Below are positions 1 through 64,000 of a stretch of 64,000 nt of DNA, in pieces (positions within the stretch are counted from its first letter, which is position 1; every line of letters begins with the position of its first letter). The translations under genes were made by a program, and so were the position numbers. The stretch comes from Ceratodon purpureus (lineage: Eukaryota; Streptophyta; Bryopsida; Pseudoditrichales; Ditrichaceae): contig CM026426.1 of assembly GCA_014871385.1 (NCBI GenBank), positions 98,358,861-98,422,860 of the forward strand, given 5' to 3'. The notes under the pieces are model-generated. The model ran no database searches. It was not told where the DNA came from and was given only the letters and a program-made list of their open reading frames with translations.

Positions 1-152
1 TCGCGGAGCCGACACAGTGGCGAAGCACAGTCACTGGCAGAGCCGACATAGAAGCTAAGCCGACCCGGCTACGCAACCGACCTGTATCTCCAGGGCATCT
101 GCCAAAAACTCCAAAGACACTGCCAGCCGCATTCTCGGACTTAAGGCAGAAC

Positions 153-3100
153 TTGGAAGAAACAAGGAGTCGATCAGTTCAAGAGCACAGGTCGGTGAAC
201 CACTCTGAAGGCATCCCTGGTAAGCATGTTCACTTCGTGAATGAGTTCCAACTTCCAGCGGAGTGGGAGCTAAATGAGGAGGACCAATGGGCAGTGGAGG
301 CGTTCAGGGCCGACCTGTTGGCTAAGCGGGAGCGGGCTAGACAGCAGCATACGACTCAAGCCCAGGGTAGGCCAGACCAAGGTAAATATCTCGTGCAGCT
401 GGAAGCCTTGCAGCAGACTACGCCGTTGGGAGTAGCATTGTCAAACCAGCAACACACAGAGCCGCAGTGGCCGGTGGAGCAGCACCCGACACTGCAGGAA
501 GCCGAGTTCAATCGGCGTGTACTTCAGAAGGCAGCCCAACGATTGGTAGCGCAGCAGTTGGCAGCTCAACAGTTGGCTGCGCAGCAGCAAGAATAGGAGC
601 AGCAGAAACAAGACCAACAGGAGCTGACGCAAATCAAGGATTGGTGGAAGGAGCCTCGAAGGAGGCACGAGCATGAGCGCACTGGAGGGATACTAGCAAG
701 GCCGCATGATTTATCTACCATGGGCAGGAGCATTTCAAGACCATTGCTTGCACAGCCGACCTTCACGACACACAGGTTTTCTAGATATTTGGGCAACGTG
801 ACAGGTGATGGGTACAACGCTCGGCAGCCGACTCAGTCAGTATGGTATCCTCGGCAATCTGCACAACCGACTGTTAGAGACTCAATACCTGGTCCAACTC
901 AGGTCGCCCGGCTAGTGGATGCTCGATCTACTCCAGCACCTCCGGACTCTAGTGTTGCTGATTTTTTGCGAGCCGACTGGACAGTGCCGACTGCCACTAA
1001 GATACAGACGACTTATCCGGCCACTTTGGCAGGATATCCCCCTGAAGTACCAATGATACGCACAGCCAACTTTAAGTTTGGTCCTCCACAGCCACCAGTC
1101 AGTGCACAGCAGAAGCAATTGCCATACCGGACATACAAGGAGGGAACTGACCCTGATGCTCACCTAAGGCATTTTGACAAGTGCGCTTGGTTTAATGGAG
1201 AAAATGATGAGATTGTACTCATCCTTTTGTTTGGAACAACCCTTGTTGATAAGGCATATAGTTGGTTTGATGATTGGTTGGATCATCACCCGAATGGTAC
1301 TTGGGATGAGGCTAAGGAGGCGTTTAAGTTGCGGTACAGAGAACAAGACTCCGATGAGCAGGTGTACATGACCCTGCGGACTTTCAAACAGGGTGAAGGG
1401 GAGAAAGTCCAGGACTATTACGAGCGCTTTATGAACCTGGTCAAGTGAGGTGAAACTGAGGTGGGTGAAGGCTTTAAGTTGACGTATTTCAGGGCAGGAT
1501 TGTTAGATTATTTGAAGGTGACAACCAGCAGTTCTACAGCCAACACCTTGACGGAACTGAAGGAGTTAGCACGACGCTGTGAGACTCACCGTACAGATGC
1601 TTCAGGGAAGAACCTGTACTTTCAGCCTAAGAAGACAGAGCCGACCAACAGCCGGTCTACTACCGCACCAATGCAGACAGACGGAGCCGACACTGCCAAC
1701 CAGAGATTTTGCACGGTGTGCAAGAAATTTGGACATGAGGATACATACTGCTTCTTCAATCCAGACAACCCCAACAACAGACTTCCCCAACCAGAAGATA
1801 AACCAATGGTGGGAGTCAGCACTGTTTTTGCTCATGAACAGGCTAGCAGCTCTAGGAGGCCTGTCAACAGCCGACCTGGAGGATATCAGAATGGCGGTTC
1901 TAGCAGAAACGATGCGTGCTACCTCTGCTTGGGCATTGATCATCAAATGCGTAACTGTCCATTACTATTGCAGTTTCAGCAATTACTAGCTTCTGAAAAA
2001 CAATGTACTCATATTGTGGGTGTCAATAGTGTGGAGTTGCAGGAGCAAGACGATCCGGAGGTGGCAGTCACGCTAATCGGAGCTGCCAGGGTGAAGGCTG
2101 GTCTACCCTTGGAAGATAGGGAAGTTAACGGGTCGGAACCAAGACAGCAGGTTGATTGGGAGAAGGAGGAGCGTCTTCGAAAGGAGTTCATTGCATTCAC
2201 AGAAGAGATAAACAGGGAGAACGAGTTGGCTTCTCAAGCTAAGGAGGAAATGCAGAAGTCGGTCACGGCCGACTTGGAAGCCAATGCTCTTGCAGGACCA
2301 ATTTTGGATGGTGACTGGATTGGTTTTCCAGACCCTGACTACTTTGGGGACATTGCAAAGGAGGTGCCTGCACCACCCACTGAGGATTGTGCCCAACCTC
2401 AGCCTCAAACTCTGGTTCAAACAATAAGGCGCCAAATTTTGGGACCACCCATTACAGTGTCGTTAGCACAACTGCTGGCAGTGGCCCCTAACCTTTCAGA
2501 GTACCTGACGGCTCAACTGTTCCCGGACCGTACGAACAAGCCGACTACGTCTGTAGACTTGGTCGAGCCGCCTCCACCGTCTGACCTTGCAGAGCCGACT
2601 GCGTGTGCCGACTCGGTCCAGCCGTCTCCACTGGCTGACCTTGCAGAGCCGACTGCAATTGTCGACTCGATCGAGCCGCCTGCACCGGATGACCTTGCAG
2701 AGCCGACCGCCAATCACATTTCACCAGATTCATCTACTGATCCAAAGGTAAAGCCTGCGGTGGTTGTCGGAGCTGTGGGTATTGATCTTGATTTCCCTGT
2801 GATTCCTGCACAGGTGGAGGATTTGACCTTTGAGAACGTACTTCTGGAAGAAGGCTCTAGAGTCAGCTTGATCATAGAAGAGGAGAAGGTGACGGTACAA
2901 GCATAACAGGATGCCATCGGATTCAAGCAGCGGCTGCTATTTGTCAACACTGCATTGAGGAAGACAATCTTGGCAACGGAGCAGACAGGAGCACAGCAGG
3001 AGCATTTTTACTGCCCAACCGCTTTAGACAGTGAAGTCCCAATTCCAGGAGGCAGCTCCTTAGGTGGTTCTTGCGAGCCGACTCCTTTACACAGCCGACC

Positions 3101-3327
3101 GCCACAGTCTTCTTAAGAGGGCTCTCAGGATGATTATCAGGGCGCCAATCGAGCTTCCAGGAAGCCAATTTGTGCACAGCCGACTTCTACGACGCCGACT
3201 GTTTCAAACTTAAGCTCCACCGATGGGCTCAAGCAAGAGCGACACCAACAACGGACGACTTCATGGCAAGTGTCAGCATCGCTAGAAGTTAGGCAGGGAT
3301 TCCATGTTTCTGATACCAAGGATTAGT
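153..3327 (+). pseudogene. Gag-type coding region of copy A
   Basis: The product would be a retroelement Gag, the structural protein that binds element RNA. A Q/A-rich N-terminal part is followed by a retrotransposon gag core, recognisable by the YREQDSDEQVYMTLRTF stretch and the downstream FKQGEGEKVQDYYERF segment. Two cysteine clusters follow, one resembling a zinc knuckle (CYLCLGIDHQMRNC) and one CTVCKKFGHEDTYC. A long acidic, proline-rich tail contains a three-unit tandem repeat. Copy B has the same order. The region is broken in a few places. The start shown is the first methionine in the visible part; the true start may lie before the window. Confidence 0.75.
2551..2712 (+). repeat. 54-bp tandem repeat, three units, in gag
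   Basis: Three consecutive 54-bp units encode 18-residue repeats of the form (V/A)D(L/S)(V/I)(E/Q)P.P..DLAEPTA. Each unit contains GACCTTGCAGAGCCGAC near its end. The matching part of copy B (about 10030-10110) is shorter, so the array has changed length since the copies separated. Confidence 0.85.
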
Positions 3328-3440
3328 TTTCTTCACCACGGTTTAGTAGTTTAGTCAGTTTTTCTTACTTCACCGCTTTGCCTTTTTTCCACTTACCACC
3401 CTTTCTTTTAGTCTCCATGCGTTCTGAGGGTAGAACTACC

Positions 3441-3455
3441 GGAAAAAGGGGATAA
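3441..3455 (+). promoter_or_regulatory. Polypurine tract of copy A
   Basis: GGAAAAAGGGGATAA lies directly before the TG of the 3' LTR, the expected place for the plus-strand primer. Copy B has almost the same tract before its own 3' LTR. Confidence 0.75.
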
Positions 3456-3886
3456 TGTTAATCGGAGATTTCTTAATCTCTCCTTCCTTAGTCTCCACTA
3501 GCTGTTTTACGGTTTTTCATCCCTGTCCCCGACAGCCATCCAGTCGGCTGGATGAGCTCTGTCGTAGCCAACTCGATGAATTCTGTCGCAGCCGACTGGA
3601 TGATTCTGTTAGTTTTCAGAGGGTTTAAGAGGCAGGTTTAGGGTTTTGGGAGATCATTCTACACTAGAGCAGGTAGAGTCATAGAGGTCTAAGAGCTGTT
3701 AGGAGCTGCTGTACCATGTTTTGGGGCTGTTTTGACCCATTTTATGCAGTTTTGACCTCTTTTTGCACTTGTATTGTACATTTCCAGCATTCTATGAAGG
3801 TTTGGAGCACTTAGTTTAGTTGGGTTTTGTTGGGTTTTGATGGTATTGTGAAGCTAGGGTTTAGTGGTTGAATCCTCCCTTTACCA
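3456..3886 (+). repeat. 3' LTR of copy A
   Basis: This 431-bp LTR begins TGTTAATCGGAG and ends CCTCCCTTTACCA. It aligns along its length with the 457-bp LTRs of copy B and with the LTR at 55320-56151. Its first third carries diverged copies of a short unit built around GCCGACTGGATGA. Its partner lies outside the window, so neither age nor target duplication can be read. Confidence 0.85.
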
Positions 3887-4808
3887 ACACACATCTTCCA
3901 ACACCACACAACCAACTCCAAGGGCTCTTTCCTTGCTACTTCCAAGAAATTAGGAAAGAGAAAGAATGAGCTCTCAGAGGTAGAAATTCTAGGGCTTTGG
4001 CCCCCTATCCTTCCAATTTTTTCTTTTGCTTTTTCTCTAATTTTAGACCAACACCATTGAATAAGTGCCCTCTTACCTACTCTAAATATCAATAAGCTGT
4101 TTATTCCTTCATTTGTGAAGAAATGCCCTCTCCTCGATTAATTTTTTTAAAGACTAATCAAACTGATTTTATATTATCTGATTTCAATTTGTAATCTAAT
4201 TAACAAGCAGAAAATCGAATTCAAAATCTAACTCCAAAATTGGATTCACAATACTCTAATTACCATACTGTCATGTTCTTTTCTAGACTTTTTAAAGTTT
4301 TTAAATAGTTTTAATCAATAGTGAATTCGCTAATTTATTGGTCAAACTTTTAAATAAAATAATATCATATGACAAAGATTTATGGAAATTGTGTTATTGA
4401 CTCTAAATCTTAGGAAGCACCATCAATTTTGTTTTTGAATTTTTGGACCATGTTTTAATTTTTTTTCCAATTTCACTCAAACTCATTATCATAACTTTTT
4501 TCTATTTTGTATGATTTCCTACCAATTTTTACTGCTCTTCCAAAGTTGTTAGTGTAAAGGGGGAAGATAGAAGAACTTAGTGCAATAATATCCATAATAA
4601 GCTCCTTAATTGGGATTTAAACCGCAACTAATGACTTTTGGTCAATTCTTACCTAGTTTGATTAATCTATGACTAAAATTCATAAAAAATGAAGAAATCA
4701 TGCAATATGGATCATTTTGGCCAGTTAGAGAGCTCCAAACAGTAATTAAACAACGCCTTAAGCAACAAAAAAATTTGCATGTTTTGAAAAGACATAGAAA
4801 CAAGGTTT
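3887..4808. other. AT-rich spacer without recognisable gene
   Basis: This stretch lies between the LTR of copy A and the left end of the CACTA transposon. Open frames are short and resemble nothing known. It is presumably host intergenic DNA or unrecognised repeat. Confidence 0.6.
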
Positions 4809-4811
4809 TAT

Positions 4812-4823
4812 CACTAGTGGAAA
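4812..4823 (+). repeat. CACTA left terminal inverted repeat
   Basis: CACTAGTGGAAA is preceded by TAT. The first eight bases are themselves palindromic. Weaker similarity with the right end continues inwards (TTTGACTG, ATTCCAT). CACTA transposases recognise such ends and make a 3-bp target duplication. Confidence 0.93.
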
Positions 4824-5483
4824 GGGCGTCCAGTTTGACTGGTCTGCTGACCAATTCCATGACCAATACGAGCTGAGGTGACCGTGCCCAATTGTAGTCA
4901 TCTCATTTTCGTTTCAGTCAAATCGGACAGCCTATTGTGGGAGACGCTCTCATAGAACGAAGCTGAAGATTTGCGGTGTCGGGCCCACTGCAATGAAAGG
5001 AAGGTAACTGCGGGTTGTAATTTTCCCCGATATCCTTACCCTGTGAATGTCCCCCATAGTATCAGGGCGGGTCATGAGAATCTGTTATCCGTATTTAGAA
5101 CCGCCTCAGGGCACGTAATCCGGATTGAGATTGAGACTCATGTTCTGACGTTTATGTACTATATCCTTGTTGATATCGGTCAGTATCCGGTAGAGATGCC
5201 CTGATCCGGTAAGTGAGACTGAGGTCCGGCACATAGGTACATTATGACTGAGGACCCGATTCTTAGTGTATGTCCGGGGTCCTTATTGTAGACCGCCTGG
5301 TCGTGAGTAGAAAACCGGTTCTCATGGATATACCCGGACCGTCCGATATTGATAGCTGGATTGGAGTGAATTAAATGATAAAAATGATTTAAAATTTCAG
5401 AAATGAAATTATATCGTGCCCTAATTTCCGTCTGAACGTTTTCCGAGAATTGAAGCAGCAATTGTGAAAAACACATTGCACAT
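4824..5483. other. CACTA left subterminal region
   Basis: No gene is seen. The stretch is rich in short motifs containing TCCGG, CCGGA and CCGGT. The 10-mer ACCCGGACCG at 5332-5341 recurs in the same orientation in the right subterminal region (43681-43690). In plant CACTA elements, repeated subterminal motifs bind the TNPA-type protein. Whether these do is inference. Confidence 0.6.
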
Positions 5484-5940
5484 TGTTAACCGGAGACCCA
5501 ACCGGTCTCTCCCTTTAACCCCATCCAGTCCCCTCTCAGTTTCATCCAGGAAGTGTCCCGATAGTCATCCAGTTCCTACGGATGAACTCTGTCAGTCGCC
5601 TGGATGAACTCTATCGGAGCCGACTGGATGAACTTTGTCGAAGCTGACTGGATGATTCGATCCGTTTTCAGGGGGTTTAAGAGGCAGGTTTAGGGTTTTG
5701 GGAGATCATTCTACACTAGAGCAGGTAGAGTCAGAGAGGTCTGAGAGCTGTTAGGAACTGCTGTACCATGTGTTTGGGGCTGTTTTGACCCATTTTATGC
5801 AGTTTTGACCTCTTTTTACACTTGAATAGTACATTTCCAGCAACTTATGAGTGTTTGGAGCACTTAGCTTAGTTGGGTTTTGTTGGGTTTTGATGGGATT
5901 GTGAAGGCTAGGGTTTAGTTGGTAAATCCTCCCTTTACCA
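5484..5940 (+). repeat. 5' LTR of copy B
   Basis: It begins TGTTAACCGGAG and ends CCCTTTACCA, and has the same length as its 3' partner. It carries several short units around CCGACTGGATGAAC in the presumed U3. Confidence 0.92.
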
Positions 5941-7133
5941 TTGGCGACCATGCTTTAGTTTGTACCATGTGATCTCCTGCTGGTTGTAGGCTGTTCCACA
6001 CACTAGAGAGGTCCTGAAGTACACACATTAGGTCTGCAGAGGTGCAGCAGTGACTGTCAGGAGTGTTTAGGGTGCTGAACTGCTGTTACTGTAATTCCGA
6101 GGTGCTGAATAGTTGCTGGTAGGGTGTAGGGAGTCACTGCAGTGTTAGTATCGGTCAGCAGAGTCTGTCCAGTCACTGGCAGGGTCCCAAGGCTTCTGAT
6201 ATATAGCAAGACTGTTGCAGTAGAGAGAGCAGTGGCGGCCAAAGAGTTTCAGGTGTTTTTAGAGGTGGAAACATTGGTGCAGCAACGGAGGCAGTCCAGC
6301 ACGTGCTCAGGGAGCAGTAGAAGCAGAGGCGGCTCTGTTGGAGGCTGGTGGACGCAGGTGCTGTGAGGAGGTGGAGGGCCTGATTTGCCTTGGCGTCAAT
6401 CCCTGTGAACTGAGGGCAGTTTAAGAGCGAAAAAGGGGATAGGGCTGCTACAGGTCAAATTTGTATTCCCACTGTAAAAAGGGGCGAAAGGTAAGTAACC
6501 CGAAATTTTAGGAATTAAAATTTTAAATTTCAGATCCAAAAATTTGGGGTCTTAAAAATTTGAATTTTGAATTTTGAATTTGAGGACCTCAATTTGGGAC
6601 CTCCTTCGGCTGTGCGGACCTGGATTTGGGAATCTCGGTCGGCAATGGGACGTCGATTTTGGGGACATCGGTTGACATTGAGAACCTGGAATTGAGATTG
6701 GCACAGGTCAGAACAAAGTGGTAATTTGGGTTGCTGAGTGCAGTTGGACAGATTCAGGGTGATTTCTGTTTCAAATATCGTCAGAACAGTAACTAGTACT
6801 ATAACCACGGGACTGGATTTGTTAAGGGTCAATACAGTGTGAAATAGGGGATAGGAACTAGTTAGGGGCAATTTTGCACAACTGCCTTGGTTTGTTCCTA
6901 TTTGCTAAAAAAAAAAGTGTCTCTAAACACTAATTAGGCCACACAGCCGTTTGTAGGGTTGCTGAGTCTAAAGTGGCAGGGACTACAAAATGTAAGGGAA
7001 GGAGCCAAGTATTGGTAGCTGACTAATTGGAGGAGGCCGAGCAGAGCCGATTGCAATGGACAGGGAGTAACAGCCGCCAAGACTAGGATGCACACACAGT
7101 CGACTGAACGCAGCCGACTGACAGTATCAGGCG
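5941..7133 (+). other. Leader of copy B, with possible primer-binding site
   Basis: The bases right after the 5' LTR, TTGGCGACCATG, are at the usual place of a tRNA primer-binding site; I cannot name the tRNA. The rest is untranslated leader with an AT-rich block near 6500-6580. No gene is seen. Confidence 0.5.
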
Positions 7134-10100
7134 TTGATACCCATGGAAGAAGGTGACTTGAATGATCTGCAAGATGAGAGACAAGCCATGGAGGGGTACA
7201 AACGTTGGCTGCAACATGAGGAGCAGACAGTAGAGCCGACATCACCTGAGGTACGCAGCCGACTTAGCTCGCAGGGCAGTGCAGCTATGCAGGAGGGTGG
7301 ACTCATTGACATGGAGGTCGAAAATGACATTTCACCATCAGACGGGAGGACACAAGAAAGCCGATTTGAAGAGGGAAGGCAGTTCGAAAAAGAGGATAGA
7401 CTGGACAGTCATCCTGATCAAGCCAACATTCCCTGGGGATGTGAGGACAAGAGAAGGACTGCGTCATTCAGGGACGACTTCTCCCCTGTAGTGGACGACT
7501 ACAACACATTCTATGAGGAGAGACGTCAGACAAAGGAGGTCATTGCGGAGCGGACTCAGTGGCCAAGCACAGTCACTAGCAGAGCCAACATAGAAGCGGA
7601 GCCAACCCGGCTACGCAGCCGACCTGTATCTTCGGGGCACCTGCCAAAAACTCCAGAGACACTGCCAGCCGCATTTCAGAACTTAAGGCAGAAGTTGGAA
7701 GAAACCAGGAGTCAATCAGCTCAAGAGCATGGGCAAGTGAACCACCAAGATAGTATACATGGCAGGAATGTTCACTTCTTGGATGAATTTCGATTGCGGT
7801 CGGGATGGGAGCTGGAAGAAGAGGACCAATATGCACTGGAGGCCTTTGAGGCGGACTTACTAGCCAAGAAGGAAAGGGCGAGGCAACACCAAGCAAGTCA
7901 ACACCAAGGCAGGCAGGACCCAAGAAAGTACCTCATGCAGCTAGAGGCTTTGCAACAAGGTGCAGCATCGGGAGTGGCATCACTGCACCACTGGCATACA
8001 GAGCCACAGTGGCCAGAGAAGAATCCAACACCACAGGAGGCCGACTTTGACCGCCGCATTGAAGAAGCAATGCAGAGATTGGCAGCACATCAGTTGGCAG
8101 CACAACAGTCGGCAGCGCAGCACTTGGCAGCACAGCACTTGGCTACCCAGCAGAGGGAACAAGAAGGGCTTAAACGAGAGCAGCATGAGCATATACGAAT
8201 CGAGGATTTGTGGAAGGAGCAAAAAAGGAGGCAGGAGTATGAGAGCATTGGAGAGATACCAGCAAGGCCGCCTGATTTATCTACTTATCATTTAGAGTCA
8301 ACTGTGGGCAAGAGCGTTTCAAGACCATTGCTTCCAGAGCCGACCTTGACACCACATAAGTTTTCTGGATATTTGGGTAGCCGGACAGGTGCTGTGTACG
8401 ACGCACGACAGCCAACTCAATCAGTGTGGTATCCTGGGCAATCTGCACAGCCAGCTGTTGGAGACTCAATACCTCGTCCAATTGATGTAGCTCGGTCACT
8501 GGATGCTCGGCCTACTCCAGCACCTCCGGGCTATAGTTTTGGTGATCTTTCGCGAGCCGACCGGGCAGTGCCGACTGCCACTAAAATACAGACGACTTAT
8601 CCGGCCACTTTGGCAGGATGTCCCTCTGTAGTACCAGTAGTGCGCACAGCCGACTTTAAGTTAGCTCTTCCAAGGCCACCAATCAGTGCAGAGCGGAAGC
8701 AATTACCGTGCCGGGCATACAAGGACGGAACTCACCCTGATGCTCACCTGAGGCATTTTGACAAGTGTGTTTGGTACAATGGAGAGACAGATGAGATTGT
8801 CATCATCCTCCTGTTTGGAACAACCCTTGTTGATAAGGCCCAGACTTGGTTTGATGATTGGCTGGATCATTACCCCAATTGTACTTGGGAGGAGGCAAAG
8901 GAGGCATTCAAGATGCGGTTCAGGGAACAAGATTCTAATGAACAGGTGTTCATGACTCTAAGGACCTTCAAACAAGGTGAGGGGGAGAAGGTTCAAGACT
9001 ATTATGAGAGGTTTACAAAACTGGTCAAGTGTTTGCAAACAGATGTTGGAGAAGGCTTCAAGCTGACCTACTTCAGGTCAGGCCTGCTGGACTACCTGAA
9101 GGTCACCACAAGCGCCCATACAGCCAACACTCTGGCTGATTTGCAGGAGGTAGCTCTGCGCTGTGAAACCAACTGCATCAATGCCTTAGGGGAGGAACTG
9201 TACTTTCAAGCCCGGCATACAGAGCCGACTAGTGGACAGCCGACTACCTTATCAGCTTAGGCGGAGGGAGCAGAGTCAAATAGTGGGAGGTATTGCACTG
9301 TCTGCAAGAAATACGGCCATGACGATGCTTACTGTTTTTTCAACCCAGCCAACCCGAACAATAGACTTCCACGACCAGAAGGTACACCAATTGTGGGGGT
9401 CGACGAAGTAACTGCTTAGCAACACGGTAGCAACTCAAGCCGACCTGTTAACAGCCGACTTGTTGACAGCCGACCTGGAGGGTACCAGCATGATGGCTAT
9501 GGCCAAATCGATACTTGCTATATTTGCGACGAGACCGACCATCAAATGCGCAACTGTCCTTACAAGTTGAGGTTTGAGCAGTTTGTGGCATCTAGAACAC
9601 TTGGTAGTGATACTATGGGTGTCAATAATGTGGAACTGCAGGAGCTGGAAGTGGAGGAGCTGGAACTGCAAGAGCCATCTAAGGTGGCAATTTCTCTAAC
9701 GAGAGCAGCAAGACTGGAGGTGGGTCTTCCGTTGGAAGACAGAGAGGCACAGGAGGAGCTTCAAGGGGCCACAACAACCAACTTGGATGCCAACGCACCT
9801 ACAGCACCAACTCTGGATGGTGACTGGATTGGTTTTATTAACCCTGATTGTCTACAAGATATCCCAAAGAAGGCGCCTGACACAAATATGGAGAGTCTTC
9901 CCAGAACCCAGCTAGAAGCTTTGGTGCAGGAGATTAGCCGCCAAATCCTGGAGACCCCGATTACAGTATTGTTAGGACAACTGTTGGCAGTGGCCCCTAC
10001 TCTCACAGAGTACTTGAAGAGTCAAGTGTTCGAGCAAGTGCGTGCGAGCCGACTGCATCTGAAGACTCGATTGAGCCGCCTGTACCAGCCGACCAACCCG

Positions 10101-10738
10101 AGCCGACTGTGAAACAGGGTTCACTTGAGTTGATTCCAAGGGTCTCCAATGATCCAAGGATACAACCTACGGTGGTTGTTGGAGCTGTGAATATTAATCT
10201 TCATCATCCTGTGATTTCTGTACAGGTGGAGGATTGGACCTTTAAGAACGTACTTCTGGAAGAGGGCTCTACAGTCAGCTTGGTTACAGAAGAGGAGAAG
10301 GTGACGGTACCAGCGTTACAGGAGGCCATTGGATTCAAGCAGCGGCTGCACTTTGTCAACACTGCATTGAGGGAGACAATCTTGGCAGCAGAGCAGATAG
10401 CAGTACGGCAGGAGGATTTTCACTACCCAACTGCTTTAGACAGTGCGGTCCCATTTCGAGGAGGGAGCCCCCTAGGTGGTTTCTTTGAGCCAACTCCTTT
10501 ACAGAGCCGACCGCCACAGCCTTCTTCAGAGGACTCTCAGGATGATTATCAGGGCGCCACTCCAGCTTTTACGAAGCCGACTTTTACACAGCCGACTTCT
10601 ATGGAGCCAACTGTTTCAAACTTAAGCTCCACCAATGGGCCCAAGGAAGAGCGACACCACCAATGGACGACTTCACGGCAGCAGCTAGCATCACTGCTAG
10701 TTAGGAAGGGGTTCCATGTGTTTGATACCAAGGATTAG
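7134..10738 (+). pseudogene. Gag-type coding region of copy B
   Basis: This is homologous along its length to the gag of copy A. It has a long Q/A-rich N-terminal part, then a gag core with the FREQDSNEQVFMTLRTF motif. One cysteine cluster of the form C..C...GH.....C and another CYICDETDHQMRNC follow. The tail is acidic and ends with a conserved segment shared with copy A (FKQRLHFVNTALRETIL). It is presumably a structural protein that packages element RNA. Nothing resembling a protease or polymerase follows it before the 3' LTR. The frame has about one or two breaks. The start shown is the first ATG after the leader. Confidence 0.8.
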
Positions 10739-10853
10739 TTTTCTTCTCTACCATTTACTAGTGTAGTCAGTTTTTTTACTGCAAGCCGCTTAGCCTTCTT
10801 TCCATTTACCACCCTTTCTTTTAGTCTCCATGCGTTCTGAGGGCAGAGCTACC

Positions 10854-10868
10854 AGAAAAAGGGGATAA
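10854..10868 (+). promoter_or_regulatory. Polypurine tract of copy B
   Basis: A purine run ending AAAAAGGGGATAA abuts the TG of the 3' LTR, matching the tract of copy A. Confidence 0.78.
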
Positions 10869-11325
10869 TGTTAACCGGAGACCCAACCGGTCTCTCCCTT
10901 TAACCCCATCCAGTTCCCTCTCAGTTTCATCCAGGAAGTGTCCCGATAGTCATCCAGTTCCTACGGATGAACTCTGTCAATCGGCTGGATGAACTCTGTC
11001 GGAGCCGACTGGATGAACTTTGTCAAAGCCGACTGGATGATTCGATCCGTTTTCAGGGGGTTTAAGAGGCAGGTTTAGGGTTTTGGGAGATCATTCTACA
11101 CTAGAGCAGGTAGAGTTAGAGAGGTCTAAGAGCTGTTAGGAACTGCTGTACCATGTGTTTGGGGCTGTTTTGACCCATTTTATGCAGTTTTGACCTCTTT
11201 TTGCACTTGTATTGTACATTTCCAGCAACTTATGAGTGTTTGGAGCACTTAGCTTAGTTGGGTTTTGTTGGGTTTTGATGGGATTGTGAAGGCTAGGGTT
11301 TAGTTGGTAAATCCTCCCTTTACCA
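10869..11325 (+). repeat. 3' LTR of copy B
   Basis: It is 457 bp, starts TGTTAACCGGAG and ends CCCTTTACCA, and is followed by the target duplicate CACAT. It differs from the 5' LTR at about 11 positions. Confidence 0.92.
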
Positions 11326-11628
11326 CACATGCACAGTGGAGTGGTTTGAGGAGGATTGCTACATTCAGTCAATCAGATAGACGTAGTCGAGCATGTCAAA
11401 CAACACGCCCAAGTGTATACAAAATTGCCTTACTAAGAGGAATGAAATGCGTAAATGGAAATCCTTTTATTATTTCAAACGAGGAATGATCGACAAGCGA
11501 TTCAGAAGCTGAGAATCGTGGCTTACAACGCAGTCATTGCTGCGGTACATAATATAAGATACGGAATTCAGATATCGACAAGGTCTACATGGGAAATGGT
11601 CATGTTCTTTGTACTGTAATAGAATGAC

Positions 11629-12627
11629 TCAGAAAGTTTTCTTGTGAATAAACTTACAATCCCACTTCACGAACACGTTGGAACCGACACATTTCACAAC
11701 TGCGTCGTCCAAGAACTGAAAAAGCTGGCGTTCCTCTACATGTAGTAGGCGTACTTTTTTAACCAGTACCTTGTGAATCTGGACCATCTGCTCGCCTTGT
11801 TGGCAAAGATTTCCAAGTTTTTGCGCCTTCGCCTTCCACGACCCACCAGTGCGACCCTCTGCTACCGCTTCATCTCCTATGTCGGGATGTGTTATGTAGC
11901 ATGCCTTGTTGACAGCCACTGCGTCCGATCCTGCTTTCGGTGGAAACTTCAACAAAAGAGCGCTGGACGCATCCACAGGGTGTGTCTCCATGACTTCGTT
12001 GGAGGTCCTCCCCCGCGTTAAGTTCGTTTGACATGCACGAGTGCTACTATGGGGATCCTGCAGGACGGGACGAGGGCCCCGATCATGAAGCGTAGAGTAG
12101 GTGGCGGCTCCTGTGTCGATTACAGGTGACCTGTAGTCACCGTCTGGGGCAGCATTAGCCGGATGTCCTATGCTGTCGTTCACCGAACCGTTCGCGATCG
12201 ACTGATCTAACACATCTGCTAAGACTGCCACCATCTCTCTCGTAACATCTCGCAGTGGGCGGAAGCTGTTTCGGGTGTTCGGTGTTAGCAGAACCGTGTC
12301 TGCAGACACCCAGGACGGTTGGGGTGAAGCTTGGCGTAGGGGAGCTTCACCGTCATAACAAGGAACGGCCATGTCAGTCACAGGCAAAGAATGTTCAACC
12401 GCCGTCACCAGAGTTGGAGTATCTTGAACGAGAACTTCGGTATGTTGAGCAGGTGCCGATATTGTCTGCGCATTCACGAGACGCAGAAGGATGTCTTTGA
12501 AGTCTCGTTGAGTGTGGAGAACTTCTTCCACCATGGCAAAATTCTGGGTAATTTTCGTGGCCAGATCGCCGACTCGGAATTCTAGCTCTATGATCCGGGT
12601 AATTTCTCCACCACTCGTCCGACTCAA
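11629..12627 (-). CDS. CACTA accessory protein, unknown function (332 aa)
   Basis: I do not recognise this protein. The 332-residue frame is open from ATG to stop inside the CACTA element, on the same strand as the TNPA-like gene next to it. The N-terminal 60 residues (RIIELEFRVGDLATKITQNF and onward) look amphipathic and could form a coiled coil. The middle is low-complexity and polar. The C-terminal part is basic and ends VGSNVFVKWDCKF. A further exon upstream is possible, because the start lies close to another open stretch. Its position and length suggest a second DNA-binding or accessory protein of the transposon, but that is inference. Copy B is inserted about 300 bp downstream of its end. 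Confidence 0.5.
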   Translation of the reverse strand: MSRTSGGEITRIIELEFRVGDLATKITQNFAMVEEVLHTQRDFKDILLRLVNAQTISAPAQHTEVLVQDTPTLVTAVEHSLPVTDMAVPCYDGEAPLRQASPQPSWVSADTVLLTPNTRNSFRPLRDVTREMVAVLADVLDQSIANGSVNDSIGHPANAAPDGDYRSPVIDTGAATYSTLHDRGPRPVLQDPHSSTRACQTNLTRGRTSNEVMETHPVDASSALLLKFPPKAGSDAVAVNKACYITHPDIGDEAVAEGRTGGSWKAKAQKLGNLCQQGEQMVQIHKVLVKKVRLLHVEERQLFQFLDDAVVKCVGSNVFVKWDCKFIHKKTF

Positions 12628-13591
12628 ATCTGCAGTGGATTGGGTTATGCCGTGATTCCCTCTCCCGGACCGCGGTGTGCTTGATGGCTGTACACAGAGA
12701 TGAGAGGATGTGGTACAACAAGGTCAGTATAGCAAAGTATGGGACGACTCAGGAAGTAAGTGAGGGCACAGGCATAATCGAACAATGACTTCCTGCGCGG
12801 AATATCAAAGGCCGACACTTTCATAACGTTCCACGATACCATAATCAGACGCTCAGTAAGTACTACATGGAGAGCCACCGTTACGAGCGACTGCACACCG
12901 TTGTCAGCATTCCTTTTTTTGACGCCCACAGATTGACCACGAAGGAAGAAATTGTTCTCATCTGGATTGTGAAAAACAGTTCGAATGCCAATAGTAATTC
13001 TGCATTGTCATAATACCTTTACAAGACAGAGTGAGATTTCTAAAGTGTGCACCGCAGAATTCAGTAAATGAGACAAACCTCTCACGAGTGAGTGGATCAA
13101 TGAAAACAAATTGTGTAATAAAAAAAGACGAGATATGCTGTCGGGGAATAAGGGAGCCACTGGGTTATGACATTTACGTATTAGTTACACATACCATTTC
13201 ACTTTAGTACCACTATGAACAATGCGATCTAGCAGTTTTCATCACGTCAGTACTCTGAAGTTTTTTTCTTTATCTACGGGACTTGGGTATTTTTAATACA
13301 ACCAACATATGTAGCAACTCAAATTCAAACTAAACTATAGTACGTCATCCATGTAATTGACATTCTTTTCGTATTTATGTGTTACTCCGTTTCCTTATAC
13401 CAGTCACTGTTGAAATACCGTGACTGACAGCTGACTAGAGGAATTGCACTGTCGATATAGGGTTATGACACTAAGTCTGGAAAACAACGTAAGACAAAGA
13501 CCTCTTGCAAAGCACCAGGAATCTGCCCCGGCAGAACGACGGATATAAACACATAAATCAAAATCAATTGTTTACTTACTGGAGTGTGGCT

Positions 13592-15352
13592 CTAGGGGCC
13601 GCTTCTCACCCCGTCACCACCTTCCGGAGCGGACTCCCGGGTTGATGCTTCCCTTGCTCTGCTGAATGACGGAATAAAGCTATCCCCCATTCCCGTGCTC
13701 CCCGAAGGTAACGAAGATGAACTTCGATTGGTCCCACCCTGTTAACAGATTTACAACATTAATCTGATGATATACAATACTAATCAGTGTAGCTAAATAT
13801 GCTCTCACAACCGCTGGACCTTTGTAGGACTCAATTCCTCTGTACTCACACCATATCCACTTAGAATGTAACTCAATTTTCAACATTTTCAGAGAGATCG
13901 TATAATGTACCTGAAGGTTGGGTGCCGCTAATGACATTGGGCCTTGACTGCTGTTGCTCTGAGTTTTTTGGGAGCCAAACGCCCTACGCGCTGTCATACT
14001 CTCGCACTCCTCTTGACCTGCAACACTCACCCAGTATTTTTGCAATGTGCCAAATGCCTCATCGGGGCATTTGTCATGCTGCGCACCTTGGTTTGCAATA
14101 AAAAATTCCCTCCACTCTAGTCTATCATTCTTCACTGCACCTTTCAAATATTTAGAAAGATACGTGGAGCACAAAGGATAATCATAAGTGAAAATTTCCC
14201 CTAAAGCTTCATAGATTTTATGTACAGCCTTCCACCATGCATCTTTTTTCCCCCTATAACTCCTGATGGATTGGTCCATTGTTTGTCTTGCAATCAATCG
14301 GACTTGCCTATGCCAAGCACTGCGTAAACCGATGGGCTGACCTGTCGTGGTTGTGGGGACATGTATGACAGGTGATCTACGCTCAGAGTGTGCGTTTGCC
14401 ATCTCACTTAGGTAGGGCTTGGAAAATTCTCGCTGCAGTCTACGTCGTTTCGCATGTTCATCCAATGGAGAGCGCCAGGAATCCTGCAATGAGATACTTC
14501 CAGATTCCATGTGTGGAACCCGCAGCTGTCCACTGCCGACTAGAGACGATGACGCACGCTGACTAGAGTTCCTGTTGTTCTCTGTGATGCCATACTCGAC
14601 TTCACGAAATCCACGCAAATCCCCACCTTGGACCCCCTGAGACCCTGTCTGCCTTAATTCCCGCTGAAAGCTCGGCCCCTGTGAAGAAGTTGCCCCCTGG
14701 TTCGAAGGATCCGGGCAAGAAGTCCCTCTCCTGTCCACCGGGATTTCTTCATGGCCAAAATAGTTTTTGAAATCATCGTCGTTCTCCTCTACCTCCCGGA
14801 AGGACTCTGTGGGCTGAAATAATACGTACTGGTTAATAATCAAGGGTCAACATTCTTTTAAAAAATTAACCTGTTAGAATTTTGAGGTCTGTCAAAGCTC
14901 AGTACCACAGACACAAATCAGTGGTTGAGGAAAATTAAGGAAGTGATTCCAATCGTCATTACTTATCATTTACGAATACACGACTAAATGAACGCAATGG
15001 AATAACCTAATTCCGATTCAGAACATTACGCTTCAACTATGTTCGATTAACAGAAGATATGGACAATGGAAGGGAATTGCATTACCTGTGAATTCCGTTG
15101 AGAAAGGTGGTAGCCGGGTCCGAGGTCGTTCTCCTGCACAGGGCGAGGAGGGAAGTTCCCTAACCCTCGAGAGTATGGGGAAGCCATTACGGAAAACGGC
15201 TGCGACGAAAAATGGACAGGAGAGTGGTGACGACCTCGTACAAAGGAAGAGATTGAGTCCGCAGAGTCAGTAATAGACGTGCCGGAATGATCAGAGGAGC
15301 TAAATGTTGGTGACAGATCCCTATATCTTCTCACGTAATTAGAGAAGTCCAT
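13592..15352 (-). CDS. TNPA-like CACTA accessory protein (Transposase_24-like)
   Basis: This is a three-exon gene on the minus strand: about 15352-15088, 14817-13911 and 13743-13592, with GT/AG borders and consistent frame. The middle exon ends in a helical, basic domain with TYLSKYLKGAVKNDRLEWRE followed by CPDEAFGTLQKYWVS. This resembles the domain of plant En/Spm accessory transposases (PttA/Transposase_24). In maize Spm the corresponding TNPA binds subterminal repeats and helps bring the ends together. Upstream is a polar, S/Q/G-rich N-terminal half with a short basic patch (KRRRLQREF). It is transcribed divergently from the small gene at 15762. No break is seen. Family assignment rests on pattern, not on a search. 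Confidence 0.6.
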
Positions 15353-15761
15353 GACGGTAGCAAAAGCAAAAAAATGGGATTAGGTTCAATAATCCCCTGA
15401 CTAGGGACAAGCAGCTCTACGAATGTTAGATCTCTGTGACGGCGGGCGGAATTAGGGTACTGCACCAACGACAGAATACAAGAGTTCTACTCTAATGTTA
15501 CCGGTATACGACACACCGAATAGTACCTAATCTAACGAATTCTAATTTAGAATGGACCCTGCATGTGTCTTTCCAGTCGTTATTGCCTGGACGCTCACAC
15601 TCGAAGACCGTCCCTGAAGTTGCATGGGCACGGAGGTGTGCAAGTAGATATTGCATCCGCCTTGGTCTCTAAGTCGTAGACGAAATGTCCAGCATTGCGA
15701 GTTCATAGTTCAAACTACTGTGTGCCTGTCATAGAACTGCTTCTCCGTTGTCGAGATCTGT

Positions 15762-16211
15762 GTGCAGAATCAGGCTTTCCTCTCCGTGTGCAAGGTGGTA
15801 CTGCACTTCCAGATGTCACAGATGGACCTATTGCAGAAGAAGGTGGAGCAGAAACGCGATGACGAGGGCAAAGAAGACGCCTGGTCCTTAAGTGTAGACG
15901 ATATTCGAGACCTCAGTTACTATAATCCGGAGTACCTTTGCGATTACGAAGAGAACAGGGAGCGAGAACGTAAGAGGGGTAGGGTTAATGGTGGATGGGG
16001 GGTATTCGGCGGTACAATTCACGCTGCAGGAACTCAGATTGGCGACGCTGTGCCAAATTCTGGACCGCATTGTCAACTGACGGTTAAATGCGTAGACAGT
16101 ATTTTGAAACTCTGCGAGGATAACAATTGTGAGTCGTCTTTCATAGACAATTTGTTCAATATCCTCACTGAATCGGTGGTGATATCTAATGAGGCAAAGA
16201 ACGTTAGCTAG
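15762..16211 (+). CDS. Small CACTA-borne protein with tnp2-like helical end (149 aa)
   Basis: The family is unknown. A charged N-terminal half (KKVEQKRDDEGKEDAW; NRERERKRGR) is followed by a C-terminal helical segment, LTVKCVDSILKLCEDNNCES then FIDNLFNILTESV. This segment has the same spacing of leucines and the same trailing F..LL-type motif as the N-terminal helix of the tnp2 transposase (about 18730-18840) and the end of the next small protein at 16665. A later ATG (15813 or 15822) could be the real start. The gene lies between the divergent TNPA-like gene and tnp2, so it belongs to the CACTA element. Function is not known; an interaction domain shared with the transposase is a guess. Confidence 0.5.
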   Translation: MQNQAFLSVCKVVLHFQMSQMDLLQKKVEQKRDDEGKEDAWSLSVDDIRDLSYYNPEYLCDYEENRERERKRGRVNGGWGVFGGTIHAAGTQIGDAVPNSGPHCQLTVKCVDSILKLCEDNNCESSFIDNLFNILTESVVISNEAKNVS

Positions 16212-16664
16212 ATCAGAGAGTACATGGAATCTTTCGCCTCAATTTGCAAATTGGTTTAGAATTGCCTTCAGTGGCTCCAGTACACCACCCTCGCTACTTT
16301 GTGTTACATTTACAGTACCTCAATTGCTGCGGTTTTGAGGTGCGAGGAAATAAAGAAAAGTACTTCCACCTGTCATTCACAAAGACCAATATGCACTATA
16401 AGTAGCCAAGCATTTATGTCCAATGACTGCGTGCTTGCAGCGGAATTGCTAATTCTGGAGGATGTCAGGTAATTCTGAGTAATGGTATTGTATTGTTGCG
16501 AAATAGATTTTTAATACTCGACCCCGATAAGATGCTTCTGTAATAAAGAATTTTGTCAACGACTCTCGTAAACAATTCAGACATCAGAATCGATTTAACA
16601 GAAACTCAGAAGAATGCTTCCTGGACAAACACAGAAGTGATAGAATTCGCGAGTTAGAGCACAG

Positions 16665-17105
16665 GTGCGGCTTTGTTATGAGTGTTCAATTACGATAGTC
16701 ACGATGGATTCAGCTGACACCGATCCGGCGACGGATGAGGAAGTTATGCTTGAGCTGGTGAGAGATAATCGTCTCGAAGATGTGATGCCTGAGCTTGAGA
16801 AAGATGAGCCATACACGGTGACAGAGCCTCGAAGATGGAATCCGACGGTACGCTTCACTACACCAGAAGAAGAGACCGGTGACCCCTGGTATTGCATGCC
16901 GTCTGTGGAGGAGGTTTTTGATTTCAGCCCTGAGCATTTCAGGTTTCCCATTCCGTACCATGTCCATGTGGCAGAGGTCAACGCTTCAGTTCTCACGACT
17001 CTCCTGCTCCTGAGGGTCGGAGAAGAGCACGGTTTTCCTTGGGCTTCATCGGAGGCAGTATGGGACAGACTCTTCGGGCTAATCTTCAATAATTTTATGT
17101 CATAA
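16665..17105 (+). CDS. Second small CACTA-borne protein with tnp2-like helical end
   Basis: This is an acidic protein of 146 residues, or 133 if the second ATG at 16704 (MDSADTDPATDEEV) is used, which looks more natural. Its C-terminus, VLTTLLLLRVGEEHGFPWAS followed by VWDRLFGLIFNNF, matches the pattern of the tnp2 N-terminal helix LSSTLLLLNTLRTHGAS followed by VNEVFQLLSRSIL. The order LL-LL, HG, then F.L(L/I) is preserved. It is plus strand, like tnp2, and about 680 bp upstream of it. No known family is recognised. A duplicated piece of transposase used as partner or competitor is one possible reading, unproven. Confidence 0.5.
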   Translation: MRLCYECSITIVTMDSADTDPATDEEVMLELVRDNRLEDVMPELEKDEPYTVTEPRRWNPTVRFTTPEEETGDPWYCMPSVEEVFDFSPEHFRFPIPYHVHVAEVNASVLTTLLLLRVGEEHGFPWASSEAVWDRLFGLIFNNFMS

Positions 17106-18959
17106 GCCCTCTTAGTATGGCCGGGACATATTTTTTGGTAGCGATGGAGTTTTACGGCTATGGCACTCCCGGTTAGCACTAAAATATTTGAGGTTGTAAG
17201 GTTGCCGGTGAGGCGAGGCGCTGGTAGAGGCAGCCACAGCAGAATATAAGTAGACGTCGCTTACAATCATGTGTAACGGTCAAAGTGAATAATGATTTCA
17301 TATAAATAAAGTGTCGTACTGCATTTTGAAATGGACGTCATTTGTATTCCAAATTCTGCTGTCCATTAAAATCATTACTGTGTGAATGCGTACCAGCCCC
17401 GGGCAATTTCCACACCTCTCCTACAGTAACGCCCTAAGTTGTTGCTTGCATAGCAGGTAGGATATGGCAGAAGCTGAAAGTTAGGATACCGGGAACTATC
17501 GTCCGACTATTCGTCGCCTGTGCGAACTCCGAATTCCCTTGCTCCACTGACAAATTTCGGTAACGGGATCACCATTCTTCATATCGCGGTTACCTATGAT
17601 AAGAGCTTCATCAGTTATTGCGGGTTAGGGTTACACCGTAACCAGGAGGTCCACTTCTGCGGAATCTTCTTCGCCATGTAAGGTAAGTCTCAAACGTTCA
17701 TACCGGATGTATTCCCTTCATATAATTTGCTTCGTTTTCCTAAGTTATAGTTGCCGTCCTCCTAATCTGCGTCTAAGCGTGCATGTACAAAGACTGTTTT
17801 GCACGACTCACCTGCTATGCACCGATGGAAGGAAGGCGTCCAATTGGGTGTGATACACGAGTACAAGAAAGAGATCGCAAACTAGAATCGCGAGAGAGAG
17901 CAGTCGCTGACAGGCAGCGGAGAACTCACCGGCAGTGTCCATGTAATATCTGTTTAGGTGAAAACCATTCTCGAAGGACGCACGCAACAATTCATCATCA
18001 TTTAGCGACATATGGTCGTCACTCGTATCACCGTGGAAGCACGAAGGTAAGCTCCTCAATGTCTCATATTGCTTTCATAAATCTGAGGGGGAAATTTAAA
18101 GTATAACTTGCATGTGTGCTCGGGAATGGTCACTGAGCTTCGTAGAGCATTTCCTGAGCGTAGGAGAACCAGGTCGTTGCGTGAACATTATAATGCCTGC
18201 CAGCACAAACCGTGTCCTGATTACTATTAATTTAACTTCTACGTGGGCAATTAGGGTTGGCCATTTGATGAATCAGATGGAGAATGGGACACTGCCATTA
18301 GGGAAGGTTACGGAAGCAGAAGAGAAGGATTTTTAGGTCAATTTGAAGCACCCATTGATGAAAATATCGACATGCATGGACTAGTACAGAATGCATTTCA
18401 TATATATGATGCATTAGGAGGGCCACTTGGGGTAGCTACTCCAGAAGGAGATGAAGTACCATATGGGCCCGAAGAGGAATTTGGGGTGGAACCATCGAAA
18501 ACCTTGGATGGAGCAGGCCATGGCTCACCTGCCATGCCGGACGATTGGCCAGGACATGCACAAACGGACGGGATCCAGGCAGACATGGACAACAGCCTAC
18601 AATCGCCTAACCGACAGCCTGTCCATGGAGCCGAGGGGGACAACGTCGCTGCGATGGAAGACGCACTGGAGAATGAACAAACACAGATGGAGGAGCTTGC
18701 AAGAACGCCCCTCTACGCTGGGGCCAAGCTTACGCAGCTTAGCAGCACACTGTTGCTACTGAATACATTGAGAACACACGGAGCGTCGAATGCTCTGGTT
18801 AACGAGGTATTTCAGTTGCTATCACGTAGTATTCTACCATCGGTGAATTCTCTACCGAAGTCAGAATATCATGCCTCGAAACTGCTTAAGAGACTTGGAT
18901 TAGCGTACGAAACAATTCATGTCTGCCTCGGACCAAAGGCATGTATGTTGTTCCGGGGG

Positions 18960-18971
18960 CCAGAGAAGTCG
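18960..18971. repeat. MULE target-site duplication, left copy
   Basis: CCAGAGAAGTCG occurs here and again at 33893-33904, on either side of the MULE. Mutator elements make about 9-bp duplications; the extra matching bases may be chance. Removing one copy and the MULE restores the tnp2 reading frame across PEKS. Confidence 0.9.
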
Positions 18972-18981
18972 GACGTAGCTT

Positions 18982-19180
18982 GTACGTGAGCGGAGAGCGC
19001 AGAGCGGAGAGCGCAGAGCGCAGATTTGGAGACCGGAGAGCACAGAGTGGGGGACAGAACCTAAAAATAGCACTTTTTTTACTAAAAATAAATTATAAAA
19101 TTAGAAGATTCGAATATTCCCAGTATATTTTGGAAAGTTACTAATTTTAGTAATTTTATTAACCCTATAACCGTGGACTA
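18982..19180 (+). repeat. MULE left terminal inverted repeat region
   Basis: Tandem GCGGAGAGCGCAGA-type units lie at 18988-19050 and match, inverted, the CTCTCCGCTCTCCGC block at the right end. ACCCTATAACCGTGGA near 19163-19178 also has an inverted partner near 33783. The right copy is shorter because the spacing between blocks differs. Confidence 0.75.
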
Positions 19181-19436
19181 ATTACAGTATTTTCATTGAA
19201 TTTGTAGTTCGTTGTTTCTTTTCTTGGTGATTAATTTTTTAACGTGCACCAATTACTATGCTCCAACTCCTTCTAACTAGTTCAGGCATACATTAATTCC
19301 CCTTATCTCCTCAAATTTATATGCAAATTACCGCTTAAAATGTATTGGTATTGAAGCTCTAAAGAGGGATAAAGTAACATTTAATATCGTAACATTTTCT
19401 TAACATGTTAGAAATCATCCGCCATGGTCTACATGG

Positions 19437-19990
19437 TTTATTTTTTTTTTTTTTCATATTACCCTTCATTACTCTATCTATCTTTCCTTTCCTTTAATTC
19501 TAGTTCATTTTATTTTCTATTTCATTTTATTTTCTCTTTCATTTTATTCTCTTTCATTTTATTTTCTCTTTCATTTCATTTTCTCTTTCATTTTTTTTTC
19601 TCATTTTTTTTTTTTTTTCTCTTTTTTTTTTTTTTTCTCTCTTTCATTTTCTTTTCTCTTTCATTTTATTTTCTCTTTCATTTTATTTTCTCTTTCATTT
19701 TATTTTCTCTTTCATTTTATTTTCTCTTTCATTTTATTTTCTCTTTCATTTTATTTTCTCTTTTATTTTATTTTCTCTTTCATTTTATTTTCTCTTTCAT
19801 TTTATTTTCTCTTTCATTTTCTTTTCTCTTTCATTTTCTTTTCTCTTTCATTTTCTTAGTCGCCTTCATATTATTTTCAACCTTAATATTAATTTTTGCT
19901 TTTGTTTACTTTTATTTTATTAATTTCATTTTTTATAATGTTTTTTTTTTCTTTTTTTCTTTTTGCTTTTATAAATTTTTTTCTTTTATT
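19437..19990 (+). repeat. T/C-rich simple repeat (TTTTCTCTTTCATTTTA)n
   Basis: About 550 bp consist almost only of T and C, built from imperfect units of TTTTCTCTTTCATTTTA. It lies in the left arm of the MULE. A long open frame here reads F/L/S only and is a composition artefact. Confidence 0.9.
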
Positions 19991-20209
19991 TTATTATTTT
20001 TAAATTTTAAATGCTAAATGACTTCTGCTCAACCCTCATCCTTTTGCATTCAGTTGAGGACGATGACAACTTTCAAATGAATGAATAACCGGTTTTCAAG
20101 GGCGCCAAGCATCTTCTTCAGGGATATTTAAGATAAGAGTAGGGAATGTCTCTGCCTCTTTTGTGTTGGAGTTATGTGAAGCTCTTTTCCGTAGTGCGGG
20201 ACAGCAGCT

Positions 20210-20665
20210 ATGGAAGACGTCAGAGATATTGTTGTTTCACTTGCTGACGATGTTTGTCCATTTCAACCATATGTTGAGGTGGAGGACGAAGAAGAGGTGA
20301 TGGCCAACAGCCAAGGGCGTCCTTTGACAACAGATGTTGACGTGGAACCGGTTGTAAGAGCTGACCCTCCACGTTCAGAAAATTCGGATGATATCAGAGT
20401 GCTGGAGGAGGACGCAGATGTGCCTTTGCAACCTCATGCATACTCCAAGGTTGGAAAGATCCCAAGGGGAACCTATTCCAGGGAATCAGTGAATCGGAGG
20501 CGGGAAGGTGGGCCATTGTTGAAACGTTAATACCACGGACACTTGCCAAGTGTAGGACCAAAAGTGAACGTGAATGTAGTTTGTCCTGTAGTACAGTCAG
20601 AGGCTGGCAGTCCTACTGATAGTGTGGTGGGCAACCCTAAAGTTCGTGTTAGGTTCGAAGATTAG
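20210..20665 (+). CDS. Small MULE-borne protein, unknown (in-frame TAA)
   Basis: I do not recognise it. The frame opens MEDVRDIVVSLADDV, continues acidic (VEVEDEEEVMANSQ) and becomes basic near RESVNRRREGGPLLKR. A TAA follows at codon 107. The same frame then continues open for another 44 codons (YHGHLPSVGPKVNVNVV and onward) to TAG at 20663-20665 with similar composition. So the stop may be a recent nonsense change, or the protein ends there and the remainder is chance. It lies tail to tail with the transposase, between it and the left end. Confidence that it is a gene is modest. Confidence 0.35.
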
Positions 20666-20916
20666 GACATCTAATAACAAGTGTATGTTTGCTGTAATAA
20701 AGGGTACATGTCAGGGGATACGAGGTATATAGTGCACTTCTTCAAGATAGAATGTATTGAAATAGAATGCAATCAATGTGAACGACAAAGCCTTTATAAT
20801 GAGAAAGTCAATAGAGCTTCTAAATAGCTGACTTAGTACATGGTATATTACTAAAATCATTCAGTACGTTATCAATGGCCATTGTGGAAATGGCAGTTCT
20901 AGAGTAGGAGGGCTAC

Positions 20917-23900
20917 CTACTTCTTCGCCAAGGGGTGACGCAAGATTCCACTCTCTAGGAGTAGCTTGACCTCGTTAAAGCTGAAGGTGGGCGCATGGAT
21001 GAAAAGCTCCGCTTCGGGATCACGGTTGCAGACCTTCAAGAGTATGTAGTAAAGGTGCTTACAATACGTGAATTGAGTCTTGCCTCGGAACGTAGTCATC
21101 GTCTTCTGGAATGCAGGACAAGTGCAACCAGGGTAAGAACTTATGGTAATCTGGTACCGTGTGATGTGTGGAGCGACGCCCGAATCGAGCCCAATGATGC
21201 AACCGTGGCCCGGCTCAGGTATCATGGTGACGGAACGGAGGCGCGCTTTCAGTGACTCGGAGGAGCCCATGGAGAGTCGCTGCGCTTGATTGGGACGAGT
21301 GGTAGTGCGCTTCACCATCTTGCCGTCTCTCTTGCCTGGGTAGCGGTCAGCGTCTGCAGGGACTGGCACCGAGCTGAGATTTGCAGGGGGCGGGGCAGAG
21401 GAGAAGAGGCGTCTTGGGGAGACCGGCTTCTTCGGCGGAAGTTGAAAGCCCGCTGCTTCAAGGGCTAGAATCTCAGTCAGTTTTAGGTTAGTACCTAGTT
21501 TCACTGGCCAGACCTCAGGAATGGAGGGGAATTCCTGGTCCTTTGAGTAGTGTGCTACCCACTTGCGCTTAGAGCCTTTCATGCAGCGCTCAATATCGTC
21601 GGAGCAGAAGAAGAACTCTGTCTTCTCGACTATGTTCCTGCGATAGTTAGTCCAGAGCCCAGTGTAGGTCGGTGCAGCTGTGCAATGGGGCCCCCTGACG
21701 ATTCTCTCAGTGCACTTCTTTTTCGTTTCAGCTCTTTGGGCCCAGCAGCACTTAGCAGAAAGTTTGTGAAGTCTTGAGATGTGCCACTCTTTGACGTCGA
21801 CCTTGGTTTCTTCAACCGCGTTGACATGGCGAATGCCGCCCTTGTTCACAGGTGAAGGTAAAGGGGAATCAACTTCCTGGGCAGGAGATTGGGTACCTTC
21901 TACCTCGGGGTCGTGTTCGGAGTCGTCTTCCACAATGACAGGCATCTGCATAGGGCGAGCCCTGACGGCACGTCTTAGGCCTCTTGGGCACAAGAAGTTT
22001 GTCTTGTCCGGGCGATGAGACTCCTCGTCAGCTCCGATGGGGACGTCGGCTTTTCGCTTCTGTGAACCGAAGACTTCCGCTCCAAGCATGATAGGCTGAC
22101 GGGTGCAGAACTCATCCGCGCCTGGCATATCGAGCATGGGCTTATCGAGCACTGTAGTATTTCCCCATTTCTTGGCGTTGCGTTCAGCCATCCGGAGCCT
22201 GAGTTCCTTCTTGGATGGTCCTGTTCCGCCGACGTCACCTTTGAGGAACTGGTAGTAGTTCACAACCTGTAGAAATGCGCGAACGAAATCGTCCACGGTA
22301 GCAACGTACAGGTCGTTCCTGTTGTTTCTTGAAGCTTGGAGCCACTTGTTGTGAACTGTTTCGGCGAGGTTACAAGTCGGCATCTCTGTGAGTTCTTCTT
22401 CCGTGAATTTCTGCAGTTTAGACAGGAGGTGACGTTACATTCACCGATTAGAGTTTTGTAGGTTAGGGCTAGGAAACCAGTATCAAAAACATGAAAACAG
22501 AGTGCGGAGATAATACCTCGGTCATGAATCCCCCCCACTGGCGGAAGCGGTGGTGCCAGAATGACAGCCACTGATCGAGTTTGATGAGCCCGCTCTCGCC
22601 AACGACCCCGGTGGATGCCCACCATGCTCGCAACGCGTGGTACAGAGTTTCCGCCTCTGCCATGCTGGTCGCATTCTTGTACTGAGTGCACATCTTCTTG
22701 TGCTGTTCCTAGAGTTCTTCGGGGAAGTGCTTCAGCGTATACGCCACCATGTTCTGAGTCCAGTGGAACAAGCACGACCTTTCCCGGTCCTCCATTGGGT
22801 CCTCTTTGTTGCCATTGCCGTAAAGGATTCGCACTGCATTCCAATTCGCCTGTGCGTTATCCGCCATGAACCCCTTGAAGTTCGGCGCTGCAACGCCATT
22901 GATCTCCATGACCAGGTTCAGGTTTTTCCAAAAGACGAGCTGGGCGTCCGTGTCCTCGGACTGCATGTCGCAAGTGGCGATTGTCATCACGCGGCAGTAG
23001 GTGGCGTCGTACACATGGCACGCCATCGTCGACCAGTCTTTGACGCGTTTTACATGGTCGAACATGATCCATGCGTTCTCCAAGTCGCCACCAGCTTGCA
23101 TTCGGCTGACCAAGTCGACACCACTTCCCGGCCCGACCTCCGACATCTTGAAGACGAAGACTTTGTCACGATAGCTCCTTGACCAGGAAAAATATTCTCC
23201 TGGACGTACGCCCAGAGACTGTTTCCACGGAGCTTGGTGATACCGTCCATGATTCCGTACCTTTTGAATTTTTTGAAGGTGGCGACTTTGTTGCGGATGT
23301 TTGGTGACGCCATGTCTTTGCAACGATCCAAAACAGGAACCAGCTCCTCCATCGTCAGCTTCCTCGGTGGTGCATCCTCGGGCTGTAGAAGGTAGCTCCC
23401 GATGAGGAGTTTGCTCGCCTCCAGGACAACGGCGCTCTTTGTTACTTTGTTGTTCATCTCTACCTGCTCTTCTATTAAGCTACTAATCTCTGCTTTAGAG
23501 TCTCTGTAGTCTCCAACTTTCACTGGATGATCATGTGTTCCTATGTGAATACAAGCTCTAGTCTGTTTCGGTTTGCCCACAACGTAATAAATCTTAGCCT
23601 CGCATGTAGCTACACATGATGGAGGGTCTTTACATACCTTGCACACTAGCGTGGAGTCAGATGGAGGAGGTTGATCCATGAGAAAAGCTTGAAGGGTACA
23701 GCCTTCGAACTCTGTCTCGTTAACCTCGAAGATCTTGGGAACACGCTTCAGGAAATCACACTCTTCGTTGGTGCAGCGCAGCCATCCGACGCAGGTGGAA
23801 CTTCGAAAAGAGAGTCCGAAGTCGTTTTTGATGTTTGTTGTGATGGTTTTGGTCCACAAGTGTCCGTCGTATCGTTTGTCCATTCCCTGCATAGACTTGG

Positions 23901-24165
23901 CGGCAAGCTTAGAGGATCCTGCAGCAGGTGGGGGCAACTCAAAAAGAACCGGACCATCAAACTTCGCAGGCAAGTACTCAACTCTCGCATGTCTAATAGT
24001 GGAATAGTCTATCTTTTTCAAAATGTTTTTTGAACCACGGGTTTTAGCAATCTCTTTAAGGAGCGGAACAATGCTAACTGTGACCTGAGACAATGAAGGA
24101 GAGACACTGGAAGGAGGAGCATCAGCCCGGACCTTAGGCACCAACTTGACGGGACTGACTTCGTC
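20917..24165 (-). pseudogene. MULE transposase with SWIM zinc finger
   Basis: This is the Mutator-type transposase that cuts and joins the element ends. From the N-terminus it has a cysteine-rich DNA-binding part (VGWLRCTNEECDFLKR, then VCKVCKDPPSC and HIGTHDHPV), a MULE DDE-type core (VMTIATCDMQSEDTDAQLVF; FKGFMADNAQANWNAVR; CLFHWTQNM) and, after an intron of about 106 bp (22411-22516), EMPTCNLAETVHNKW, a long polar linker and a SWIM finger (CTCPAF...FTYCKHLYY) near the C-terminus. It carries a frameshift near 23190 and an in-frame TAG near 22709, so it is inactive as it stands unless I have missed an intron. The first codon is unclear because the upstream part runs into hairpin repeats. It is divergent from the methyltransferase-like gene. 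Confidence 0.82.
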
Positions 24166-24167
24166 AC

Positions 24168-24346
24168 CATGGACACTCTGGAGGTACTGCCGTTGCCGGC
24201 AGTACCATCCGATGACCTGGTGAGCATGGCGAAAAGGGATGCGGGGCTGCACCCTTGGGGTACCGCCGGCAACCGCAGTACCCCAAGGCTGTCCACGGAG
24301 AGAACTCCATGGACGGTCTGGAGGTACTGCCGTTGCCGGCAGTACC
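24168..24346. repeat. Three-hairpin module between divergent MULE genes
   Basis: Two identical 24-nt hairpins (24183-24206 and 24323-24346; stem GGTACTGCCG, loop TTGC) flank a longer variant (24254-24287; stem beginning CTTGGGGTAC). The outer two are embedded in 39-bp direct repeats. The module sits between the start of the transposase and the methyltransferase-like gene. A matching module in opposite orientation is at 25925-26065. Confidence 0.9.
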
Positions 24347-24490
24347 ATTCAGTGGTTTAGTTCGTTTTGATAATGTTGACATACCATGTTTGTTCACTAA
24401 ATTGCTTAGGGGTTTCAAAGTCCACGTCTTACAGTGTCGATTTATTACATGTGAACTCATTTAAAATAATTGTGAGTGTGTCTTGCACAG

Positions 24491-27400
24491 AGGCTGATGC
24501 GGCCCCGTTGACGGAATTGGAGGTGAATCTTAAGCTCAATGAGCTGGTGGGGAAGGCCCAAACGAATACAGCATCGCGGTTAGATCAACTGAGATGGAAG
24601 CCTACTAAGAAGGGAAAACTTCACATACCTCTTTGTAGAATGATGGCACTACCTGTAGTGAGGCCGTCGTTGAAGAATGATGTTCTTACATTGTCATCGC
24701 ATTTCACTAGCTGCGGTTACCTCGAGGGAAATGGTTATTTCTATGTGGCTCTTGAAGACAATCATGGTAAAACCAGGGATGTTACAAAGGCCATTTCTGA
24801 TAAATGGAGTGTGGAATGGCAAGCTCGAAACGAGGAATTTGAACAAGAGCTACTTGCAGATGATGATCTTAAACTGTTTTCGAATAAGATGTTTATGGTT
24901 TGGGACGGGAATCATAGACTTCAGGCATGGCTCCCTGTCATTGACCAATTTCATTCAGGAGATCTCTCATGGCATTTCAGAGTGGAGAGTATTATCCTTG
25001 ACCCGAAGGGCGAGGTTGCATTAGTACTGGAGGCTCTACACGAAGTAAACTGGTAAGACTTACATTCGATTCACATGCATTTCGATTTCATGTACTTGTC
25101 CATTTCATACCTAAACTCCTTTTTGTAATGTACAGGAGGAACCAGAAATCTCATGTCGAGACCAACATGGTTCATAAACTTTATCGCATTCAGAGCATTG
25201 GAACTCAACCCTTTTCCTATTTCGAGGGAATTGTGAGCAAGGCAACATTGGACAGTGCAAAAGCGAAGCAAACCGGAGCAAAACGTACGTGGTATACATT
25301 GACATTGGAAGGGCTGAATTCTGTGCTTCATCAGATATGATCCAATTCCGAATTTTTTTTAACTTGCATGTGAGCTTCATATTAAATTCTAAAACACTTG
25401 TACACTTCTGGTTGCAGCAAGGATTAGGGGAGGCCGCATCAGCTGCAAAACGTCGCTTTTACGAGAGGTATCCGGAGCCGCATCAGTGGACCTCAAAATC
25501 TGTGGACGAGTGGATCAGTAAGGCCGTGAAGAGAACTGCAGACACATTCCTCAGTGAATTGAAGAAGCTTCTTCCCATAGCGGACCCAGTCAACACTACA
25601 GCCTTCCTTGAGCAAATAAAATTACACTACGAGAAGTACGACGACTCCCCTGAGATGACTCAGGAGAAGCTGTGGATGTTAGCGACATCAGCGATGCCCC
25701 CGAAGATGAAAGTGAAGTGGCTCCAGCGCTGGAACTTGTCTCCCTCAATCCGTGAGTCACATAGATTTCCGAAGCCGAAGTTCTCGGATGTTATTTTCCC
25801 ACCTTGGCTGCACAAGGCTACTTGGTGGGCGCAGGTGAGGTTTCCTATAATTTCACATTCACTCTATTTTTAAAATAAGTTTTTTTCTATTTTATTAAAA
25901 CTAATTTTGCATGAGCTCGACCAGGGTACTGCCGGCAACGGCAGTACCAAGAGACTGCTCAGTCTAAGGGCAATGCAGTTGCCCGCAGTACCATGGCCCT
26001 GCCCATCAGCGACGTTACCATGCGTCGATGAGCTGGGCTAGGGTATTGCCGGCAACGGCAGTACCAAATGAGTGGCTATATTTTTTTTAAAATTATTTTT
26101 GATGTTCAATTCATGCTTTGTTTTAGGTAGTTTACAATTCTAAGCTATATGATGTTGGCGTTGCAGTTGGCAGTCAAGGTGGAAGACCTCTTCTCCCATG
26201 TGATTGATGATATGGGGGTTAGTATCAATTATGAGCCTGAGGGTGAAGATCCTATTGAGCGTATTTTTGATTATGTCGAGTCTATGCGATGCTCCTTGTG
26301 GGACGTTGCTTTTTTCCGGGAGCTCAAAGGTCCCGACCAGGTGCACAAGAACAAGACTTCAGATCAGATGCCCAGTTTCCCTCAAGCTGTTAAGAGGGTT
26401 CTTTTTAGGTACTTCAAGTACATTCTCTATCCTCGCAAGGCAGTATCTAAAGTTCCTGCATTTTTCGCGAATTATTTAGATCTCAGTAGCACTGAGTGTA
26501 TGTATACTCCTGCCATGCTTAAAGCTTGGGACCCCATTCATTATGATAGATGTGGTTGGTATATGGATTGTCCACCCAAGAAGCCCCCGGCCTTTGATGT
26601 CCCTCTCCGAGATTCGAATCAGCCTGCTCTCTCGTTGCTTCCAGCTAAAGCAGCCCCCGAAGTTATGGCTAAGTCACCCCCAACTCGAAAGGGCAGGAAT
26701 AGGAAAGGCAAGGGGGCTCGGAAGGGTCGAGTTCTCAAGAGAAAGGCGGATGAATTAGAGGATGATCAGGACGAAGATATTCCGGCTACAACCGCGGCTG
26801 GTAAAGAGCCCAAGTCCGTGCCGGCTGAGGGTCAGAGTGTTGAGAATGGTGAGGAGGGAATCGAGGTAGACACAGTCAGTGCTCCTCTGGAGCAACCGAC
26901 TCAATCCGACAAGCGCCCTCATATATCTCCGATAGGGGCAGCATCACCGCATGAGCAAACACCCCCTTCTTTGAAGTCCATGAAATTGCTGCAGCCAGTT
27001 TCTTCTTCCAGTACATCTAGCACAGTTCTTGTTCTGAATGACACATTCCCGGGCATGGTGAAGTTCAAATCAGAGAACAAGAAGTTCCCACCCACGTATG
27101 ATGCAATGACCTCTTTTTTGAGAAAGGTATAATTTTAAACCAATTCTTTTCAATTCTTGCTGTCTTATCCTTATTTGTATTTGGGAAGTTATGACTGATT
27201 CACTACTTTCAGGTCAGAGCTGGTAAGGAGTTCTCTTTCAAGGTACAGTTTTCGGATAGGCCTTCATGTGACCTGGTTATAGCAGAGTACCCAGACGGTC
27301 TGCCAGTACCAGGAGTGTCACAGCCCCCTACGTCTATTCCTTCGTGGAATGAGAAGGTTCATAATTTTTTGGAACTTGTCGTTGGTTTTTCTGGAGGATT

Positions 27401-28998
27401 TCTTCATGACAACGGGGCACTACTTATTTTCTACCCAGACAACCTCCAGATTAAGAAAGAATTATCGCGATTTTTTAATAACAATAATCTGATAGAGAAG
27501 CAAGAGTGGACAGTCATCAATTCCCTCCACTTATGTCACCCCTTGGACTCTTCAAAGTTTGTAAGTTCTACCTCCTTCTTCTTCAATTTCTTTAATGTTG
27601 TAATTCCTTTAAAACTATCTTCTAATACTGACAAATTCATTATTCCCAGACTTTGAAATCGCGAGTTATTGCCCTTGTCCGCACCCTTCCTTCTTCTGTC
27701 ACGAGACAGCCAAAAGAGCTCCTCTATGGTGCCAATCCTGAGTTTCGGAATGTTGACTTGGTGAGGGATGATGTTGTCTTCAATGTCGTCACTTCTGAGA
27801 CGGCCCTTAAGAAGACAAAAGACTGCGCTTTCTGGAGAGGTCCTAAAGAAAAATCAGATTCTTTACTACAACTTTTTGAGACTGCATTATGTCCAAGTGA
27901 TGGAGTTATCGTGGACCTTAGCACTGGATCTGGTCAGTAATATTTTACCTGGATTTTCATTTTTTTAAAATATTGTTTTCGAGGATAAGAATTAATTATT
28001 GTTTCTTGATTCAGGAGCCTCTGTTAGGGCTGCTCGGGCTGCTTCCAGGCACATTGTTGCACTTGAAGGTGATACGTCGATATTCAAAGAGGTTCTCGAA
28101 CCTCTTATGTTCATTCCTAAATTATTACCACTAGCTATGCCTGTTCACACAGAAGACCTTGTAGACTCTAATGACGAAGAACCCCTTCCTGATAAGGGAA
28201 AAGTTAATCTATGTAAGTAAGTTCCGCCCTCGTCCCATTTTCACAATGTTTTGGCCCCACTTTACTTTTCCAATCCATCTTTTATTGCTTCTTTAATTTC
28301 TTCCTCTTCCCATGGCCCACTCCCTCTCGTTTAGCACACTCTTCAGAATTTATATATTTACCCCTGCCCCCTAACCTCCTTCCTATGTCATCGATTCCCT
28401 TCCCCTGTCCCTGTCTCTCTCTCCCTCTTTATCTCCCTCTATATCTCCCTCTATCTCCCCACCCCTCCCCCCTTCCCTCTATCTCCCCACCTCTCCCCCC
28501 GTCCCTCTATCTCCCCACCCCTCCCCCGTCCCTCTATCTCCCCACCCCTCCCCCCGTCCCTCTATCTCCCCTCCCCTCCCCCCGTCCCCCTATCTCCCCA
28601 CCCTTCCTCCCGTCCCTCTATCTCCCCACCCCTCCCCCCGTCCCTCTATCTCCCCACCCCTCCCCCCGTCCCTCTATCTCCCCACCCCTCCCCCCGTCCC
28701 TCTATCTCCCCACCCCTCCCCCCCAGCCCACCGCACCCCTCCCCCGAAGCCCATCCCACAACTCCCCCCCACCCCACCCCACCCCTCCTCCCCGACCTTC
28801 CCCTACTCTACATCTGCCTGTATGTCCACACTGCTCTCCCTATCCCTCATTCCCTCTATATAATCGTCTCTCTTCCCACCCCTCCCCCGGCTTTCCCTCC
28901 CACTACATCAGCCTCTGTCTCCCTACCCCTCTCCCTATCTCTCAACCCTGCACATGAGTTTTAACAACATTTAATTCTGTTTTTTGCAGTCACTTGAA
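24491..28998 (+). CDS. ParB-like / beta-class DNA methyltransferase-like fusion protein
   Basis: Eight exons with GT/AG borders and consistent phase: 24491-25052, 25136-25284, 25422-25834, 26167-27126, 27213-27560, 27650-27932, 28015-28212 and 28991-28998. They give about 970 residues with no stop; the first coding exon upstream is not identified. Residues about 40-190 resemble a ParB/sulfiredoxin-type domain (RMMALPVVRPS; KMFMVWDGNHRLQAWLPV). A basic stretch near residue 560 (RKGRNRKGKGARKG) may be a nuclear signal. The last 280 residues follow beta-class N4/N6 methyltransferase order: CDLVIAEYPDG at the catalytic motif position, GGFLHDNGALLIFYP, and finally the SAM-binding-type VDLSTGSGASVRAARAA with HIVALEGD. 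The usual (D/N/S)PP(Y/F/W) is replaced by EYPD, so catalysis is doubtful. ParB plus methylase fusions are known in phages and bacteria. It may act on the element's own DNA or chromatin; that is inference. Confidence 0.6.
25925..26065. repeat. Second three-hairpin module, in intron 3 of the methyltransferase-like gene
   Basis: 25925-25948 is the exact reverse complement of the 24-nt hairpin at 24183. 26042-26065 is the same with one change. A diverged partial copy lies between them (25974-25992). The outer, variant, outer plan equals that of the module at 24168-24346, inverted, with 117 instead of 140 bp between outer copies. Confidence 0.88.
28380..28950 (+). repeat. C/T-only tandem repeat in the last intron
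   Basis: This is a long block of almost pure pyrimidine on the plus strand, with a core from about 28450 to 28730 made of units like CCCTCTATCTCCCCACCCCT. It lies in the intron before the 8-nt last coding exon of the methyltransferase-like gene. An open frame of S/P/L composition here is an artefact. Confidence 0.88.
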
Positions 28999-30168
28999 AC
29001 TGAAAGATCTGTGGCGCGTTGCATCGTCTCCAACAAGTCCTACTTTTTGATTACCAGAGTATGCCGAATTTCAAGCTTGTGCTCTTGCAGAACTTTCCAC
29101 AAGTAGCTCTAGCGCATCAACAAGCTCTAACATAAATTACGATCCTAGAGTTCTATATTATATCAATCATAGTGCCTCTAAGGATGAGGTAGAATTTGTA
29201 CCTTAGATTTTCTTTCAATGTTTAAATTTTGAATGTCTTCTTTGGCATATTCGTTTTTTGTTCTTCTCTATTTAGTGATTATTTCGTTTAAATAGTATTA
29301 TAACAGAATTCCATAGCCGAGTCCCAATACTAAAATTCTTAATTAGTTTCGGCTCTAATGCGCATTTACGTAAATTCTAGTAAATGAGGCACTACTTAAT
29401 GAATTAGAGCCATTTCTAATGAGTTTGAATATTTGCTTCTCTATATGCGCAAACTTTACTGCCGAGTAATTCCACTTCCGAATTCAGTGAATTGGCGGAC
29501 CGTTTTAAATTCATGGACACACGGTTAAACATGTGGAACCATTTTTCTCTACTTGTAGATCTAACTTATTATCATTCTTCCCTTCTCTTTTTCATTTCAG
29601 TAACTCAGAGATTGCATGTGAATTTTATAAACTAAACAGATATACAAATTTAATTAGATCAGAAGGCCAGTAATTCATGAGGATCAACATTTGTTGTTTG
29701 CAAGTCTTCCCATTTAAAATTAATGTCGAATTCGTTAGAATTCAGTAAGGACTACGTGAGTTGGTGTCGGCCCAGATGTTTTTACAATTGGCTTATGTTC
29801 GAGACGACACTAATATAATGGACTTACTTAGGCCTATTTAACAGACACCATAAAATACAATTCAGTGTCATTTTAATTAGCACCTCATAGAATACCATTT
29901 TAACATTGAAAATTGGTCTCATCAGAATTGAGTCTTGAATTCAGTACTTACTACAATTCAGATATATCATTCCAAAATTGTAATATCTAATTAACCGACC
30001 TATGACATTTCATGAAGTATTAATAAAAATTTCTTCGTTCGCATATTACAGTAGTCACTATATATAACAATAATAATAGAAGCCCTCAGATACAATGGAC
30101 CAATATTTCATGTTGTCGCAACATCTATCCGCCATTAAATCTGCCGATTTAGAGATGGAGTGGTCTTC
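28999..30168. other. AT-rich MULE interior, no gene seen
   Basis: This lies between the convergent ends of the methyltransferase-like and RING-like genes and presumably contains both 3' untranslated regions. I see no coding pattern or repeat worth naming. Confidence 0.6.
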
Positions 30169-31662
30169 TCAAGTCTTCAATCCATTCATTGTTGGTCCCT
30201 TGGCACTATCCCTTGCAGCATTAAGAACTGCTGCAAAACTACTACACTCCGCCTCCTGTTTGCTATTCAGCTGACCACCAAACTGAGCAACCCAAGGCTC
30301 GGAGAGATGCATGGGAGACGATGCCAAAAGTACATCCTTGCAAATCACACATCGGTAACTCTGCAACAAGATCATCTCTGCGGCACAAGGAGGGTGCAAA
30401 ACACAACCGCAAGAAGACAGTACAGCTGCTTTCCAAATAAATCCGAGCCCACAGTAAGAACAATTATCTTTACCTGAATATCCCATGGGAGGAATGGATT
30501 GAACCTGTGGATACTCAAACACTCTTGGTGTTTTAAGAATGAGTGTCTCCTCTCTCGCGGCCCTCACTGCTTTTTTACATAGCTCTAATTCTCCCTTGTA
30601 ATCCGCCAGTAATTTAGCTTCATTCCCCATCTGTAATTCCAGGTCAACAACATCTTTTCGGATTTGGGCATCGACTTCCCTCATATATGCGAGGTCTTTG
30701 TGCAACTCCTCTACCTCGGCAATGGTCTCCTTGTACAAAACAGTAGCACCCTTGCTACGTAGAATTTGCCTCGCCTCCTTCAGTTTCGCAGAATACTTGT
30801 CATTCAAATCCTCTTCTACTGCCTCAAGTGATTCTCCTCTCATCCTTTCGAGACTCGAATTATACTTCTGCCGTATATCGTGTAGGCGATCCTCAATTGA
30901 CTCAACTTCCTTTATCTTTTGCTGCTCCAGTTCCAATGCAGCCTTCAACTCGCAACCCCGATCATCAGGCTGTGCCACAACTGTACCTGAGTGAGAGAGC
31001 TCCTTGATTATCCTGCACAATCCTTCTACTTGACATCTGGTTGCAACTGGGCCGAGCTTCGATGGATTTCGACAAGCAAACTTCTGTCGCATTTGGTGTC
31101 GGTCCAATGCCTCAGCGCACCAGTTAACTTGTTTCCCGTACACAAAAGAAGCAAAACAAGCTCTTAGAAAACGTAGACAAAAGTAGTTGTTGTGGGGCCG
31201 ATTACCATAGACCTTGAAATATTGTTGTCCAAACGTCTTCAGCTGGTCATCATCCTCGCATCTTGAGAACTCGTATCGCCCCTTCGAAGCTCCTGTTTTC
31301 CACACCGTCCCTATTTCTTCATCAGTGATGAAAGCATAACACTTGGCCACATCCTTTAGAAGCGGGCCTTGGTCGGAGAGACCAACGACCTCAGTGAAAA
31401 ACACTCTCCCGTACTCGGCATCACGCCCTTTCAACATTGGCGCAGCATCAAGCATCCTCTCACGGAGTCCCTCCTCAAATTCAGAAAGATCGAATGGGTC
31501 ACTAAACTCCTCGGTACTGAAAACTCTATCACTACCGCCTTCCCCCTCACTACGACCTACAGTATTATTGTCACTCAGATCCTGAACGTCTAGAACTTGA
31601 TGCATAGAACCCTGTGCTCTAGGTCTATGTTGTTTGCTCGCCTTCTTCCTCTTCGACGTCAT
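30169..31662 (-). CDS. Coiled-coil RING-like zinc-finger protein, MULE cargo
   Basis: This is an intronless open frame of 497 residues. The N-terminus is basic (MTSKRKKASKQHRPRAQG), perhaps a nuclear signal. Residues about 230-390 are long, charged, heptad-like helices, for example KIKEVESIEDRLHDIRQKYN, predicted by eye to form a coiled coil. Near the C-terminus is CSYC, then CGCVLHPPC, then CVIC. This spacing resembles a RING finger but one usual metal ligand appears missing (AAE after PPC). RING proteins are usually ubiquitin E3 ligases, and a coiled coil would allow dimerisation. It faces the methyltransferase-like gene tail to tail. No break is seen. It could instead be a structural zinc-binding protein without ligase activity. 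Confidence 0.6.
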   Translation of the reverse strand: MTSKRKKASKQHRPRAQGSMHQVLDVQDLSDNNTVGRSEGEGGSDRVFSTEEFSDPFDLSEFEEGLRERMLDAAPMLKGRDAEYGRVFFTEVVGLSDQGPLLKDVAKCYAFITDEEIGTVWKTGASKGRYEFSRCEDDDQLKTFGQQYFKVYGNRPHNNYFCLRFLRACFASFVYGKQVNWCAEALDRHQMRQKFACRNPSKLGPVATRCQVEGLCRIIKELSHSGTVVAQPDDRGCELKAALELEQQKIKEVESIEDRLHDIRQKYNSSLERMRGESLEAVEEDLNDKYSAKLKEARQILRSKGATVLYKETIAEVEELHKDLAYMREVDAQIRKDVVDLELQMGNEAKLLADYKGELELCKKAVRAAREETLILKTPRVFEYPQVQSIPPMGYSGKDNCSYCGLGFIWKAAVLSSCGCVLHPPCAAEMILLQSYRCVICKDVLLASSPMHLSEPWVAQFGGQLNSKQEAECSSFAAVLNAARDSAKGPTMNGLKT

Positions 31663-32716
31663 CTGATCCTGAACTTACTGGCAACAGTAGCAGCAGTAGT
31701 AATAGGACTTCTACAAGAACAGTGTCGGAACTACGAGCTTAAAATTCAGTAGTGAAGAACGTACATAGACTATTGGAAGAGAGACATAGAACTAGATCAC
31801 TGCTGCAACAGTGTGTAAGAGTTAGCAACGACTATAATCCTGGACCTAAACGGCGAGATGGATGAAATCCTAAGGGAAACTCATGACTTTATTTATTATG
31901 ATCACATGTTTTGAGAGGGAATTATATCTCCGTCGTACAAGAAGGAGGCGCCTTCATTAGAAACGGGCTATACAGAGTTTTCAGAGTTTAAATCTCACCC
32001 TAAACTTAGTGTCGGGTATTATTACATGTAATCAGGTCTCTTATACATATAATCGTCATAGGTTGGGAGAGGACATCTGGTTGAAATGATTAAATCATTT
32101 GAAAAGAAGTTCACCAGAAATTTAGGAACACTAAAGAATTAAGCTTCACATATAATATTACGATAGTAAATGAGAAATGAACTAACAGAGTAGATGTGTG
32201 CTCAGAATGGATTAAATAATTTGTATTGAAATTGGTATGTTTATTATATTAGATCAATAAGAAAAAGTCGAATGAAGTCTAAGTTTTCTGCGGTTAAAAT
32301 GTAAGGAAAAACAATAATTTTAGATACCGAAATATATAAATTTACCAAAATATAGAAATATATATACCAAAGTATATATAACTTTAGGTGCCGAAATTTT
32401 AGATACCGAAACATATTCAAAATGAAGACACGCCAATATATAATCAGTCAATTATTTTCCATCGCCCAAAACTTCATGATAGTAAAGGAGAAATGTACCA
32501 ACACACGTGCCTTCGATGGATGAAAAAAATTACAAAACAGTAGTACTCTGTATTAAAAACAAAGAATGAAGAAGTGGAATGAAAGGACTATTTTTGGGTG
32601 ATTATAATGTAAGAAACAGCTGAAACTATATAAACCCGAAATATATAATAAAGAATATCTCAAACACAGAAATAAGGGAAAAATCTGAAATTCATATATT
32701 CATAGTTATACCAATC
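31663..32716. other. AT-rich spacer between RING-like and F-box-like genes
   Basis: No coding pattern is seen. It should contain the promoter of the RING-like gene. TATAT-rich stretches near 32335-32410 repeat the phrases TAGATACCGAAA and ATACCAAAGTATATA. Confidence 0.55.
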
Positions 32717-33229
32717 TCATCTATGTTTAGGTGACACCCAAACACCATCACCTGCAATGAGTTTCTGTCCCTTTTCGAGCCACATTGATTGGTTACCATT
32801 GCTACTTAACAATGTCCTCAATTGCTCTAACTCACTGCAACTAAGTTCCCCAAGTGACGCTGTTTCTAGCCTGTCATTTCTAATTGGATTTGCTAATGAC
32901 CAAGACGTCTTAAAAATGTTCCAGTTCACATTGAAACGAATCGCTAAAAACTCATCCTTGGAAGTCCAGTGCCCTCCGGTATATGAATCATAATCCCACT
33001 TAGCAAGTCTGAGGCAAGCATACTCTGGACTGCTGTCAATCTCCCGTCTCCAGAGCTTCGAAACAGCACGAGCATTCTCAACATCTTGAAATGTAATCAC
33101 TGGTGTAGGAGTCCAATATTGTGCTCCAGTAGAGCCCACGGATTCCCAAGGGTCAGGTCCATCTGCCATCCTTCTCAGCAAATCCTGAAGAATTGTTTCA
33201 CAAGCAATGACTTCAAGGGAATCGCTCAT
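32717..33229 (-). CDS. Small F-box-like protein, MULE cargo (170 aa)
   Basis: This is a short intronless frame. Its N-terminal half, LEVIACETILQDLLRRMADGP followed by FQDVENARAVSKLWRREIDS and YACLRLAKWDY, has the helical pattern and the (A)RAV...W(R)R.I motif typical of F-box domains, which link substrates to SCF ubiquitin ligases through SKP1. The rest (SLGELSCSELEQLRTLLSSN and onward) is not recognised, and it lacks Kelch or LRR repeats. It is about 650 bp from the right end of the MULE and on the same strand as the RING-like gene. Similarity is by eye and modest. Confidence 0.45.
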   Translation of the reverse strand: MSDSLEVIACETILQDLLRRMADGPDPWESVGSTGAQYWTPTPVITFQDVENARAVSKLWRREIDSSPEYACLRLAKWDYDSYTGGHWTSKDEFLAIRFNVNWNIFKTSWSLANPIRNDRLETASLGELSCSELEQLRTLLSSNGNQSMWLEKGQKLIAGDGVWVSPKHR

Positions 33230-33782
33230 TCTCTCAAACTATGTCTACCATAAGCAACATTCACTTCAACGAACTGCTAATTGAAATAATATGAACTCAA
33301 ACCACCTACGTTTATATGGAACAAAAATTGACTTAAGAATGCTTCAATACATCTTAGCCAAAGACGAAGAAATTATCAAATACGTGAAGCATTTCTAGGA
33401 TGTATATAATTTTGGACTCATTATCAGCATTATTGTACATCTTATTTAAATATTCGAAGAAGTTTTCAACAATATAATTTCTGATTTGCAATATTCCTTT
33501 CAGTATAGCAAAAGCGTTGAAGACGTGGACCTCATTTAGTAGTATATTCTCAATTTTTTCAATATTAAATGTTCTAATCTAAAAACATCATGCTGGAATA
33601 CTCGTATCTAGATCCAATAAGGGACCAAATCTAAAGGAATGTATGCATGACGTCATCATGACATCAGCCCTAATTTGTATCTTAGAGAACAAACGTAATA
33701 AATTCTTACCAGAGATAACCCTGATTTCCAAGGTAATATACTCTTTTCCTAAAAAAAGTGTCAAGATCAAGCCTTAATTTAG
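33230..33782. other. MULE right arm, noncoding
   Basis: AT-rich DNA lies between the F-box-like gene and the right inverted-repeat region. No gene is seen. Confidence 0.6.
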
Positions 33783-33892
33783 TAATTTTCCACGGTTATA
33801 GGGTCTACTTTGCTTTTGAAAATTTCGCTAATTGTCAATTCTGTGCTCTCCATTCTGTGCTCTCCGCTCTCCGCTCACATACGAACTTTCCC
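33783..33892 (-). repeat. MULE right terminal inverted repeat region
   Basis: This contains the inverted partners of the left-end blocks: CCACGGTTATAGGGT near 33783-33798 and the CTCTCCGCTCTCCGCTCAC block ending near 33877. CTGTGCTCTCCATTCTGTGC beside it is a diverged repeat of the same unit. Confidence 0.75.
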
Positions 33893-33904
33893 CCAGAGAA
33901 GTCG
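33893..33904. repeat. MULE target-site duplication, right copy
   Basis: CCAGAGAAGTCG matches 18960-18971, and the tnp2 frame resumes directly after it. Confidence 0.9.
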
Positions 33905-36900
33905 TTGCTGGATAAGTGTTCTGTATGTGGGGCAGATAGGTACAGAAGAGCTGGAAAGTCGAAGGTGCCTGTGAAGGTCTTACGGTGGTTTCCTTTGATA
34001 CCTAGACTTGTGCGCATGTACAGCACCTTTGTACAAGCGTCATTCATGACGGCCCATGCTCGTCTCGCAAGCACGGACGATGGTATGCGGGGGGCATTTG
34101 ACTCACAGCAGTGGGAGTTCATCAACTGGCGGTGGTGGGAGAATTTTGCAAAGGAAGACAGAAACCTGCGCCTGGGGTTGGCCACGGACGGAGTGAATCC
34201 CTTCTCCATTAAAAGGTCTACGCATAGCACTTGGCCTGTGCTATTGATGAACTATAACCTTCCCCCATGGATGACCACTAAAAAGCATTTTATAATGCTA
34301 AGTCTCATAATTCCAGGGAAACGTTCGGTGACAGGTGACAACTTCGATGTGTACATGCAGCCGCTTCTTGAGGAATTACAGCTGTTGTGGTCAGAGGGTG
34401 TGGAGCTGCATGACGCTGCCAGGTACAAGGGCTCTGCTACATTCAATCTGAAGGCAATTCTTATGTGGACGTGTCATGACTTTCCGGCTTATGGAGTAGT
34501 GGCAGGGTGTGTTACTAAAGGATACAAGGGTTGTCCTATTTGTGGGAAAAACACGGTATCACGGAGGTCGTGTGCATTACACAAGTCCGTTTACGACAAC
34601 CAGTACCGCAGGTGGTTGCCCATGGACCATCCTTGGCAAAGGAATGGAGATGCTTTCAATGGAGCAGAGGAACTTCGCCCTCCCCCCGAGCCCATCACTG
34701 TCGAGGAGACTCTCAGATGGGGCCGCCTAAGAGAGGCTTTCGTAATGCGAGGTTCAACTCCAAAGTCAGATGACCCGGCTAGAGAGTATGGGGTCAAGAG
34801 AGTTTCCTGTCTTTTCTCTCTACCGTATTGGGAGGTGTGCGTTTTTCCCCCCATTCTCGTTACTCTTTACTCCTTGCCCAGGGCTTGGTTGATTTTGTTC
34901 TTATTAAGTCTCGGTCAACTAGCATCCGGTCTGTATCACTCCGTATACGTTGTCACTGATTTCCCGATCAGTTTTTGTAAGCTAGTATACTGTCCCTCAT
35001 TCCCCAATATCATACTGACTGCGGTCAGAAATATATTTTTGTATGTTGAGGGCAGTTTGGCTTAAGTTGTAGTGTGTTCCCCTCCTCATAGGTAATCGCC
35101 ACCTACAATGTGTAGAGATCGACAGCATTTTATGTAGCTTTGCCAGACGAATACAGTTGTCTAGAGTACACTCTAATTATCGAAATCGGTGATCTCAGAC
35201 TCTAATTATTTCTACTCTGCTCTCTCGCATACACTGTCTGTATATGGCAATTAAGTTCGGGCTAGAACTGTGATGTGTTGTCCGTCAAGTATGGATTGAC
35301 CATGTACCTAACTGAAATGAAGGAGTGTCCAGAGACTGCAATGATGCCGTCCTAGTACTACGAGGGTTGCTTACTATGAAAAGAGTAGAGTTAATTTATT
35401 TAAATTTCATAAGGTCTTCGTTTTGTTTGCCTGAACATGTGGAAAGGTTTGTAGAGGTTTCGGTGGTATGATGTGGCTCTGTAATCGTTATCCCTGAAGG
35501 ATTCTTTTTTAAAGGACCTCACGATGAACATGTGGGGCATATTCAGTTTGCCTACATATAGAGGAAGTCGTATATATTTTTTAATTAACCTGTATTAAAT
35601 GTAGACCTTTGAGTCCGCAGGTTTGGTATACACTGATAATGTGATGTCAGTGGGTTATAATATCTATGTCGTCGTACTGGATAAAAAGTTGATGTTAGCT
35701 GAGTTCACTCGTTTTGTTTTGCACTGGAGTATCATATCATACAACAGTAAGTGACGAGAAGCATGTCTGTTCGAAGACTGTTAGTACACACCCGTAGTGA
35801 CATGCTCACGAATGCGTTGCGTGGTAGCTTCAGTAAGAACAACTTCTCGGCTGTGGACCTTTACTTGGTTCCGGGTGGACATCACTCTAGTTAGGGAGGG
35901 TGATGTTGCATGTGGACACAACGATTACTTGTGCTCTGTTGTCAATGACGAATGCGCTCCGGGGTACGAGATTATTCTCTTTATTATTCAGAATAACAGT
36001 AATACACGAGCGTTTTTAGAGACGATGGAGGTGTTTTTGAAAAGACGATATCACTTGCAGGATTTGTTTACAGTCCTTTTCTTCTTTGGCATAGTATTCA
36101 GTACCTTCGCCGTCTGAGATCATGTTCCCCCATCATCCGCTAACGACATTGTTCTTGTCCATAAATGAAGGTAACTCCAGTGGATTTATAGATTAGTACT
36201 GCACTTGCCTAACAAGTACCAGGGATATTCTGTTCATTACCTCTAAGCTTATAAAGAAAGAAGGTAGAATGGGCCATTGCCTGTGAAACAATAGCCCGGC
36301 ATTGTTCACCATATACCGAATTCAGTTCTATGTAATCAATACTAATGTGAGATAGACAGCGTGATTTCCACAAATGTGCTTCTGTGATACATGTATTGGT
36401 GCATCCACTAACACTCTCTCCAATGCTGTGTGTGTCAGGAACTCCCAATCAGAAACACGCTCGATGTAATGCACATCGAGCGAAACATATCTGACAACAT
36501 CTTGAGACACCTTTTTGGTGAGAAAGATACTGTGGCACTTCGCCGTGACATGGAAGAGGCAAATATATTCAGTGATCTCCATCTTCGCAGGACAGAGAAC
36601 GGGGATTTCGTGAAGCCAAGAGCCCCGTACGTTTTCACTCCCACAGAGAGATTGAAATTCATATCATTAGTGTCGTCAACCAAAGTCCCGTCTGGTTACT
36701 CATCGACTCTAATTAAGCATGTGGGCGAGTTGAGATTGGTTGGGCTTAAGAGCCATGACCACCACATTCTCCTCCAGGAGATATTACCAGCCGCAGTGAG
36801 ACATTTGTTGAAGAAGGGAGTCCGGGAGATCATAATTCGAGTTGGAAAACTTTTCAAGAGAATCTGCGCAAAGGTAATCTACAAGTCAGAGTTACCGTCT

Positions 36901-39161
36901 CTATATTGGGATAGTGCGGAAACCCTTTGCATGTTAGAAATGTTTTTTCCCCCGGGGTTCTTTGACATTATGCCTCACTTGGTTGTGCATTTGGTAAGGG
37001 AGCTAGAAATCTGTGGACCTGTACAATTTAGGTGGTGTTATTTTGTTGAGAGGTACCTAGGACAGCTCACGAAGTACGCTAGGGACAGATCCAAGCCTGA
37101 AGCGGGAATGGCTTCCGGGTACATGGTGGACGAGAGCCTTGGATTCTGTACAGAGTATTTTGCATTATATACACACACGCGCAGGCGGGTGTGAGATCCT
37201 GAAGAAGAACTGCGTGACTCCGGGGAGCTTTTACTCGGGAAGCCCACACAGAAACGACTGTCGGCTGTGGATCTTGCACACGTCCACGACTATGTGATAC
37301 GGCACTCCGTGTTCACAGCAGAGCTTCTAAAGTAAGCGCCCTGCACCATGTATTGAATCAGTTACGTTTTCTTTTATTTTTATTTTTCATTCTTATGTTA
37401 TTCTTTTATGGGGGTATCAAACATCACTTGGATTGTGTTGTAACCGCACTAATTAATGGATAGCAAGGATGGTTCAATCAGAATGGAACATTCAATAAAG
37501 CTGGACAGGATTGGATACACATCTTTTGAAATCGATGCTTAGTTCTGTGTAGTATAATTTTATGTACATGTCTTTGGTATCCTGGACATGTAAATGCCCG
37601 TCCCCGACGATATGAAGTTGTCTTAAACCATGACTCTTCTGTATGCTGGTAGGTTTACTTCTTTATTATCACATCCCAATCCTGTACGGGATGTTATAAT
37701 ATATTTTTTACTCATTACTATTTGAATACCACTGATATTTTTATTTTAAAAACAACAACATTCAACTTTTATGTTACCAACTAACACGTAGTTGTGCATA
37801 GTGAAGTAAAGTATAACGTCCATGCAGAGCTGTCCCGATACCACGTAAGAGGGCTTGTTTTGAAGAATCTTGTTATCCTGTTGTAATATTTATCTCCACG
37901 ATGCTGGTTTTGTGATCCAATATCTGTCTTCGATGAATGGCCCGAACTGCATTTATCAGTTTTGAAAGCTCGAAAGTACGTCCGTGGAAGTGCTTTGTTC
38001 AGTTCTAAGTAGGTTTCCTTCCCTTCGATTGGAATACAACCATGTCTTTGATTTTTCTTTGATTAAGAAAGTGAGTTCCGGTTGCCTTACTTTATCTCAC
38101 GCCTTCAATGTACAGAGTTTAAGTGAACATCGTCCTTAATACAGTATATAAGACTTTCGGTTTCTTTTTATGTTGGGTGATATCGGGCATGGTCTTTACT
38201 TATCATTGACTTTCCTTATTTGAAGTCGCCGTTATACATAGCTTTATACGCAATTTCCCTTCTAATGTTGTTGGTACTTCGTTTGTTTTTCAGTGCGTGG
38301 GAGGCAGAGCTTGAGGAATGGAATAGAGAGCGGGAAAATTACCAAATTCGAAGCCGTGCTCGAGGGCAACGCACTGGTGTTTAGCAGTATCCGAATCACT
38401 TAACCGGTCCTTTCCCCGTTTTCGCAGACTGGTTGAACGCTCGGGTTCGATCACTAAGGCAAGACAACTTTCCTCTATCGGACGAGCTTAAAGAGCTCCA
38501 TTGCCCTCCCAGTGGCCTCGTAGTTTCCTACCGTGCCATGTGGGCCTTCGGTTGTCATTACCGTTGCCTGGGTCGAGCTCAGAACCCATACGTCTCACTA
38601 GATTATGGTATCGCATCAGTGACAGAGAATAGCACTTCGTTGGATGTTGGCCTCCTTAGAGATATCTTCCTCGTAACGTATGGCAAACTTAGTTGTGTTG
38701 TAATGCGTGGTGAGTGGATGAAAACTACAGACCAAGGAAGGGCATCAGTCCGGAAAGATGGACTCGGTTTTTGGTCTGTTCTTTACGAAGCCAGGGATAG
38801 TGATTCCAGGCACAATCCTTTCGTTTTTCCCTCCCAGGTTTCACAAGTGTATTTCATGAATGACGACCTTCATCCAGATTGGAGGGTCGTACTGCACCAT
38901 GAACCACGCGGGAGGAGAGTGTCTGAAGACAGAGAGTTCCCGGACATAAATTCCGCTGGAGCACAAGTCCCCCTCCCTGAAGGCATGGCCGAACCCGAGG
39001 ACACATCACGTCCGAACTCGAACTCGGCAGACGCAGGGGCAGTAATTCTCCCCGGTGGAGCAGTCCCACCCTTGCTTCAGGAAACGACGGTTCAAGAGGA
39101 CGAAGAATTCCTCGATGACGCTGATTTCGAGGACGAAATCGAAATCCAATATGTTGAATGA

Positions 39162-40513
39162 AGATGAGTCCATGACGGGTATGTACAGAGTGTCGAAGTT
39201 CAATAACTTTCATGTAATGTGTGTCAGTAAGTACATGAGACTAAACGTGTCTGACACCATCTAGTCTGAATGTCAGTATATCGTGATTTTGGAGCAACGT
39301 ACTGTCGTACCGGATAATTTTTTGAAAGAGAATTGGCAAGCGGCAACAGAAACCATGATCGTGTCATGGTTACACGCACTATGGAATGGAGCACCACCTC
39401 CCGTCTTGTCGTATACATTTTTATTCATCCGGGTAATCCATTACTGGAAGCCTGAACTTTGTGAGCACTAAATGCAATGAGTTTATGTGCCGCTCATTGA
39501 GGAATAGATTTGGAGATAGTACTTTGGGTCCTTTTTTGCGGAGCACGGTCCTTTTCAAGGCGGGGCCGAGACTTGGATCGGGCGCTGAGTCCGAGAGAGC
39601 CGGATGTTGACAGCGGTTAATTTCTGAGGATGCCGGGTTTACATTAGTTTGTACCGGTCCCGCTGAGTGATGGCGACGAGGAGCGTAGTGTACGTACAGT
39701 TCTACTGCACACTTGTTCAATGACTGTGGCCCGCAAGTAGGTGAGGCAAAGCGAGGCGAGCAAGTAGCTGTGTGTGTGTGTGTCTAGGTTCATGTTTATT
39801 GAATCTAAACATTCTTGCTTCGGGAGTTGAAGTTGTAGTTGGTTAGGGGTAAGGACCAGTGTTCGATCGTTACTTCATTAGAGTGGGTTAAGGATTACTC
39901 TGGAGAACTAGGGGCGGTGAGTATTTGGCGTTGCCTTTCAGGAGCAGGAACGAAGTTCAGGTCTAGACGTGGAAGGCTTATGTGCGGGTTTCTGTTTGTT
40001 TCTGAAATCCTTCCTGGAGCAGATTGCTTTGGATTGCCCGACTTTGTTCCGCTGGCTGTGACGTTACTCGAAGCTGCAAGGTATGGTCATTTTGTGCTGT
40101 CGTTGGTTTTTAATGTTCTGGTTTTGAATATCTGAACGTTCAGTCTGTTTAATAGTTCTCGATGTTGTCGACGTTCTCGTTTGTGTAGATAGTGTTCTTG
40201 TGTTGTGCTTTTTGTTTGATCGAGGTTTTCGCAGGCAGGAGATAAGAATGCCTTTTGATGGTATTTCGGTACATTCTTGATCAGTTTAGTAATGTTGTTG
40301 TGAGTTGAAGGAGTCGTGTCTGATGCATTTAAATTTTTCAGGCACTTTGTCGGCGTTGTGGATCGATTCAGTGTCCATCTTCCAGTGGGCTTGTACGTAT
40401 GAGGTATTGATTGAAGACAATCTTGATACAAGTGGTGGAGGGCCGTAACATTTGCGCCAGGAATACTGTTCTTGACTTGTTTGCTGAAAGGGAGATTCGC
40501 AGTATCTACAAAA
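39162..40513. other. CACTA spacer downstream of tnp2
   Basis: This probably holds the tnp2 3' untranslated region and the promoter of the next small gene. A frame of 98 codons at 39839-40135 is open but has no recognisable features and may be an upstream exon of the gene at 40514. A (TG)n run is at 39771-39783. Confidence 0.5.
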
Positions 40514-40879
40514 ATGGAGAGATTGGAGGCCGAGAACTTGCTTCAGAAGCTACAGAATTACAGTCTCGGGCAGTTGGACCTAATGAACCCCTTCTTAAAG
40601 TTGACCTCTGCTCGTAAGAGCCTTATGAGCAAGTACTTTGATTTGAACAAAGAGGAGCCATGGCCTCTTCTAGCTGAGTATTTTGGTGTGGCATTGGCTT
40701 TTGCCGCAATGGGAGCTCTCATTCGTGGTACTTATGGGAAGAGAGTGCGTGAGGATGTGAAGGATGGCACCTGTAGCCCGGCTCCTCAGCGAACGGCTTC
40801 TCATACTATGCTGGAAGGAGCGGTGGAGCGTCTTCAATATTTAGCTCAAAATGCTCAAGTGCTGCAGGAGATGTTGTAA
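40514..40879 (+). CDS. Small CACTA-borne protein, unknown (121 aa)
   Basis: The frame opens MERLEAENLLQKLQNYSLGQ. The first 30 residues look helical and coiled-coil-like. The middle has WPLLAEYFGVALAFAAMGAL, hydrophobic enough to be a membrane or buried helix, and the end (MLEGAVERLQYLAQNAQVLQEML) is again helical. No family is recognised. It lies inside the CACTA element between tnp2 and another plus-strand gene. An upstream in-frame ATG at 40472 would add 14 residues. Whether it is expressed is unknown. Confidence 0.4.
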   Translation: MERLEAENLLQKLQNYSLGQLDLMNPFLKLTSARKSLMSKYFDLNKEEPWPLLAEYFGVALAFAAMGALIRGTYGKRVREDVKDGTCSPAPQRTASHTMLEGAVERLQYLAQNAQVLQEML

Positions 40880-41769
40880 CAAATTCAAGAAGAAGAACCG
40901 GCATAGTGTCCCCGGTCGGTAGGTGAGATCCATATGAATTTCTGTTCTGTACAAATTGTGAACATAGGCTCTGATCACTAGTTAATTAACGTATACCTTG
41001 TGATAGCCATGTCTGACGAAATCATTCAGGGCCATATATGAATTGTTTGGAAACGATCAAATAGGTTGTTTCTTGAGGGCAGTTTCTCCCCGTCACATCG
41101 GGCCGGATCTGTAGCTCTCTTTACTGGGGTGGAAACAGAGAATTCGTGGCGAAGGGCGGTTCCAGATCATGACTGCTCTGACGTTCTCTGTAATGGATCC
41201 TCCTGCCGCTCGTTGAATGAGACCTTCTACTTCGCAATCAAACTCCATCTTCCACGGTACTTACTTGGAGGGCAGCTTCAGTGGATGTGCTGCTTCCTGG
41301 GAGAAGTGTAATACGAATTCCACGGACATGATCATTGTAAGTTCTATTTCATTTTGTCAATATTCGCATTGTCAATTATGTCGTGAATTTATTAGAGATG
41401 GCCATGCCGCGTCACTTCAGATTCACTCCGACATGTATTAATACTGCGAGTAATTAGTGTTGCCGTGACTTGATTATGTACTCACAGTTCGAATGCAAAT
41501 ACTTCGATTGCGTAAGAGCCTTATTTCTCATTCACATTAATTTGGTTATTGTAAAACTGTGATGTGACGTTTATGCCTGGCCGATTAATTGTTGCAGGCC
41601 CTAATTGTTCAGTCCCTCCTCTCCTATATCCCTCCCACAATCAGAATTACAGAGGGCTATCTCGCAGTTCGCATTCATCAATTTCCATCTTCTCTTCCCT
41701 AGGCTATCCGTTTTACCTGAAGCGGTCCTCACATCGAGATATCTGGGAGTTTCTTTTGTGAGCGCAGCC

Positions 41770-43236
41770 ATGGGGATAGAATGCAGAAAGCAATGGTATC
41801 GTGACTTCCTGATTCTGCCTTGCAAGGGAATGGTTCCTGGGAAATGTCCTCGGGATCTATATCCGAAATCTCTATGTCGTGAACGACTGGGACCAAGCAA
41901 TCAGCAAGGGGCTTACCAGTGGCGGCATTTCTTTATACGCGAGTATTAGGGTTACATCGAGGAGCTCTTCGAGCGCACACATCAGCGAAAAATGGGGCGG
42001 AAGGAGTGGCTGCCGTATCACTTCGCCAGGGGGGTATTAGCGGAACACGATGGTGTAGCTGTCAATTGGGCGCAGTACGCCGTATCCATGCGGCGATGTG
42101 GAGGCCATAACGCGGCTTCGAAGCTCATGCCAAAATACAAGAACCCCCGGCGACCTATCCAGTGGAAAAATCCCAGACCAACCCCGCTGCCACCATCCTT
42201 GGAACTCCCCACTGGAGTAAGTTCTCTACGTACTTGTTCTCTGTTTCAACTACCTCTGATATGAGTATGAGTGTAGAAATCAAATGTGTCATGACAGTCA
42301 GTGGTTTCCGCTAACTGTTGTTTGGCCATGGAGACCTAATTTCCTACATTCTGCGATTAACAGCTCCATTGTTCACCTGTTCATTGAGTCATTGGCGTAC
42401 CCTAAATATTTGTTACATTGTGCGCCGAATTGTGACCTTCTGACGTTCTTGTCGGAGTGACAATTTTTTAGGGTTCACTGCCACAGAAGTGGATGCGAGA
42501 CTTCAACCCTCTTACGGCGGAGCAACTTGAAGAAATCCAGGGTTCTCCTCGGGTTGTTCCTCCGAGAGTCGTCACCCCTAGCAGTGACACCTCCGATCGT
42601 CGGGCACAGAACACGGGCCCTTCGAATGCACGGGGCAAATCTAGAGCGGAGTCCAGTGACGGTGCTCAGAAGTCTCCACCTCGTCTTGCTTTGGAGGGCC
42701 TGGCTCGTCTTACAGATTCCATTAGGAACATTGCGAAGGACCGCCGGCAGCAAATTCTCTTGGAATGCGCTGCGTTACGCGAGGAGATGGCCGCTGCCAC
42801 TGAGACCGTTGAAGGGGTGCGGTCGAAAATGGAAGGTCTCCATCGCCTTCATCAGACATGGGCCGAGAAAATCACCGGAGCGCACAGAGCTTACAGTCGG
42901 GCGTTGTCTCTGCGGACAAAGGCAAAAGAATCTGCTTCTCCAACGACGCCGTCAGCAAATGGTATGGAATCCAGTCCTATCAATTCTGGAATCGAAGGTA
43001 TATGGGATGACAACGTGCACATCGCCAAGATGAATTTGGATTTTCTTACTGAGAGGGTCTCTAAGCTCCGCGACTCCACTGTTGCACAAGAGGTGACGTT
43101 GGGCACAGTTGAGGACGCATTCCAGGCCATTCGTGAAGGTAATCAGAAGAAGACATCGGCACTTAACTCGGAGCTTGCAAAGATGGAGGCACTCATCGAG
43201 TTTCTGAACCATCCTGATTTCTTCAGCACTACCTGA
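41770..43236 (+). pseudogene. CACTA-borne coiled-coil protein gene, two exons
   Basis: An upstream exon (about 41770-42216) joins at phase 0 to 42472-43236 through a GTAAGT donor and a TTTTTTAG acceptor. The first exon reads MGIECRKQWYRDFLILPCKG and onward, then WLPYHFARGVLAEHDGVAVN and KLMPKYKNPRRPIQWKNP. The second begins with KWMRDFNPL, has a polar linker and a long helical coiled-coil-like C-terminal half (ILLECAALREEMAAATETVE and onward). One TAG at 41947-41949 interrupts the first exon, possibly a former CAG, unless an acceptor lies there (TATTAG before GGT). The family is not known. It may be a DNA-binding or scaffold protein of the transposon, by position only. Confidence 0.45.
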
Positions 43237-44025
43237 ATCGTTCGAAATACCAGAGAATGCTGAAGGATCATGTGCCCCTGTACATAGCAGTAGTGGATTT
43301 TTTTTATAACCTAGTGTTTCCGTGGTAGGAGCTGAAAATCGTTTCCCTGTCTTCTGTGGTATGCATTAGATTTCAGAATTCAAGTTTTTTCTCCTACTCA
43401 GACCTTCAGAGGACAGTACTCCATTCCAGTATGCCGCAGACTTACACAGACCTGGAACTCGTAATTGCTTACAAATTGAACCCGGCAGAGCCGCAAAGGT
43501 TTAACTCTCTGTTACACTAATGATGAACTTGGTGAACAATGTAAATTTGGTTTGTAACATGGAGTGCCAGCTGACATAATCGGCAGTTAGAAATCCGCAT
43601 TACCCCGTCAAGCATGAGAGTTGCACTATATCACAGTACTGCAAAAACTTGCCACCAGGTATCCAGCGCCCAGATAGAATACCCGGACCGCAGAGTCTAG
43701 ACCCAAATACCCGCCAATCAGAGCATATGTCTCGGCCACACCCTTGTCCGGTTATTGAACCGGTCATAGTAAATTCAAAGAAGTACCAAATCTACAAATA
43801 TCTACCCATGATATTACCGTCAAGGTTAAGTCCTATTCACTTCTGAAGTTCCCATTGCCTGCGAGGTGGGCCAGTACAGTCACTTTCGCATTCCCCATGC
43901 ATTGTGTTACAGTCCTCGAAATCTGGCACCCCACTATTCAACATCGACCAATCCGGTGGTAGGTGCTTCTGTTCTTCGTGACCAAGATGGAATTTAGTCA
44001 TCAACTTCAGTCAAATCGCACTGGG
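43237..44025. other. CACTA right subterminal region
   Basis: No gene is seen. ACCCGGACCG at 43681-43690 repeats the left subterminal motif, and CCGGTTATTGAACCGG at 43749-43764 is an inverted repeat. Such motifs are candidate accessory-protein sites. Confidence 0.55.
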
Positions 44026-44037
44026 TTTCCACTAGTG
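44026..44037 (-). repeat. CACTA right terminal inverted repeat
   Basis: TTTCCACTAGTG is the exact complement of the left end and is followed by the TAT target duplicate. Confidence 0.93.
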
Positions 44038-44040
44038 TAT

Positions 44041-44728
44041 ATACAATTTATTTATGAAATTGACCTATGAGGGATGAAGGAAGGATGAACAAAGAGATAC
44101 ATATTTTTATAATGTAGATGCATTTTAGCAAGTATAATTTTTTTTGCATTCACTATAATCGTTTTAACTTCATCACATGCTGAATGTAAAATTTTAATAT
44201 GCTTTGATGTTGCATTCCAATAGAATCGAATTTTAAAAATTGGAAAAATTTTAATTTTCTTTCAACTTTATAATAAATGCAAATCAAAAGACTGATTGTA
44301 AGAAAAATTCATATAAACACATAAAGCACACATTGTTCTAAAAATACACAGGGATCCTGAAGATGTTCAAAGAAGTGTGAAGTTTATATATTTTATGGCT
44401 CATGTAAATCTTTTCGTGTAAAGCTACCTTTAGTCTCCATTTTTGTGTCCACGTTCATATTGTGAGACGGAATATTTTGATGATGATGACATCCTGAGGT
44501 GGTTTACCATACGGTTGGTAACCTCCATATGAACCACGTACAGGATACTATACTTGAAACAATTTTTTAAACATGTGAACAATGTTGGGGTGGAGAGAGG
44601 ATTCCAGATTATGAGGGTGCTGTTTTCAATTTTGAATAGACTTTTGCTAAGTCTCTAGCCTGAGTACCACATGTAGGAAATTTATTTTGTCCTTGGCATG
44701 ATTGTATTCAAGTTGTAGTCTCTGAGTC
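44041..44728. other. Upstream region of the host methyltransferase gene
   Basis: About 690 bp of AT-rich host DNA lies between the CACTA right end and the start codon. I see no clear TATA box at a defined distance. The promoter must lie here or in the transposon. Confidence 0.5.
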
Positions 44729-46468
44729 ATGGCGCCAAAAAAGAAAGGTGGTGCAAAGAAGGGGAAGGGGGAAAAAAAACCTGCAAAGGTTTTAATGTAT
44801 CACGACGAGGAGTATTGGAACAATCGCTACACCAAGCATCCAGAGCCGTTCGATTGGTACCAGTCATATAAAGAGTTGAAAGCACTGCTCACTATCTACA
44901 TTTCCAAAGATCAGGTCAACATGAATGTTGGCTGTGGCAATGGTTGTAAGTAAAAATTTACTCACACATCATGGTTATTGAAGCTGCATTGATAGATCCA
45001 AAAAATACAAAACCAAGAAGATAAAGTGCTTACAATGTAAAAGTGATTACAAGATGAATCATGGATGGTCTGAAGAATTATAATTTTGAATCAGTATTAG
45101 GAGAAGAAATGGTGCTGGATGGCTACGTGAATGTGATTAGCATTGACAACTCAGCCGTGTGTTTTGAGCAGCTGAATGCCAGATACAAAGGGAAAAAAGA
45201 GTATACAGGGTTGACATGTGAGTATATTAATGCATGTTCACTAAGGTGGATGAAATTATCCTGACTGAAATAAGCAAATTTCTATTCAAGATATCAAACA
45301 AATTTTGCAACAATATTCACATGCATTTGCAGTTAGACAATTTCACAATTTCTTAAAGCTAACATGATTGAACTGTCAGAATTTTCAAGAATGTAAGAAA
45401 GTTATTATTTGAAATTGAAGGTTGGAACTTGGAAGAGATACTAGGTAGGGATCTAATTTGAATGTCAATTTCAGTGTTTCTACCTTCGTATACACATGAT
45501 ACTTACAGTACATGGTGTTTATAAATTGCAGTTAGGGTGATTAGTAGGCCGGTCTATTGGTCATAGGGCTTCTGCAGAAGCACTTTTTTGAAATTCATGA
45601 TATAAATTCTGGAATTGATGTTCAAATAATATTTTTTAACCACCTGAATTCTTTAACTGTAAACAAAACTTTGCAAAAAGTCACACTTGTTATTGCTCTA
45701 GATATTTGTTACTTTATCTTAAAGAATCCAAATCTTATAAAAATAAGATATTTCCATTCTAAAAGATGAGAAGATGTACTATCTACAATCTAAGTTTATT
45801 CTCTCCAAAACATTACATTAAATTTCTGTATACATAAACGGAAGTGAGATAAACAAACTATCATTGTTCAATCTTGTAGATTATTTATTGTAGACAATGA
45901 AATCGAGTTTGGAGTCATGAAGACTCAAAAATTAGAAGATGATGATACAGTAAAATCCAAAATTAGTTCTAAAATTTGCATAGTTTCACTTCAGAATCAA
46001 AATCCTATTTGAACTACTATGGCTAATTTAACTATTCATCAAATTTTTTATATCGATTTAATCAAACTGTTTTTGAAATTCAAGTCCTTTCTGATAAAAT
46101 GCATGTGAATTCTTTACAACAATGTCGATGAAAACAAGATGTCTAATACAAAATCAATCTTAATATGGAATTGAAATGCACAGTTCTTATAAAGAGAAAG
46201 AAAAAACAATACTTTGATCATCTAAAGAGTCCAAAAATCACATTATTAAATCCTTTGCATTAAGTATTTTGTAATTACTAAATTATATGGTAGTCAATAG
46301 GTCATTGCAAAACATGCGTACCTTTATTGTTGATACATAACCATTTCTATGAGTATTCACAAATTCATTTGGTACTACATTTATACATCTATTTTATGAA
46401 TTGTTTTTGCAACAACCATGTAGTTATACCTTCCAAGTAAAATATAATCATGAAATCTTAAAAAAGTG

Positions 46469-46519
<51 letters not shown>

Positions 46520-49500
46520 CTAAAATAAAGAAGAAATCATGAAACTACTCTAAAACACGTCAAGGATAGTTCATCAAGTAGTAAAGAATGTTGCATGTTT
46601 TAAAAGAAATATAAATTAGATTGCACGCCATGTTTTATAAAGATTTTCTCTTGAAACTTACACTAATCAATTTATGAATGGACACAATACTTTTTCCTAT
46701 ATAAATTATTATATGGAGTTATTTGATGTCATATTTTGTTTTAAAAACATATGGGATTAACAATCTTACTCTTGAATGAATTTAAAAGCATGTATGATTA
46801 TAATAAGACATGTATATCTATTCTCTACAACAAATCATTGGTGCCTATACCGTTGATCAAATTCATCTCTATAAGCAATTCTAATATATAATTGTAGAAA
46901 ATACATAAACATCTATTCTATGAAGGTACTTCTACATTGAAAAATTAATTAAATATTCAAAATAAAGAGAATGATAATAAGATCATAATATTTTAATTAT
47001 ATGAAAATTTTAATAATAAGCATACTTTGTTAAATATGAAAAATCATATGACAAAAAACTTGAATGCATATTAAAATGTACAAGTTAAGAAAGTTTAAAC
47101 ACACATAAATATTCAACATTTCTAAAATGAGCAATAGTGTCGTTGCATTGATTTTAATTTTTAAGTTCAAAACGTACATTTTATTGATATATTAAATTAT
47201 AGGTAGCTTTTTTAATTTCAAGATTTTGAAATATAAAGAAATATTATGAATGCATTATAACGTTCATTGCATTTAAAACATGCAATAAGAAGAATATATC
47301 AAATATTACATTTAATTAAATGATGAATATTGTAAAATATATAAATTATCCATTGTAGTAAAATATATTGCATGTTCTAAAAAAACACATGAATTAGGTC
47401 TCATGTTAGTTTCTTGTAAAATTGATTAGTGAGTGACACATTGACGGACATTAGTTTTTATATTGTAAACAATATAGTGTATATAATTTGAGTGCAATAA
47501 CTTTTAAAATTGTCACTTTGTAACTACTTGTACATGCACATCCCTCTTGTGCATTCTTACAGAATATTTGAAGCCAAATTTATAAAATATTTATCATATT
47601 CATATTCATATTCATATTCATATTCATATTCATATTCATATTCATATTCATATTCATATATATATATTTTATTTTATTTATTTACTATTTGAATGATCAT
47701 GTTTCTAACATGTTGATTCTTCCCTATCCTTCTTTGTTGATTGCCCTCTTCAGTTTTATTTGACTCAACTCAAGGAATCGAGTTCAAAGTAATAATCACA
47801 TATAATCTTGAAGCAAATACTAAATACAAATTATTACATACACAAAAACAAAATTATGTATTTAGTGGTAGCTGCATATATGATTGAGGTTATACACCAC
47901 CATATTAAATTTTTACAATATTTTAAAAATTGCTCTAATGAAGAAATAAAATACCCCTAAAATTTTATTTGTTTAAATGTTTCACAAGTACCAGCCCCTT
48001 GCATGCATTTCTTAGCGGAAGTGATCTGTAAGGGCTTTAGGGATTATTTCCTGAACTCAATGGTTTCATAATGTTGTAGGGTTTCGGCAAGACATGAAAG
48101 AACTGAAGATGCTCAAGGACCTCACAATTGATAATGTTATCGACAAGGGTAAGCTTCCATTTACTTGAGCATTGATTTAGAGGAGTAGTTCGAAGGGAAG
48201 AAGGGTCCACTGTACAAAGGGGTATAGTAAATTATTGAAATTGGATGATCCAGTATTACAAATTAGATGTTTTAGATGTTGCTCCAAACTTAAAAATCTG
48301 TTAAATAAAAAATCTTACATTAAAATGGTAGTTTAGTCCTGGTATGTAAAAGAACAAAATGATGTAGCATCATAAATTTATAGATCTTTAAGCATTGTTT
48401 ATCATCAACCATTAGTAGTAAGACAACCTCAGGTTAAAGGGCATATTAGAAATGAAGCTTTTGGTGTTTAGATAAATACTTCTTTCTTAATATAATAAAC
48501 AGATGTTCCATTTGGATTCAATTTGTCAAAAGTTTAAACTTTAACATACTAAACATTTTAGATAATTTTTTATAGAATTTGATAAATTTAGATTCTATAA
48601 ACCATGGTAGAACTTGTTGTTTTATACAACATGCACTACACATACATATAAGTATACATTCTATAAACACATCTTTTGACCTAATTCTACTCAAAACAAG
48701 ATACAATATCTTGTATATTTTAATTCATGTACGATGTAAGGTAAAACTTGGTTTCTATGATATTGTAAAACTTGGTTCCTATGATATTATAAAACTTTGT
48801 TTCCATGATATTATATGAAAAGAATGCAAAGGTTCTTAAGGATTGGATGTAAAACGAAATTAATAATGATTAAAGGCTTTGTTGTTTAAAATATGATTGT
48901 TTAATCATTTGACTTACAAAATCTTCATTTAAACAAATTCAATATGTTTGATTCAAATGTAAATTTGAACATCTTAATAATTACAACTAGACTCTATTGC
49001 TTCTACAAGACACATCACATCTTCTAATTTGTTTTTTTTTGGCCAACATGTGCTTTTGAAAGTTTATGATCTGCGATTTGAAATATCATATTTGAATTAT
49101 TTTTATATCCTAGTGTATATCTATCTTATCTCCCTCAACATAGCCATATTCAATCTTTACAAGAATCTGTCATCATCTCCATCTTCTTCTTTAATTACAA
49201 ATTTTTTCTTAAGTTTCAAAAATACTTTGTCTTTGGTTTTTCATACTCAGTGCTACATTAGACTTTATTGAAGAAGTGCATCTATTGGTCAATTTTATTT
49301 TTCTATAACATAGTTATTCAGAACAATAAATGAGATGCTAAATCTTTATTAAAAATTACTAAAACAATTTACAAGGATATTGTATTAGTTACAATGCATA
49401 TATCAGAAAAGTAGTCTATTAGATATTTTAATTCAAAGAAAAACTTCCAACTCAGAATATGATTTAAAAATTAATGTAATGTCTAAGGAAATCAATCAAC

Positions 49501-52500
49501 ACATTATAATTGCATTTAGCCAATATTTAATTCAGATTTTACACATTCATATTTTCATAAGTGCAGTTCATATATAAAATGTCCACAATAAATTAGACTA
49601 AATAACCCAAAAAGGGTTATTTTAATATGTAAAGAAAGACTATCTAGATATATTGTACCATATGGTGTGAGCAATCAACTATTTGTAAATGATTGACAAA
49701 AGTGTATCTAAAATGTTCTATAGCACTTTGCTTTATTGCTAATGTAGAGATGGAAGTTAAAATATCCTAAAAATGCTTTAATTACCCTAGAAATGGGCTT
49801 GAATAAATGATGACATTACATTAAAAAAAAGCTTAATACCAAAGTGTTGTGGTATCTTAAAATGAAATTGGACTTCACTATGGTCAAGTTTCTTATCCAA
49901 CTATTGATTTAATCTTCAAAAAAGTGTTGCCATATTGGCAACCATCTAATTATTTCACCTATACAATTCTTTATCGCAAAAGTCTTGGTTGTAGTGCAAA
50001 CCCTAGCTCAACAAGAGCGTTTTTCTTTGCCATTAATATTATTACATTCTTTTAGGATTAATGACTAGTGGACTTCTTCACCAAGGTCAAGGTGGCTCCC
50101 AAACACATTTTTTTACGAAATTAGTGTTCCTTAAAGCTTTGACTTTTAACATTGAATAAACATGTTTCTTACAAGTAGGAACTTTGATATTATTCATATA
50201 AAATGAGCCTTTACAATTATTATTCAATTTGTGACATCCGTTTTTAAAGTTGTTTTCATATTTGTAATAAAGTAACTAAAAAATCACAAATCAAAACAAA
50301 TATGGAGTAAGAATATGATTGATCTTGGTGTAGGTTTCTCTTCTTATATTTCATTCTATGTATTAAAATTGAATAATTGAAATTTTACAAAATTGAAGTT
50401 TAGGTTCAATTTGACGGATGAACTAAATTTTAGATAAAATATATAACTCAAGAATTTGGTCGGAATGTTTGAACCATGATGAATTTTTTAAGGAACTCTA
50501 AAAGCAACAGAGAAAAAAAAAAACAGAAAGAGAAGAATAAGATAACTTACACTTATACAATTTTTGGATTCAGATTTTCTTGCAATCCAAAGTAAAAATG
50601 GATAAGGATTTAATGTGAAATCATCTTGATTTTACACATAACAAGTTAAGAATAAACATGATAAAATATTTTATTCAAGTTTAATTAAAAATAAACTAAG
50701 CATGTAATTGTAGGCATCGTGCAAACTAAGTAAATATACAAATTAAAATATGTGTGCGAAACAGTTTAATACTGAGCTGCCCAGGTGGCCTCCACCACCA
50801 TATAATGCAAACCATTACCATCACACTACCATCACAGTGTTCTATCCACTTCAAAAGAGTACAAACACAATGACAAGATGGTCACAAGTGCATGGACAGA
50901 GCATGCAAATACAAGAAGCAAGTGGCAGTAAAAACACATCCCATTAGTGCCGGTGACCTGTATAGTACCCACCAATAAGTTTACGTTCGTTTTAGCTTTT
51001 CAATTGAAGCATATAATTGTATCTATTAAAAATATCAATGTTAATATTAACATATATTAAACCATTTGAATTGTGAAAATTTACATATTTGAACAATTTT
51101 TGGATCCAATATTATAAACATGTATAATTTATACTCAATTTGAACATTTTTTAAGTAAAAACTTTAAACATTGATATTTTAGTAAATATGATATCAAGCC
51201 TCATGATTTTTTTTCTACATGATTCTACAAAGGATTTGCATTCTTTCATTGAAAGTTTTACAAACCATAAGTTACAAAATCTGTATTCTTAGTTGTTTGA
51301 AGTAAGAGTAAAAAATGTAGGTTTGAGTTCAAATAAAAATAGATTTAAACAAACCTTTTATTATCAAAAAATTGATTGTGTGTATTGTTCATCTTGTGCA
51401 CTACAATTTGTCTAAATTAGACTAAAAACTAATCAATTTTGTAATTTATATTGGCAGTTCTTTGAAAAGTTGGATGAACGTAAACTTGTTGGTGGGAACT
51501 GTAGCACCGGTTATAGAAATACTCATAGTTGCCAAAGACCTCCATTAGCCTAAAATATAATTTATAGAAATTAACCTACTTTGTTTATGTCCATTATCAA
51601 TTATAACTATGGAGAGAGAAATCTTTAGATTGGATGAGCACACAATAATTTTGACTAATTTTGAACCATTGTTACTTAGTGTAAATGTCATATTATCGTC
51701 TGATCTTTCATAAATTAGCCATCTTGGAATTACCAAACCACATACTACCTAAAGATGTGGTTGAGGATACGTGCAGCTAAACCTATGGCTCTTTCATGAT
51801 AATTCTAGTAATTGAGATGTCCATACATGATTACAGTCATGTTTTAGCAAATATAGTTGATGCATGTAGAACTGAGTCTATTAAATTTGTTTTGTAGGTT
51901 TTTTGGACTCAATCTTGGTGAGTATCTCAAATGTCCATTTCCTCACATGAACTTCAATATCTTACAATATTTCCCTAGAACAAGACTACATGACATCCTT
52001 TAGCCTCCCTGTTTTTATGGAAGCTTCTGATGTTCTCTTTTGAAGTCAAGTTTGTGAAAAAAATTTAAGAAGACCAGCACCATTTCCATAACAGCAATTT
52101 GAGTGAAATTATGTAGCCATTGCGATGCTGCCAAGTTTTCTCTGGATGTGCAGCTGACCAACAAATATGTGTTGTCCATTTGAACTTTGACAACAGTGTG
52201 CAGCTGATGCACTGACTAATATGACAGTTGTGTTTAGTGAAATTCAAAGGTTATTATGTTGATTGTCTGTAAATTCCAAATAGCAGATTTTATATGTCCA
52301 GGAATTTTTTTGCATTATGTATCTTAAGTCAATAACCTCAATTGTCCGATAACCTAGTTTTGTTTGCATTTGGTTTTTGTTGATTACAAGTGAATTGGAT
52401 TTTCTAATGCAATGTGGGATGTGTGCTGAGATGAAAAAACTCACTAATCCCTTCAGGGTTATGAAGGCTGGAGGAAAATACATGTTGGTAAGTGCTAATA

Positions 52501-55051
52501 GTTCAATTGTTTTTGCAAACTTTCTATTAATGATGGGTATGTTCACTGCAAACATAGGTTACACTGAAAATGGTACAGAGTGCGTATTTAATTTAGATGT
52601 ACTGAAATCTCTTATTTTTTCATTGATGTTTTCACTGGAAAGTGCTTTTCTACCCTTGAATACTGACAGGAATTACAGTATAGTACTTATGTATAAATTT
52701 TTGATGCAAGTGAGGTGCTAGAGGCTTCGAGCATATCAATGTAAATAGACACTAAATACAATTTTTGGTAAAGGTTTTATCTTTGCATGATGACAGTTCA
52801 GTTACTTACTGGTCAATATGTGCACTCAAATCAGATTACATACGGCAATCCACTTATTCGCATGCCTTGGCTCAAGACTCTACCTACTCCATGGAAGTCA
52901 ATCATTCTACATGTTTTCCGTAAGCGGTGAAATGATTCAATTTTCACATAATAATCCATTATTAGGTCATGCTCTAATTCAGTAGGTCCTGATCATAAGA
53001 CATATTAATGTATCCAAGCCTTGGAATAAATGAAAGAAAAGCAGATCTATTCTGAAAACTCTCTGTTCTTCTTAGAGCAGATGGACATCAGTATCCTAAT
53101 CACAACAATTTTTATTTGCATGCACAGCAAGGCCTGGCTCACCCAAAGCTCTGAAGCCATCACCAAGAGACATTCTTGAACCAGTGTATATGTTAGAGGA
53201 TTTGACACTTGGCCCCCAATTCAACCTTGATGACCCTGATTGGCATTACATCTACATCTGTACAAAGGTATCATTATTTTATTTTATTTTATTTATTTAT
53301 TATTTATTTATTTTTGAGACAAAGGTATCATTAATTTGGAAATTAAGATCACAAAATTTGTAATAAACTGATACAAGAACCCAAAGAGCTCTGCTTGGAT
53401 GTAAAATACAATCATATTCAAGAAACAAAGGCGTTTAAATATCTATAAGATTCAAATCTGGATGTTTTCTGACTCTTCAATATTAAGGTTACTTTCTCGT
53501 TACGGTGAGATTATATTAAAGCAGATATGCCTTAACTCCTAAAGGACAGATAGCCCCCTGAGAGCGTTTTTAGAATTTGGGCATGTACCTGTGACTTTAT
53601 TTAGATCAAGATCTTTTGAAACTTTATGTGAATGTTTGTCGTAACAAGGACTTTGAGTGAATCTATTTATTTTATTTATTTATTTATTTATTTTTCCATT
53701 TAGATTTTTAAAAATTAGTTATGGTACCCAAAGTGAAATTTTCTGATTGGTGGGCAACTTGGGCAGCCACGCTAAATACATCTGTTACCTATGAGCTTAT
53801 TTCTATAAATACCTAATGTTGTAATCTTTGAGATTTCCCCAAAAAGAAGTTCTGTCAATATAAAGTTTTCACTCTACAAGATATCATAGTTTTCTCACTG
53901 TTTTCGGGCAATGTACTAAAAAACTACTTCTTTCATTCATAAAAGTTGAAAAGTTTGTTTTTTTAATTTTTTTTTCTTTTTTGCACTTAAAGGATGGACA
54001 TCAATCTTTACTTTGACCGTTTGGATTGGGACTTTATAACATAATGAAATTTCTAGAAAAGAAATATGAATTAACATTCTTTTGTATGCAACTTAATAAA
54101 AATATTGTTTTCAACATGCTAACTTGTCTTTTGTGTGTACTTGTTTTTATAAAATTAGCTAACTTAGTTGTCTTTGTCATGAACCAAAACCCCACAATCC
54201 ATAATGCAAAAATTGTATTCAAAAAGTTTGTTTTTAAATTACAATCGCTATAATCTTCTAATCTCTATAGTCAATTTTGATGAAATTTATTGAACTATTT
54301 ACTACAATAATCTAATTGAATATCTTACGGTTAAAATTAGAAATTCATTTTAGTCATTCATGCTTTTTATATTGGAGATGGTAGTTTTGATACATTTTTT
54401 TGGTGAAACATAGTCAAGGAACTTTAGGGGTTAACCCCTAAAAAAGAAAGATAATTATTCTTAAACTCTTATCATAACTTCCATGCTCAAGATTGTATCA
54501 GGGCTTTTTCTCTTATCGGTCTTGAAGCTACATTCCTTAATAGTAACACAACACAAAACAGGTTGGTAAGAGCTGCAAGAGTTAAATAATATAATCTACA
54601 TCTTGATGCTTGAGCTTTAAAAGGAAAAAAACACAGTTTATATAGGCTAAGAATTCTATGGAATTATTAATGAATAATTATTAATTCTATGAAATCCTAT
54701 GGAGTAATTGATATTTTAAGTTTATGCTTGTTATATTTATTGATTTTTCAATATTATCTGAACTTCAATCCACACTTAAATTTGAAATAACACATCTCTG
54801 AATTATTTTTAACTTCAACAATAGTCTAGGTTTAAAATACCTGTGTTGTAAATTAAGTTTATGCGTCATGATAAAAAAAAGGACATATTTGCAAATTGAC
54901 TATAGTGTAGTTAGACTTGACCTTGTTTGTCTCCTTTGTTGCAATGAGATTAACATATAACATTGGACTACAGGAAAATGAAGATACGACAAAACCACCT
55001 CCAAATAAAGCCAAAAAAGTGCTTGCAAGCAAAGGTGGAAAGGAAAAATAG
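44729..55051 (+). CDS. EEF1A-type/METTL13-like SAM-dependent methyltransferase (host gene)
   Basis: Eight exons by eye: 44729-44945, 45095-45217, 48080-48148, 51898-51917, 52431-52487, 52835-52919, 53128-53267 and 54974-55051, all phases agreeing, giving 262 residues. The N- and C-termini are Lys-rich (MAPKKKGGAKKGKG; ASKGGKEK). The core is a class I methyltransferase: EEYWNNRYTKHPEPFDWY entry, SAM motif MNVGCGNGLLGEEM, acidic VISIDNS, then NVIDKGFLDSIL and VMKAGGKYMLITYGNP. Relatives methylate lysines or the N-terminus of eEF1A, or are uncharacterised plant enzymes; the substrate is not shown here. Introns reach 3.7 kb. Exon 4 is only 20 nt. The start of exon 5 is uncertain: a conserved-looking stretch QCGMCAE just before 52431 lacks an AG acceptor in phase. 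The donor of exon 7 is duplicated. Confidence 0.85.
46471..46517 (+). repeat. (TAA)n microsatellite, intron 2
   Basis: About fifteen uninterrupted ATA/TAA units lie in intron 2 of the host methyltransferase gene. Confidence 0.95.
47594..47660 (+). repeat. (CATATT)n microsatellite, intron 2
   Basis: About ten near-perfect hexamer units are followed by a TA run, in the same intron. The remaining intron sequence is AT-rich with no recognisable gene. Confidence 0.93.
48149..51897. other. Intron 3 of the host gene, AT-rich
   Basis: This 3.7-kb intron leads into the 20-nt exon. No coding pattern or family is recognised. The phrase (G)TTTCTATGATATTGTAAAACTTGG recurs in diverged form about three times near 48745-48820. 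Confidence 0.6.
53262..53333 (+). repeat. Retroposed (TTTA)n tail with 15-bp duplication over a splice donor
   Basis: ACAAAGGTATCATTA occurs at 53262-53276 and again at 53319-53333. Between them are 42 bp of TTTTA/TTTA repeats ending GAG. This looks like a heavily 5'-truncated LINE or SINE insertion with a target duplication covering the exon 7 donor. A slippage duplication is the alternative. Confidence 0.65.
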
Positions 55052-55319
55052 TAATTTTAGCCATTAATATATTGGACAAGACGCTTTCTATAGAACAAGT
55101 TTATATGAACTCCATTGTATTCAGCAATTGTTTTTGTTGTTGAAGAAATCAAAGAAGATTTAAAAATTCATTGACCACATAGACTATGCCATGTTGATCT
55201 CTGGAACACATACAACTTTGTAATTTTCATCTAATTTTTACAATCAATTTAATTCTTTTTACTTATAATGCAAATTGAAAGGCAATTTTCTTTGCAGTTA
55301 ATTTTTGTTACAGTCACTA
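55052..55319. other. 3' region of the host gene
   Basis: AT-rich DNA follows the stop codon, probably 3' untranslated region, up to the LTR remnant. No canonical AATAAA was confirmed. Confidence 0.5.
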
Positions 55320-56151
55320 TGTTAACTCATTAGGTGCAAAATCGGGTCACGAAAAGGCCGTGTAAGCGGCACGTGAGAAAAAAAAACAGGCGCTGCCCGC
55401 GTACTTTTTGACATGGCACCGGCTGTGCCACCGTGGTGCCAGCAACCGCCATGGGGGCTCGAACCAATGACCTCCGAGCGAGGCATGTGGAGGGCACAAT
55501 CTACAGTGCCGGACTAACATCACCTGCCCACTTGGGACCAAACCCCGAGACAAGTCGTTCATGTCTCAAGAATTATTCCGAGAACCGTTAATCACAGTGC
55601 GCCACGCAGTTCTGTGCGGGCATCGACTCTGGCACCCGCTGCCAGCGACAGTGCGGGGGGCAGCAGGGAGTTCACCTAGAAAAGGCAGGCTTACACGGCC
55701 TTTTCATGACCCCAAATTACACCTAATGGGAGATTCCGTAATCTCCCCTACCTTAGCTCCCTTTAGCTCTCTTTCAGTTTTCATCCTTGTCCCCGACAGT
55801 CATCCTGCCGACTAAATGAACTTTGTCACAGCCAAGTGGATGAACTCTCTCACAACCAGTTGGACGAATTCTGCCAATTTTCAGGGTTTTAAGAGGCAAC
55901 TTTAGGGTTTCCTGTAATCATTCTACACTAGAAAAAGTAGAGTCAAAGAAGTCTAAGAGCTGCTAGGAGTTGCTGTACCATGTTTTGGAGCTGTTTTGAC
56001 CCATTTTATACAGTTTTTACCTCTTTTTCACATGTATTTGTATGTTTCTAGCATTCTATGAGTGTTTTGAGCGCCTAGTTCAGTTGGGTGTTGTTGGGGT
56101 TTGATGGGTTTGTAAAGGCTAGGGTTTATTGGTTAAATCCTCCCTTTACCA
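55320..56151 (+). repeat. LTR of the gag-only family, split by a small inverted-repeat element
   Basis: TGTTAAC at 55320 and CCTCCCTTTACCA ending at 56151 match the LTR borders of copies A and B, and the middle aligns (GTAATCATTCTACACTAG and onward). A 395-bp element interrupts it near its left end. It is more diverged than the copy B LTRs, so older. No gag follows it, and the bases on its two sides do not form a target duplicate, so it is a remnant rather than a clean solo LTR. Confidence 0.75.
55331..55725. mobile_element. MITE-like inverted-repeat element
   Basis: The 37-bp ends starting TAGGTG and including GAAAAGGCCGTGTAAGC are inverted copies of each other (about 5 mismatches). The interior is GC-rich and non-coding. 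On the minus strand it contains GGTTCGAGCCC, close to a tRNA-type B box. The target duplication is unclear (AT or TA). The family is not assigned. Confidence 0.7.
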
Positions 56152-56159
56152 TTTGACAA

Positions 56160-59100
56160 GCTCCACAAAATCAGAAAAGATCTGCAAAAAGCCTAAAGGC
56201 CAGCACGGTTAATTCCAAGTTGCAACAAATTCTAGACAAAACCAACGTCACCATAACCTTGTCCAAGTTACTAAAACTGAGTCCTAAACTACAACATTAC
56301 CTGCAACAAGCCACGGTGACCAACACAACTGCGGACCTTGTAGTCATCAAAGTCAATGCCACTACACTCTCGACCCAAACGCAGCGGTAATTCATTTACA
56401 ATTGGAAAGCCATGAGCTGACGAACGTCGTGGTCAACGGAGGCTTAGGGGTGAAAGTAATGAGCAATCACTTACGGAAACACTTAGGATTACCACCCTCA
56501 AAGACTACCAAGTTCATATTGCGCATGGCAAATGACGACCCTGTCACCCCTTTGGGAATCTTGGCCACCGTGGCTATCACTAGCCACGGCGCATCTACCC
56601 CGGCAACCTTTGTAATCATCGACATGCCAGAGGCCTAGAGAGTAGCAATTTTCCAGTGATCTTAGGACGTCCTGAGCTCCGGGATATGAATGCCATCCAC
56701 AATTGGTCACGCAACCAAATGAAGATCGCCGCCAAGGAAAAACTGTTATAATTCCCATGGACAGTTGCATCACTTGGGCCAAAGCCGATCGAATTTGCCA
56801 CCTAGCAGGAATTAATTGGGAAAAGGGACTCTCCCAAGAACAAGAAGCTCTAGTTTTCCACACCAACCCCGAATTAATTCATCTAGCAGAGATCTACTTG
56901 GCTAGCTCGGTAGCTGACTCCGAGAAGATGGATCTCCACCCTGGTTTTCCAAGGAGGTCATAGGGATGGTCACGGTCAATAATACCTAGTAGCCTTGGCA
57001 CTTAAAAAAGAAGTGGTCAACGGTTGGTCCCATGGCGCCAAGGACAAAGTTGAATTTATAAATCTAGAAACCATTGATGACCCCAAGTATGTAAAAATAA
57101 ACGCTGATGCCCCAGACATTGTGAAACAGATAGCTATAGAACTATACCACAAATACCATGACATCTTTGCCTAGAACCACGAGGACCTTAAAGGTCTACC
57201 ATCTACTTTGGCTGAACACACTATCGACCTAGTTTCTGATGCCACCCGGTACAACAACGACGCTATAGGATGAATCTCAACTATGCTGCTAGGGTGAAAG
57301 CGGAATTGGACAAATTATTACAGGCCAAGTTCATATCCTTTGACGATTCAGCTCTTTGGTAGTCCCCGATGCTTATCATACTAAAATCAAATGGAACTTT
57401 GCGCATTTGCGTAGACTTTCGTAAATTATAAGTGGCAACCAAGAAAGACCACTATCGCTTGCCGTACATGGAAGAAATAATCGACGAGGTTGTTGGCCAT
57501 GAAATGTATTCCTTCTTGGATTGTTTTTTGGGATACTACCAAGTAGCCATGGCAGAACAGGACAAGAGTAAGACCACTTTCTCAACAGAATGGGGCCCTT
57601 ATCAGTTTGAGAGTATGCCGTTTGAAGCAAAAAACGCTTCCATGACATTCCGACGTGTCATGGAACTAATTTTTTGCCCCTACCTCAAATAATTTTACCT
57701 CAATATTTGGACAATGGTACAGTGTATGGCAACATGAAGGACCATAACTCTCATCTACGCCAAATCTTCCACGCCTGCCAAGCCAATGGTGTCAATTTGA
57801 ATGTAGACAAGTGCATATTGTACAAGTCGTTGGCATACCTAAACAGGGGCCACCACGGTCCGGACACCACAATCAAGAAGATCTTGTCGGCCAAGTACCG
57901 TTGGCCTATGTTACACAAGAATGTCCACTTGTGTATCAAAAACTCCCACCTCTGCCAAATCTCCACAACCAATTTCCAATACCAAGGCAAAGTGCCCCTC
58001 AAATTCACACCTCCGCTGGGACCCTTCCAATGTTGGGGGTTAGACTATCCGTCCTATAACTTGCCAAGGATACAAGTACATCTTGGTTGCCACAGATTAC
58101 ACCACCAAGTGCGTAGAAGCTAAGTCCCTTAGCAATAACACCGCGGTAGTCACGGCCACCTTTCTCTATGACACTATTATCACACGTTTTGGATGCCCTT
58201 TGGAAATTATTTCCGACCAAGGCACCCATTTTGTGAATAGCGTCATAGAAGACCTCATGGACAATCGTATTATCAAACACGGAACTAGTACGGTGTACTA
58301 TCTACAAGGAAATGGCCAAGCAGAATCCACAAATAAAAAAATCATCAACATGCTGAAGAGGTTTGTCTACGCCAACCAAGCAGATTGAAACGATTGCTTA
58401 CCTACTGCCCTACGGGCATACCGCGTTGCCACCAAGACATCCATTGCCCTTAGCCCCTTTGAAATGGTCTATGGGACACAACCCCTACTGCCCACGTCGT
58501 ATTGACATTCCAATCTTTGAATCCACGAGAGTAGTCACCGCACAAGGTTTTAGCCGCCCCCATCCAAGACATCCATCACTTAGAAGAACTTAGGACATCA
58601 GCCATGAAAAACATCACCAAAAAACAAGCTCTAATTGCCAAATGCTTCCAAGTGTCCCAGCCTATACGTACATTCCAAAAGGGCGATCAAGTTCTTTAGT
58701 GTCCACGGGATCCTAAACTCTGGAAATCCAAGTTTAAGTCCATTTGGCATGGCCCCAATAGTGTACAATTAGTATTATCCAATAATACTGTGCTTCTAGT
58801 GAACAATGCCAACTATGACTCCCAAGCCACAATTGTAAATGCCAACAAGCTTAAACATTACCACATAGCCTCTCCAAAGGCCTCTTCCAGATTAAGCCTT
58901 GGAGATATATACACTGCTCTAACTACCAAGGCCAAAGTCACTATTGACCAATCAGATTCTGAGGACGTCACAGACAACCACGGCCACCACTGAGGCTCCA
59001 AGGAACCCACCCCTTTTGCTAAGGCCACCACTACAAATACCGCCAACAATGGCCACCGCTGAGGCTCCATAGAAACCACCGGTTTCCCTGAAGCCACTGC

Positions 59101-59450
59101 GAGGAACATTGACGACACTCTTGACCACCGAGGACTTCTGAGAGTGGGCCCCACTATTGAAGCTGATGTCACCATGGATTCCTTCTCACTAAGAGCTCGT
59201 CTACAGACAGTGCGGACAATCATCACCACCACCGCCAATTCAAGGGGATTTTTGTGACAACCGAGCCATACACTACAAACATTCCAGACACTCAAGGTGG
59301 TGACCTGGCAGAAACTATTCTCCCAGCTATCCACGTTAGTCATTTGCATGTGGATCTAACCTTTCTGGATGCAACACATGGACACCAGAAGCCAACCCTG
59401 ATGAGAAACTTACTAGTCAAATCAAACAAACCCAAATTTCACAGACAATA
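56160..59450 (+). mobile_element. Decayed Ty3/gypsy pol region
   Basis: This is a fossil of a Ty3/gypsy element. Parts recognisable in order are a retropepsin-like region (about 56400-56640), reverse transcriptase (about 57350-57690, with YSFLDCFLGYYQVAMAE), an H2C2-type and integrase core (about 57850-58400, with GCPLEIISDQGTHF and NGQAEST), then a variable tail to about 59450. It is broken in many places and lacks a recognisable LTR pair of its own. The family differs from the gag-only element, though that family's LTR abuts it. Confidence 0.85.
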
Positions 59451-60588
59451 GGGACAACATGGACAACCGAGACCCCATAACGTCTAGTGTAGCCACCGCC
59501 AAGCCATCCTAGGCCATCATAGATACCATGGAAATTGGACAAAGTACATCCAAAAAGATTGGACAAGATTGGACAACGCCCCCTAAATCCTCGGCAGGCT
59601 CTCAAGAGCCTACCGCGGTTGTCAAACCAAGCTGATGGTACTCTTTTAAATGGACCCCCCTCCAGGATCCTCTCACACTTCTCCACTCCCATTTTCTTGC
59701 CTCCACTCTCACTCTCCCTCCTCCTTTAGCTTGTTCTTTTTGTTTTCAGTCAGCTCTTGTTTCAGATAGTTGTTTTGAAAGTAGTGTGCATTTGTGCTTG
59801 TCATTTTCTTGCTGTCGACCATAGCCATAGTCGTTGTAGACACTTTGGAGGGCAAAAACAACTTGGGGCTGATCTACACGCATGAATGGTGAGGGAGTGG
59901 AAGCGCAAAACCGACGGAGCGTGGCTAACCAAGACCAACCTCGTCAAGTATTGGACCAAGTTGACAGGCGTTGTGGACGTAGCGTACAGCACGGCGTTCT
60001 TGGCATCTATGGCAAAGCAGAGCAAGTGTGGGATCCTAAAATATTAGATGTAACCGGATTTAACTAAACCGGAACTAGATTTTTCATTACCATTCGTTTT
60101 TTTGGTTAAGTAGGGAAAATTAGGTCACAATGTTTCAAATTAGTAGTTAGTCAAAACCGGATCAATAGGAACCCTTAAAACAGTTAAGTAGGAATCTACT
60201 CCCAAATAGGAAGTCGGATCTGATTTTGGTCAGATGACCGTTACAGTATGAGTTCTCGATCCAATTTGACGCCGTTGTAATGATTACAAGATATCGGTCG
60301 GACCGGTATGGGGCGGCGGCACTTAAGGGTCACATTGTAATAATGATCCGCGATCAATACAACCAGAGGCATTTTGGGGTTTAGAAGTCTTTTTGCAAAC
60401 TGGGAGTTAAAGAATGAACGTGCAGTAAGGTGTCGTTTCCAATTCCCGGTAGTTGGATTACCAGGTTTCTTGCTGTCTTGCTGTGTGTGAGAATAAGGTC
60501 GGATAGTGAGCAAGGTGAGCTGTAGCTATGGTTAATGTAGCGCTTTGAACCATTAATCCTGCAATCTCGGAAGCCGAAACCGGCAAGC
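59451..60588. other. Unassigned repeat-like DNA
   Basis: A C/T-rich block at 59650-59720 is followed by TTGTTCTTTTTGTTTTC. Around 60040-60200 the phrases AACCGGA and AACCGGAT recur. It could include LTR parts of neighbouring elements, but no matching pair is in the window. Confidence 0.4.
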
Positions 60589-62422
60589 AGGAGTTAGCGG
60601 AAGATCTCACACGGATGAGATGCAAGGGTTTGTTGACTGAGCCGTGGCCGCTTAAGTACGAGGCGATGGTGAAGGAATTCTTGTTTGAATGAAGGACTTA
60701 GTGGGAGCAAACTTATCGTAGAACCTCCAATATGTGGACAATCAGAACGTGAGCGGACATTTACAAATTCAACCAGAAAGAGCTGGGTTGGGCTGCTTGG
60801 TCGGATAAATATATCCACGGAAAGTTCGCAGGGAAGATCAACCTAAAGGACAAATTCCTGGTATTTGACTATAAAGATCCGAGCAGGTGTTAGAGTTCCT
60901 AGTTCCGATCCTGTATCCGGAGAAGCCAAACAAGATCATAGTGATGATCTGAAAGACCAATTTCGATGCGTTGTCCGGCTAAAGGGAAGCCAACATGGCG
61001 CTAATCATTCAAGATGTTGTCTAGAAGCTGATTTTTGGGATCGCGAAGAAAGCTTCCCCCCTCATCCCCTCCTTCTTTCAACTTTACGACAAGTACAGAT
61101 GCCTGACGGAAGGGGAACAAGCGAATCTCAAGGGAGCAAGGAATTTACTGGAGTACAAGGAAGATAGTGATAGTGAGGGCGCGGAGCAACTGGAAGAAGA
61201 GAAGACGCATACGCAGACTGCGAGTGACGAACCAGATTCGAGGCTGATGCTAGAGCCAACACCGTTGAGATTGCACTCCAACTTGCGCTCCAAGCTGGCA
61301 GCCTGGCTGCAAGCAAAACATTTAGCGGCGAGAGCTTTGGTCCCTCGCGAGACGGCCACCTCCTTGCACAGATTTCCGGATAATCCATTCTGGGCAGTTG
61401 GAGAAATATCCGCGACCTGTAGAACAACTATGAGCAGATGGAGTCGTTGCTCCACAAGGCCCGTGGAATTATGGACAATTGCAAATGAGGGAACTTGCTT
61501 CAAAAGATCTAAGAGCTCGAGACGCAGCCACAACTTAATGCGGAGAAGGAACAGCTCGAGATCCGGGTGAAGGATCTGTCGGCAAAATTGGGAGCCAAGA
61601 GTGAGGAGGTCCGGCGTTTTCACGCGGATCAAGAGCAAGTTCAAAATCAAATCTGGACCCTTGTAGGACAACCGGAATATAGTGTTAACAAGGCAGGATT
61701 GTTCGACAACAACTTCAAGAAGGCTAGTGGTAAGGCCAATGTCAAGAAGATCATTCCCATCCTATGCAACTTGGATATAGTGATGACAAAGAGCTTGGGG
61801 CTTGTTTGGAAATAGTTGAAGCCGCAGCCTCAAATCGGAGTGGTGGTTCCAGCCGCTCCTGGATCCCCTGTGATCATATACAAGAAAATGGGGGAAACCA
61901 ATGCAGCTCCTGGTCAGGTTGAGTTTGCAAGGCTCAAGTCATCAAACAAGGAATTGATTCGCTCTCCAAAGGCAAGTCAAGCTCAGTCGGCTGAGGCCTC
62001 TCGTGCCCAGTCCCCGGATGTGGTCACCAAGAAATCACTCCCTCACCTACTTCTTTGACCCTTAATGTGGATCCGGCGCCAACATTTACTCCACTGTCGA
62101 ATTCTTTAGGTCCATCCGTAGGAGCGCGCATGAGCGAGCAATTGGAGAAGCTGCCAGCTGCGGTTACGATCAACTTGAGATTTGATGCGGAATCCCATGA
62201 TTTCGGATCCTTAGCAAGTTTGCCTTCAGGAACTACCCGGACACGGACCCTAACCTGAACTCCAACGCAGTCTCCGAAGAAGATTCTCACCTGGTCTCAG
62301 GAACGAAAGAAGAAGTCAGTGGAACGTGCTGCAGAAGCCGAGAATAAGGCGGGAGGAGCGGAGCTGAAGTCAAAGAGATGGAAGGACGACGAAAGGAAGG
62401 CAAAGAAGATGAAGACCCACTA
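60589..62422 (+). pseudogene. Decayed coding region of unknown family
   Basis: The plus-strand open segments have protein-like composition: a segment with WAAWSDKYIHGKFAGKINLK, a helical charged part (IRVKDLSAKLGAKSEEVRRF), a P/S/A-rich part and a strongly basic end (KSKRWKDDERKAKKMKTH). It is decayed, with several breaks. I do not recognise the family. Position among retroelements and the charged coiled-coil plan suggest the first gene of a transposable element. A decayed host gene is the alternative. Confidence 0.4.
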
Positions 62423-63259
62423 GTTCGGCCACTTGTCACTTTCCGGTTTTGTAGAAGTAGAATTTGGACATGAGATCCAGAAAATCTGGAGTGATAGAAA
62501 TTTGGGTAGTTGATTAGGAATTAGGATTTTTGACAGGATTTTCGGCACCGCCGCTTTTGTGAAAGCCTTTGCTTACTTAAATGGAGCCGTCGGAATCTGC
62601 TGGGTCTTTGTTTTTGCATGATTTCTTCCCATATTCCTTATTAAGTAAAGCATTGTATATTCCGTACATTGTTTTGTGACTTCCGTGCTAAGTGTGAATG
62701 ATCGGAGAGGATAGGAAGAGTTTTGCTGTAGATCGGATCCAAAGGTGACAAAAGTTGTGAGGCAAGACCCGGATTGTCTAGGTTCCAAGATTGAGCAAAA
62801 GGATCAGTTACGTTGTCAAAGGAATTGAAGCCTCATTTTCTCGATCTCTAACTAACCTCATGTAGAATAGCTGTTGCTAGGGTTGTAGCGAATTAAGGGG
62901 TACTTGATCGGGCTCCTTGAACTTCCGAAGAGGTTCCGTATACATGTGAGAGGGAGATCAAGAGAATGCACTTTAAGAAACCTCTGTTTTTGTGAATGTT
63001 TTCCATATACATGGTTGTGTTTTTGTCATGCCTCTCTGTCTGTCAATCATGAGGATGTTAACGCATTTTTGGAGATAAACTAGGCTTATTGTGCCCAGAC
63101 ACAAGCATGCTAGCCTAAAAATGCAAAGACGTTTGGGAATACGTCCGCATCTATGGGGACATGGCAGAGGACATCCTTCCAAACACAAAATTTTCACATC
63201 ACAACGGCCTCATTTTGACTAACGGTAAAATGGGCCGGAAGTTATTTGGCTAGGAGGTA
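62423..63259. other. Spacer without recognised gene
   Basis: Mixed-composition DNA follows the decayed coding region. No gene or clear repeat is seen. A hairpin with arms near CCTGCCTGTGGT and ACCACAAGAAAGGCAGG lies just beyond its right end (63265-63300). Confidence 0.5.
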
Positions 63260-64000
63260 ACTTCCTGCCTGTGGTAAAAAAAAACCACAAGAAAGGCAGG
63301 TCACCATTGTCAGCAAAATTAGAGCCGAGCAGGGTTGTCACGGTTGTCCGGGACGCTCACGACGTGGGGACGTCCGCGGACCTCCGCCAGCGCCACAAGA
63401 CGTCCGGCAGCGCCACAGGACGTCCTGTGACTTAGAAAAAAAAAATCACCCGCACAGGTATAACCCCGGGGTGAAACCACACCTTGAACGCGGGGGAGGG
63501 GTTGCGGGGGAGGGTGCGGCCGTCGCCGCAAAGGGGGGGGGGAGAGGGCGTCGGCCGCGTCAGGAAGGGGCCGTCCCCGGCGACGGCCCCTTGCCGTCGC
63601 TGCGGAAGGGGGGGCCGTCCCCGGCGACGACCCCTTCGACGGCCGTGACAACCCATGATCCCACGGCCCCCCGCTTGACTTACGGCCTCGACGGCCGTCC
63701 TCCCTTGATTTTTAGGGCTTACCCCTTGGCATTTCATGGGATGAGTATAAAAGACCCCTCCTGGAAGTTGGCATTACACTTCTGAGTTGTATTCCATGTG
63801 CTACTAGTTGCACTAATATACGTGTGTATCTGTTGCATGGTGAAGGGCGGCGTTCAAAAGTGTGTTGAATTGGAGCTTCTTCGGAGGCTCTAGTTCTCTT
63901 GAGGACTTGTTACCCCGATTTTTTGAAGTTTTTCCGGGCGATCTATCAAGTGCAGCAATGGCGTCTAGAAGTTACTCACCATGGTATACCGAAGTTCATA
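63260..64000 (+). promoter_or_regulatory. GC-rich LTR-like promoter region, runs off the window
   Basis: A very GC-rich block (63450-63670) contains GGCCGTCCCCGGCGACG twice (about 63568 and 63614). It is followed by TATAAAAG at 63746 and a T/G-rich region typical of LTR R/U5. No second copy is in the window, so calling it an LTR is inference from layout. Confidence 0.4.

Follow-up and report, generated by a model that had tools for sequence, protein, structure and literature searches.

A DNA transposon of the moss Ceratodon purpureus carries a conserved gene with ParB-like and N4/N6 methyltransferase-like regions

Does a plant transposon carry a gene for a protein of prokaryotic type, and what might such a protein do for the element? 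The question is raised by a stretch of 64,000 nucleotides of the Ceratodon purpureus genome (GCA_014871385.1, contig CM026426.1, positions 98,358,861 to 98,422,860; the window). In it, an earlier note had described an eight-exon gene with a ParB-type motif and a DNA-methyltransferase-like C-terminus inside a Mutator-like element (MULE).

The whole transposon copy spans 14,923 bp of the window (18971-33893), as delimited by the ends common to its near copies, the target site duplication (TSD) and the reading frame of the empty site. An exact 10-bp TSD, CAGAGAAGTC, flanks both element ends. According to inspection by eye of the eight near copies (the window copy and seven others, c2-c8), the TSD is exact over 10 bp in five and matches at 9 of 10 positions in two; c8, which is eroded on its left side, shows none. 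The insertion site is a Tnp2 (CACTA-type) transposase gene. When the empty site was rebuilt by joining the flanks minus one TSD, 625 codons were open through the Tnp2 transposase; joins at offsets 9, 11 and 12 led to a stop at codon 242, 261 and 241, respectively. Six other near copies measure 16.9-17.7 kb versus 14,923 bp here. About 2.4 kb is deleted from the window copy, including the first coding exon of the cargo gene and the start of the transposase, and one endpoint of this deletion lies within a palindromic repeat. The interval 24491-28998, to which the gene and its element had been assigned, does hold the eight exons, but the gene is 5'-truncated in this copy and the element is far larger.

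The assignment to MULEs was borne out in part. The 10-bp TSD falls within the 8-11 bp used to recognize MULEs, the terminal inverted repeats (TIRs) characteristic of the class are present in imperfect form (79% over 52 nt), and CxCx(n)CxH and CLFHW motifs were read by eye in the transposase-like protein; however, no Pfam MULE model was matched. A SWIM domain gave a weak Pfam match in the transposase-like gene of the window copy (E = 0.13), and neither c8 nor L051 had SWIM or MULE matches at E ≤ 1. At least two genes accompany the cargo gene. Transposase-like frames lie upstream of it on the opposite strand, head-to-head, in the near copies, and the same layout is found in two of the three more divergent copies in which upstream DNA was read. 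Matches to the third gene are present in all seven other near copies and in 5 of 6 copies at ~85% identity; a Pfam scan of it gave nothing above the cut-off. An Rfam scan of the window at gathering scores gave no match.

Spliced together, the eight exons in the window form one open frame with the C-terminal end VNLFT*. As had been proposed, splicing is consistent: the first seven exons keep their AG/GT sites in c2-c8, while the last exon was read in the window only. The missing first coding exon has 187 nt and a matching phase. It was sought with a single pattern, which five of the seven other near copies contain and the window lacks; c2 and c3, which the pattern did not match, have tblastn pieces of the first exon. 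A full open product of ~1,035 aa is present in three of the eight near copies. As predicted from the sequence, it begins with an acidic N-terminus followed by a ParB-like region; a long middle part that includes a basic linker leads to a beta-class N4/N6 methyltransferase domain. Coordinates are given in Table 1.

Table 1. Features of the transposon copy and its cargo gene, in window positions.
Feature	Position	Strand	Basis
Left TSD CAGAGAAGTC	18961..18970	+	flank comparison
Left TIR (GGACGTAGCTTGTACGTGAGCGGAGAGC...)	18971..19028	+	52 nt 79% complementary to right arm; common to copies
Transposase-like gene, 5' part absent in window copy	20917..24160	-	ORFs; longer frames in other copies; SWIM E = 0.13
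24-bp palindromic repeat, first-intron remnant	24183..24206	.	motif scan
24-bp palindromic repeat, first-intron remnant	24259..24282	.	motif scan
24-bp palindromic repeat, first-intron remnant	24323..24346	.	motif scan
Cargo exon (second coding exon of full gene), ParB-like region	24491..25052	+	splicing, conserved sites
VWDGNHRLQAW, candidate ParB box II (GxxR)	24898..24930	+	GNHR in 25/26 copies
Cargo exon	25136..25284	+	splicing, sites kept in near copies
Cargo exon	25422..25834	+	splicing, sites kept in near copies
24-bp palindromic repeat, intron 25835-26166	25925..25948	.	motif scan
24-bp palindromic repeat, intron 25835-26166	26042..26065	.	motif scan
Cargo exon	26167..27126	+	splicing, sites kept in near copies
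Cargo exon, first part of methyltransferase-like region	27213..27560	+	splicing, motif comparison
Motif IV slot DLVIAEYPDG (relatives: DLIIADPPYG)	27270..27299	+	alignment, copies
Cargo exon, motif X-like + start of motif I (VDLSTGS)	27650..27932	+	splicing, hhalign, copies
Cargo exon, remainder of motif I (GASVRAARAASRHIVALEGD)	28015..28212	+	splicing, hhalign
Last coding exon + stop	28990..28998	+	splicing (window only)
Third gene, coiled coil + RING-like C-terminus (by eye)	30169..31674	-	matched in other copies
Right TIR (GGGGAAAGTTCGTATGTGAGCGGAGAGC..., minus strand)	33836..33893	-	imperfect pairing with left arm; common to copies
Right TSD CAGAGAAGTC	33894..33903	+	flank comparison

In a genome search with one exon, 150 of 1,857 first-look candidates were scored, all with E ≤ 1.9e-74, so matching loci in the genome number no fewer than 150, and the reading as a fixed host gene in single copy is rejected. 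Twenty-six copies were compared, drawn from 40 scored among 159 candidates: the window, the seven near copies, six at ~85% (d1-d6) and twelve at 66-76% (L036-L047). The proteins of far copies were assembled from tblastn fragments; intron read-through accounts for some of the residues at their exon borders. Several element families coexist in this one genome, with the exon layout conserved between families. In all eight near copies the cargo gene lies within the same element ends, which supports the claim that it is transposon cargo. The gene is under purifying selection: between the window and the six older copies at ~85%, dN/dS was 0.13-0.18 over 933-963 codons, with 0.13-0.26 in the methyltransferase part and 0.11-0.19 in the ParB-like part. 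Compared with c2-c4, where divergence is very low, the methyltransferase part gave 0.79-1.02.

The C-terminal region is homologous to N4/N6 DNA methyltransferases, as had been claimed: a number of profile tests with diverse copies support this, as does tblastn. Alignments A1 and A2 each comprised six of the 26 copies, chosen for diversity and openness. Pfam PF01555 matched five of six members at E ≤ 10 (best 8.2e-6), a PHROG DNA methyltransferase matched all six at the same threshold (best 1.4e-8), and the methyltransferase region of the window copy alone gave no PF01555 match. The hhalign match (97.4%, 9e-12) covers motifs X and I only, the motif IV half lying outside it. A Rhodococcus phage methylase was matched by tblastn at 1e-5, and the PDB profile search of this part returned DpnA at E = 0.1 as its sole result. 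For comparison, alignment A5 held seven of nine fetched methyltransferase loci; L055 was used apart, for motif IV, and L058 was left out.

The VDLSTGSG motif is present and conserved across copies. Motif I, which binds SAM, is readable in 23 of 26 copies, two of them with an altered glycine, and its retention suggests that SAM is put to some use. The motif IV slot reads [ED][YF]PDG in 24 of 26 copies and EYPNG and DYLDD in the remaining two; it aligns opposite DPPYG of a Paracoccus frame. Canonical motif IV (D/N/S-PP-Y/F/W, including DPPY) was found in none of the 26, and a genome pattern search for DL[VIM]I[APST]DPP[YF], run without a positive control, gave zero matches. Because motif IV is altered in all 26 copies, active base modification is doubtful, although such variants could be active. 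The suggestion of a DNA-modifying protein is thus supported as regards homology but not as regards activity.

The VWDGNHRLQAW motif is likewise conserved across copies; its core, G-N-H-R, a short motif that is weak alone, occurs in 25 of 26. Homology to ParB was not confirmed by any profile test: Pfam, PHROGs, a PDB profile search and hhalign did not detect ParB, the hhalign set consisting of six P1/N15-type ParBs. From the conserved motif and the layout, we infer a ParB fold in the N-terminal region.

ParB loads on parS. Arrays of a 24-bp palindrome lie in two introns of the cargo gene, the first intron and the intron at 25835-26166. The palindrome was found in 24 of 26 copies, 3 to 23 times per copy in the DNA read; it is absent elsewhere in the window and occurred in none of 20 mononucleotide shuffles. 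The most divergent copies, L046 and L047, do not contain it and carry another palindrome repeated in the same intron. This second palindrome was sought because the first was missing there, and the shuffle control covers the first only. The sequences of the candidate sites are GGTACTGCCGTTAACGGCAGTACC and, in divergent copies, ACCGCCGGTACCGGCGGT. By analogy, the palindromes resemble parS-like docking sites for a ParB-type clamp; alternatively, transposase might bind to them, or they could form RNA hairpins or take part in recombination.

Our tentative preference, held with slightly less than even confidence, is to see the gene as a conserved accessory of its large DNA transposon: the product, a non-catalytic ParB-like protein, would load on the parS-like arrays and favour expression or transposition of the element. 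The methyltransferase domain, with its SAM-binding motif retained and its canonical catalytic motif lost, would not share the DNA-methylating activity of its relatives. The protein would bind the transposon's own DNA, its ParB-like part loading on the palindromes in two of the introns of the gene that encodes it, much as ParB does on parS, and once bound may keep the element in a condition that promotes its expression or transposition. Its role would be that of an anti-silencing factor or a transposition cofactor, acting like VANC or ParB; identity with neither is claimed. A bolder form, which we consider possible but rather improbable, is that plant transposons possess their own ParB/parS-like system, in which a clamp joined to an altered SAM-binding methyltransferase occupies lineage-specific intron palindromes and evades silencing, palindrome and protein changing together between families. 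If the anti-silencing clamp proves correct, machinery that serves partition in bacteria has been put to new use by transposons of eukaryotes. The function lends itself to direct testing, since this genome offers several families, a minimum of 150 matching loci, and palindromes whose binding can be assayed in vitro.

The protein might instead methylate DNA, using an unusual form of motif IV, with its ParB-like part directing 4mC or 6mA to the DNA of its own transposon. The readable motif I, selection on the domain, the acidic residue and proline still present in the motif IV slot, and the self-modification proposed for a similar Ectocarpus protein (PMC12477816) favour such an enzyme, but the lack of a canonical motif IV in all 26 copies and in the genome pattern search makes it unlikely; if true, the rules for reading amino-methyltransferases would need revision. 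A role as structural component of the machinery for transposition, binding the transposase or the element ends in the transpososome or in target choice and using the prokaryotic domains as scaffolds only, would suit the head-to-head arrangement with transposase-like frames and the conservation of the third gene. The palindromes, however, lie in introns and not at element ends, and we regard this role as quite unlikely. Broken cargo genes (frameshifts in c2 and c7, a stop codon in c3 and in c6, no complete open frame in any of d1-d6) might point to a passively captured gene with no function for the element, but the dN/dS values contradict this, as do several families with a conserved exon layout, leaving it very improbable.

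VANDAL MULEs encode VANC anti-silencing proteins. By description, the moss element is like them in being putatively Mutator-like and having an accessory gene with a proposed anti-silencing role, and differs in possessing TIRs. The statement that no MULE with this cargo had been described was not contradicted by a literature search, but an Ectocarpus Sola1 transposon is reported to carry this very pair of domains (PMC12477816), and the paper cites green and red algal transposons with such cargo, which rules out a cargo type unknown to science. Sola1-1_Ec32 encodes an accessory protein of 1,104 aa with ParB-like and N4C/N6A methyltransferase domains, for which a 4mC or 6mA product is predicted and self-modification is suggested as an option rather than as a function that was tested (PMC12477816). 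Compared by description, both are large DNA transposons with the same two domain kinds and an accessory gene opposite to the transposase; they differ in class (Sola1 versus an element with a 10-bp TSD), in host (brown alga versus moss) and in motif IV, altered in the moss protein. Palindrome arrays have no mention for Sola1-1_Ec32 in the available part of that account (PMC12477816). What is new relative to the published algal cargo is the land-plant host, the altered motif IV, and the palindrome arrays that occupy two introns, the palindrome itself being another one in the most divergent copies.

In phages and prophages, a ParB-CTPase fold fused to N6_N4_Mtase has been described (PMC12704722). 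The domain pair, the mobile-element setting and the GxxR box II are shared with the moss protein; the fusion differs in being prokaryotic and in that its ParB part is detected by PF02195, unlike that of the moss protein (PMC12704722). Bdelloid rotifers offer a further case of bacterial-type amino-methylation in a eukaryote, with N4-methylcytosine reported as a working epigenetic mark that is not transposon cargo (PMC8885841). A bacterial ParB and methyltransferase fusion for comparison was not found among the nine fetched methyltransferase loci (L048, L052-L059); the Pfam scan covered L048 and L058, both without ParBc. Neither the single whole protein nor a three-copy full-length alignment found anything among the ~8,000 candidates scored for each query when 5.8 billion proteins were searched, and no relative was confirmed in viral_contigs and genome_contigs scanned with A2. 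With E ≤ 10 as threshold, exon alignment A2 matched 245 proteins, and the listing gives 120 of them. Alignment A3, combining the window exon with 73 of these 120 homologues, showed box II with an invariant G and an R conserved in at least 90% of the 74 sequences.

The element ends were set by comparison with the seven near copies c2–c8, which are 91–98% identical to the window copy over long aligned blocks and less so in tandem-repeat stretches. The window (C6:98358861-98422860) lies on a 110.5-Mb contig of the 362-Mb genome. The earlier note had the cargo gene, with its ParB-like and methyltransferase-like parts, at the correct coordinates; the element itself reaches well beyond them, and its span is given in the table. 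Six other near copies measure 16.9–17.7 kb. The right end, CACATAC[AG]AACTTTCCCC, is common to all eight copies. The left end, GGACGTAGCTTGTACG, is found in six, with a variant in c5 and an eroded end in c8. By eye, the 10-bp target duplication is exact in the window copy, c2, c3, c4 and c5, matches at 9 of 10 positions in c6 and c7, and is missing from c8. The window copy is inserted in the reading frame of a Tnp2 transposase, detected by Pfam in the right flank. When the element was taken out together with a single 10-bp repeat, 625 open codons resulted; with three alternative junction offsets, the frame closed within 25 codons of the junction. The label "Mutator-like" is based on target duplication length, terminal inverted repeats and motifs recognized by eye, since Pfam gave the transposase-like protein no match other than SWIM (E = 0.13 in the window copy).

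Features of the window and of the transposon copy within it
Feature	Position	Strand	Observation
Probable LTR retrotransposon copies, from sequence	1-11325		ORFs that look gag-like by eye, among them 7122-9260
Diverged direct repeats, within 1-11325	3-2046 and 7545-9645		75%
Tnp2 (CACTA-type) transposon, insertion target	18255-18970 and 33904-35065	+	PF02992, E = 3.6e-69
Element, true span	18971-33893
Deletion relative to c2	24167-24169		about 2.4 kb missing, within palindromic repeats
Cargo gene exons	24491-28998	+
Array of 28-bp unit TCCCTCTATCTCCCCACCCCTCCCCCCG	28446-28723		10 copies, within last intron of cargo gene
Third gene of element	30169-31674	-	matched in 7/7 near copies and 5/6 copies at about 85%
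Possible captured host gene fragment	32525-33249		without match in c5, c6, c8 (in c4: 32470-33471); matched in c2, c3, c7
F-box-like ORF (by eye), 173 aa, inside 32525-33249	32717-33238	-	no Pfam match at E ≤ 1
DUF4218 of target Tnp2 transposon	36412-37194		E = 9.1e-33

The eight exons of the cargo gene splice cleanly in the window, as originally described. The deletion is larger relative to some other copies, in which the arrays are longer. The lost stretch carries the 5' portion of the transposase frame and the first coding exon of the cargo gene (MPQSGQRQ...DDDEEE, 187 nt), whose donor matches in phase the acceptor that precedes 24491. A pattern search detected this exon in five of the seven near copies, and a homologous reading frame is present upstream of L045 and L042, two copies at 66–76%. 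An open frame runs through the seven main exons in the window, c4, c5 and c8; c3 and c6 have one stop, c2 and c7 have frame-shifts, and no copy among the six at about 85% is fully open. With the first exon included, three of the eight near copies are open (c4, c5, c8), the last 9-nt exon having been examined in the window only.

Comparison of the window copy with the six copies at about 85% gave dN of 0.12–0.16, dS of 0.79–0.96 and a ratio of 0.13–0.18 (0.13–0.26 for the methyltransferase part, 0.11–0.19 for the ParB-like part). The ratio against L036, a copy at 66–76%, was 0.08, silent sites being saturated in most other distant pairs. Values against the nearest copies were higher (0.89 for c2, 0.34 for c3, 0.30 for c4), and the methyltransferase part alone, with very few changes, gave 0.79–1.02 against c2–c4. 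These high ratios are what recent decay would give, and they lend constraint no support.

For the methyltransferase part, the window protein alone matched a PHROG DNA methyltransferase at E = 0.014 (0.0031 for the region alone), and neither the whole protein nor the region matched PF01555 in Pfam. Among six diverse copies, five matched PF01555 (best 8.2e-6) and all six matched phrog_3008 (best 1.4e-8). Profile–profile comparison with seven phage or plasmid methyltransferases gave 97.4% (E = 9e-12), covering motif X and motif I only. Features beneath the phage and plasmid matches listed (best 20 of 273, 60 of 273 and 30 of 63 records) mostly carry the name methylase or methyltransferase, the remainder being hypothetical or unannotated. 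The motifs are arranged as in the beta class, with the motif IV slot first and motif I last. A reading frame from Paracoccus, matched at E = 0.03 in the collection, has DLIIADPPYGDTSLA at the motif IV slot, opposite DLIIAEYPDGLPVPG. Across 26 copies the slot reads [ED][YF]PDG in 24, EYPNG in d6 and DYLDD in L037. The pattern DL[VIM]I[APST]DPP[YF] had no match in the genome, nor did its reversed control, a negative obtained without a positive control.

The N-terminal region is strongly conserved across 74 aligned sequences (IPLCRM..L.VVRP.L..D...L..F...GY..G....YV ... VWDGNHRLQAW). It resembles the ParB layout, as set out in a ParB-CTPase survey (PMC12704722), in a box I helix and loop followed by GxxR. 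However, PF02195 was found in none of the 74 members among families listed at E ≤ 1 (DndB appeared in one, at 0.085), PHROG and PDB profile searches returned no meaningful match, and hhalign against six P1/N15-type ParBs gave 1.6%. On this sequence evidence, the ParB assignment is therefore plausible but unproven.

A 24-bp palindromic repeat, GGTACTGCCG-4-CGGCAGTACC with up to 3 mismatches allowed, occurs five times in the window, always inside the element and in two cargo-gene introns. Other near copies carry 13–23 each, and 24 of the 26 copies have at least three within the DNA read. None was found in the rest of the window, in 20 mononucleotide shuffles or in four control loci. The commonest unit in the near copies is an imperfect palindrome, with 4 of 24 positions unlike the reverse complement; most copies at about 70% have, as their commonest unit, the perfect palindrome GGTACTGCCGTTAACGGCAGTACC, which is spaced about 105 bp apart upstream of L045 (in L050) and also lies in the intron corresponding to 25835–26166. 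The most divergent copies, L046 and L047, have none of the 24-bp repeats. A targeted look for other palindromes in these two yielded ACCGCCGGTACCGGCGGT, repeated in the intron matching 25835–26166 (5 and 6 counts of a 14-mer from it); a single degenerate unit lies upstream of L046, and another in a later intron of L047. Since these copies carry another palindrome in the corresponding intron, the array is retained while its sequence differs between families.

Known parS sites are palindromes, and the array resembles a binding-site array for the product of the cargo gene itself; it is a candidate for that role, other roles being possible. Our best reading, with slightly less than an even chance of being right, is that the cargo product serves the transposon as an accessory protein, binding palindromes in the element and keeping its methyltransferase domain non-catalytically. 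The ParB-like part would bind the element's own palindromes, the methyltransferase domain would be retained for SAM or DNA binding and not for methyl transfer, and the bound protein would help the element to be expressed or to move. By eye, the first exon is acidic and a linker basic, which suits a nuclear regulatory protein but proves nothing. The third gene is a predicted second accessory gene; its product has a coiled coil and, by eye, a RING-like cysteine/histidine C-terminus, and a Pfam scan gave no match above cut-off.

Fusions of ParB with N6_N4_Mtase in phages are described in the ParB-CTPase survey (PMC12704722), whose main text lacks the words plants, algae and moss. ParB does not appear in a giant transposon review (PMC6431247). 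Where land plants or MULEs with a gene of this kind were sought in the open-licence literature, a paper on an Ectocarpus transposon (PMC12477816) was the only one on the subject among those listed. Compared with that account, the present element is of a different transposon type and in a probable land plant. The new features are therefore these two, together with the altered catalytic motif and the intron palindrome arrays.

Most homologues of the ParB-like exon among the 120 listed (P0001–P0120) come from metagenome contigs. Two homologues labelled Ceratodon purpureus share only 59 and 66% identity with the window exon. Three others, P0104, P0107 and P0111, are about 40% identical (37–43%) and differ in their N-termini, which makes it likely that the family extends beyond this genus. 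Upstream of more divergent copies, transposase-like frames stand head-to-head with the cargo gene in two of three cases (L050, L051); in the third, L049, there was none within 5.3 kb.

Within the genome, 40 of 159 candidates from the DNA search were scored, and 150 of 1,857 from the protein search, all of the latter at E ≤ 1.9e-74 and 60–100% identity. The scored exon matches are enriched on C6, which we take to be the male V (sex) chromosome: it holds 68 of the 150 against 30.5% of bases (binomial p = 1.7e-4, the copies not being independent).
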